Source of the DNA: Paramacrobiotus metropolitanus
Lineage: Eukaryota > Tardigrada > Eutardigrada > Parachela > Macrobiotidae
DNA length: 64,000 bases
Direction of reading: 5' to 3'
Assembly (NCBI RefSeq): GCF_019649055.1
Contig: NW_026570364.1
Coordinates: forward strand, 124,001 to 188,000
The notes under the pieces were generated by a model, which was not told the origin of the DNA, made no database searches, and worked only from the letters and a program-made list of their open reading frames with translations. Shown piece by piece: positions 1 to 64,000 of this stretch (position 1 is the first letter of the stretch; each line of letters starts with the position of its first letter). The position numbers and the translations under genes are program-made.

Positions 1-371
1 CAGTCCTTTATCCCCGCCAAACATACACTGGCACTCGACATCGTCCAAAAATCGATTCTCCGTCAGCTCTACGATGGCAATAACCTCATCGTAAGCTGCG
101 GTGGATGCTTATCCGTCACGAAGGCCGAGTACAATCCCATCTTCTCGAGGATCCTCATCCAGCGCGTATCGGGCAGAGAATTCTGGGCCTCAGGCAGAGC
201 GATAAGGACGGTGCACTCCGTCCATCCCGGTGAGCGAAAACGCTGGATACGCGGCAAGGAGTCATAATACAGAATCGTCAGGTAGATACTCAGCGCGATA
301 AACCCGATGACGGCGATCAGGAAGAGCGTCGCCTGGATTTGGGTGCGTCCGATGCTGCGTTTCAGTGCAAA
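1..371 (-). pseudogene. GT92 (DUF23)-like glycosyltransferase, 5' fragment with frame break
   Basis: Reading the minus strand from a candidate splice acceptor (CTAG) at 372, a basic stretch (LKRSIGR) is followed by a hydrophobic segment (LFLIAVIGFIALSIYL) and a luminal region with SLPRIQRF and LEKMGLYSAFVTD. This is a type II membrane layout. The frame then stops at 69-71. A second frame continues with YDEVIAIVEL and DDVECQCMFGGD up to the window edge. The YSA...VIAIVE...CQ order is what I recall for the start of glycosyltransferase family 92. Joining the two needs a shift of one base near 100-125, and no intron of sensible size fits there. It is therefore a pseudogene, an assembly indel, or an unseen splice. 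The gene runs off the window, and no upstream ATG was identified. Confidence 0.4.
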
Positions 372-796
372 CTAGATGCAGCAGTATATACGACATGAAT
401 CATCTGCAAAATTGAGCGGACAGTCGATCCGAAAATAATCCCAGTTAACGCCAGACGCCGAACCAAACCAACAAATTTCCACATAGTATGAATGAATGTA
501 ACAGGATGCACGGGGCGCAGGCGGATGAAATTCTGAGGAAAAATCAGCAAGCAAGAGTCAAGCAGAGCGCAGTAGTCTAAGAAATGCGTGACACGACAGC
601 AGCAAAATGCATACAATATTGAAGATTTAAAAAATTACAGTGTTTTTGGGCGATGGCCAAACAATTTATTACCAACTAAAATACAATGTAAATTTTAAAA
701 TTCACGGAATTTTTAAATTAAAAATACGATATCTATTCAGACATAAAAAAGTACTTTATGAAACTAGTTCTGGCAATTACTCACCTCCATATATCA
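372..796. other. no gene seen
   Basis: This stretch is AT-rich. Part of it may be the upstream intron of the GT92-like fragment. I see no coding exon, RNA gene or convincing repeat. Confidence 0.4.
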
Positions 797-2314
797 TCTG
801 TAAAACTGTCCGCAAAGTTCACGCTGAAATACGGCTACGATTTGTTGATTAGCAGCAGCCGCTTCACCTTCTCGCGTTTTTGGCGACCCACACGATTTTC
901 CGTAAAAGTTTCTTGTCGGGATGGCACTACAGTTTCAGCAACATTTTCGTCCTCCGTCCATGTTTCATCATATGCGTCGCCCATATCGTGGAGAATATTA
1001 TGCAGCACACAGCACGCCAGGAACCAAAAAACAGCTTTTTTATGGTCATCTGCTGTTTTTATCATCACCCGCAGCCCCCGGAGGCTTTGAAAACGCCCCT
1101 TGAGTATGCCAATGCAGTGTTCATTTCCGACCCGTGCTTGCGCTAGGAGAAAGTTGAACAGGCTGTTTTCTTCGAAGTTACTCTCAGGAGCTTTGTAGGC
1201 AGGGACGACGTGAACGTCAGGCTGGTATCCACTGTCAGCGAGAAGATATTCTTCGGGTTCAAAAAACTTCTCTGGTCGCTGCGCGAGTGATGAGTGCTTG
1301 TACACTCGACAATCATGCGCGCTCCCTGGAAATCCTGTGAATGCGTGGAGTATCCGCTTTTTGTCATCCGACACCACCATGGCAGACAGCCCGTAGCAGT
1401 TTTTACGGCTAAAATAGTCTGCTCCCTTCATTGACGGACATGAATCCAAAACCACCAGCGTCCCATCTACTAATCCCACACAATTTTCGAAGCCATATTC
1501 CTGAAAAAACCTTCGCTTGATTTTTCGCTTTTCGTTTCTATCGGGCCACTGGACAAACTGTGGCATCAGAGATAAAAGAGCCGTTATGACATGCGTGGTA
1601 TATAGCTCAATGGCGCCACAAGACAGTCCCATATTAAAAGACATATGATTAAACGAAGCTCCATTTCCATAATGGCCAAATCGATATAAAGCAATCGCCA
1701 ACTGAAAATCTACTGGCCGCTGGATATTTGTTGATTCGTTTTGAAAAACACGGTGTCCGCAAATAAGATCGTAAATTCTTTTAAATCCTTCTCGTGTAAC
1801 CCGGACTTCAGCTCGGTACGTAGTATCACTGGCGACTCCCAGTTTTTCCATCCAGTCATGCCTCTTCGGTACAACGGTTCGGTCCATAAGAAATCGTTTA
1901 CTGGATAAAAAGGCAGTGAATTCAAGAATCTCATCGGTTTCACTCTCCGACGATTCACTGGAACTCTCAGATGAGTCGTCGCTACTGCTGCTCGAAGACT
2001 CATCGAGCGCTTTTTCAACAATCTCCAGCTCACAAAGGGTTTGCAAGTCGCAGAGGAGTTTTTTTCGAGAACTCATATTCGAGCACTTTTGTAAAAATCT
2101 TGCAAAAGGGAATGAAAACCGTACGTGATAAAAAAGAAGTGTCAAAAAGCAAGACAGAGCGTGACTATCTGAAATCACCGACACATGGTGAAAAATAAAA
2201 TTAAATTTAATTCGAATTAACAGTACGGGCACATATTTTGAGTTAGTGGTCTCGCTGCTCTGTAACGCTCTGTAAGATTCAGCGGTGCACGATTGGTAAA
2301 TTCACTTTTACAGA
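797..2314. mobile_element. candidate PIF/Harbinger element with short inverted ends
   Basis: A transposase gene (835-2076, minus) is bracketed by TCTGTAAAACTG at 797-808 and its near-perfect inverse CACTTTTACAGA at 2303-2314 (11 of 12 positions). A second weaker inverted match lies inside the ends (CGCTGAA near 820 and TTCAGCG near 2277). The arrangement and the 1.5-kb length suit a small Harbinger element. I cannot see the expected 3-bp TWA target duplication, and no second (Myb/SANT) ORF is present, so the boundaries are uncertain. Confidence 0.35.
835..2076 (-). CDS. PIF/Harbinger-type DDE transposase (HARBI1-like)
   Basis: Single uninterrupted ORF. I choose the ATG at 2076 (MSSRKKLL, 413 residues). 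The open frame runs on to 2232 but those 52 residues are hydrophobic and unlike the family. After an acidic poly-Ser stretch (about residues 26-49) comes the DDE superfamily endonuclease domain. The three catalytic acids are visible: Asp in GLVDGTLV (about 204), Asp in LLADSGYQPD (about 281) and Glu in VGNEHCIGILKGRF (about 319). The last is the typical Harbinger NEH..G.LKGRF block, followed by the usual ACCVLHN motif. The usual role is cut-and-paste transposition into TWA sites, with a separate Myb-like partner protein in complete elements; none is seen here. All catalytic residues are intact, so it is either recently active or a domesticated HARBI1-like gene. Confidence 0.88.
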   Translation of the reverse strand: MSSRKKLLCDLQTLCELEIVEKALDESSSSSSDDSSESSSESSESETDEILEFTAFLSSKRFLMDRTVVPKRHDWMEKLGVASDTTYRAEVRVTREGFKRIYDLICGHRVFQNESTNIQRPVDFQLAIALYRFGHYGNGASFNHMSFNMGLSCGAIELYTTHVITALLSLMPQFVQWPDRNEKRKIKRRFFQEYGFENCVGLVDGTLVVLDSCPSMKGADYFSRKNCYGLSAMVVSDDKKRILHAFTGFPGSAHDCRVYKHSSLAQRPEKFFEPEEYLLADSGYQPDVHVVPAYKAPESNFEENSLFNFLLAQARVGNEHCIGILKGRFQSLRGLRVMIKTADDHKKAVFWFLACCVLHNILHDMGDAYDETWTEDENVAETVVPSRQETFTENRVGRQKREKVKRLLLINKS

Positions 2315-3308
2315 ACTTCCGGCTCTGTATCGTACAGAACGCATTTAAAGTGCCTTTCGAGTCTAGCTAATAAGTATCACGAAACAAGCACAAACTTAAA
2401 ATTAAATACCAGAACAAATACCAGGTGCTGGGGCCACAAAACGTAAAAATCTTTTACTTCGTTGTACCACTGCTGGATAACGGCATTCCACGATAGAAAA
2501 CTGTTGCCACTGTTGTTGTAAGCGATGTTTTGACCACACTTACTACCACCTTGTAGTTAAAAAGTTGTTGTTTCAATCTCTTGAGCGTCAATAAAACAAA
2601 AACAGAATGATTAGTAAGTAGTATATCGTACAAGGTATATATTGGCGAAGAAATTTACGATTAGATACGAGTACAAAACTACGCTACTAGTATATATACA
2701 TGGTTTGCCAAGCTTCTACGGTTGTGCGTGTGCTGCATCCTGTGCGTATTTAGTGAAACAGTGAATACTGTAATACTGTATTTAGATATTTAGTGAAACG
2801 TTAGCTTCTTATCGACAGTCGTGAAGCGATCGTGTGCTCGTTGCCGTTGCAGTATGAAGACAAAAGGAGTGAATAAATAAAACCATAACAAAACTTTCTG
2901 AGCTGGTCCGGACAAAAAGTAAGGGAACACTCCTCTGAGTCCTCTCGTACTCCTAGAGCAACGGCAATGGTCTGCTTGACTGCAAGCAACATTTCCGAGC
3001 ATAATCATCCATTAATGTGTATTCGTACTGAAAGCGAATGCAGCCTTCTGTTATACAAACACTTACATAGGTACTCGTATGCCAGGTAGAAGTACAACAC
3101 AGCAGAAGAGGCCATAATTATGGAAAGGTCATCATCATAGAAGACGATATGGTGAACAAGAATCAAAGTTTTATTTGTCGGTAATTTTTATTCCTTGTTT
3201 ATATTCAACAGTTTGCAACTCTGCTATATGCATTTCGGTTTGCTTACCAGGAATTTGCTTCGGCCCAGGTCCGTTACCTTAGGACTTGTATTGGCCCAAT
3301 ACTGGGCA
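2315..3308. other. no gene seen
   Basis: AT-rich spacer. Several short palindrome-like TACTCGTA/TACGAGTA words occur (for example 2666-2674), which recur through the window. No exon recognised. Confidence 0.4.
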
Positions 3309-3859
3309 TTACTGGCTGCACACGCATCGCAGTCGGGCTTGAACATACGTACATGGGGAAGAAGCATTCTTCGATACGGTGGTATCGCATATTGCCGTGC
3401 ATTTTCTAGATTCGAAAGGCGTTGTAAAGGCTGGGCAGGGATTTGGTGGCGTGGTTGTTGACATCGTCGTGGTGGTGGATGTTGCCGTTGTTGACGTTGT
3501 CGTTATCGTTCTTGTAGTAATGGTAGTTGTAAACTTGTAGTGGTCCTCGTTGTTGGCGCAGTGGTACTGGTTGCCGTATACGTATATAGTATACATCGGC
3601 TCGATTGTCATACGTGCTTGTGGAGGGATTGCAAATGCATTTGAAATTCGGACAAATGGACAAGGGATCCTTGCAGTGCTTCCCGTTGCCGGCACAGGGA
3701 CATCTCGGCGCTGCTTGTGACGTGGCGCCATTGCAACTGCGAATAAAAGCCAACAAACTCTGTACAGCGGACGCCATACTTGTGGCCCCATCTGACAATG
3801 TTGATGAAGAGAAAGATGTAGATCCAAAGGAGCGTAATGGGAATCCATGATCGCTCCAC
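3309..3859 (-). CDS. hypothetical secreted Cys-rich/Thr-rich protein
   Basis: Three overlapping reading frames can be joined into a 134-residue protein. Exon 1 is 3780-3859: ATG then MERSW, a hydrophobic core ITLLWIYIFLFINIV, ending CACAA|GT. Exon 2 is 3614-3736: CNGATSQ, then RCPCAGNGKHCKD and ICPNFKCICNPS. Exon 3 is 3309-3510: a Thr tract TTTSTTATSTTTT followed by CPAFTTPF...KCTAIC...SSPCTY...RCVCSQ. The first intron would be only 43 nt, and the last acceptor (TACAAG) is weak, though reading phase is kept across all joins. The predicted product is a signal peptide, a Cys cluster, a mucin-like O-glycosylated spacer and a second Cys cluster. I do not recognise a family. The alternative is that only part of this is coding. 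Confidence 0.35.
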
Positions 3860-5776
3860 AATATCATGATCACTAATATAACACTAAAACAACACTAATA
3901 TATCACTAATACAACTGAGATCGCAGTTAAGCACGCCACGAAATCGAAGTTCCACAGTCTGGTCTTGGACACCGGAAGAATCATTCTACATTTTAAACGA
4001 TACCGTGTTTCATTAGACTACTACTAACCTGAGAGTAGTGCGACTACGTACTTGCTACTGTTCCACTTTTGCCAAGTCATTAGCAATGTTGCATTTAAAT
4101 CGCAGCTGAGAAAGCATAAAAGGTCAGCCGTAGAAAGACATAAACGATATACACTTGAGCAGTCCGACCTTTGGGGTAGTACATGCATTTGCTTTCGGCT
4201 AGCTAGCATTAAATTTATATTACTATTAATGGTAAGTAATAACACACTCGATTGATCAAGACAGCAGCGAGATATTTCTTTTGGTGCTAAAACAAAGCAC
4301 GATGCGGGCTCTTCTTGTTCCATTTAGAATTCTTTGCTGCTGTAGATCTAGCTCGCTGTAATTAGCCAGACAGTCGGGGCCGGTTCCTTGTACTCAACGT
4401 AAGAAACTGTCACCTCTGCCTGTGGCCCTGTAGGTGCCTCACGTATCGCGAAGCTATTCTACTCTTCTGACTGGCAAGTGGCAGAAGATCCAGAATATCA
4501 CTAAACTGACGGAAATAATGCAAGTATCGTACAGTATCAATTATAACCGGAAGCTACATATACTCGTAGAACTATCTAAGTCTGCTGTCTACACGCCGCA
4601 TCATGTTACGCGCATACATTCGAAGATAGGTAAGTCAACCCGGTGAGCGAAACAACGGTGACCCGCCATTTCGTCGACCGACACAAAAAGGCGAACAGCC
4701 ACGATGCCGACCTGTCACGGATGCCGACCCGTCGAGCAAGCGTATTGCTAGTCCTTCTCAATCTTAGACGTCTTGGGTTTCCTTAGGTTTCTTGTATTTA
4801 TTGTGTTTCTTAGATTCTTAGCTGCCGGCCAGAAGGCTACGGCTCATACGTGATGCCTGCCGGCCAAAAGGATGATTCAAAGAGCACATTTTCCCAGCAC
4901 CGCTGGACGCCGCTGGTGGAAATGGAAAGTTGCGCTAGTGCAACTACGAAGTAGAAGGCGAGTTAGGCGACGTATTGAAATAAAAAACAATGAGTATTAA
5001 ATTCATTTAATTTACCAAATAACAATGTCTATTTTACATCGAACTCGAGGATAATAAAATTAATTCAAGAATCACAACTGAAGAATTCACCATCAATTAA
5101 ATAAAATACAGAGTAAATACAGGGTAATAATAAATACAGATTAACATTATTACTCTGTATTTAATAAATTACTTCATAAATACAGAGTAATAATATACAG
5201 TAATCGTGTAATCAATGATAAATCAGATGATTATCATTTATCACCGTTTATGGCAGTTCAAGGGCCGCAGCGGCGCAGTCAAGCGCTTTCCCTGTTCATT
5301 TAACGCCGGTCATCGGCTTATCAAGCTGCGAACTGGCCAGGCCCAATAAAGTGCCAAGTGAGTGAGTGGTCTGTGGTAACTGTATGTCTGTATCTTCATT
5401 TTTTGTCAGCCCAACTGATTGTTGTCCTTCCACTTTTACTTTCACGTAATCCCGACTGATTCAGACGGACGGGTTAAATTCTATCGTATCAGCTTGTTTT
5501 ATCACTGATTATTTATATTTTATAAGCATCCTGCACGTCCATAGAGCGGTCCTGTTGAGGGAAGTTTTAAGTATTTCCTCCAAATTCTATCGTCAACGGA
5601 TAATTGCATTTATTATCAGGAACGCGTAAGTTCCTGCAGCGTTACACTTGTAGCTGATATTTAGAAATTGGTCGGAGTCGAATAGTGTCTATCTCTGTTT
5701 GCACTGTGCATGCTGGGCCATTGCTAGCAATTCGCGGAATCGTTTTGTGCATTCTGGAAAATTCATAGCTGTGATT
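3860..5776. other. intergenic, one perfect inverted repeat
   Basis: No convincing exon. At 5146-5163 and 5177-5194 there is an 18-bp perfect inverted repeat (ATTATTACTCTGTATTTA and its complement) with a 13-nt loop, within an AT-rich region rich in ATACAGAGTAA words. It could be a small hairpin repeat. Confidence 0.4.
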
Positions 5777-7396
5777 ATGAAAAGACAGGACGGAATTTGG
5801 GTTGCAGGTAGAATGCAGTTCCGCTTCTTCCCTGTTGCATGCTGTTCCTGTCTTGCAATGGCGTCGCTGATGGGATTTTCCGTGGGATCGCTCTGGACCG
5901 ATCAGGGATTTGATAGCTGTAAGAAATCTTCCTTTAGTGCACAGTACTATTATTGTATCGCAGTTTGTAGAAATTATGTACAGGGATTTTTCTGTGCTTT
6001 ACAAGTTTTTAAGGACTGATGGTTTTCGGTGCATGCAAATCGAAGTTGCATGTGGCGCTGTTCTAAAATTATTGTAGTGTAAGTATCTTTATTAGAATTT
6101 GGAAAATCAAATGTTTAATTCAAATTTCCGATAAATTTTTAAATATAAAATTCATAAGTTAATTCAGTATAGATTCCTCATTGTTGATTTTAAAAAGAAA
6201 ATGTTGATTTTATGTTTTAATTTCCTTTCGGAAGGAATCACCCTGCTTCAGTTGATCCAGCATTGAACGCGTTACGTGATCGGCGTAAATAATAATTATG
6301 TCACGCTGATATACTATAAATTTCACGGAATTGATCCTGGTAAAATGTTTTTATTCCAAACGTTTCCGCAGATTATGCAAGTCTTTTGTCACACAATGAT
6401 TGAGCTGTTCGTTATCTGATTGCATCTAGCGCCGATGACAATGGAGGCGTTCGCACTGTCTCGAGCCTTGTTGCAGCTGGACGACTGGGAGTGGTCTGTG
6501 GACAGCTACAATCGCAGCGATCGCGTGTCCTTTTCACTGTGGGATCTGCCTTCCTTTGATTCATTAGGTGTGTTGCAAAGTTATTCCCCAAACGACAAAC
6601 TTAATATACTACCGTACTGCTCGTACGGATTTTTATGCCTGACCCGATGAATTTCTGTTTCTTAAATATGCGATGCTTAATTTTATTGTCGTTAAATGTT
6701 TTGAATTTCATAATGTGCCACAGAATCATGTTTTCTTGTTGCAGAACTTTCCATGCCGACAGAGAAAAGATGCCCGTCAAGCCAGCATGCGAAGTCCTTC
6801 TCAAGACAACATACTGTGGCTTTTTATCCCGTTATCTTTGACGGTAAGAATAAAGAAAATAAGTTAAACGAACGGTGTTTATCGTAGTGCAGTGCCACAG
6901 TATCCGTTCCACGTTGTATGGCTGTGTCCGCGCTGTGTACAAAAAAGACTTCCTTGGTGATACAGTTGATCATTGCACTAAAATATTCTAACAATTTTTT
7001 GTATTTTTACAGATATGTTTTCCATTGATAAGCGCGGGAACACGCTCCATTACGTCGATGGTATGTGATAGCATTTTCATGAGTATTTAGGTTTTTTAAG
7101 CATGGCTTACTAATTTAATTTACCTTAAAATTATGCTACTACGCTAAATAAATTTCTGTTCGTACGTGATAACATTGTCATGAGTATTTGGGTTCTCTAA
7201 GCATGGCTTGCTAATTAATTCACTTTAAAATTCTGCTACTACGCTAAATACGAGTAAATTTTTATTTCTAGATAAATCATCGGTCGCCCGCAGTGCCTAT
7301 GACATTTTCCCTTCCCTTCGCCGTCTATCGTCCACCGTGGTCCGATCGATGAAGTACGCCTTACCTTTTGGAATCAGCATCGTGACCTCGTCCTAG
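5777..7396 (+). CDS. unrecognised small protein with N-terminal signal or anchor, five exons
   Basis: Exons 5777-5918, 6430-6567, 6745-6843, 7013-7060 and 7272-7396. All junctions are GT-AG, every intron is in the same phase (1), and together they give 183 residues. The start is the ATG of MKRQDGIW. Upstream in-frame methionines exist, so the 5' end is uncertain. Residues about 15-40 are hydrophobic (FFPVACCSCLAMASLMGF), a signal peptide or anchor. The rest is hydrophilic with pieces such as LQLDDWEWSVDSYN, VAFYPVIFDDMF, DKRGNTLHYVDD and FPSLRRLSSTVVR. Several dibasic sites (KR, RR) follow the signal, so a processed peptide precursor is possible but unproven. I know no matching family. The last intron carries a tandem duplication (7061-7250). 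Confidence 0.5.
7061..7250. repeat. approx. 90-bp tandem duplication inside an intron
   Basis: Positions 7061-7150 and 7162-7250 are two diverged copies. Both begin with a splice-donor-like GTATGTGATA/GTACGTGATA and both end ACGCTAAATA. The copy therefore includes the intron's donor site. Point differences are spread along the unit. Confidence 0.85.
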
Positions 7397-8232
7397 GCGC
7401 ACGACGCAAACGGGAACCAGTCGTTTCTTTCTTTTCGTTGATCTGTGATTTACCCATGGCCGCTTTGTTTATTCGCTACCCAAGCATGCTTTGCCTAGAT
7501 TTTGTTTTTGGAAATTCCTGTAGATAGTACTTTTTAAGTTTCAATCTTTTTAAAAGTTTTCATTGATCACTTTTTCATCGCATATGAGACGCACTGTGCA
7601 AATGCAGTTGGATCTCGGTTGAATTATACTGCAGTGTTTTAAACCGCGGAGCCTTTCCTGTTCTGGGCTTAAAGTTTTACCAAAGAGAAACCTTGTGCTC
7701 ATTAAAATAAATGAACATTTGCCGTTTACAGATATTGTACAGCATAAAAACGCTTATTTATTCGGCGGGATTATAGATGCGGTAATCCGATATGATCCCA
7801 TATTATGATTTTATGGGATTATCGGATTTTTTTCCTACCGCTAAATAGGGATGTTTATTGATCGCCCCAGGACAGCCGGTTTGCGTGCATCCTCCCTACC
7901 GCCTCCACTATGTCAACCGGAAGCAGATCAACAGAATTTCCCGGTTAAACACACCGGTCGGTACATTGAGCAATTATCGGTGGGAACAGTTGGTATTTGT
8001 CTAATAGCATCACTTGTGCACGTTTGCGTGTCTCCCGTATTCCCACGGCTCTATCTTTGTACCGCAAACAGAAAATGTAATTTTGCGCGCGGTGCCGGGG
8101 AAGTCAGCTGCATATGCTCCGTGTCGTTGCGGAATTCAGACGCATCCGCATCTCGATTGCAGTCGGTGTCAGCTTTGGAGGAAAATTTTTTTAAAATTTT
8201 TCTTTTGGTTTTGATTAGAAAAATCGCCAAAA
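7397..8232. other. spacer and likely 5' region of the first NIT cyclase
   Basis: No exon supported. An imperfect hairpin lies at about 7776-7845 (AATCCGATATGATCCCATA facing TATGGGATTATCGGATT, with GCGGTA and TACCGC at the outer ends). An open frame at 7851-8354 overlaps the first cyclase exon in another frame and looks like chance. Confidence 0.4.
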
Positions 8233-11200
8233 ATGCCGGTTGTGGGAACAGGCCGCGCCAGTGCCAGCTCGGTGTCGATGGGCAACACCCTGACCCGGGA
8301 GTTTCTTTTGCTTATGCAGGACAGTACGTCGAATCGGCGAAAGCGTTTCTTTAAATTGCTGGTGGTGTTAGCGGTGCCCATGGCGGTTTTAGTGCTGCAG
8401 GTACGTTGACTCCTTGAAAGTTATAATATTGACTCTAATTTACACATTATATTGTATTAATCATATACGTATTAACTAAATTGTAACGCTTTGTTTTAGT
8501 TTTGATTTTCTTACATCACGGTGTTTTGTTTATTTTTGTTTTACATTGTAATAGTAGTTTTTTTCAACTTATGGCGTGCGCAAGAGCTTCTGTCGAACTG
8601 GTACAAAAGATACAACATGTTCCATGTTATACGAGTACTCGTATAAATATAAATTCACACGTACTAATACTAAAGTATATATTAAATAATTTCTAACTGC
8701 ACTGTTTTATCTGGCATAGCGGATTTTGAAGAGCTGTTGTAAAAGTACAAAAATTGTAATTATGTTCGATCGGCGTACCACTGTATCTTATTTTTGATTC
8801 CAAAAAATAGCAAACTTATTTACACATCGAATTTAAAACTTAAGTACGAAAATTCATCAAAAAAATTGCCGAAGTATTACGATCTCAGTACAGTAGAACA
8901 TTTGTGGCGCTTCAATATTTCTAACTTATGAGAAGTGAAGAAATCGTAATTGCCACTAGACTACCTCGGTACGCTGACAGTGCTAGGGTTTTGCATCGCG
9001 CATTTTTAAATTTATTATTACGAGTGTTTGCAATTGTTTTGTAGTGTTCGGTGGTTATCATAAAAGCGCTACATTCTAAATCGGAAGCAACGCGTACCAC
9101 GGAAACCATCACGACAACCATACAAACGGCCACGATTGTTACCAGACTGCAACGGGAGAGAGGAATGACCAGGTGCGTGTCGATCGGATCCCGTCAGCGG
9201 TAGAAAAATTAAATAATTTAGTTTACATGGACTTTATATATGCCGTATTTGTTGTATTCCATATCTGTCTTAAATCCAAAACAAACTAAGAATAACTTAC
9301 ACCAATTAGAGCACTGAGCGCAAGAATGTACAGACTATCTCGTACATTTTACTTTTATGTGTTTTAATGCAGAATATTTTTGCAGTTTGTTTCTCAGCTC
9401 GCACAGGTATGCATCAGATACATAATGAATGCCGTTTTTCGGAGTAAAGTATTGTATAAGCTTAAGTTTCTGATAGCCCCGAAGCCTGGAAGAATGTGGT
9501 GAATTTTCGAAAATCATCGGACGCCGGGATTGCTGCGGTGGAACATTGGCCCGGTAACGTCAACGATGGACCGGCGCTCGCCACAAGGGATGCGTTCCGG
9601 TGCGGTCATCTTTACTAAAAAATAAATATAGATACTATAACATCAACAAAACTATAAAATTCATAAAAAATGATATTGCCTTAAGCACAGAGCAGTCGAA
9701 CCCCAGAAACAAAGCATGAACACCAACTCTAGATAAATACCGTGCTCTAACCGATATAATTTTATGTTGCGGCAGTAAGTACTTGTCTTATATACCGTAT
9801 GAGCAATTAATGAACATACGTTAACGTTAGTTGAATTGTTGTTGATGAGATGGATGTATGATGCAGCGGTTCTTTTTCTCGGTTACAGAGACACTCTAGT
9901 GGAGCACCGGATACCGCAAACATCCAACCATACCTCCATAGAAGAAGTGTTTTGGTATACGAAGTTAATAACCGGGGCTTTGAAGCTGATGAATCGTGAT
10001 ATCCGACTGAGCGGCGATGTCGGAGGACAGCTATGGACATATCTATTTGCCTACGAATCCTTTGTCAATGCCAAAGAGTGTTGGGGTAAAGTGCTTCGAG
10101 AAAGCAAATATTGACTGGATTAAAACGTTAATTTAATTACCACCGGAAATAACTAAAATATTTACCACTTATTCCATTCGAAAGACCTTCCAAAAATAAA
10201 ATAATTAGGGTATGCCGTAAAAATTACGATATAACAGTATTTATCAAAATCCTTTAGATTGTTGTCCTTTTTATAAACCACGCATGAAAAAAACCTTCGA
10301 ATTTTGTAGGAATTCAGCGCGCTCTGGGTAGCGCATATTATGGGCGCGGCTATCATGTACCAGACGAGAAAAAATTATTTTACGGTACTTCCGCGTGTCT
10401 ATCATTGTCTTCCATAGATGATCCATACAAACCCATTAAGCGGGTCGATTTTCTGTTAATTAGAAGTGTACCTGAAAGCACAGACCTTTCTCAGTCTGTG
10501 CTTCGATCATTCGCAACGCAGTCGCGCACTCTATGATTCCCTGGTGGCCGATAAAACATACCTCCTCGATTACATCAATGCGGTGAGGAAAACCGTCCTG
10601 GAAGTGCCCAACGTCACCGCTGATGCGCAAACCGGGCTGGTAAATATCGAATATTTAGTTTTGCTGTCTTACCGTCGAACATCTATCGACGGCAAGATAG
10701 CAAAACTAAATATGCTTAATATTGGTTTTGACTATGGAATTTTTTAAGTCTTCAAATACTTAAAGGAGGCTTTCCGTGATTTTTAGCATAATATATTAAT
10801 CTACACTTGATAGTAAACACGTATTAAAAAATTATTTAGCAAAGTTTTTACAACTACGTACTTATATTCGACACGGCTCCATGTCTTAGTATTCAAACTG
10901 CTGTCCTTTAATTGTAGAACTGGTTCGGGAATATGACAACCTATATTGATTTAACAAGCGGAATCGAAACGGATTTGACCAACACCATTCAAGATCAGCT
11001 GGCCGCGCAGGTATGTGAACATTGTTCGGTTTTGTCAGTGAACAATTTATTTCCGCTGCCGTGTGGGCACACTGGCGGGAATACTTTTTCCATAAACTTT
11101 ACTACCTTTTTGGACAAATTTATTCGAATCTATTGCGGGACAAGTGAGATAGCTTTGGTAGTTTATTAAAGCATTAGTTGAGATTTATAAGTTAGCATTA

Positions 11201-13312
11201 TAATAATTGTTATAGCCATGAACCATGCACTGAGTGTGCATAGCAAAAGAAATAGTCGTAAGCTACATATACAGGGTATAAAGTTAATAGGACAAATCGA
11301 TTCCCTCTTACATTTGGCAAAAAATTTATTAAGTTTAATCAAACTAGGCTGGTTATGAAATTGATTATATGGCATACATCGATTAACATGCAGAGTGCAC
11401 ACTCAGTATTAAACTGTGTCAGGGGTAAGCTATGTGGACCATTGCACTACGAAACCACGATAACGCAATGACATTGTTTACAACTTGTACGTAAAAAAGT
11501 GCTTGTAACGGTTTACACAGTAACATTAGCCTCTAGCTAATTCTTTTTAGGAGCTTTTGGGTTCTATCAAAGTTTGTAACGGATATTTTCACAATTATGA
11601 CAGTCAAGGTTTAAAGGTCTGTTTTAATTAGAGCCATTTCTCCTTATATTCAGGTAGCGACTGCACAAGGAGAACTGTCCGAAGCGCTGACCTTTCTGAT
11701 TATCGTCTCCATCGTGTGTCCGCCGCTTTGTGTCTGGTATTTCCTATCGGTCAGTCGCATTAACCGCACCATCGGCAAGTCGGCCAAAGCGCTAGCAAAC
11801 CAGACCACGGAACTATCGGCCGAAAAGCGAAAAGGAGAAAAATTGCTGCACAGAATGTTGCCGCCTACCATAGCCGTACGTATTTGGGCAGCTCCGACAT
11901 GCAGACGTCCATTATGGTTTCGGTAACTGGACTAACCGTTACACTTTAGGATGCTCTAAAACGTGGGGAAAACGTATCGGCGGAACATTTCGACAGTACC
12001 ACGGTACGTTATAATTACAAATATGAAAAGCATTTGCAGATCATCTAAGCATTTTATTCGCAAAAGAGACATATTTTCTGGGTAAACAAATATACCCAGA
12101 AAATATTTGTTTACCCAGAAAATATGTCTGTATTTATTTGTTTGTTTACCCAGAAAATATTTATTTGTTTACCCAGAAAATCTCCTCGCGCAGTACACCG
12201 CTGCAGGTGGTGGAACTACTCAACGGCCTATACACCAAATTCGACTCGGAGCTGGACTCGCATGATGTCTACAAAGTGGAGACCATTGGGGATGCGTACA
12301 TGGTGCGTGCGTGCGTTAACCGTGCGCCGTGGTAACTACAGCAGCAGCAATTTTCAGCCCATTTTACAAATTCTAGACCGCTCTTATCTAAACCCTGCAC
12401 AAGTTAATAAGCGGTTCGTAGTGTAATGGCCGCACTACACAGGAGCGAAGAAAGTTTTAGTGGTTAATCGGGTATAACGCTTTAAACACACATATTGAGC
12501 TTCGAAAGTGTATCTTTTTTAACGATGTGAAATTCCGCAAGGTGGGCTTGTATATGCGAACATACATTAGTAATAGGTTTTTGCATCAGGTGGTCAGCGG
12601 ACTGCCGCAACGGAACGGCAATGCCCATGGCAACGAGATCGCCACGCTGTCACTGGAACTACTTAAGATTGTGTACGATTTTAAGATCCCTCATTTGCCG
12701 ACAGATCGCCTGAAGCTGCGCATTGGACTCCATACAGGTCTGGAGCATCTGACCGTCTGACCGCTCAGTTTCTGACTTTATTGACCTGATATTGATGACC
12801 TTTGCTGTTTTGGAAAGATAGGTCCCGTTCTGGCCGGTGTGGTTGGTAAGAAAATGCCGCGCTATTGCCTATTTGGACCAACGGTTGCGGATGCCGCAAC
12901 GATGGAACAAAGTGGATTACGTATGTTGTTCTATCATCTTTGCTCAACAAATTAATGGTTGTAATGTGATTTTCTTTCCCGCAGCTTTGCGTGTGCATAT
13001 AAGCCAGACGTGCAAGAATCTCCTGGATAAACTTGGGGGCTTTGAGTGCGTAAAGCGCGCGCGGGTAAGGGTTGAGAAACCGCATGGACTTGAAAAGCAA
13101 AAGGATTTTTTTATTAAGTTATCCTGTAGATATTGGGAAACCTAAGCGCGAGTTAATGCAGTTTTTGTAGCGATGTGTACACTGCAATAGGCGCTGCAGG
13201 AAAGTGATGTATTCATGTTGCACAGGAATCCGCGGATAACTTGGAGACCACGTACTGGTTGCTTGCTAAAGACGGCTACAAATTTCGCGCAGATGCTCCG
13301 GAACTGTTGTAG
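8233..13312 (+). CDS. NIT-domain transmembrane guanylyl cyclase, copy A (degenerate catalytic site)
   Basis: Fourteen exons: 8233-8400, 9045-9172, 9386-9406, 9477-9599, 9889-10085, 10310-10384, 10464-10639, 10918-11010, 11654-11875, 11950-12003, 12177-12302, 12590-12737, 12822-12920 with 12985-13064, and the last 13226-13312 (the count is fifteen if 12822 and 12985 are counted separately). All phases agree. Order of parts: short cytoplasmic tail, membrane helix ([18 protein letters not shown]), extracellular NIT domain ([29 protein letters not shown]), second helix ([18 protein letters not shown]), coupling helix ending [11 protein letters not shown], then a class III cyclase domain ([37 protein letters not shown]). 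The expected job is making cGMP in response to a ligand bound outside. However, the segment with the first metal-binding Asp is missing at the 12003/12177 junction. The transition-state Asn and Arg are also replaced ([10 protein letters not shown] instead of VN..SRMES). It may be a pseudo-enzyme or need a partner. Confidence 0.8.
8629..8644. repeat. 16-bp perfect palindrome
   Basis: ATACGAGTACTCGTAT in the first intron of the copy A cyclase gene. It is two facing copies of the TACTCGTA word that recurs across the window. Confidence 0.8.
10651..10713. repeat. hairpin-forming inverted repeat in an intron
   Basis: Arms 10651-10678 and 10686-10713 match at 26 of 28 positions with a 7-nt loop. 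It starts ATATTTAGTTTTGCT and ends with its complement. It sits just after the exon ending at 10639 of the copy A cyclase gene. It may be a miniature element or a structured intronic RNA; no gene is implied. Confidence 0.75.
12069..12180. repeat. palindrome plus tandem repeats at a cyclase exon edge
   Basis: 12069-12092 and 12104-12127 form a perfect 24-bp inverted repeat (ACATATTTTCTGGGTAAACA...). It is followed by further direct copies of TTTACCCAGAAAAT at about 12145-12158 and 12168-12181. The last copy runs into coding exon 12177-12302, so the repeat unit looks derived from the exon edge (FTQ-type codons TTT ACC CAG). It occupies the place where paralogues encode the first metal-binding Asp. 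Confidence 0.85.
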
Positions 13313-14470
13313 TTACAGATGGCGACCGGTATTGATATCAGTTTGTCCATTTAACGCTTGCCAGGTTATGCGTAAATGTGTTGTACGAGTACCACTTAAT
13401 TTATTTCATTTAAGTCGTTCCAGAAACTATAAAAGCATGCTTCCAGAAAGTTTACGCTTGTGGCTGTATTGGTACATGTATTTACAAAATTGGAGTTGTT
13501 GAAAGTTAATACTATGTCACTCATCAATGGTGCAATTTGCCGTCTTTCTGTTTCTGTCGAATTTGGCATTTGTTGTCGGAAATGATCATGCACAAATCCA
13601 AGGATGTCGCTAACGATGATTGGCAAAATTGGTATAAAGTTTCTGCGTTGTGAATGCAGAAAAGCACTTTGTACGCCTCGTGACCGAAATGAAGATCGAT
13701 ACTGCAGAACGTTAAACTGAAAATGACAGGGAAACGTAAAATGTACATGCTGCTTAAATAAATAAACTACGGGTCCTATTTATTATGATTATACAAAGTA
13801 GTTTTAAGTTCGGATTGGCTGGCGTTCGAAGTAGCACGGCATCCGTAATACGATGCCGACAGGCATAACAGCATTCTCACATAAGTGTATCGATTGTCTC
13901 TCGTTACGAATGCTAACCAATCCAGCGGAAAACGTTTTTCGGCATTGAGCATCAATACATTTCCAGTTCATGATCACTGCCTGGCAAACACACCTTTTTA
14001 CTGTCAATATGTCGAATAAAAGTATCACCCGTATAAACCGATCAAACAGTTGCCTTGTCAAATTGGTAATTGCTGTTAGGATTAAAGGTCACTTTTTCCC
14101 GCTCGATGAACAGCGTGCCAATCCATCTACTTGCAACTGCAGCGCCGCAAGTCCCTGATAATCGTGATCAGGTAAATATTGGCTAATTTCTCGCCGGTTC
14201 AATAAGATGTGCAGGCTCGTAACGGGAAACATGCCGGCTGCTACCACTTTAATCCCGTTAGACAAGCGCGCGCCACAGTATCATTTGGGACTGAACCCGG
14301 CACGTATAACCCGGCGTTCCATATAGCGCAGCCGGTGGGCACGTGAGATAGTCGTCGTTAAAATGCTCTTTCCACGGCGCTAGAGAGCTATTTGTTGGTA
14401 TTGTCCCGGTGTGAGGAAAGGCTTATCCAGGGCGGTATAATATAATGAAGAGAAATTAGCGGCGATATAT
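13313..14470. other. spacer between the two NIT cyclase genes
   Basis: No exon supported. It should hold the 3' region of copy A and the promoter of copy B. I see no repeat or RNA gene. Confidence 0.45.
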
Positions 14471-17400
14471 ATGGCCTCATCTAAGCCTAGTGTGCAATTT
14501 AGCAGTGCGCCGCCAGAGATTATCCGCTCCCGACATGATCTGCGCAGACGCGGCGGTAATATGGAGGGAAAAGGAAATTCCGTGGGGCCGGCGGCGGCGC
14601 ACGGGGAGAACTATGATGGGTTATCTGCGGAGAATCGTACCGTGCGGAGGAAGCGGCTGGTGAAGCTGCTGATTATCTTTGCCATACCCGTGATCGCGGT
14701 TTTTACGCAGGTTAGTGCCGACTATGCTAGCCGAATACATCGCGAAGGTATATCAGTTTTGGGTTCGACGGCATAATTATACTGTTCGAATTCACCATCG
14801 GGTACTAACAACAGCACCTGTTTTAAAAGGGTAGCCACTGTACAGATAGGAATTTGGCTACTGTTTTTCGGTAAAACGTCAAACCAATCAATTTTTACAG
14901 ATGTTTAAAATAAGATGCTTTTATTTAAACATAAAGGCGACTTATTTACACGGTATTATGCGGCACTTTAATCAATGTGATATTTGCATATTAATTGTGT
15001 TACTTAATAATTGTGCAATTTCTTATTGAGCAAAGTCTTGTTAGCAGAGGCTGATGAGCTTTGTGACTACCGGCGCATACATGTGCTACGCAAATACAGT
15101 AAATACAAAGGTGATTTCTTCGTCGTTTGACTATCATAATTATCAATTACACGTATTCGCTATATTAATTTTACGAGTGCAAGGTAGCCCCAATGTGGAG
15201 TAATGTGACGCATGCACGCAGATACTTAATCACGATATTACACTATTTGATTACATTTGATTTTGTAGCTTTTAATATGTGGTACTCGGAAAAGAACACC
15301 GAAATATTCGTATATAGGTACTAATATCTCATCGTCAGTAACTCTATCTGCTCACCGCCATTAGTTACCAGTACAACGTAACTTCAGTTAATTAATATCC
15401 TGTCAATTAAACCAACCATAATTTGTTGTTGGCGTGACGGTCTGTCCTTTTGGTAGCCGACGGTCTGTCCTTTTGGTAACCTTATATTTATATATAAAAG
15501 CCTGCAACCTCTTGTTCTGGAGTGCACGTAAATTACATTCGAAAAGTTTTATAGTGATGTGCGTTTAGTACTTAGTTCCTTGAAATTGTTGAAAAATGTT
15601 TTCATTCGCAACATTCCACATTTAGTGCGGTATTTTCCTGGATCGGATGCTGAGTGTAAACGAACTGGCCGTTAAAACTAACGCCACAATCCATTTTCTC
15701 CTGGGAATGGAGCTGGTAATCAACTGTGTGCAACACCAACGCGAAATATCCAGGTACGTGTGTAAAAGGCGATTGTCTATGCTCAACCTGTCAGAGTTGT
15801 CAAATAATTCATCAACAAAAATTTTAACATTCCCATTTGACATTACAGTTTACTAGCCTTAAACCACAGGTACGAACCGCTGTTTTGTATTCTGTTAACG
15901 GTAGAGTGTACAATATACAACGATGAGTGTCAACGTTAATATTTACTGCAATTACAGCTGCGCTAGCCCATCCCTGAAACAAATTTTACCTTTACCGACG
16001 GCGGAAAATTCTCCCGTAATTAATCTGACAGCTTGCTTGCAAATATTGGACGTAGAGCCTTACTGGAAATTTCCCACCGGCACCAATTATCACATGCTGA
16101 ATACCTCGTACCGCGATGTCCTCATCTGGTACACAGACGAAATTCTTGGCCAACTATTCCGGTTAATTGATCGTAGAGTGCACTTGCACAACGATAACAA
16201 CGGGACCATGTGGGACTACGTTGTGGCTTATGAATTGTTTATGCGAGTGCGTGATAACCTCGGTACGATGCCCATATTTCCTATCCTACTGACCGTGACT
16301 TACCGTGAACCCCATGGCATGGGCACGCACATTGGTTCTATAATTTCAAACAAAATTAATGGATAACATTACTTGTAATAATGTCTAGGCACTAAGCACT
16401 ATATTCTTGTTGATTAATAATTAATTAGCTTTTGTAAAGCGTTGCTGCATTGTTTCCCGCGCATAAATTTCTGAGCAACATAAGCTATATTTTGCACGTG
16501 TTGTTTTACTAGAATCATGCATTATATGCATATCAAAATTTCTCAAAGATGGCTTAGAATTAATCTGCTTTTCGGCAAAATCTTTTAATTTAAATTGTTA
16601 GTTTTACTTGTGAAATTTGTTTTATGTAACCTCTTATTTTTTATTGCAGTTAAAGCAGCAGTAGTTTAACTTCACCGGTAAATTTTTCTTTTTATCCTTT
16701 TTCTCTCCATTTGTGCACTTTACCGAGAAAGCTAGGGTGTCTATTTCCGCTTTCCTTTTTGCAGAAATCCAAAGGACCCTCTCTACTGCATTTCTTATTA
16801 CCGGCTCCGCAAGACAATCCGATTTGAAATGGTTTATAGGTGCGTCAGATGCCTAAAATTGTACAGCCGTTCAGAGCGCTGAAACTCTATATTTCCATGA
16901 ATATAAGGAATATCATTTCAGTAGTGAATGACTACCATCCACCGCGCAAAATACTGCATGACCTTCTTTAATTACCACGGCAGTACTACGTGACCTTTAT
17001 TTAGTGGCTTTGTTGTTTCAGAGAACGGATCGATCTGTGAAATTTTATTAAACATTTCCGAACACTACCTGAACGCCTCCCGATTGTATCCGCAGCTGTT
17101 TCTCCGCTTCCGGGAGGCGCATCACCGATGGCACAACGCCAAACAGAACCTGCTGGACGAAAATAAAAACCGGCTTAATGGTTCGGGCGGGGGTGGTTTG
17201 ACAGCGGAAGCGGAATTCTTTCGAGCCGTGGTACTCGAGGTAGGACAACAGCTGCGTCAGTATCTTCGCTGAGTATGGATAATCTTCACTAGCAGAAGGA
17301 AAGTTTAATGCCGTCCACAATTACAAAGCTCAAATTACGACACAAAGCTGTCACATGGCAATCTGCTTTAAAATTTTTAAAATGCAAGAAACTATATATT

Positions 17401-20281
17401 ACGCAGATATACATTTATCTCTTTAGAATGAACAGGCTTTTTTATGTGCTTAAATGCATCTGATATCAGAATTCTTGATTAAAAGCAGTTATGAATTTGC
17501 AGTTACAAACCTCGGTTGAAGATTTTCTATCAACCACCACAGTTTTGCAACACAGTATTGGAGATGAATTGAAAGGGCTCTCCAGTCTGCAGGTACCGTG
17601 TATACTGTATTATTAACAAGTCCACAGTTAAGAATAGTGGCAAAATTAATTTTTTTGTTCATAAGAACGCTAACAGAAAAACGTATATATAAAAAATTGA
17701 ATATTAGATAAGAAATTTCACAGCGTATATATAAGAAAATTAACTATGCGCCCCAAAAGGTTAAACATAGCACTCGCACATGTACCGTATATAGTGCATT
17801 TATTTAATAAAAAACATCCAAATTTGGCGATTGCGGCTGCGTATTTTATCGTAATATATTAGTCTTATACAGGAACTGATTCATTGAATTTATGGATTTA
17901 TTGCCGTGTAGCGCCACCAAGCCGACGTGGATAGACTGTTCGGTATCGGACTGCTGATCTTCAGCGCCATCGTGTGCCCTTTATTGGCCATCTGGTACCT
18001 GCATTCTGTCAATGACCTGTCGATCCTCATTGAAACCTATGCATCCAGCATGACGCAGAAGGCGGCGGAACTGACGTTCGAACAAAGGAAAACCGAACAT
18101 CTTCTGTATCAGATGCTGCCGCCCACTGTGGCCGATGCTCTTAAGCACAACGTTGCCGTGCCGACGGAAGTCTTCGAGAACGTCACAGTTTTCTTCTCTG
18201 TTGTGGCGAATTTCGAGTCGTTCACGAACATATGCGATCCATTACAGGTTTGTCCTTTTTTATAGCAGAACTTAGTCAATTGTGTAAACAAATGTATCAG
18301 CCGATAAAAAATTTTAAATGTGCATAAAAATAATTGTTCGCCTAGAGATTATGAAGCATTTACCGTTAAGCAAAAAAACTACTACGACCATAATCAAAGA
18401 AAGATACAGTTGCTAAATACTGTTTGACGGATTTAGTATTGACGGTTTAGTATTATTTACTGCGCATCTACTGTAACAATGTAAGTAGGCCTGACTGCAT
18501 AAGTATATAAATTAAATTTTTTTATGTTGTTCACTGTCACGATTACTATAATCATGAGCTAAGCAACTGGCCGCAGGTCGTGGATTTCCTTAATACACTG
18601 TATTTGATGATGGACACGGAGATTGATCGGTTTGACGTGTACAAGGTAGAAACAATTGGTAATGCATACCTTCGCATCTGATTTTGCGTCGCATTACATA
18701 CACACATGTTTGTCTCGTGATCTATCGAATTTGACATCGATTTTGCTCCTTTTTGCAGGTGACGAGTACATGGTACGTATAACTGCACTCACACGGCAGT
18801 TTTTTCACTACAAGTAATACCAAGAGGACGTCTCGGAAAAGTTGGTTAACTTTTGAAACAACGAAATGCAGGTGGCCAGTGGTCTGCCGGCGCGCAACGG
18901 AGACAAACATGCGTCGGAAGTAGCCGATCTGTCGCTGAGGGTTATGGAAGCCGTTGAGCAGTTGCTGTTGCCGGATAACGACGCGGATATTAAAAAGATA
19001 TCTCTGCGCATCGGCTTGCATAGCGGTACGCCGCGCCACATTAGTAGAAGAAACCAAAATCGTTAATATTTATCTGTATTTATTGCTTATATACACATTT
19101 TTACATATATATACTTTTTTACATTTTTACTTATATACACAAAGTATGTATTTTAATATTACTAGATATTAAATATTGAAAACTTACTGCTACATGATTG
19201 CAGGAAACTACCGCATACTAATATCATGTGCTGCATGTAATTTGCGAAAGGATAATCCCTATGCAGTAATCCTGACTATTTATTTTATCTATTATGCATA
19301 ATTTTTCCTAAGTAATTTAAAAATGGGACGAAACGAAACGAAACTGGAATGTATAAGCTTAATTAAACAATACCATCATGCTTAGGATTGTTACTGTTAG
19401 CGCAGCTGCACTTTGCTGATTGAACATCGTGGAATTTGCGATTGCGCACTGGAATTCGTTATTTCTGAATTGCTTGTTTATTATTTATGTTTAATCAGTA
19501 TGTTGGCTAATTATTCTGCAGGCACATGTGTGGCGGGAGTCGTCGGATTAAAAATGCCACGCTACTGTTTGTTTGGCGACACCGTCAATACCGCCTCCAG
19601 AATGGAGTCTAATGGGAAAGGTCAGCCGCTTCTGCGCACATGCTGGCGTCTGCTTTATTAAATCCTAATATAGCATTGTGCTTATTTTAATATTGTATCT
19701 CCTATTCGCACCCGATTTTGCATTGATTGGGAGATAATTACACCTTTATACGAAAATTGCAGATGGCCAAATACATTTGTCGGTAGCTACAAAAGAGTGC
19801 CTAGATGTCTTTGACGCCTACGTGCTTTTGCGGCGCGGAACAATCTCGGTTAAGGTGAGACGACATTGACGAACAAATTTTCGGTGTATAATTTTTACGT
19901 GATATTAATTAATATCTGCGGATAAAAAATCAGCAGAAGTTTTTCTGTAATAATATGACAACTTCATATTTGATTTTAATTATGTGTTGAATTTTTATCC
20001 GATAGTCATTTGTTAAGATTTTAGCAGAACATCTGTTTCTGTTACATGGAATGGAGTATAGAATAATTAAAACATTAACGGATTATATAACAAAAATTAA
20101 TTAATATATATAAGTAAAATACGGGTTTCGATCTCGCAGTTTTAATTGCATGTAATAATATCTTCAGTAATGTTCAAATAAATACACTGAAATTTCACAG
20201 GGTAAAGGATCGATGGAGACATTTTGGTTATTGGGCAAGAAAGGAATGAATTTCACCATAATCCCGCCGGATCCCGATTGA
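14471..20281 (+). CDS. NIT-domain transmembrane guanylyl cyclase, copy B
   Basis: Fourteen exons: 14471-14710, 15626-15753, 15849-15869, 15958-16262, 16765-16839, 17022-17239, 17503-17592, 17912-18247, 18577-18658, 18759-18772, 18872-19025, 19522-19620, 19763-19854, 20201-20281. The layout is the same as its upstream neighbour: cytoplasmic N-terminus, helix [19 protein letters not shown] domain ([36 protein letters not shown]), second helix ([18 protein letters not shown]), [14 protein letters not shown], cyclase domain. Kept: [14 protein letters not shown] (second metal Asp, guanine-selecting Glu), [17 protein letters not shown] (guanine-selecting Cys, transition-state Asn and Arg), IHLS and the end [10 protein letters not shown]. 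Lost: the first metal Asp, since FSDIVGFT is FSVVANFE here. Exon 18759-18772 is only 14 nt. Membrane cGMP synthesis is the family role; alone this copy probably cannot bind both metal ions. Confidence 0.83.
15436..15500 (+). promoter_or_regulatory. tandem 23-bp repeat next to a TATA-like box, in intron 1 of cyclase B
   Basis: GACGGTCTGTCCTTTTGGTA is repeated at 15436-15458 and 15459-15481. TATATAAAAG follows at 15491-15500. The next exon, which starts the NIT domain, lies 125 bp downstream. An internal promoter is possible, but a transcript starting here would lack the first membrane helix. Sequence evidence only. Confidence 0.3.
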
Positions 20282-20539
20282 TTACAAAACTATCAAGCCT
20301 ACAGGGAATGTGATATATCTATGCAATCAAACTCCAAACTTGTTCTGTGATAATACGTTTTCACTTTCGCTCGGGTTAGCTGTTATTGTCAAACCTGATC
20401 TTGGCAAAGTAAATGGAAGTCTTTTATGAAAATAATTAAAATGTATAAATGCAATAATATTGTGGGTTTATGAAAAACCGGAATAAACATAATCATGTCG
20501 TTTGGTGGATTTTCCTGGTAATCCTGCTAATGGTGTTCT

Positions 20540-23254
20540 TTAGTGACTATGGTTTCCCGTAACAAGCGCGAGAAGGGCGTTTTTGTAGTCACCGGAAGTT
20601 TCGCTCTAGAAAACCACGCAAGTAATTAGGCAAGTGAATAAATACTTAAATAAGCAGCAACTGTTTTGGAATACGTCTTAGATTTAAAATGTAATAGTGT
20701 CACCTCTATTCCAAATACCTAATTTATGTATATAAGCGGAGTATTTATGGTAAAATACCTCGATTAATTTTTCCAATGTCTTTCCATATTTTTTGGCATA
20801 CGCGTCTTTAATTGTGCCGAGGTCTTTTTCTGAGCGGGAAATAATTATCCGGCTGAGTTTGTTCTCGTTGGTTCCTATTTTCTTCGTGGCTGCGTTGATT
20901 TCGTCCGCGAAGTAGCTCTCGTCACCATCAGCCAAATCAACTGAAATGCAAAAACCACATAAGGAAGATCTCGTTCCAGCGATGATGGGAAGCGAAGCGT
21001 GGTGCTATATAAAAAAAGAATAAGTAATAAAGTGTACCCATGGTCAACAGCGCTTTAGCGGCACCACTATCGATTTTGCCGGATTTCTCCCATGTTTTTA
21101 TGGGCACCGTAATTGGATGCTTGGCGATACGTTCGAATTCGCGGAAAACTTGTCGTAAATGGGAGTAGGGTCGGCGCGAAAGGATTTCCACATAATGATT
21201 GATACGGTCCAGTCGCTCGGGCTGAGCGGAATATAATTGGTACGCGTCGAAATGGGGCTCAGTTTTCGTTGGACGCCGATCGCACTATAAAATTAATTGC
21301 AAACTTTGCAGCAATAGATAACGTAAAAAATTAATAAACAATTTTTTAACGATTTAGAACTAAGCACGATAGAATTATCCTCTGGCTAGCTAGGATTTAA
21401 AGGTCGCCTTTTATACTATAATTTAAAAAATCTTTAATAATAAACAGCTAATTCAAATGCTACAATCATTATACATCACGCTAGCGCTGATGGTCACTAA
21501 TTAAAATGTTTATTTTTAATAAAAGTTATAAGTACATTATGCAGATTGACATAATTTAAAAAATTACAACGAATTTTATAGTTACGTCACAAGATAATTA
21601 TAATATTATAACTGCTGCGCTTGTAAACTGGCGTTGCAAAGCGCCAAGTGTACAAGTACCGGCACTTTGTACGTACAGTGTATCCAGTTTATACAGGCTC
21701 CGGCAAGTAAGTACTTACAATTAGAAGTGCCAAAAGAAAGTCACGATAGACACCGGAAGTGCGCTCTGAGACCATCTGGCGAATTGGATATGCTGTGGTT
21801 TCGATATTATTAACTGCAGACGAAACAATCGCGTGTCACATACAGACTGTACACTTTATTATAACTAACATGCGATTCAGGCATACAAAAACCACGAGTA
21901 ACATCGCTTTTCTTATCAGTAAAAACACTGTATATACCTAGCCGATAATAATATTCCATCTCCAGAAGATCCGCGTTATCATGGTTGAAAATGACGTCGT
22001 TAATGGCATCCTCGTCCAGCTTTTTGCCCTGCATATCAAATGCTTTCTAATTACTGGTCTCAACAAGTTGAGATTTTTTTGCATACTTATTTATATTAGT
22101 GTTATTACACGAAATTACAATTTTAGTAAAATTTATTAACTAACAGAATTTCTCACCACTTTCTTACAAAATTCGAAATAATTGTATTATATGATTACCA
22201 GCTTACATGTTTACCTTAAAAGCGGTGTTGAGGCGTTGTACGTCGTTGTTGACCGCGGACTGGAATAGCTGGACCAACAGTTCTTTGAAATCTCCAGATG
22301 TTTCGGATTTCAAAACGTCGACCAGGTTCTGGAAAAATAAAAAAGCTAGTCACAAATACTCGTACAAGTATTATTTTGCACTGCCTTTCGTTTTTGTGTG
22401 TGTTTATTTGATATATATGCCAAAATTTGGCAATTGTGCATACCAATTTTCTTTCTTCATTAACAGTTTTCTTTCTTCATTAACAATACAGATACTCTGT
22501 ACATAAGAAGTGACAAAGAATAAAACGGGTATAACGACCATTACAAAATCACTATAATAAATTAGAAAATGGCTCATATACAATAGAAATATGCGTAATA
22601 AAGCTGTGGCATTAATAATAATGTAAAAATACGTCAAATAATATAGTATAAATAATTTTGTTTAAACAAAACACTTAATTTGTTTAATAAATGTTACTGT
22701 CACTGATTATTGCAAATTGCACGTGAATGAAGCCAACGTACCTTTGCGTACAATTCACGGTACACTTGCGCGATTTCCTGTCGCTGTTTCCACGTTCGCC
22801 GGCACAGAATGTTAATTATGGTCTTCTCATCCGTACCTAGTGAATAAAAAACTTATGAAGTACCTACTTAATGTATAAAAAACTTATGAAAGATTCGTCA
22901 CATAATACAATTTGAGCATAGCCTGCATAGCCATAAAATAATTATATGCAAATATGTAGCCAGCTTGTGCCTGTTATTTTGAATTGTTTAATATTAAAAC
23001 CAATAAAGAGCCATTGTTAAAATAATATTTCGCTAACATATATGTGTGTAAAAGCGCAGTATATGCAGTACATATTCGGTATTTTACGAGCGTTTTCACT
23101 GCCTTAAAAAACTTTTGATAAATTGCTGACAACTCTAAGGTTACTGAACGCTGAACATACCGACGCCTTTACACGCCTTCTGGATGGCTTCCGCATCGCC
23201 ACGGGGATTAAAGTTGGGATGGGGTACAACGGTGGGGCGGTTCAGATTTTCCAT
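20540..23254 (-). CDS. annexin (tandem copy 1)
   Basis: Eight exons (5' to 3'): 23161-23254, 22742-22836, 22215-22328, 21938-22028, 21719-21813, 21038-21284, 20759-20940, 20540-20605. The start is MENLNRPTVVPH. Four annexin repeats follow. Repeat I has KGVGTDEKTIINIL and KSETSGDFKELL. Repeat II is poor in the calcium loop (GKKLDEDAINDVI) but ends SERTSGVYRDFLLALL. Repeat III has FDAYQLYSAQ and RPYSHLRQVF. Repeat IV has KIGTNENKLSRIIISRSEKDLG and ends SETSGDYKNALLAL. Annexins bind acidic phospholipids in a calcium-dependent way at membranes. In repeat I the acidic cap residue after SGDF is Lys, so that calcium site is probably weak. It is convergent with the upstream cyclase gene, with stops 258 bp apart. 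It is the most divergent in repeat III among copies 1-3. Confidence 0.9.
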
Positions 23255-24585
23255 ATTCGATAACGTATTTAAATTTCACACAAAAATTACTTCTTTAAAA
23301 ATTCTTATAAGCAATCCGGAAACAGATATTCGAATAAATCCCCAACAGTCGCCCCCGATCATAAAGCTTATGAAAATCGTGATCCCCGTGATTGAATATT
23401 GCCACTGTGTAAAGGCGTGTGATGACAGCGAGCAAGAAGTCTAGCAACACTACTATACAGCCGACGATGTTCCTTTTACTTAATTGTAAACCGTCAAGTT
23501 TTCCGATCGATGGCTGCCGGCGCGATCGAGCGAGCTGGAAGTGTGCCCAACACAACACAGAGTGCCAATTGTGTTGTACATACTCCTATACAGTATTCCG
23601 TATACTTTTTCGAGTACGTATACATGTACGAGTTCCGCACATATATATATTTTTGATGAATTCCGACCATTTGCTGTTGCAGTGAATAAATGCCTATCAA
23701 CCCGGCCACTGTGAACTTGAACCCTGGTGGGTGTATTGACGCATGGCATTGATTGCTGATGATATTCGTTACTGTGTGTCTGTGTGCATATTAAAAAGCG
23801 GGAGAACGTAAAACATATGAAACATGTGTTGGCCTGCTGTTTTGTCAGGGACTAGGAATTTTATGATTGTATTGTTTGCACATGACAAAAGCCCGACGAG
23901 GGAGATTATGGTGATTATTGTGGCGTATCGCTATCGGAAACGGACATGCTGACTGTTTCGAATTATTCACGGCACATTCTGATTATGGTTGCGTAACAAA
24001 GTCATATATACCATCCACTTAATAGCTGTAGCATTCCAGCATATAAGCAGAATTTATAAGCATAATCTCGAACGGATAAACGTATTTTTGTCGAAGCCAT
24101 TTTTCTATAAAGGATGATCTCTTAGATTACATGTATATATCCTATTTTCTAAAATATTTTTTTATTTATGTTTGCAGAATAGTTTTAAAGACGCAGTTCC
24201 TTCTACTTTGGATGTGGCCGACTGACGATAAGAAAATCATTTTTAATTTTAATCTACTCACATTATTTTTATTTATTTGACTCACACTCACATTATTCCG
24301 AAATGTCATTAAGATTTTAATTTGCGTTTTTATACTTATTTGTGTATCCGTATTTGGAATTTTACTAAAGAGACAATTTTTTATAGCGGAATGCCGAAAA
24401 GAGGTTTAATTTTTGCCAGCAGAACAGCAGTTCGGCATTGCACGTACACAATAAACCAAGCGCGGCAAAATAATAAAAGATTGCGCAATCCCAATTGCAA
24501 TTATGGTAAAATAAATGCAAATGCATTTCTTGTGAATTTTCCCGCGCATTTGCGGCACGAAGGGAATGATTGTAGCGCGATTGCA
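23255..24585. other. spacer between annexin copies 1 and 2
   Basis: No exon supported. AT-rich, with several TACGAG/GTACGTAT words around 23610-23640. Confidence 0.45.
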
Positions 24586-27469
24586 TTACTGTTTGCGGAA
24601 GTCTTTGGGGATTTTGATGGCGTTTCCGCGCGCAAGTGCCAGTAGCGCTTTTTTATAGTCTCCAGATGTTTCAGCCTGTAACCCAAAATTCACAAAATAA
24701 GTTCGTAAAAAATATTTTTCCTAGTATTTACTGTATGTATGGGTTATTGTTGTTGAATCTTGTATTATAAAAGATTTTACCTCGATCAGTTTTTCCAGGG
24801 ATTGCTTGTGAAGCCGTTGATATTCGTCGGCAATGCGACCCAGATCCACTTCGGAACGGGAGACGATGACGAAATTCAGCTTCTTCTCGTTGGTTCCCAA
24901 TCCTTTGGTGGCTCCCACAAGTTGATCGCAGAAAAATTCCGCTTTATTTTTAATCACTTTGACTGCAAACAAAGGCCACAAAAATCATTTTTCAATAATC
25001 TGCGACACCAATAGTAAATTATTTTTTATACATAATGCCGGAAATTGATCTTAATAATATATTCTCCAAATATGCATATACAGGGTCCATTTTTGCGTCA
25101 AGCAAGCAGAAGATACGAGTACAGATCGTATCTTGTATGTGATGCTGTGTATTTTCTAAAGATCAGTTAAAAAAATCTGGTCACTTAAATAAGTAAAGAC
25201 CTGGTCACTTCCGGTTCTGCAATTAAAGAAAATTAAACTCCCTTAAATGTTGAATAAAACTATTTTTTTGCTCTCGCATTTTTCATTTCAAAAAATATTA
25301 CAAATTTTTGTGTAAGCAAATACTACATAATTCCTTTGTGCGGTTGGAAAACCGAATAACGCGATCAAGTACTCAGTATTCGCCATAAGCTACCCACTGT
25401 ACTACGCTTATCACTATACGAGCATAAGAGTATGCAAATACGAGCACCAAACTTTGAAGTAGTTGTCCAATATAAAGTGCATGAGCTTGATTCTTTGCAA
25501 TTTGAACCACATACTTAGCGCCAAAAATCCTTTCTCGTCATCTCCCTTCATCTCGTCAATGACGGCCTGCTCGATGGTCATCTTGGCCACCATCTGGAAA
25601 CGCTGGAAAACCTTGCGCAGATGCACGAAGCTGCGCGTGGCGAAAATGCCGACATATGTGCCCATGTTGGTGCCGGGTCGCTTGGGACCGGATTCGAACA
25701 GCGCCCGCGCGTCGGCCAGCACATCGTAGCCGCGTTCAGCGTGCTCTTGATCCCGGCCACCCTAGATTGTTAATTAAAACGTAATGTTACATATATAACA
25801 TTTGTGTAACTGGTGTTGAAAACCAAAATAACATACGATGTAAATGCAACTCGCATACAAATGTTACTCGGACAATGTGACTCACAAAATACTCGTACAT
25901 AAAACAAAATTTGTGCGCGAGGGAAGGGAATACCATAAAAAAATTCAGATAAGTCCCTGGTACGAGGAAGCAATTTGCGCTTGGATAAGAAAACATCGGT
26001 CTAGACTAAGAAACCTTTTCCCCTATAATGCAGCATTTATTGGTTAAAACTAACTGTTTACCGATAGACAGGCGACCAGCAGCTGTTCGTATGCTCCATT
26101 TGTAACCTTTCGCACATCCTCAACTGCATCGGTGTTAAATTCTGAAAAAATACAGTCTGTATACTTCCGATTTGCATAGATGCAATTTGATTAAAACTGA
26201 AGGTACTCTGTATTTAAGAATAGGAGAGTGTTTAATAAAGGAACTTACTGGAGCGATAGACTTCTTGGATTTGATGCAGCTGTTCGTTGGTGCGCGTAAA
26301 GGCAATGGTGTTCAGCAGGGTGTGGTCTTTACCCTGAAGAAAACTTATTTGCGCTTCCGACTCAATAATTTATTCAGGTTTATTTTCAAATTTTTGAATT
26401 ATGAAGAATCTGATGTGATAAGACTAAGCAAAACACTTTCTACAGGCAATAAGGTTGACGTGCAACCGCCATAAGTGGAATACTTGCAACAATATGCAAG
26501 AAACAATGGACATCTGCATCACCGGTCGGTTGCTCGTGCTGTTCAGTTATATGCTGCTTATATCGGTGTAAGAATTCCCGCACAAACAATGCATTTACCT
26601 TGACCGCATCGTGCAACATAATGGCATCGTTTAGAGCCGGTGACTGCATCAGCGTAACGATCACATCTTCGAAATCGCCGGATGTCTCCGATTTCAACAC
26701 CGAAATCAGTTCCTGCAAGCAATAGAAATGTTTTGCCATAACAAATTGGCGTTTTTTACTACTGCAACCATTACCCATATTGGCGTTTTATTATTACAAA
26801 CTTAATTAAATTTTATAATGCGGCATTGCTGTTTTTGACAAAACATGCGGTTCAGGATTGAAGTAATGTCGTTCACTGTACCTTTCGAAATCGCTGTTCA
26901 TAAGCTTGAGCAATCGCTTGTCTTTGTTTGAAGGTGCGATTGCATAAAATGTCGATCACCGCTTGCTCATCGCAACCTACAAAATTAACACGGTTCTGAA
27001 GCTATCACAGCAGTCAAGCGCACTAAAATCAAAGCACAAAATTGCACAATCCTACAACATTAATGCATAGGTAGTATACACCCATTATACAGTATACAAA
27101 AATATCATGCGTACTTCGGGTTTTATTGCTTGTTCAACGCGGTCACAACAATCAAAGGCATTTTTAACACTCGCACTCCCACGGGGTACGCTACGTGAAT
27201 TATACTACGCGGTTTGAAAATTTTGCAGTTACTTTTGCGAAGATTGATAGTGAAAATACTTTGCAGTATTAAATATGTCAAAATACTATTAAAGGCGAAT
27301 ATCCGTTCTTCCATCTTATACAAGACTAATTCCCACAATAACGCCAATAAATGCGAAATGCGGATAATCATTTACCTTTTCCTTTAACGGCTTTCTCAAT
27401 GTCTTCCGCATCCTGCACGTGGTTGAAATGCTGATGCGGATACACAGTGGGCCAGTCGGCTGATTCCAT
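24586..27469 (-). CDS. annexin (tandem copy 2)
   Basis: Eight exons (5' to 3'): 27376-27469, 26882-26976, 26599-26712, 26249-26333, 26062-26141, 25515-25761, 24781-24962, 24586-24675. The start is MESADWPTVYPHQHF. Repeat I: KGKGCDEQAVIDIL with acidic cap in SGDFEDVIV. Repeat II lacks the glycine loop (GKDHTLLNTIAFTR). Repeat III: YDVLADARALFESG, TYVGIFATRSFVHLRKVF. Repeat IV: KGLGTNEKKLNFVIVSRSEVDLGRI and AETSGDYKKALLALARGN. The role is membrane and phospholipid binding controlled by calcium, with sites expected mainly in repeats I and IV. It is very close to the next copy upstream (same exon phases and most lengths), so the two arose by recent tandem duplication. Confidence 0.93.
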
Positions 27470-28827
27470 TTCCGGTTAAGGTTTTTTATATAATGATTAA
27501 TGCGAGCAGGATACCAGCCAGCCGATGCACAGTACGCGCACGACGAAGATAATCTTCAGGTGTTAGGAGAAGAACACGACCAGCTGCTGCTGCACAACTG
27601 AACGCCCCATCGAATGTCAAGTACAACTATAAAATTTTCCAACCTCGGCAGTCTGGCTGGTAAAGTCAACACAATGACATAAACCGTCATTACGCTCGCA
27701 GGCAATTTTTCCGCGGCACCTGTATAGAAAACTCGTCCAGACAACACTTCGCCGGCACTGGAAATATGCGCGCTGGAGATGTTATGTATGTACTCGTACA
27801 TTATTCCGAGTACCGTGATTTTATTTGAAGGGGTGTGGTACGTGTGAATGTATTCATGTATTTAATGGGTATTTCAATGTGTCGAACATGTCTTGCCGGT
27901 AGGTTTTTAACAGGCACTTATAACGGTAGAAATTTACAAAAAAATGCGGCAGACTGTAAAATCGAACGCATATACGAAAGAATATGTTTTGTTTCAGTTG
28001 AAGTACGGATTATAGATTTGTCGATTAACGGGGATGCCGCAGCTGAATCGAGACGTCTTTGAAAATTAATGTAAATTATTAATTCCAGTATTAAATTACC
28101 AGAATGGACAGGTCTAAAACTTTATGACCAGCATGTGGTAATACGTAGGTAGTATTCAAACTGCACGATATGATTATATAGCAAATGATGCGTATTAAAT
28201 CCGTGGCTAAGATTGTATGGTTGTGATGAAAAAAAACCCAGCATTCTTATCAAAAATTATTTTTTCATGATCAAGAAAGATAACTTCGCGATGCTCACTT
28301 AGCGCACAGTACTCAGCAAAATTAATATCGGTATAACCATAAGCCTTTTGGTGCATCTGCATGTAGTTGCCAACGTACAGGGCCAGCTAATGCCACTAAC
28401 CTACGATTTCCATAGTATACTGTAAATAACAGAAACTCATCCTGCAACGGATTCAGCTTATCAGGAGGATTGTTGAACTACAATTTATAATTATGACATA
28501 AAATGCATCGCAGAGGCTTTTAATACCGGACTGCTGATCAAAAGGAAAAAAATCAAACATTTCCGTGAGAAAATAGCAAAGAACGTTATTTTTAAAATAT
28601 TGACTGATCATGAACAGTACTTAAGTTTAATTTTTACCGATTCCATGCCGCTAGACTACGATATCTATGTTACGTATGGAAACATGTTCCACAACCAGCT
28701 GTGTTTCAAGTGTTTCGCAAAATTAATAGAATAATCCAAATAAATGCACATAATTTTAGTACGTCGTTTGTTTCAGGAATGGCACAGCTTTCTGTGAATT
28801 GTTGGAGGTCAAATGGGAAATGGAAAC
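27470..28827. other. spacer between annexin copies 2 and 3
   Basis: No exon or repeat supported; it likely holds the promoter of copy 2. Confidence 0.45.
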
Positions 28828-31565
28828 TCATGGGAAATGCTTTGGAATCTTGATGGCGTTACCGCGAGCCAAAGCCAGCAATGCTTTCTTGTAGTTTCCA
28901 GATGTTTCGGACTATTCAAAAACATCTTGCGCTAATCAGTCAGTAATTTTATAATTTTATACTAAATCAGTTAAGTATTTAACGACGTTGCGGTACTAAT
29001 TCAACTTACATTGTTAGCAACGGAAATGTAGGTATATGGTGCACATACATACCTCGATTAACTTTTCCAGTGATTGCTTATGCAGACGCTGATATTCATC
29101 GGCAATGCGTCCCAGATCAATCTCAGAGCGGGACACGATGACGAAATTCAGTTTCTTCTCGTCCGTACCCAGTCCTTTCGTAGCCGCCACCAGCTGGTCG
29201 CTGAAAAACTCCGCCCTTTTCCTTGCCGCCTTGACTACAATTATAAATTGCACTTGATGTTTTCCGGATAAGCAAAAATATTACGTTTTAGCACAAATGC
29301 AATTTTAATGACTACGACTCGTTTCTGTTGCACATAATTTATCTAAAATTCTCAACATGTACCCCCGTTTGGATTCACTAATGATGTGCCACTTCTCTAC
29401 ATTTTCACTCCGAATACCAGGTTACCTTCGGTTGTATCATGACAGATGTAATACAACTTAATACCAAAAACATAGTACATACTGAATGCTAAAAACCCTT
29501 TTTCATCGTCGCCTTTCATTGCATCGGTAACATGTTGCTCGATGGACTTTTTGGCGATAATTTGGAAACGATGGAAGACCTTGCGCAGATGCGTAAAGCT
29601 GCGCGTTGCGAAGATGCCGGTATAGGTGGGCGAGTCTACTTTGGATCCGAACAGAGCCCGTGCGTCGTCCAACACGCTCTGGTCACCGCGAGACGCACTT
29701 TCCCGATCGCGTTCTTGCTGTTGCATACAAAAAATATTTGTAAATTAAGTTCAAAGGATGCACGATTTTTCTGTAACCTTCTCTTACCATAAAGCAGTTT
29801 CTCAATAACTGTTCGTATAGTTGACCTTTCGTAACCTTTTTCAGCTCCTCCAAAGGGTCCTTGTTGAATTCTGCATCAAGTAGATTATTAAAGTTTCGTC
29901 AGAAAATTTCAAGAAAGCGTTAATTCGTACTGGAACCATAGACTTCCAACAGTTCGCGTATTTGACTGTGGTTGCGCGTGAAGGCGATCATGTTCAGCAA
30001 GCCATGGTCTTTATTCTGTAAACCGATTTCCGCATCTTTTAGGTGACAGATATATTAGACACAGATATAATGAAAGTAATAGTGTAATTGTGTGATTTTA
30101 TTGGCATATAAAATAGCTATATTCGTTAATTTCTGTTTTTTAACTACGAAATTCTTTCAATTGTCGTTAGGTATTACGGTATGCACCCAAATATCGGTAC
30201 GTCCGATTTAAGACCAGCCACTGGAATTGATTCAGCCTCACCTTGAACGCATCACGCAGCATAATGGCATCGTTTAGAGCCGGTGACTGCATCAGTGTCA
30301 CAATCACGTCCTCGAAATCGCCGGATGTTTCCGATTTCAAAACACTAATAAGATCCTAAAGAACGAGCAGAAAGATTTAACGATATAGTAATGCTACGTG
30401 TATAATAACCCGGTGATGACTGAATTTGCCTAGTCTGTGCAATAAAATTTTGTGAAATACGTGTGTGGGCATTCAGTTCTGTTAATATTACATAAGTTCT
30501 ATTGTATGAACTTTCGTAACACAACAACACAAGTTTTAAAATGTTGCCGTACCTTGCGGAAGCGCTGTTCATACGCCTGAGCTATTGCTTGTCGCTGATT
30601 AAATGTACGGTTGCAAAGAATGTTAATCACCGCTTGTTCGTCGCAACCTAAAAACGACGCGGGCATGTACAATTTGCGCTTTTTTTATTTGCTGCATAAT
30701 ATTGTTTTGAATAAAGATGCTGTGTACGTCGCCAACTAATACATCTAATTTCTGTACCCTTCGATTCGGAAGACGGTTTAGCTCAACCGCGATACAGGAT
30801 AGATTAACTCAAATAAATTATTTTATAATAATATGTAAATAGCATATAGCATTTAAATTTTACAGTTTGGCGTAGGCTGTTTTGGGCACAAATAAATTTC
30901 AATGCAATCAAGCTTTCACAACAGCAGCGTATCAGAAAACTTGCAGATATCGGTTGATGTAAAAATATTTTCATGAAATTGCTAACCTATGTGATGAAAA
31001 CGAAAGATTTGCTTGATTAAATTAAAGCAAAATATGGCACCAGCTACTGTTCTCGTAGGCCCTTTTAAGTTTTCACAGAGTTATGTAAAAATTCGTAGTG
31101 TAGTGGCCGGCAAAAGGTACGATCACCTTCTTCGGCGCAGTAAAGACGACGTGATGACCGAAAATTCAACCTACGCTCATGATAGTATTGATTTGATAAC
31201 ACGGCTTAATAAAAACTATTTTTATGAAAAATTTGATACTTCCTGCAATTTAAATTATTTATTAGTCTTAAAAGGAAAACCCGTATATGTATCGTACGTA
31301 CGCACGCAGCAGAACACAAACAATCGAAGCTGAGCCGAATATGAATGCTGTAATTACTACCAAGCGTAGAAAACGCCGATGCAGTTTGCGCAACTCGCAA
31401 TTTTATGAAAGTTTATGCGTTTTAACATTAACTGTATGAGAGCGATTTCTTTAAAAATAACTTTTTACCTCGTCCCTTAACCGCCTTCTCTATGTCATCC
31501 GCATCCTGGAAGTGGTTGAAATGCTGATGCGGATAGACAGTGGGCCAGTCGGTGATATTGTCCAT
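28828..31565 (-). CDS. annexin (tandem copy 3)
   Basis: Eight exons (5' to 3'): 31469-31565, 30553-30647, 30242-30355, 29931-30015, 29788-29870, 29483-29717, 29053-29234, 28828-28911. The start is MDNITDWPTVYPHQHF. Repeat I: KGRGCDEQAVINIL and SGDFEDVIVTLMQS (identical to copy 2 in this part). Repeat II: NKDHGLLNMIAFTR. Repeat III: VLDDARALFGSK, TYTGIFATRSFTHLRKVF. Repeat IV: KGLGTDEKKLNFVIVSRSEIDLGRI, ending SETSGNYKKALLALARGN and KHFP. Like copy 2 it keeps GxG-type loops in repeats I and IV. Repeat III has a 4-codon shorter opening than copy 2. A cytosolic or membrane-associated calcium/phospholipid-binding protein is expected. Confidence 0.93.
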
Positions 31566-32939
31566 TTCCGGTCAAAAACGGCTTTTTCAGATTGTTTCTA
31601 ATTGCGCAAAGGTTACAAATCCTTTGTAGTACACAAAAGGCCCAGGGTGAATTTTTAATTTATTGACGGCAGAACGCCCCAGCTCGCTGCGTGAACAAAC
31701 CGCATGAAAAATGTTGAACACACTGTAAAACTTCTCAACGGAACGGAAATGTCAATACATCGGTATATCGATCTTCACGTTGCGCTTGCAGGGAGTTCTT
31801 CTTCGCACCTGCCAAAACCTGTTTTCCAACAAACCACTGTGCAATATACTTTTGCAATTTTTACCGGTGCGCTTGTTGTGCAATTTGTTTAGGGGAGGTG
31901 TGGTATGTGTGAAAAGTATTTATGGGTGAACTATATGGCGAATAGTTCGTAACACCAGCGCCAGACTCTTGTAAAGTGGCACCTGGTTGCTTTGATGCTG
32001 CTCGACATTTCATCAGCTCATTATATTTGTATAGCGATTTATTGTAAATGCACCCATGAACAACAAAGCTTGATTGGTGAGTGAATGAACCGATTCTCGC
32101 CGGAAAAAGAAGAATGATGGTGCCTGTAAAACTGAGAAGGTAGATTTGAACTAAAATTTTGATTTTAAATCATAGTTATGTATATTTGACTGTAATGGTT
32201 TTCAGGTTTTTGTACCATAACACCCGTAAGTTGGAAATCGTAGTGTAGTGGTCGGCAGCTCGTCCAACCAATAATTTGCTTGTTATACCTATTGTCAGTC
32301 GTATAGAAATTGCATTTAGTAGAAGTATAGACAGTTGTTCGATACAGATGTGTCGAAGTTTACTAATTTTTTCACACTTATGTGACTGATTAGCCAAAAA
32401 TATTTCCAAGCCATTGATGGCTTAGAAACGTAATTAATTAAGTTATATACTGTAGGCCATTTAATTTATCGATGCTTTGGTTTTAGAAATTACTCTGCCA
32501 ACTTACTCAATTGATACTGTTGTGGTCGATTTTTCCTACATTAAAAAACAGTTTGCACTTAAAAAAATAAGAATGTACACAAAGAAATCTTGTTTGAAGG
32601 AAAAACGTACTTGCAAAGCTGCATAGATTTTATTAAGATCACTTCATTAGACTCAACGTCAAACTGTATGTTTTGAAATACTCATAAATATGCCGAATAT
32701 AAAGCTGCTCACACTAACGTAGTGTTCCCTAGTTCAGTGTAATAACATAATATTAATTACCGTATACTATTAAAACAAATTAATTAGCAGTTATGTGTCA
32801 TCCGAGCATGGTCCCATGGGGCACAATAATACCGACAATTATCAGAGGTAGCATGCAGCAAAAGCGCGCAGTGTGCCAAAATGTACGTTTTTGTATGCAG
32901 GTGATTAGAAGTTTAATCAGGCTCCATTTGTCAGTAATA
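31566..32939. other. spacer between annexin copies 3 and 4
   Basis: No exon or repeat supported. Confidence 0.45.
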
Positions 32940-35900
32940 TCAGGAGTGATCCGGTCCTTGATGCTTTGTCAGCAGCGCCACGAGGAGACGTTTGTGATCA
33001 CCGGATGTTTCCCGCTGTTCAATAAAATTTACGTTTAAATGCTATTAAAAAATCTTAATAAACACAATTTTGACTTTATTTCCAACCGCTAAAACCGCGT
33101 AACACGCCGATATGAACGCGCTGCGGGATCCCTACGTATTCGAAATTGTTAACTGACTGTACGAGTACAGTGTGTAGTACACTTACGCTCGACAATCAAT
33201 CAGCACATACAAAATTCAAATTTTCCCGCTGAAAGTTCAAGCGTTCCTTAATATATTAAGATTAAGGTATTTTTAATTTTTTTAAGTAATAAAATTGCAC
33301 AAAATTAACAAGATTTTAAGAATTCGGACAATAATACAGTATTTTGTTTTGCTTCGATTAAATGGTTTGGCTGTTACAGACTTCCCGTTTGATTAAGGGA
33401 AAGCTTGTGTACGAGTTATGGATGTTAATGACGTAGGAATACGTGAAGACGTACCTTTATGACAACTTCCAAAGAACTGCGGTAATTTTGCTGAAATTCT
33501 TGATTCACACGTTCTAGAAGATGATTATCCGCCAGATACACTATGGTTCTGGATAATGCCCGGTTGTTTGATTTGACAAAGGCATTGTGCAGCTGGTCCG
33601 CATAGAACCGGTAAGGATTTCTTATGTAATTTACTGCAACCAAATACAATCCGTAACGTCGCGGAAACGTGTTTCCTGCAGTATTTATTTCTTATTTCTA
33701 CCATTTCCAGCTTATTCTAATTTATTTGTAAAATTGTATTAAGTCTGCAAATTTTCTCGATATAAAACACAGCACATGCCTCAAGTATATCTATATACGA
33801 ATAAAATAAACATAAAAATAAGTAAATACAAACAAACATGGTGCGAATTCTTTTTTTACAGATTCGAGTACAGAGTACATCTCGGAATTAGGAATATTAT
33901 ATCACTCACTGCACATTAGACTTACCCAGCGTTAAAAATGCCTTCTGTTCGTTTGGATCATCGAATTCAAATTTGATTGATTCCTCTATCGTCATTCCGT
34001 CGGCAATTTGAGGGAAAATGTCGAATACTTGATGCAAATGCGGAATACTGCGATTGGTTAGGATTTCGATGTATTTTCTCGTATTGGCGTAGGCATGCTT
34101 AGGACCGCACTCGTACAGAGTCTGTGCATCGAACAGCGGATCATCCGACAAAATGTTGTCGGTTTCGCGGGCTTTCTGTAATTCAAAATTTTTTTTTAAA
34201 TAATTCAAAGGCGCTGATGGTTTATTGCGGTTGCTTGTTTACTTTAACATAAAAGTTAAATTTGAATATTGTTATATTTGCTAATTTTGCGTTTTAAATT
34301 GTTGCAGTTCTTTGACCTCAGCAACTGTGTAAGCCGGTGCATATATTAATACCCGGGCCTCAATTACTAACCATCAAAATGCAATATAAAAGCTCCCGGT
34401 GATGGCCACGGGGCTTCAGCTCCGACGCAATATCGTCTTTCAATAATCGATTCTGTTCTAAAAAGCAAATAAATCATTGTACACGTTATACAATCCATGT
34501 TGACCCATGTCGTTAGTAGCGTACTTCGGCTGTAAGTAATTTCCGTTCCGAATACGAGGTTCTCGTATTTACTTCCGATGATAATACCATTTACCAAATC
34601 CATGTCTTTCTTCTTTCCCTATAGATTTAAAAAAACATAACAACAGATTACATCCAGTAGGCCAACGTTTACTTTTCTCCTATAATTGAAAAAGACCAAA
34701 AAATCAGGAAAAGTTACGTAGTATACACTATACAGTAAAGAGTGGCTCATTTTGTAATACTTTTGTGACCACTTCTATGCTTGTATTACTGTAGTTTGTG
34801 ACAAATCGTTGTTTACAACGTAATAACAAAACTCTTTAAAAACTTTTCAAAAAATCAGCGATTTGATAGATAAATAAATCTGCACAAGAAAAGGATTTGC
34901 TTTTGCATGTGGTTCACAAAGAACTGACGATCACAAATACAGTAACTGATGAATGTTATAGTCTTATATATAAAACTAAAATACTTTTGTTTATGCGTTA
35001 CATTTCGGTAAAAATATTTTTAATTTGGCGCAAAAAATAGGCAAGTACCTTTAACGCTTCGTGTAACACGAAAGCATCTGTATCACTGGAGTCTTGCATT
35101 AAAAATTCCAAAATCTCTTTAAAATCACCGGATGTTTCCGAGCGGAGGACATCTAATAACGGCTGCAAAAGAGCCCAATTTCATTATCGTACCCCGGAGT
35201 GTGCGTGCCACAGCTGATGCGCACGCGGCAGCCGGCGACTCGTATATTGATCAGATTGTTCATTCATTGTGCCAGCGCATGTAGTGGTCAGTTGTTTCCG
35301 GTTGTTAGCCACTTGCACGGGGGACGGGCTAATCAACGCCGGGCCGCGGCTATTTACCGCCTCATGATTCTCCAAATGTGGCCAGTAAATTATCGATCGC
35401 CGTGTTTAACAGCCAGCATTTTGGGGAAATTAGAATTTCTACTGCTGCACGAGATATATACACGGCAGCAATCAATAGACCATCAATCATGCCAGCAAAG
35501 TGCCTGGTTGTATACAGACGACAAGGCGCGCTTCGTCAATATGGTGTAGATGTATTAACAGAAAATGGAGTACGTGTTAGTAAATTGTGTACCTTGTTAT
35601 ACTGGCGTCGGTAGGCGCGCTGTAATTCCGCACGTTCCTCCACTCTCAGCCGGGATAATGCGTCAATGATGGTCTTCTCATCGGTACCTAGTCATTACCG
35701 ACACCAAACTTAAAGCGCACCCGATGCGGTACATTGGCGTTTTCTCACTGGGAAGAAACGCTCAAACCGGCAATTACGTAATGCACTATTCATGGGCAAC
35801 TAGCGCGACGCATCATATGTGATTAAAGTTTAATGCAGACGCTTTCGCTCTACTTAATTATACTGCTGCATGTACGCCGGTAATTGCAAGCCTTGTAAGT

Positions 35901-36311
35901 ACACATAGAAGGAGCGCAGATTTACATTAGTGTCTGCTTAGTTTAATAAACTTCAAAAAATAAACAATCCCCGTTTTCTATAATAACAAGAATGGAAAAT
36001 AAAATAATAATTTAACCTGCACATGTCCAATTAATTGCCAATTTAATGTAATAAATTTGATATTTAGTTTCGGATAAGGTTTAAAATAACAAACACGAAA
36101 ATTCCGGAAACTTCAGAAGTAAGAAATATTGTAGCGCTAACAAGACTGCAGCGCACTGCTGAACAACATGTGTAAATTAGCAGCATTAAAAAATCCCACC
36201 TAATCCTTTGACCGCCTTATGTATCCGTTCGGCTTCCCGTTCATAGTCAGCGGACGACAGCATGTTGTCACCATTAACCGCCTCATGGTTAATTAATCCG
36301 TTCTTCATCAT
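32940..36311 (-). CDS. annexin (tandem copy 4, divergent, weak calcium sites)
   Basis: Eight exons (5' to 3'): 36200-36311, 35593-35687, 35049-35162, 34525-34618, 34372-34457, 33926-34175, 33455-33633, 32940-33014. The start is MMKNGLINHEAVNGDN, a longer and different N-terminus from the other copies. Repeat I: KGLGTDEKTIIDAL, SGDFKEILEF (Lys at the acidic cap). Repeat II: GKKKDMDLVNGIIIG, then HRELLYCILM. Repeat III: FDAQTLYECGPK, RSIPHLHQVF. Repeat IV has lost the loop: FVKSNNRALSRTIVYL replaces KGLGTNE. It ends RETSGDHKRLLVALL. All eight exons and phases are intact, so it looks functional, perhaps as a calcium-independent annexin. It sits at the upstream end of the annexin array. Confidence 0.87.
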
Positions 36312-38519
36312 CGGAAGCGCAGATTCCTCCGTGCGCTGTATATAGATTTTGTACCGATATGAATTAACAATCACTTGTTACACAGCGTCTTTAAAATTCC
36401 GCGACGGCGCACATCTGACATTGTAAGCGCCCTTTAACCGTCTCACAGACCAAACAAGACGTCGGAAAAAAACAACACCGAGCGCTGAGTAATTTGCTGC
36501 TACTGGGGTGATGAGGAAACAGGTTTGTTACTCACACGATCAGCGTAGGTGGCTCATTCGAGGGGCGCAGTATATGACAGCGCATATATATACAGATACA
36601 CATAATATGTACATATATATATGTGCAACCTGCACACTAAACGTCTCCGGCAAAATCCCGCCTAGAGAATTTAATCAATAATACAGCGCAGTGATGGGCA
36701 AGTTGGCAACTGTCAGTTCACGTGCCGTACCGTCGTCTCTGATTAGTCAAATGAGATCTTGTATGGTTATGTGCCAGGGAGACGCGGAGAATGGGATAAG
36801 GATCAATAGGGATGCTGGTGCAGTGCACCGCGGCCAATTTTACAATGATGAGGAATTTCTTTGCCAGCCGGATCCTGTCAGTATTGCGGCGAGGCTGGCT
36901 CACTGCGGCAGCGGCGGCCATTTGGGTTGTGTGTGCGGGGGTTTTAGATTTTGGAAATGTAAACAGCGGGCCCAAAATCTAAACAAACGCCACTGAAAAT
37001 AGACCGCACACATACACACTGTGTATGTATACGCTCGCCCTGTTGTGTGTCAATATCGATTACTAAGCGCGGCTTCGAGTGGCCGCTTGGCACTTTTTTC
37101 ATTCGGATGAAATGGAGCCACTTGAACAATACAAACGACGCAAGAGGCGATTTCGCGGTAGTAATACTTTTTTATTACTGTTTGGTTTGTTACTGGACTC
37201 ACCAGATAACCAAAAATTACAGAAATTTACTGACACATTAAGAAAACTAAAATTGCGGGATTTTTTCATAATAAAAGGACGCTTGTCTTATCCAATTGCC
37301 AACCCGAGCCTAAAAGAATTACAGAGTTTTTCATGTGCGCCATATTACGTAGCTTAATAGGACATTATTGTGACCTTTTGTACGCCGCTTGAACTGAAGA
37401 GCGCACCCTTGAACAATGGCGATAAGCAAACATATTACTTTTTTCATTACTTTTTAAGGCGACCGGCTTTTGATGTGGATATAATCGAAGGGACTGCAAG
37501 TGAAACGGAAGAAATCCAACATGACGTGTCACGCTCGAAACTATTCAACTATGCGCCATCAAATTTCGGGAGCGGACATTGTCAGCTTTTTACGCAATCG
37601 AATACAGCATCGGTTGCATAAGCCATAATTCACCATTATTGTCGATTGGTGACCTACAGATACATTATAGTGTAAACATTATTTATTATTATCAAAGGAT
37701 GCTTTTACAGTTAGATACCTAATACATAATAGTTACTCGGCTTTTCAACAGTTCACATAAAATATGAGAATATTTTTATTCATCATCTTGTGCGAAGTAC
37801 CAAAAATCAACAAATCAAACTGCAAAATTTGTCCCCGTTTCATCGCTCACTAAAGGTGGCGAGAGACCTTTGTGCGTAGTCTTGATCTGCCGTAAATCTG
37901 ATGCTACTTTTTGGTGATCCAAAGAAGTCTCCTGCAGCTGTACTTGTATGTCAGAATATACGCAAAGAAAAAATCCTACTAGGTTAAAAGCTCGGTAATT
38001 TTTACGTATCCGGTAGCGAAAACAATTGATGAATAACGGTTACCTAATGATTTTCATAGTTGCACCTCTGGAAATGTAATGAGAAATCCTCATACAGTAC
38101 ACACTATCGACTTGACTTGAAAGCAGGGAAGATGGTGTTAGTGTGTTGTACGAGTATATACAGCACATGTATTCGTATATTTCGCAGGCATTTCCAAAAG
38201 GGTTTATAGCCCTACAATCGGCAAATTAAAGCAGTGAATTGTGACAAAAATAGCTGAATTGTAGAAATTCTGAGATCTGAATTAGTGGTAGCGACAGAGG
38301 CTAGCAGCGCATGTATTAGTTATGGAATCTGCGACATAAATGCGTACTATTCCAGATTACATAAAGTATTGATCGAATAATCTCGATTGTCTTTATATTG
38401 CTATCCTACTCCTACCAGCATTGATCGGACGAGGAAGTGGACCAGTGGAGACTTGCACAGTGCAGTTTCGTTTATGCAAAATTAATCTGCGTATTGCAGG
38501 GAGCCAGCCAGATACCAGC
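36312..38519. other. spacer; two in-frame unrecognised ORF pieces
   Basis: Open plus-strand frames at 37079-37357 and 37370-37621 share a frame and are separated by two stops. The first contains YKRRKRRFRGSN and LRKLKLRDFF, the second RRPAFDVDIIEG. I recognise neither, and they have no clear splice signals joining them; they may be remnants of a mobile element or chance. Confidence 0.25.
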
Positions 38520-41049
38520 ATGCACAATCTGCCGTTTGCGTCCTTACTCGGTGTTATGTGCTTTGCTGTCATCAATGGCGTTCTCTTGCCAAATCACGGT
38601 AAGAACCTGCGTTTTTGTTTCGCTAACTTTATGGTAAGACGCGTACTTCAAGTATCTGAGGTGGTCTAGACAGCTTGCGTATTGCAGATGCCAGCAAAGC
38701 TGACAGGATTTCAGACTTCGAACCAACAGAGCATACGTTCCGCCTGGCGAACTATTATCAAGACGGTATGGTTTTACAATGCGGAGAGCCCCCCGCTTGG
38801 ATCTGGGGATATGGACAACCAGGAGAGGGTGTTGACATTGTGATGGATGTGGATATAATTTCGACACGTGTTAACGGTACATTGTTATAATTTTCTTTTC
38901 ACGACATTGTCGAAGTGGCATGGTTTTATGATGTTTGTGACATTATTAGAACACGGGATCTGGGCAGCCGATCTGTGGTTAATGCCGTGCTATAATGAAA
39001 CTTTCGATCTCGAAATTTCGCAGTATATTCGAAAGACGAAGAAGGTGACGACCATCTATCTGCGAAATGTGCGATTTGGAGAAGTGTGGCTGTGCAGTGG
39101 TCAGAGTAATATGGCGTTTCCCGTTGACCAGGGACGTCACCGTGAGTATTACAAAATTTCTACTAAAAACACGTGGTGCTTTAGTGCTTTAACATCCACA
39201 ACAAACGGGCTAAACCCTCGACCATTACAATGCAACTGTTGTAGTAATAAACCAGTAAAAAAACAGTCTGCAGTCATATTCCTCTAAATGGGAAGTCAAG
39301 TGAAAGCACAGTATAATTTCTCAGTACTCTCCGAAGTTCAGGACTAGTTCCTTAATAGGTTACCAGCTCAGGTGTTTTTCAGCTATAGTGGTTTGGTTTT
39401 ATACTTACGTTTGGTAAATTGGTGTCAACATTTGAAGTTTCTTGTAACTTAGATGTTTAACGGCACGAATGAACTGGAAGCTTCAACTCGGCTCGATCTC
39501 TTCAAAGTAATGAGAATCCTCCCTTCGGAATCGCCACACCCGCTAAAAGAACCCACAATTATGCTCAACTGGACGAGGGCTAATCCACAGGTCCTGCGGG
39601 AATTTTCGGCAGTCTGCTGGGCAACAGTGCGCCGTATCTACGAAGATCTGCGGAATCGATTTAGTACGTTCCTCGCTCCTTGTAAATGGGTGTTCCGTGG
39701 TAACCTTTACATTACCAGCATGCTTTTAATTCACAGATGATTCTGTCCCCATGGGACTGGTCGGAGCGTACTACGATGGTACACCAATCCGTGCCTGGTC
39801 TCCACCTCAGGTATTCAGCAAGTGCCGTTCCACCACCAGCACAACGAACAGCAGCGAAAATCAGTTTAAGGGCCCGGAAAAAGACTCCGTACTGTGGAAT
39901 GCGATGCTTGCGCCTTTGAAGTTTATGACCTTTAAAGCCATACTGTGGTACCAAGGGGAATCGGATGCCGCTCTACATCCGGATGCTTATGCCTGCATGT
40001 TTGAGAACTTTATTTCCACATGGAGAGAATCGCTTACGTACTGGAGTAAAACGACGCCCTTTGGATTTGTGCAGATCGGCTGCCAAAATAACGAGTCAAT
40101 ACCGGATGGAACGGCGTTAGTCCGCTGGCATCAAACGGCCGATTACGGTTACGTTCCGCAGAAGAAGTTGTTACGAACTTTCATGGCCGTGGCTATGGAC
40201 CTCCCGGACCCACATTCGCCCTATGGATCGTAAGTGGAATTTAGGACAATATTGTCGTTCCGCCACATATTACTGCTAAAATGCAAGCTGCGGAAACACT
40301 CGATTCTCTGATTATTATGTACAAAGCCTGCGCGTGTAAAAACCAGTGCGACCATATGGTGCAAAACCGATTTTCGGAAAGAAGACTAGGGTAAACGAAA
40401 TCGGGATTTACCGTGCAACAATGTGCACGATCGATCAGTTTTATCACTGATGCTTAGTCACATGGTCTACTGGTCTAGCTATTTCACGAAAATATAACGT
40501 TTTTGTATGTATAGTGTTATATGCCTTGTACAGAATTCATCCGAGGTACAAAGAGGAGATTGCGCAGCGTCTGTACACCGGAATTATGTCCGTTGTGTAC
40601 TACGTGCACAAACCCTTTCAAGGTCCCTTTCCGCGACGTATTCAGCTGGTGGATCGGCATGTTTTCATTCAGTACGACCAAAGCATTAACTTCATATGGA
40701 ATAGCACGGACACATTTGAAGTAGGTTTTATTAGTCTCTGAAATTTGCATCGCATTTAAAAGGTCAATTTTTGGAGGTGTGCTGTGAAGTGGATATAACG
40801 GGTTCCGACAGCTGGAAACGTTGCAGAGGGTGGCACGCAGTCACCAGCGAATTTACCACAGGAGGTGATGAAGTCAAGCTCAAAACAGGTCCGTGCAGGG
40901 ATAGGGCACGCTTTGTCCGGTATGCGTGGAAGTTGACGCCCTGCGCATATAAGAACTGTCGGGTCTATGCCACCGATGATCTGGGTGATGAGCGAGGGCT
41001 ACCAGGCCCACCATTCGTTTTACCAACGAACTGGATATCTGAGCAGTAG
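38520..41049 (+). CDS. SIAE: sialate O-acetylesterase
   Basis: Seven exons: 38520-38598, 38688-38876, 38950-39141 (3' edge uncertain), 39453-39663, 39737-40229, 40534-40720, 40777-41049. The start MHNLPFASLLGVMCFAVING is a signal peptide. Family landmarks in order: FRLANYYQDGMVLQ, WIWGYGQPGE, EVWLCSGQSNM (catalytic Ser in GQS), FNGTNELEAST, MGLVGAYYDGTPIRAW, AILWYQGESDA, then SPYGS-IHPRYKEEIA (catalytic His). The enzyme removes O-acetyl groups from sialic acids in the lysosome or outside the cell. The donor closing exon 3 is not settled: a GTGAGT at 39142 has a good sequence but the wrong phase, while an earlier GTTGAC keeps phase but trims four residues. The stop is followed by a 79-bp tandem duplication. 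It is convergent with the receptor cyclase locus. Confidence 0.88.
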
Positions 41050-41130
41050 CGGACGTTTTTTTCAACAGTGCTTGCAATGTGAGTCTTTGGCAGCATAAAA
41101 AATTATCACACAGAAGCGTTTTGTATCTCA

Positions 41131-41277
41131 TTTTATGCTATTGAAGTTTCGGATGATTGTGCAATTAGCAAGCGAGACATCAGCCAATTTCTATAATTAT
41201 ACTATGCTATTTTATGCTATTCTGTTTCGGATGATTGTGCAATTAGCAAACGAGACGTCAACGAACTTCTATAACTA
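41131..41277. repeat. 79-bp tandem duplication downstream of the esterase gene
   Basis: TTTTATGCTAT starts copies at 41131 and 41210. Both contain GTTTCGGATGATTGTGCAAT and end in TTCTATAA-type sequence. Copies differ at several positions. It lies in the presumed 3' untranslated or flanking region. Confidence 0.85.
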
Positions 41278-42018
41278 AAACACGGCCGTTTATTTTATGT
41301 AACAATAATTAAGAAACTTAAGATTTGTAAATGGTGTTGGCCCATGTTTAGAAACACAGCGAGCGCTTGTTACCAGTAAATGTACCGTGAAAAAAAATGT
41401 ACACGGCGTTCTGAATGTTTTCCCGGGGCAGACAAAGCGGGATGTGCAGAACCTGGATGCATTGGAGACTTGATGGTGCCGTCCCATGCATCACTACAAA
41501 CTCACCGGGAATTCTCCTTCGAATCCAGTATGTCTAACTTAGACTTGAAGCCCACCAGCCAAAATGTCGACATGCTGCCCTTTCCCTTGCAAATGCAGTG
41601 AAAAATTTTGAAAATCGTTGTGTATTTTGCCGTGAAGAAGATTTCTGTCTCACTTTGACAAAAATTTCTCCTCGTGGTTTAAATAACAAATCAGATGTAG
41701 CCGGAACAAGTGCAACAGAAGCTGAACTGGCTTGAATCTTATCTCCTACGAATAAATTTCACGTCGGTATAGAATTCACCAATTGTTAGCTTTCCTAATC
41801 CCGCTTGTATTCGTGACGGAATGTATGTAGAACCTTTCAAACATGAACGTTAACGACCTGCACCTTCAGAAGTTGACTCCATCCGGCTAGCCGTGTTAAT
41901 TGTATCACCGAATCTGCAGTTAAGCAATGATTATGACATTATGTTGATTATCATGTTTTTTTTTCGACGGTTCGGAAATTCACACTACGCTATAGTCAAC
42001 TGCAAAACAGCCGACAGC
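41278..42018. other. spacer between two convergent genes
   Basis: No exon supported. A plus-strand open frame at 41380-41601 (with CTRRSECFPGADKAGC) has no recognised family or splice context. Confidence 0.3.
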
Positions 42019-45000
42019 TTACAGACAGTATCGTGGCAAACGGTCTCCCACAACGCCGGTTACGATCGGTCCTGCAGAATATCGAAAATAGCTGGTCGAT
42101 TTTATCACCAAACATTAGTTATTGCAGTTGCATCGAAGTTAAAGAAGCTGCGACATGTGTTTTTGCAAAGGTCGACATCAGTGGAGTCACTTACAAATGT
42201 TACTGACTAACCGGTGTGAAATCCTGTAATAAATTTCAGCTGTACTTCGTTGGATCGTATGTTGACCTTTTGAGCCGCATTCCAACGTTAGCGCACACGA
42301 TGCTATTTCCGTCACATGTTTCCTTCCGTTGCGCTTTGGTAGACAACTGGCAATCTGCAACACACCAAGACTATCAATTGTTTAGGAAAAAATAAACCAT
42401 GAGCGGTCAAGTGCTTAAAAATGGTAGAGTGATTTTAAGTACCAAATAAACATCGTTCGTCGTTTCCACTTTGTACACATCAAACATGGAGATTTCATTG
42501 TCGATCGTCAAATACAGCGAATGCATAATGGCAGTCAGATGTATCGGTGAGCATTTGGAAGCAATGTTCGCAAAATCTTCGATGGCATTGAATAAGATTG
42601 TCACCGATTCAAACTGTTCTGGCTGTACGAGTTGTCCAGCTATCAAACTTAATGCCACAGATCTACAAAAAAACTGATTTCAAAAACACACATATATTCC
42701 GGTTTTGATTAATGTGACAAACTTGGGGAGTATTTCAAATAAGAGTTTCTGAATTTTTCCTTTCTCTGTCAGCAGTTCCACAGTACGTTCGGCTATCATC
42801 TGCTCTAGTTCATCCGCATAACATTGCAGACGTTTAAGAAGGTCATCCACCATCGTACAGCCAGCTTTTCCGCGGATTCGCCGGAAGAGTTTGTCTACAT
42901 CGGCCATGGTGGGCCGATCCGCTGGATCTTCTTTCCAACACAGTTGCGCCAAGTTGCGCATTCCCCCGGCTTTCACTTCGTCAAATGAGATTTTCTCCAA
43001 ATTTGGTCGCTTCAGTGGCCCCTTTCCTTCTTTCACTTTCTCTATAATTTCTGTGGTAAAATTATTAGCGCAACTTAAAACCATTTTAAAAAGAAGCGAA
43101 ATTGAATAATATTTTATAAAGATTACAGCTGCTGCATCTACCATGTACCACATCTTAAAAAATATTATGTTTTTGATATAGGTACCCAAGCTTCCCTAAC
43201 TCCTGCGTTATATCAATTAATTAATTCTCATTAATTAGCACACAGAAAGCCGAAAACTTTGGTCTCTATAAGTTAAGCAGAAAGCACAAACTTCTACTAT
43301 TCTGATTTTTATACAAGTACAGTATATTCATAAATATTTGAGTGGTTTAGTTACTATAGACTTACCAGCATATTTATTGCAGTCCGAGGAAATTTTGTAA
43401 GGATCGCTCAGTAAACAGAATTCGCTCAGTATAATAGAAAAGGCGTAGATATCTGCCGTTTGCTTTGCACTAGTAGAAGGAGATCCAGGTATTCGCAACA
43501 GTTCGGGCGCTGTCCAGATTTTCTCTTCCGCTGACAAATGGCTTTCAACATTTAAATCTTGCAGTGCATAGTCGGTTATTTTGACCATAAAGCGCGTTAA
43601 CGAGGTACTTGGAACTACGCAACCGTCCATGACAGTGAATCCATGAACGATGAATAAAATTTAGTCCCTGTAATGAAGCCAAAAGAGGCAGGCAAAAATA
43701 AAAATCACAGAACGACTTATTATGGCTATCATAAACAAGATAATTTTTTGCACAGTTAGTGCTAAATTCGGTACAGTAGTGGTTTCCAGAGCACTCTTTA
43801 CTGTATTTGTTGTAGCCGTACAATACTTCACCTCGATAAGGTCACCCAGCATAGACAGTCGGAACGATGTCTCCAGCATAAACGAATCGCCACTGCGGGT
43901 CAGCTGATGAACTGATCCTTTTGGACAAAATTCGCACAAAACGATTCCGCGGTCTTCTTTCACCAAAATGCCACAAACTTTGACCAGCTTATCGGACTTA
44001 GTTGTTCGAAGCTAAAGAATATTTGCTGTACATTGTTTTATACCGTCGTATTAAACAAAGAAAATAATTATCGGTTACTGCTAATATAAAGTCTTACGCA
44101 CTTGTGCAATCAAATGTTCGAGTTTTATGAAAAGATTTGGACTATGTATGCAAATAATGTACGATGTAATATGCGCATGTCGGCAAGAATAAGCCTTACG
44201 TGTTTTAATTCTACAAGCGTTCGATCGGAAATTTTCACAGGCGAAAAAGGATGGACTGTTACGCGAGTCGACTGTATCATAGCTGGTTCGCCGGTTCGCT
44301 CTTGATCCTGGAGAGAAACGGGACAATTAGTGGCCAAATTGCATAAGGTCATGCTCAGTGCTTGGAAACTTGCATCCTTGGTTTTTGTAGCAGTTCTAAC
44401 TCTAAACGTGATAATGTAGAAAATGTACGGTATCACCCTTTGGTTAAATAAAATTTAAAAGGGATATGTTTACTGTAAACGGGCATTATACTGTAGTTTG
44501 GGCAGTTTTACCTGAAACTGCTCAGGTGCGATCTTCCACCATTTAGCATCAGCCTCGGCAGCTGTTTTGCTCCTCATGAATCTGCAATAGCCACACTTCT
44601 TATCGTCTAGAACTTGCAAGAAAAATGCTGAAAGTACAAAGCAAACGATGAAAAAATAACAAGAAACAATACGAAGCTTAGCAAAACAATTTGAAGACGG
44701 CGAACGAAAGGAAAAAATTCCACGATAAAATTCAATGCATGTGTACGTACATTATGGTTCCAGTTGTAGCGGAAACGAGAAGTATTACACCAACAGCGGC
44801 CGATCCAGCAGCAATAAACACGGTTGGACTTTCTGAAATTTGCGAAGAAAACACTGTGAAGCTGCAGTAAGTTATAACTGTGCGTCTAGTGTGAGTAGAG
44901 TACCGCTGGTCCGGTAAAATATTCCTGAAATTGTTACAAGGTGCGATACCAGATTTCAAATAACACAACGTACTAGCAGGGTCGCATTTAGGGTTGCTTC

Positions 45001-48000
45001 CGGTGAATCCACAGAATGGTTCATTTGGAGGTGGTTTATCCAAATACGGCCACTCAATGTCAGCCACAATTTTTGCTACTTGAGCCGTCTCAGGGAAGTC
45101 GACCACTTTCTGTCCAGTAAAACAGAAGAACGTGATTCTTAACAATAACATTTATACTTTTCATGACATATTCATACACATAATCAATTTATTATATACT
45201 CTGTACTCAAGAGTGCGAAATTGCCTGATTTTCGGTATTTTAGGCATATTCTTATCTAGCTGTATACAAAAATAGCTGTATAGAAAATCACATAGTTATG
45301 CTGTTGATTTAATTACCACAAAAATGCCGGTATTGTAGCGAAAATTGTATAGCTCGTAATGGCCACCAAGATTATTGTGCGCGTCGAGGGTGATTTCACC
45401 ACGTATCCCATGAAACGTCCGATTAGTGAAGCGATTGGCCACCTTCCTTCCATCGAAAATATCTTCCCCAGCCGCAAGCGTTTCGTTAACCACTTGACCA
45501 TAAGACAAAATGGCGTCATAAAACCCAATAGCATGGATGTTAACCTGGAATTTGCATTCATATTATGGTAGACGTTTATCGCTTCAATCGATATTGCATA
45601 ATCGAAAGAAAGATTACATGTGCACACGATTATATTTATTATCATTATTTTCCGGATTTGGTTGTCAGAATAATATATAATTTTGGAAAGCCTTGATAAT
45701 TATACCTCGTCATATGGCGGAATGGATTGGTTGTAATCGCGTATAGCCATTTCTTGTACCGTACGATCGAATTTTCGAAATTGCGGTGAAGATGGTATGC
45801 GTTGCTTAACCAGAAACAAACTGTGATACGCCTCTCGTGCATCCTACAATCAAAATCGTTTTTTGCTCGTATGCCATTTTGCTCCAGTAAGAGAAACGGA
45901 ACGCTTAATCCAGAAATACAATTATAATACGCATAGGCTCTGGATCCAGTGACGCAAGAGGTTTAATTTATTTACTAACCATCGTGCCGATCAACAAACA
46001 CAACAATCAACTAGAATCTGATTACATACATCGTCACTTTCTAATCCCATATCCCATCTAGGCGTGTCAAAGTAATTCTTCGTTTTGAAATATGCACCGG
46101 CAATAAATATGAACACGTCTTCCTTTAATGCGCTTTTAATGTGTTGCAGCAGCACGCATTTCAGTTTGACATGACTGCAAAAGCAGCTTTTTACAAGATA
46201 CTAATAATTTATTTATTATGACCATGATGATAAAATGCTGCACATTTTATGACATACGAGTAATTCAAAGCACTCCCAGCAAAGTATCAGGTGCCGTTAA
46301 ACGTAAAAGTCCCATGTACTGCATGTACAGATACATCTCTACAAACTTATTTCAAAGATTTGTATAACAAGAATTTAACATGGATCATCAGCATGAACTT
46401 ACATGATCTCTCTTTGTGTATCCCAAGGAATGCGCAGCTAGCTGCAGGTAAAATTTGTTTACCGATAACAACGAAATGCTACTGTGAAAAGTTAAGGATG
46501 ACACAGTGGTTCTGTGGCTTTTGTTAATGTTCTCAGATTTCTTACCATCAACATTCGGACAACTTTAATATTTCCCATAATAATGATAACTGCAACATAA
46601 ACCAACACGAATCATCGTTGCGCTGAGTCAGGGCAGGTACTGGCTGATTTATCACGTTTCGCATACTTCGTGACCTTTGATGGGCCTCCCGAATAACACG
46701 CACGATATCTGCGTACATGTCGTTCTTGTTCTTAGTCAGGAACACCGGTCGTGCTTTCAATCGGAGATCCGTCTTCTTGGCAAGATACTCGCTCATGGTG
46801 TACATGGCCCGCCACACTGGGTCCTCCACGTCATAAATCCCCGTGACATCGGTCCAGTTGAAAAGTTTAATTACTTGGTAGAAAAATGTGCCGGCTCGAA
46901 CGTGGGTAAAGGAAAAGCCTATGATGTTCGGATAGCGCACGCGGTTAGCCAGAAAAGTGGCGATACTTGACCCTTCCAGAAGCAGAAGATTCCAATCTGC
47001 AACATAACTTTAGCTATCAAAATGGGCAAGCGATAAAAAGTGCTAATGCAGACACACTAGTCCACTAACTCCATAGCTAAATTTGAACATCAGAAAGACA
47101 TCCAGTCTGCCGCAGAGGTGGTTGACTGGATTTACTGTATTACGTTCAAGTGGAACTTATTCTCTGCAGAACGTTGAGAAAATGTGTTTAAAATTATTAT
47201 GGCACAAGGAAAGAAATATTAACGTAACGCCAGAAGGCTATAATTGTTGGTTTATGGAATCGTAAAGAACATTGAGAGCCAAATAAAGAATAGGCATAAC
47301 GGTATAAATTAGTCATGTTTTTTGAAGGGAAACTGAAAGACAGAAGACGCCGGCGGAGTCTTATATCAGCGCAAAGTGCAAAGCAGGATCTGGTATCGTG
47401 CCGGATTGAAGAAAAATTCGAACGATTGATGATGGACATATATTTTTATTTTGTAGGTGTTGAAACACTGGGAGTGTTCGAGCCAGCTGTATACGCACTG
47501 GTACAAAGTACTTTCCCTAAAAGTCATCTCATAGGGGTCCCCTTAAAAGAACCAACGCGGTTATTTAGGTTAAAGAGGATAAAAATTGCTGCCGTTCCAC
47601 TGTTTACTCTTCGGAACACGGAGAAAAAATTACAAAATGCAATACCTGCCGCAAAATAGTACTGCGGAAATCAAGAAATAAATCAATCTTTAGGTCCAGT
47701 AGTAATACCGTACAGTATATTCAATGGTTCAGGAAAAAACGGACGATATCATAATATCCACAAAAATTTAGACTACAGATAACATTTGCTTGGACGGCAC
47801 GCCAAAGGCAAGGTAACTTAATTAAAGTGAGCCACAGGAAAACGAGGTGAAACCGGTGTGATCGTTCCGCGCCGCTGCACTACAATACTCACTCTGCTAC
47901 CAGCATTAATCGAAGAGTAAAAGGATTCTGTTTTGAGACACTCTGCAGTACTGGATTTTGGATATGGGGGTTCTTCCAATGTTCTAAATTGTAATAATGA

Positions 48001-48977
48001 TGTAGTATCACCGGGCCTGAATTCATGCACAGCATTGTAATGAACATGGTAATTCTGCAACTACAGTACCTAAGAATGTACAGATTTCTGCAGTATTTTG
48101 CGGCAAGTATTGTACTGCATTTTGCAAATACAATAAAATAATGCGTTAGGAGTCAAACCAGTTGTCTTTTGGGGATAAATGGGCATGGCAGCGTTTTCGT
48201 AAAAACGCCGGGTTCTTTGCATGGCACGTGAAAGGGGATCAGGATAACAATGGTGATTGTGTCGAACTGAAGTTCAATAATGCGAATCAGTAATGCGTTG
48301 ACTACGAATAGCTTCCGAAAACTTTTTATAAAAATTTTGGTCTATAAGGAATCAGATTATCAGACAAGGCATAAAAAATCGGTACCCAACTACCCATTTA
48401 CTAAGGGCTGGATAATTTAACTGGAGGCGCGAAGTACTGCAGTAAGTAGTAACATATCGTGCGGAATAACTGGGTTGCCGACTTATACATTGTTTACATC
48501 GACAATCTACGGTTTCAGAGTTTTGAAGAAATTCACTTTACGAAAATGCTGCAATTTACTGCAGGCTGAAAACACTGCGAAGATTTCGAGGTCAAATTTT
48601 ATAGAACATTACTTTGCAGTAGATCCGCCACGATTCCAATGGCAAAGGTGCAGACAGGCCCAAACACCGCCGCCACGGGGTGGGTTCCATTAGCCGAGCG
48701 GTAATACAATTCAGCCACGTAGCTCAAAACCGTCTCTTCGATTCTGTCGCAATCCCGTTCCCACCACTCTTGTACCAGATGTGTCTTTACACTGCAGCCA
48801 CTGAGCCACGCAGTGTCGTATTCTGCACCATTTGCCAAGCAAGGCTGATGGCCGGGCCCACAATGTGCTGGTCAGCAAAAACAGGCGCTCGATAGGGCGT
48901 AATGCCGAGTAAGGTCATGTTACAGGAGAAAACCTCCACAACATAAAACATAAAAAGGAAACCCTTGATTAAGGTCA
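42019..48977 (-). pseudogene. receptor-type guanylyl cyclase (natriuretic peptide receptor family), likely pseudogene
   Basis: Exons (5' to 3'): 48613-48977, 46675-46996, 46030-46174, 45706-45843, 45317-45544, 44974-45109, 44751-44832, 44512-44581, 44200-44307, 43832-44011, 43366-43667, 42723-43050, 42443-42662, about 42267-42354, 42019-42071. Parts in order: signal peptide (MTLIKGFLFMFYVVEVFS), ANF-receptor ligand domain (GPAISLAW, FNWTDVTGIYD, VNIHAIGFYDAIL, NRTFHGIRGEI), juxtamembrane CGFTGSNPKC, one helix (VFIAAGSAAVGVILLVS), kinase-homology domain (CEFCPKGSVHQL, ITDYALQDL), dimerisation helix (EILPK), cyclase domain ([37 protein letters not shown]). Defects: a frame break in the first exon (about 48790-48840), a one-base insertion in the kinase exon (about 43591-43602), the first metal Asp replaced by Ala, and a stop right after RYCL, which removes the TVN..SRMES block. 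Confidence 0.75.
47315..47659 (+). other. ORF with a weak mobile-element-like motif, inside an intron of the receptor cyclase locus
   Basis: A 114-residue open frame on the opposite strand to the cyclase locus, starting MFFEGKLKDRRRRRSL and holding VGVETLGVFEPAVYALV. That motif resembles the VET.G..G..A..L segment that I recall near the end of some retroelement-derived proteins. There is no reverse transcriptase core nearby. It is at best a remnant. Confidence 0.2.
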
Positions 48978-50812
48978 TTCTGATGGAAAATGTGTCGTGC
49001 GATACAAAACGGGTGATATCGTAGCGAGAGAACGAAACCTCTTGGAGTTCCTTAAACACGCAAGAAGGCCGTCGACTCGTTAGTGATGCTGAACAACCCA
49101 GGTTCTCTAAATTATTCGGTGACAATTGAAACACTGGTGGATCTTACGCGATAAGGTTATGAATTACTAACAAATGACGGGTGACAATAAGACAGGACTA
49201 CGCTCCGCAGACTTGGACAGCAGGAAAGAATTACGGGAACAAGCTTGATTATTAATAAGAGCAAAGCAGTTCGGGAGTTATGGTCATACTCCCAGTCTCA
49301 AAGGCAAAGGGCTTTTCAGTCGCGGCTTTTACCCGTTCAACAAGCACAGATTCATATTCAGGTTCTATGTTCCCTGTTGCCGCTAAGTAAAACAGTCTAT
49401 TGATTCTACGTAGCTTGATGTAAACGTAGCTACGCTGTTGTGTACGTACCCCCTCGTTCGAAACACATTTTTAGGAAATTAAACGATCGCCTCAGCAGGT
49501 GAATGATCATAACGCAGCTGCTTTTTTATTAACTGAAAAGCCGTCCCACTCCCCATCCCTTTCCATTAAACCGTAGCGTATTATTGCAAGTACTGATGAA
49601 GGTTTATTACAGTTAGAGTGGGTGTACGCTTATCTGATTACTGCCCTACGTTATTCTGTCGGCTGTTTGATTATTGAAAATGGTCATGGCTCATTACTAT
49701 TTCAGTTGTGCTCTCATTGTTTTGATTGATTGATTGATTTAATTTCGAGTAGCCAAGCCCGTAAACGGGCACTCTCATCCTATTTTTGCGTTGCTTTCCT
49801 TTTTTAACCTTGCTTCCTATTTTTGATGGGAGATGCTGTAGGCAATGTTGCATGTACCACCACAAAAATGGTCATTGAACTCGAACGAGCGAATCCTCGT
49901 ACGTGGGATTTGGTGCACAACAATTAAGGAAAATAATTTACAACATCAGAATATTATGTACAAATAGCGGCGTTTTGTTCTTACCATTATTAAATATGAA
50001 TTTGATAAGAATTGCATCTCCAATGACGCATAAAAATAAAATTAAGGTCAAGAATTACAATAATTATTAACTTTTACAAGTAAAGGCACAACTACGGCTC
50101 AAAGAATTTTGAGGTAAGCAATATAGTGACGAGTGCGACTCATGAACCACGAATTTGTTGAGTGATGTGCATACCAACCGAAAATGTGGTAATACAGATT
50201 TGACTTGGAGGCGGACTCACAAGACGCTGCACAAGCTATGACAAGTACACTTATTAGGATCCCATCGAATCCCTCTATTAAAACGGCGTGCAGCTGAGAA
50301 AACCGCAAACATGTACGAAATGTAGATGGGCTTGGTGGATAGTTTTATCAGAAGCGTATCTGCAGACGGCGTCATGAAATTATCTTCTTAGCCTTTAGAT
50401 CCCGTTACCTCAAAGGGTCATACGCAGCAACTCTGCATATCTTTGCCCTTTGGAGCACCGGTAGATTACTGGTTGGCGCCAGAGAAATCCACATAGGTTT
50501 TACTTTCTCGTATGCAGCTTTGCTTTAATTGTACCATATGGCTGTTGCCTCCCACCAACCGGCAACCGCTGTTACAACAGCTATCGTCCTCATTATTGCG
50601 ATTTCGAACTCCAGAAACTATATTTCCTCGCGTTTTCTAGCACACGTCTATGAACTAGAAGACGCAGTCGCGTAAATGTTGAGTAAAGATAATTGCGCAA
50701 GCGTCAACAAAATTATTAAATTCAGTGGAAGTACTAAAACATGGTGTACTCGTACTGCTATGTTGTTTAATTAGCTTTAGTGGAATATTACTTATCTGCT
50801 ACACATAAATAA
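48978..50812. other. intergenic spacer
   Basis: No exon supported. A short run of TGAT repeats occurs near 49722-49739. It should contain the 5' side of the receptor cyclase locus and the 3' side of the Cys-rich family gene 1. Confidence 0.45.
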
Positions 50813-52561
50813 TTACACTTTTTTTTTGCATTCTTTTGATTCATAACAAGCATTCACCACGTTTGGGATTTTGGAACTCTTGATGAGGTCGACGAATTCG
50901 GTGCTAATTGTTTTCTTATCGACAGGGACGCTATATCCTTTGATGAGGTAATACATCTCTTCCTTATCACGGGACAGAAGTTTGATTGTTAGGCTTTCGG
51001 TGCGGTAGCGTGTTCCTAATTCAGTAATTTACACATATATCATGGTACAGAGTAGTTAAGTCAAAAAGCCAAAATTCAGTCCGTACCGAAATTTTTGCTG
51101 AAAAGATCAAGTAAAGCGGACCGTGTAGCTTTCTCTTGACTGCTGCCATCGGCTGGAATAGTCTGCACAATTACTCGTGCGCCCGCCACCAGCTTTGCAA
51201 GCCCACCTACAAGGACAAAATTATTGTAAAATGTGATTAGGCAGAACACTTTCTTCCGCTATCAAGTTCTGCGAATAATAATGAATGCAACTACACCGTG
51301 TCCAAAATAGATCGCGGAAGGTTGCAATCGCCGTCAAAAAATATGATGTTGCAAAAATAGTTGCCGCAGCTGTTAGCGGGTACAGTAAATTACGACTACA
51401 TTATACGTACGTACTCGTACTATGATTGCACATACGTTTAGTCGCATCGTCCTCTTGTTTCTTGAGTCGTTGCTCTTCTGCCTCTTTAGCATTCTTCTTG
51501 GCAGCCTGTTCAGACGTTTCAGCAGCAGCCTTTTTTGCATTTGTTCCACATTGTTCTTTAGGAATCTGGTATGCCCGCCATTGGTAAGTTAATCTAACAA
51601 GGAAAAATGATTTTCCATATCTTTTGGCACTTCAAAAGTACGTATTACTTGGCATTCGCTGGATTTTTGAATTTCTGGTCACAAGGAAACGGCTTCGACC
51701 ATTTGGCAGCGTTTAGGTTAGACGCCACGTCCTTAGCTTCGGCAGATGTTTTGCAATCGAAATACTGCATGTCCTTGTTACTGGTAAAGTAGCCTTGATG
51801 GTAAGCTTTCTTCAAATAAATTCAGATAACACAATCGGCAAACCAATAAACTTTCCAGAGAGTAGCCATCTGCAACCGCCATTTACCACTTACCACTGCC
51901 ATGTTTATTTGCTGCAACACGACTACAGTAAATATCAGATTTTCAGGTTGAATTTCTCGTGAAAACTTTTTTGTCATTCGGATACTGTACTTTGAATTTT
52001 CCGTTGCAGGTATCTTGGGAGAAAGTACGGTTAATCGATGCCTGGTCTACGCATTGCTCGAAATAAACGGGCCACCACTCCACTGAATTTAGATCGGCTG
52101 TTGTTGGTGTGAAGCATTCCTCGGAGCTTTTAGGGCACACACTAAAAAAACCGCGACTCTTAAATTGTGAATGAATTTTATAATGTAAGACTTGTTGCTT
52201 CCGCATTTGTCTTACCTGGTGTTCATTGCACGCTTTAGCTGGACATCGCATGGTGGTTGATTGGCCTGACACATATTAGCTTTGCATTTTGTAGCACCGT
52301 CGGCGAGAACACTGGCTTTGTTGGCGAAGTCTAATATTCGAATGTCCACTCTTATCTCATCAGCTGCTGCCTGCAAAACGGGATTATTGCAGTTCAGGCA
52401 CTGCAGCTAGCTGGCTCATCAGCAAATAAAAGCTTTGTAAAATCTCAATTCGCAATTTCTAGATCGACACGGAACTCGTGTCTTTTACGTACCCGAAATA
52501 AAAGGGCGGCGGATAGGGTAAGTAAAGCGAATGGATAAATTGTCGAAAGATCTAGAAGCAT
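50813..52561 (-). CDS. novel secreted Cys-rich family protein, copy 1
   Basis: Eight exons (5' to 3'): 52493-52561, 52216-52370, 51991-52141, 51894-51911, 51649-51809, 51436-51593, 51087-51206, 50813-51015, giving 344 residues with every phase matching. Exon 1 is a signal peptide (MLLDLSTIYPFALLTLSAAL). The mature part has 12 cysteines: CKANMCQANQPPC, VCPKSSEEC, EQC, DTC, YFDC, PC, KEQCG, NAC and ESKEC. A conserved LTYQWRAYQIPKEQCG block leads into a Lys/Glu/Ala-rich helical stretch. The C-terminal unit has RSALLDLFSKNFG, TRYRTESLTIKL, YLIKGYSVPVD and EFVDLIKSSKIPNVV. An NRT sequon follows the third Cys of the second cluster. I recognise no family; function unknown. A secreted or luminal disulfide-bonded protein is expected. 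Confidence 0.72.
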
Positions 52562-53722
52562 TTTATTCAACTTTGCTCGTATAGTATTATGTTTCAAATC
52601 ACAACATCAAATTCTCTTTCTTTTTAGTACGCGCTGGGCTTAGCATCAGTGCACAACGGGACTATGTTAACACTTAATTCGTCAAGTGTTGAAAAAAAAT
52701 TTTCTGCAATTAAGATTTATTGAGAAAGGCATGTGTCGCCTTCAGGTTAGATACTGTCACCGTACAGATACGTGTTACTCGTTTTGCCTGGTCGGACGAT
52801 TTTCCTTTAACTGCAGATGTACTAGAAGATTGCCAGTTGTAAATACGAGTATATCATACAGCATTAAAGAATGTCTTGCAAAAAATTTATCTCTTTCTTT
52901 TTATTGATGCGACCGATCCCGGCGCTGCAGGCCATAAATCATACATGGGCAGACAGAAAACATAATACAATTTATTTTATAGTGATAATTGCACGTGACT
53001 TATCTAGAATAAAGTCACTTTATGTGCCTACTACTAGGCTACTAGTGATGCTGCCTACCAAACTGGCTAATCAATGATCATTCTATAGTACAGACTGTAC
53101 AGTACTGTACTTAGAAACTTCACCATGATTTAACGGCTTACGAATCTCACCAGTATCACGGTCAGTTCGATGTGCGCTGAAGTGTTTAAAGATAAGCGTT
53201 TGCGAAGGTTGATAATTATGTACTCGTATACTTGTACATGAAATTAGCATGTTCTGTTCCATTCCGTTTACTTAAAGGTTATGCGGAACAGATTTGTACT
53301 TTTTGCAGTCTGTAGCACGTGGTGGATTTCTTGTTTTGTTCTACAGTCTCACACTTTTGAGTGAATAAGGAGCCAGCAAATTCAGAAGCAATTCTTCAAA
53401 AAAAAGCATTGTTAGGTTTGCTTGTTTTTTAACATTTTTTAGCCATTTTTAGATCAACTGCACTTCAAATCCGCTTCTCTAGCGGTGGTTATCCCAATAA
53501 AATGCACTACTTATATGTGTATATAGTCTATACTTATATATGCAAGAAACTACGAAAATTAAAAGTGGGTGCAACCGCGTATAGTTCAAATGTACCGCAA
53601 ACCTTCCTAAGTAAGCATTACCTTTTCTCATTTCTCTTAAGTAGAAACTATTGCCATTTTACCACATCTTTGAGGGAATTAATGACTGAATACAACGGAT
53701 TACACCGTGGTGAATATTTAAT
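52562..53722. other. spacer between Cys-rich copies 1 and 2
   Basis: No exon supported. Confidence 0.45.
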
Positions 53723-55590
53723 TTATTTCGTTTTGCAGTCTTTCGATTCAAAGCAAGCGTCCACTACGTTTGGAATTTTAGAGCGTTTGATGAGGTTGAC
53801 GAATTCGTTGCTGATTGTTTTTTCGTCAACGGGGACGCTGTATCCAACGATAAAATAATATTTTCTTTCCCTATCGTGGGACGCAAGCTGGATTGTTACG
53901 TTTTCGGTGCGATAACGTTTACCTGAAACAATCAATATGTGATACCACAAGCACGCAAAGCTAAGATCACAAGACTGTACCGAAATTCTTGCTGAAAAGG
54001 TCAAGTAGAGCGGAGCGTGTTATCTTTTCTTGATCGTTGCTGTCTGCAGGAACGGTCCTTACAATTACGTGTAAGGACACCAATAACTTTGCCAGACCAC
54101 CTTTAACAAGAAAATTCATTGTAAGAAGTATATTAACTAAACTACCGCTTTACGTTTTTCGGATAAGTCAACGAGTAGTAATTCAAATGTAATGATAGTT
54201 TTTGCATAGTGCACTTCCTGTTAATCTCTATATTTATAAATAATTTAATTGCTAGTAATGTTTCTGGATAACTGCCGCACCTTTATCTCATAAATCATTC
54301 ACAGCGGTTTTATCTATATTTATTAAAACCACCTGTTGCGAATGTGTTGAAAACAAGGTGCGATAGCTGGTTAGTGAAAGGTGCGATAGTTGTCAAAACA
54401 TCACCAGGCGTTGTTTCAGCTGTTAACGTAACAAAAATGTAATGTATCTTACGCTTTTTTGCTTCTTCGTCCTGTTGTTTAATTTTTTGCTGTTCCGCCT
54501 CTTTGGCAGCCTTTTTAGCAGCCGCTGCAGCAGCCTCTTTAGCTTCTTGAGCGGCCTCTTCCGCTTTTTCTGCAACGGCCTTTCTTGCGTCCGCTCCGCA
54601 TTGTTCTTTGGGAACGTGGTATGCTCGCCACTGATAGGTCAACCTGATAATATTTCAAGCCAAGAATTGTCAGGAATACGGTTGGCGCTTTCAACAGTAT
54701 CTTACTTGGCATTCGCTGGATTTTTAAACTTTTGGTCGCACGACATGACCTTCGACCATTTAGCAGCGTTTTGATTAGCTGCCACATCGGCAGCGTTACC
54801 GGAAGTATAACAATCGAAATACTGTATATCCGGAGCAGGATTGACATAGTATTGTGCGTGATAGGCATGCTTCAACCAGACAACAGTATCAAATTTTTTT
54901 TGCATACCGCGAAAAAGGTAGCCAGTTGTAAACCGCTTCTTCACTTACCACTGGCAAATTTATTTTCTGCAGTAAGATAACAGAGTCACATTTTGGCTAA
55001 ATCTGAAAGAAATGCCTAAAAGAAATATCATTTTCTTGCGTACTTTGAATTTTTCGTTGCAAGTATCCTGGGTGAAAGTGTGGTTAAGCGTTCCCGGGTC
55101 CACGCATTGATAATAGTAAAAAGATTCGTAGTTTACTGATTTTGGATCGGCGGTTGTCGATGTGAAACATTTTTCTGAATCTTGGGGGCACACGCTAAGC
55201 AAATTGTGGCTCTTGAACTCGTTAACAATTTCAGAAGTAAGGTTTTTTATGCGGCTGACTCACCTTTTGTTCATTGCGCGCTCAATTCTGACATCGCACG
55301 GTGGTTGATCGGCCTCACACCGATTAGGTTTGCATTTTGTAACACCGTCAGCTAATACACGGGCTTTGTTGGAGAAGTCTAATACTCGAATTTCTACTCT
55401 TATATCGTCTGCCGCTGCCTACGAAATCATTTCATCATTTTACATCCAATCCCCAAATATTACAAATTGGGGATGCATCGAGAAGCGAAAAAAAAATCAT
55501 AACGTAATTCAGTTCTTGCCTCTTACTTACCAGAAAAAAAAGGGTGCAGGATAGTGTAAGCAAAGAAAGTAGGAAGCTCGGGAGATGCAT
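53723..55590 (-). CDS. novel secreted Cys-rich family protein, copy 2
   Basis: Eight exons (5' to 3'): 55531-55590, 55264-55418, 55044-55194, 54949-54966, 54706-54869, 54453-54643, 53981-54100, 53723-53922; 352 residues. Exon 1 encodes the signal peptide MHLPSFLLSLLTLSCTLFF. All 12 cysteines of copy 1 are kept (CKPNRCEADQPPC, VCPQDSEKC, YQC, DTC, YFDC, SC, KEQCG, DAC, SKDC). The block LTYQWRAYHVPKEQCG is followed by a longer Ala-rich run (AAQEAKEAAAAAAKKAAK) than in copy 1. The C-terminus again has SALLDLFSKNFG, RYRTENVTI and VGYSVPVDEKTI. Exon sizes match copy 1 except in the linker, micro-exon partner and ends. Likely secreted; function unknown. Confidence 0.72.
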
Positions 55591-56926
55591 TTTATTCAGA
55601 ATTAATATCGGCAATCCTAAAATGAATTTATTTGTGTCCGTACCACTAGTTAGTGCGCAGACGGCTGATTTTCAATACAATAATTTGGCAGCTATAATTA
55701 CATATACTCAGTTGCTGTCCATTATGTTTTATTAAGCAGGACTTACGTCGCCTAAAGGGCGTTGATGTGTCTAGCTTTTCCAAACAAGTCCCAATACTGT
55801 CATACCGCTAAAATGTCACAGAAAAGTCTCGAAAAAAATTTTTTTAAAGAAGCGGCCAACCTCGGCGCTGCAGGTCATAAAAGTGGTCAAGAACGACAGA
55901 AAATAATTTATTGCGATAGCAGCAAATGGCACTCCTAGAACATTATACAAGCGTACCACATTTAGTGGTACTGACATTAGCTTTACCAGACAAACCTAAA
56001 CGGCAGACAAACCTTAACAGTGTGGATTCTAATAAACAATAATGATTAATGCGTTCTGTGGCAATTTACTCCGTATGCATAAGCGCCATCATTCTTGGCA
56101 GTTGCGGTTCCTGACTAAGCTGCAAAGGCGGCGGCTGCAGTAATGTCGGCAAAAGCCGTTCACAAGAAAGTAAGAGAGACTGTTTTTTTCCGTCAGCTAT
56201 TAACGAAGCTTCTAGCCCGGCACACAGTATTTATTAATTATAATATACGTATTATTCGAGCAAAAGTACTCTGTACTACGTATAAGGGATCATCATTTGC
56301 TGAAAATTCGCAAAACTTTTCGCTTCTCGCAAAATTACTAACGTTTTGTATGTATTGCAGAGCATACTGCTGACGTGTGTGTCTGTGCGAGGGTATGAAC
56401 TCGTATATTGGGTTTGCATGCGAAATAATATCTGGTAAGGTCTTCCGAATGTTGTGCGCTCCATGTCCGGCGGCATATTATAATTATTTGCCCTATCGTC
56501 ATAATCAAAAAATTATTCGATAGACGAGTGTAACGAACGAATTTAAAGTACTAAGAACTTGATCAGACACGTAATCTAAATACGGTCGGACTCAACAGCA
56601 GTATTCTCACAATTTGTTTGCCCAGAAATATGAAAAAAGCATGTCTACTGTATCCGAAATACGTCTAATACAGTCTGAAGATGCTGTCATATCGTATTAG
56701 CCCAAAGCGGATTTTTTCCTAACATAGACAATTCCTTGCCGGTTACTTTCAAGTTTCAAGTTGCCGGTTACTTTCAAGTTTCAAGTTTCAGGTCTGGAAA
56801 TGCACATGGAATATTAGAACGTATGCAGCTAAGGAACTGCATGCAATTCAAAGTACGAGGGATTGTTAAATTAGTATCTTTCATTTAAATTTCAAGCATC
56901 GCAGCACATTGCATGAGCTCGAGTTT
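55591..56926. other. spacer between Cys-rich copies 2 and 3
   Basis: I looked here for the missing last exons of copy 3 (RYRTE and SALLDLFSKN blocks) and did not find them. It contains the 25-bp tandem duplication at 56736-56785. Confidence 0.4.
56736..56785. repeat. 25-bp tandem duplication
   Basis: TTGCCGGTTACTTTCAAGTT and the rest of a 25-bp unit is present twice without a gap (56736-56760 and 56761-56785), followed by a partial third piece TTTCAGG. Confidence 0.9.
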
Positions 56927-58401
56927 TTAGATTAGGAAAGGGGCCTCTTTTGGTTCGGCTCCACATTGCTCTTTGGGAATTTTGTACGCTCGCCACTGAT
57001 ACGACAATCTACAATGCAACGTTTCGCAATTATTATAATTTAATTGGAGGAGTAGCAACAACACCAAGGCTCACTTTGCATTCTCCGGTTTGTTATACTT
57101 TTGAGCACACTGTTTGGTCTGCGACCATTTGGCAGCACGTTTGTTTGAAGCCACATCAGCGGCGTTGCCGGAAGTCAGACAGTCAAAAATCTGCATATCC
57201 TTGTCTTCGGCCGAATTAAACTTCTCTTGATGGATTACTTTCTGTGGAAGAGTACATAAGCATACGGTATTAAATAATTAGGGCATATAGTATCATGTAC
57301 ATCTAACGTAGTTGTTCCTTGTTATGAAGATAAGGACATAAATTTCGTATTCACTGTATACTTAAATAAAACTCGTACTGTACGTTACCTACCAGCTGCA
57401 ATTTCGTTTCCTGCAAATAAAAACCCAAGGACGGTTAAGCGGTTGAATGAACGATATGTAAATACGTATGCACTACGTACGTATGTACATGAGTACACTT
57501 TCTATGTACCTGAAATTTTTTGTTACAGTTATCCAAAGATAGAGTGCGATTAACAAGCGCTTGATCCGAGCAACCTTTGTAAAAAACAAACCGCCATTCC
57601 ATAAATTTTGGATCGGTAATCGGGGAACTAAAGCATTGGTCGGAGGATTCGGGGCACAGTCTAAAATGACAGTATATAAGTTAGCGTCTGTACAACACTG
57701 TGCAGTTAGCACTATAAGTAAACAGTCAGTAGACTTTTCGGTAAATACATATTGATTTAACTATTTAACAAGACGTCCGCAAAGCTGTAAGGAGTATATC
57801 TGATTACTGCTGCATTACGTACCTATATCGTAGGTACTGGGTTACGGTAATTATGAGCTCTGCCACAAGTGGTGGTTTGTCGCAAAATTACTGCTAAACA
57901 ATGGAAGCGTTAAGAAGCAAGTACGTGCAGTTTATATTGTGCAGTTTATTGTTAATACTGTACTCGTACCTTTTGTCCACTGCGCGGGATAACCGAATGT
58001 TGCATGTTGGTTCCCCTTTTGTGCAGAACGACTTGACTGGGCATTTTGAAGTTCCGTCGGTTAGAGCGCGGGCCTTGTTAGTGAAGTCTAGCAATTGGAA
58101 TTCAACTCGAATATCATCAGCTGCTCCCTGTCATATGCAGATTGTGAGCTGGATATTCTGAAGGCTTTCGTAAACACTAGTAAGAACATACTGTTCTGCT
58201 GTAGGTGAGTTTAAACGTATTAGCGCCTGACAAAAAATCATATATCGACATCCAGAGTGTTTTTGGGCAGATACCGGTACCAACTAATCAGTAGGTAATA
58301 AATAGCTAACTACCAAACATACGATCGGGTTCCCACCATAGACGTACCAGAGTTAGAAGGGCACCAATGACAAAAAGATTTAAATCCCATTGGAAGAGCA
58401 T
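56927..58401 (-). CDS. novel secreted Cys-rich family protein, copy 3 (truncated)
   Basis: Six exons (5' to 3'): 58348-58401, 57970-58127, 57510-57660, 57393-57410, 57075-57241, 56927-57008; 209 residues. Signal peptide MLFQWDLNLFVIGALLTL. The first ten cysteines are kept (SKCPVKSFCTKGEPTC, LCPESSDQC, KGC, DNC, IFDC, QC, KEQCG). After LSYQWRAYKIPKEQCG the frame ends EAPFLI and a stop. The helical linker and both C-terminal exons of the other copies are absent. It is either a shortened but expressed gene or a 3'-truncated pseudogene; the retained splice sites and open exons favour the former or a recent loss. Confidence 0.6.

Positions 58402-64000
<5,599 letters not shown>

Follow-up and report, generated by a model that had tools for sequence, protein, structure and literature searches.

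The window, a 64,000-nucleotide stretch of the Paramacrobiotus metropolitanus genome, carries three tandem genes between positions 50813 and 58401 (Table 1), exactly where an earlier note on this DNA had placed them. All of them lie on the reverse strand, their reading frames are open and their introns show GT...AG boundaries throughout (19/19). The introns common to the three copies display the phases 0,2,0,0,2 in the spliced alignments, with an 18-base mini-exon enclosed among them; two further phase-1 introns occur in copies 1 and 2. Pairwise dN/dS ranges from 0.23 to 0.28 (0.211/0.935, 0.388/1.603 and 0.409/1.458), and the copies are under purifying selection, which bears out the prior claim of real, constrained genes with matching exon phases. 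The first exon of every copy is hydrophobic (best 10-residue hydropathy 2.4, 2.2 and 2.7, from a hydropathy score only), in keeping with the secreted type proposed for them. The TYQWRAY..PKEQCG block is present in all three copies (as SYQWRAY in copy 3), and LDLFSKNFG and GYSVPVD are restricted to copies 1 and 2, as had been noticed. The 12-cysteine pattern ascribed to the whole family holds for the mature parts of copies 1 and 2, the latter having a thirteenth cysteine in its putative signal peptide, but not for copy 3, which has only 10 because it is devoid of the C-terminal unit. Homologues of these genes are also found elsewhere in the same genome.

Table 1. Features of the three-gene cluster (positions in the window; exons are listed in the direction of transcription).
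Feature	Position	Strand	Content	Basis
Copy 1	50813..52561	-	344 aa, 8 exons	spliced alignment and GT-AG check
Copy 1 exons	52561-52493, 52370-52216, 52141-51991, 51911-51894, 51809-51649, 51593-51436, 51206-51087, 51015-50813	-	last exon includes the stop	
Copy 1 AMNP-homologous region	51436..52370	-	exons 2-6, about residues 24-203	7DBT/7DF2 profile match
Copy 1 exon 6	51436..51593	-	end of AMNP region and 37-residue linker, 70% A/K/E/Q	
Copy 1 C-terminal unit	50813..51206	-	exons 7 and 8, phase-1 intron after KNF	
Copy 2	53723..55590	-	352 aa, 8 exons	spliced alignment and GT-AG check
Copy 2 exons	55590-55531, 55418-55264, 55194-55044, 54966-54949, 54869-54706, 54643-54453, 54100-53981, 53922-53723	-		
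Copy 2 AMNP-homologous region	54453..55418	-		profile match to 7DBT/7DF2 and residue table
Copy 2 exon 6	54453..54643	-	end of AMNP region and 48-residue linker, 87.5% A/K/E/Q	
12-base tandem repeat	54497-54543		inside copy 2 exon 6	
Copy 2 C-terminal unit	53723..54100	-	exons 7 and 8	
Copy 3	56927..58401	-	209 aa, 6 exons, AMNP part only, 10 Cys	spliced alignment and GT-AG check
Copy 3 exons	58401-58348, 58127-57970, 57660-57510, 57410-57393, 57241-57075, 57008-56927	-		
Copy 3 AMNP-homologous region	56927..58127	-		phmmer to 7DBT (E=2.2e-6) and residue table

AMNP/g12777 of Ramazzottius varieornatus (OG0000231; PDB 7DBT, 7DBU) is a Mn-dependent peroxidase of a tardigrade-specific family (PMC9145152), and sequence comparisons place the N-terminal ~180 residues of copies 1–3 in this AMNP/OG0000231 family. 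A profile of the three copies matches the solved structures 7DF2 (E=2.3e-9) and 7DBT (E=7.2e-8), with the next match only at 0.77, while phmmer recovers 7DBT with copy 3 alone (E=2.2e-6) and with copy 2 alone (E=1.1e-3). Two other phmmer matches of copy 2 (E=0.082 and 8.1) are to unrelated proteins and were taken as chance. The 7DBT chain sequence agrees with 13 residues named in PMC9145152. Its disulphide cysteines (C91-C97, C146-C225, C176-C200), together with W194 and R216, have counterparts at 8/8 positions in copies 1–3, those of copy 1 being C52, C64, C120, C150, C174, C200, W168 and R191. The earlier note had taken the family to be unrecognised unless a clear match to a known one turned up; the 7DBT and 7DF2 profile matches are such a match, and the N-terminal part corresponds to a family already published (PMC9145152; 7DBT/7DBU). 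Its suggestion of a lineage-specific family agrees with the restriction of AMNP to tardigrades. The best profile match, 7DF2, is labelled a 'C2 domain protein', and our literature search found no paper naming it. Very weak structural similarity to C2 domains (Ca2+/lipid-binding) has been reported for g12777 (PMC9145152); the window proteins have no sequence match to the C2 models in Pfam.

The window copies and AMNP/g12777 share a hydrophobic first exon, the AMNP region with the cysteines of its three disulphides, W194 and R216, and the organization in tandem multi-copy clusters; they differ in the metal site. In AMNP the CD-CD motif supplies D92 and D98, D131 is a Mn ligand and D161 and D163 are Zn ligands (PMC9145152; 7DBT/7DBU). 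At D92, D98, D131, D161 and D163 we observe K, D, C, H, G in copy 1, K, D, C, H, Q in copy 2 and P, N, C, H, E in copy 3. The CD-CD motif is thus not intact in the window copies (D92 to K/K/P, D98 to D/D/N), and the D131/D161/D163 set is replaced in every one of them (C, H, G/Q/E).

These substitutions extend beyond the window to the gene cluster on contig C99. Our ligand table covers 19 of 25 genome models, six shorter than 105 residues having been left out (four on C11 and two on C66 near 221 kb). Within it, a cysteine occupies the D131 position in all seven window and C99 models and a histidine the D161 position in six of these; the seventh shows a gap there, and its alternative model with lower intron cost has the histidine. 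Neither residue occurs at its position in any of the other 12 models, in which position 161 holds D (11 models) or E (one). D131 taken alone is a weak test, since nine of those 12 carry N (8) or S (1) there. In a tree from which C99_461379 was left out, the window copies and the C99 cluster form one clade (support 100/99) with C25_1077088 as its sister (100/99). At the five positions the latter reads E, D, S, D, N, and its protein stops right after the AMNP part. No description of a replacement of the AMNP metal ligands was found in the literature text that was searchable.

The window copies and C99_455048 combine C131 with a second extra cysteine, located in the CD-CD loop. This co-occurrence is seen in only four genes because the remaining C99 models are imperfect (C99_463620 and C99_484134, with a single loop cysteine) or incomplete (C99_461379, without the N-terminal part). 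The alignment near this cysteine is not unique, as the C91-C97 pair might instead correspond to the first two cysteines of the loop; the CDPKL context in the sister gene C25_1077088 favours the adopted alignment. The CD-CD loop of another gene, C25_1099692, carries the canonical motif.

The crystallised g12777 domain stops at Leu231, shortly past C225 (PMC9145152), and from the printed primer we infer that the g12777 protein itself ends at about this residue. Copies 1 and 2, unlike g12777, continue through a linker into a C-terminal module, which is also present in three of the four C99 genes. The linker of copy 2 was considered as LEA-like repeats and this was rejected, no LEA model being among the Pfam matches. 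With hhalign, the window units match the C99 units at 95.9% (score 51.9 vs at most 16.3 in 30 column shuffles). The five AMNP-linked units together match two units encoded on C67 at 94.7% (E=5.9e-8 for one comparison; score 47.1 vs at most 16.6 in 30 shuffles), a figure based on C99 units from spliced-alignment models and on C67 units whose junctions were read from the sequence. The C99 units alone reach 92.8% against C67, and the window units alone match weakly (5.8%, score 20.2 vs at most 15.9 in 30 shuffles), so the link between the window and C67 rests on the C99 genes. In an earlier run, for which one C99 unit and the C67 units were joined by eye across the intron, a few junction residues being missing or changed, the window units alone gave 13.9% and a comparison with three units gave 95.6%. 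These profile comparisons identify the C-terminal unit of copies 1 and 2 as homologous, through the C99 units, to the C67 tandem units.

In unit 2 of C67 a phase-1 intron follows KNF, which is also the arrangement in copies 1 and 2, and the intron of unit 1 falls one residue later; an intron at a similar position is present in the C99 genes, where our script reads the phases 2, 1 and 2. The whole-genome searches that led to C67 gave no significant matches (E=0.22, 0.32 and 0.26). Outside the window, the copy 1 unit matches C88:396571-396837 (E=0.024), a segment with three internal stops, and further C99 (E=0.16 and 0.32) and C52 (E=1.75). By profile comparison, tandem-unit genes with a homologous unit lie on C67, C23 and C57. 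Those of C67 differ from the AMNP-linked versions in that their units stand in a Gly/Asn-rich context and are without the C..C motif that closes the latter; no AMNP part was seen within the 2.5 kb read at the C67 tandem-unit gene. The C-terminal unit has only sub-threshold matches in Pfam, its profiles find nothing below E=0.39 in the PDB, and no description of it was found in the libraries or literature text searched. The order of its predicted elements is similar to that of the SEA domain (PF01390). As a SEA domain it was rejected (hhalign probability 0.0, no Pfam match), in a comparison of low power because only two SEA sequences of this genome were used.

Taken together, copies 1–3 are probably a remodelled, likely non-Mn branch of AMNP, fused in copies 1 and 2 to a second module. 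As a joint model, we posit with a probability of roughly two in three that this derived branch has a dismantled Mn/Zn site and a non-Mn binding or structural role, with the second module added in copies 1 and 2. The copies would be proteins of the secretory pathway, presumably exported, and over the first ~180 residues of the mature chain they share homology with the g12777 AMNP beta-sandwich. In the window and C99 branch the carboxylate site appears to have been dismantled by the loss of D92, D131 and D163 and the change of D161 to histidine, with cysteines gained at the D131 position and in the CD-CD loop. The two extra cysteines (C57 and C105 in copy 1) most likely pair as a disulphide spanning the former metal site; such a predicted bridge over a dismantled site would mean that these proteins are not Mn peroxidases. 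Their role might instead be that of binding or structural proteins built on a disulphide-rich beta-sandwich. The charged Ala/Lys/Glu-rich linker of copies 1 and 2 joins the AMNP part to the second module, which would give a two-part extracellular or Golgi-lumen protein with an AMNP head held, and perhaps tethered, by a module common to repeat proteins. Counting against the joint model, copies 1 and 2 retain D98, and histidine and cysteine are also able to bind metal, so that another metal site is possible.

The copies could instead be ordinary, working AMNP peroxidases in which the substituted site still binds Mn through D98 and H161 together with the backbone or other groups. Such a reading draws on the retention of the fold-defining cysteines, W194 and R216, on the persistence of D98 in two of three copies, on the frequent absence of D131 from the other paralogues (9/12) and on the stress induction of many family members (PMC9145152). 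Yet D92, D131, D161 and D163 are changed in 3/3 copies, with a lysine for D92 in two, and alanine at D92, D98, D161 and D163 of g12777 reduced its protective effect in cells (PMC9145152); we regard it as unlikely. Alternatively, the ligand swap may have created a new metal or redox site of Asp, His and Cys, with Zn or Cu bound or with a reactive thiol; in its favour, H161 and C131 co-occur across the branch at Zn/Mn-coordinating positions of 7DBT/7DBU. That the extra loop cysteine accompanies C131 in the window copies and C99_455048 fits a disulphide, and D98 is N in copy 3, leaving this alternative as improbable as the preceding one.

Decaying duplication, with copy 3 a truncated pseudogene, would accommodate its missing linker and C-terminal unit as well as the early end of C99_461379, where a remnant of the unit lies in another frame; three open frames with GT-AG introns and the low dN/dS make this very unlikely. 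Least probable, and hardly tenable, is a previously unknown family without known relatives. No Pfam or NCBIfam model scores above its cut-off on copies 1–3, all matches being sub-threshold. However, phmmer and profile matches to two solved proteins are significant, and Pfam has no real match either for two AMNP paralogues from this genome, of which one retains the full Asp site; it therefore seems to be without an AMNP model, and its silence is not counted as novelty. On this evidence the idea of an unknown family is refuted for the N-terminal part and partly survives for the C-terminal unit.

Against the background of known AMNP, what appears new in the remodelled branch, judged by the literature text that was searchable, is the replacement of the metal ligands and the C-terminal unit. 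More tentatively, and with rather little confidence, we suggest that the exchange of an Asp-only Mn site for a His/Cys-containing site or a disulphide lock, along with fusion via a helical linker to a module of extracellular repeat proteins, gave rise to a new class of stress or reproductive protein anchored to the matrix. Studies of tardigrade stress count AMNP genes among the antioxidant genes; should the whole branch have lost its metal ligands, the copy number and expression of AMNP genes could not simply be read as peroxidase capacity. Six AMNP genes of P. metropolitanus are male-biased. This one genome offers a graded series, from the Asp site via an intermediate sister gene to a His/Cys branch with an added module, which allows tests of the role of the metal site and of the re-use of such proteins. 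The multi-copy, tandem arrangement typical of AMNP in tardigrade genomes is evident here: a 7DBT query yields 58 exon matches at E<=1, falling into 35 clusters on 16 contigs, or 25 clusters on 15 contigs at E<=0.05. Many of these clusters consist of a single exon; there is also one cluster with two genes, and one gene is divided between two clusters. Clusters on C144 and C99 are additional to the 35, and sequences very similar to 7DF2 are present on contig C11.

The earlier note took the three head-to-tail genes of the window for an unrecognised secreted family, and a Pfam search with their proteins gave nothing above the cut-off. However, a profile built from the three copies matches, within PDB, the structures 7DF2 ('C2 domain protein', E=2.3e-9; no paper for it was found in the literature searched) and 7DBT (AMNP/g12777, E=7.2e-8), the next best match being at 0.77; hence, the family is a recognised one. 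Individual phmmer searches against PDB recover the same two structures with copy 3 (7DBT, E=2.2e-6; 7DF2, E=6.9e-6) and with copy 2 (7DF2, E=1.4e-5; 7DBT, E=1.1e-3), the remaining matches of the latter being two weak ones to unrelated proteins (E=0.082 and 8.1). AMNP is the tardigrade Mn-dependent peroxidase family. The main text of PMC9145152 describes its Ramazzottius varieornatus member g12777 as a tardigrade-specific, Mn-dependent peroxidase with activity in the presence of Mn, localising to the Golgi in HEK293 cells, and its family as comprising 35 copies in R. varieornatus and 39 in H. exemplaris, with tandem duplicates and a core domain set within variable architectures. The window copies are a remodelled branch of this known family, AMNP by descent, but are not classed as Mn peroxidases because they fail a tested feature of those enzymes. 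We give the full explanation, a remodelled AMNP branch fused to a module shared with repeat proteins, about two chances in three, holding it slightly less firmly because the window's own units match those repeat proteins weakly.

All 19 introns of the three genes have GT-AG borders; those common to the copies have phases 0, 2, 0, 0, 2, with an 18-base mini-exon lying between two of them, and copies 1 and 2 have two additional introns, each of phase 1. The dN/dS values of the three copy pairs are 0.23, 0.24 and 0.28 (Nei-Gojobori), and between copies 1 and 2 the AMNP part gives 0.25 and the linker plus C-terminal part 0.17. Thus, the earlier reading of real, constrained tandem genes with agreeing exon phases is borne out, while its 12-Cys pattern applies to copies 1 and 2 (the thirteenth Cys of copy 2 lies in the putative signal peptide) but not to copy 3 with its ten.

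The Mn ligands in 7DBT are D92, D98 and D131 together with the A96 backbone, and those of the Zn form D92, D98, D161 and D163, according to the same part of PMC9145152, whose residue numbers equal the 7DBT chain numbers plus 58 (in agreement at 13 named residues). The genome searched for AMNP genes and units comprises 169.8 Mb in 533 contigs; 25 AMNP gene models were built in regions taken from it, and the 19 with at least 105 residues were compared at the ligand positions. W194, R216 and all six disulphide cysteines are kept in every window copy. At positions 92/98/131/161/163, copy 1 has K, D, C, H, G, copy 2 has K, D, C, H, Q and copy 3 has P, N, C, H, E. The models on another contig, C99, have C131 in all four cases and H161 in three, with a gap in the fourth (H in its alternative model). 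Outside these two clusters, 9 of 12 models have D at 92, 98, 161 and 163, the exceptions being C25_1074289 with S, S, D and a gap, C25_1077088 with E, D, D, N, and C25_1102040 with D, D, E, D. In these 12, position 131 is N in eight, D in just three and S in one, so that loss of D131 alone says little; the marker of the branch is D131 to Cys combined with D161 to His. An additional Cys in the CD-CD loop is found in the window copies and C99_455048, and a single loop Cys each in C99_463620 and C99_484134. As D92, D98 and D131 bind one ion in 7DBT, C131 probably adjoins this loop and could form a disulphide with the extra loop Cys across the former metal site.

A maximum-likelihood tree with 19 rows, one for 7DBT and 18 for genome models, places the window and C99 genes in a single clade (support 100/99) with C25_1077088 as its sister (100/99); the root was set at the midpoint, and the direction of change is accordingly inferential. 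The protein of C25_1077088 stops directly after the AMNP part (SIPSRECGRQL*). The simplest order would start from an Asp site with subsequent partial loss, followed by the His/Cys change with gain of the extra cysteines and the C-terminal unit, then, in the window cluster, by acquisition of the long linker, and last by loss of the unit from copy 3 and from C99_461379, which keeps a piece of it in a different frame. This remnant follows an early stop, at C99:462040-462700, and marks a second loss, separate from that of copy 3.

The C-terminal unit is present in copies 1 and 2, as the earlier note had it, and additionally in three of the four C99 genes. It has no match in Pfam and none of significance in PDB, and its reading as a SEA domain was unsupported when tested. 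In profile comparison the window units match those of C99 at 95.9% (score 51.9; 30 shuffles at most 16.3), against only E=0.16 and 0.32 in single-sequence searches. When the genome was searched with a C99 unit, the C99 genes were followed by two adjacent weak matches on contig C67 (E=0.22 and 0.32). The stretch read there, C67:475400-477900, seems to hold a gene that has repeated units and begins with a hydrophobic segment. Against the C-terminal profile, two unit halves from it reach scores of 64 and 54, and a third piece reaches 46, the maximum over 24 background stretches of 2.5 kb being 37.8. The five units match three C67 units with junctions joined by eye at 95.6%, with a score of 50.2 where shuffles do not exceed 14.7, and two with spliced junctions at 94.7% (score 47.1; shuffles at most 16.6; E=5.9e-8, counting one comparison). 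This link depends on the C99 units, which alone give 92.8%, whereas the two window units alone give 5.8%, with a score of 20.2 where shuffles do not exceed 15.9. A phase-1 intron follows KNF in C67 unit 2 as in copies 1 and 2; that of C67 unit 1 is of phase 1 one residue later, and a spliced-alignment script reads the matching C99 introns as phases 2, 1, 2. With C67 unit 1 as query, 27 genome matches have E<=1; they lie on C67, C23 and C57, apart from one on C99 that falls in a C-terminal unit (E=0.26). Tandem-unit genes lie at C67:475876-495320, C23:27979-39907 and C57:406650-406811, with units of ~90-100 residues and, in the portion read, Gly/Asn-rich stretches between them; they have no real match in Pfam or PDB. 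The top match of the copy 1 unit beyond the AMNP clusters is C88:396571-396837 (E=0.024, 28% identity, three internal stops).

Functionally, we propose that the proteins would enter the secretory pathway, that the former Mn site would have stopped working, and that the beta-sandwich would serve as a head for binding or structure, which the C-terminal module would tie to whatever the C67-type repeat proteins form. The passages of the literature that were searched describe neither an AMNP branch lacking the Asp site nor one with this C-terminal unit; the latter layout may already be drawn in Figure S3 of PMC9145152, for which that paper mentions variable architectures.

Genes and other features of the window
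Feature	Position	Strand	Details
AMNP-derived copy 1	52561-50813	minus	344 residues, 12 Cys
AMNP-derived copy 2	55590-53723	minus	352 residues, 13 Cys, 1 within putative signal peptide
AMNP-derived copy 3	58401-56927	minus	209 residues, 10 Cys
DDE_Tnp_4 transposase domain	841-2301	minus	open 487-residue frame, E=3.3e-30
Heme-NO-binding-associated (HNOBA) domain, as in guanylyl cyclases	17912-18262	plus	domain search
Two annexin-like exons, several similar-looking frames between	20940-34238	minus	exons under Pfam cut-off
Sialic-acid-specific acetylesterase domain (SASA)	39730-40230	plus	E=6.3e-10
ANF-receptor ligand-binding domain	46551-47009	minus	25.3 bits, just below Pfam cut-off of 25.4
AT dinucleotide run	62939-63094		78 copies

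Elsewhere in the window, the open frame with the DDE_Tnp_4 domain is possibly a recent DNA transposon, and the annexin-like exons perhaps belong to a tandem annexin cluster. A frame at 11615-11923 resembles, by look, that of the HNOBA domain.
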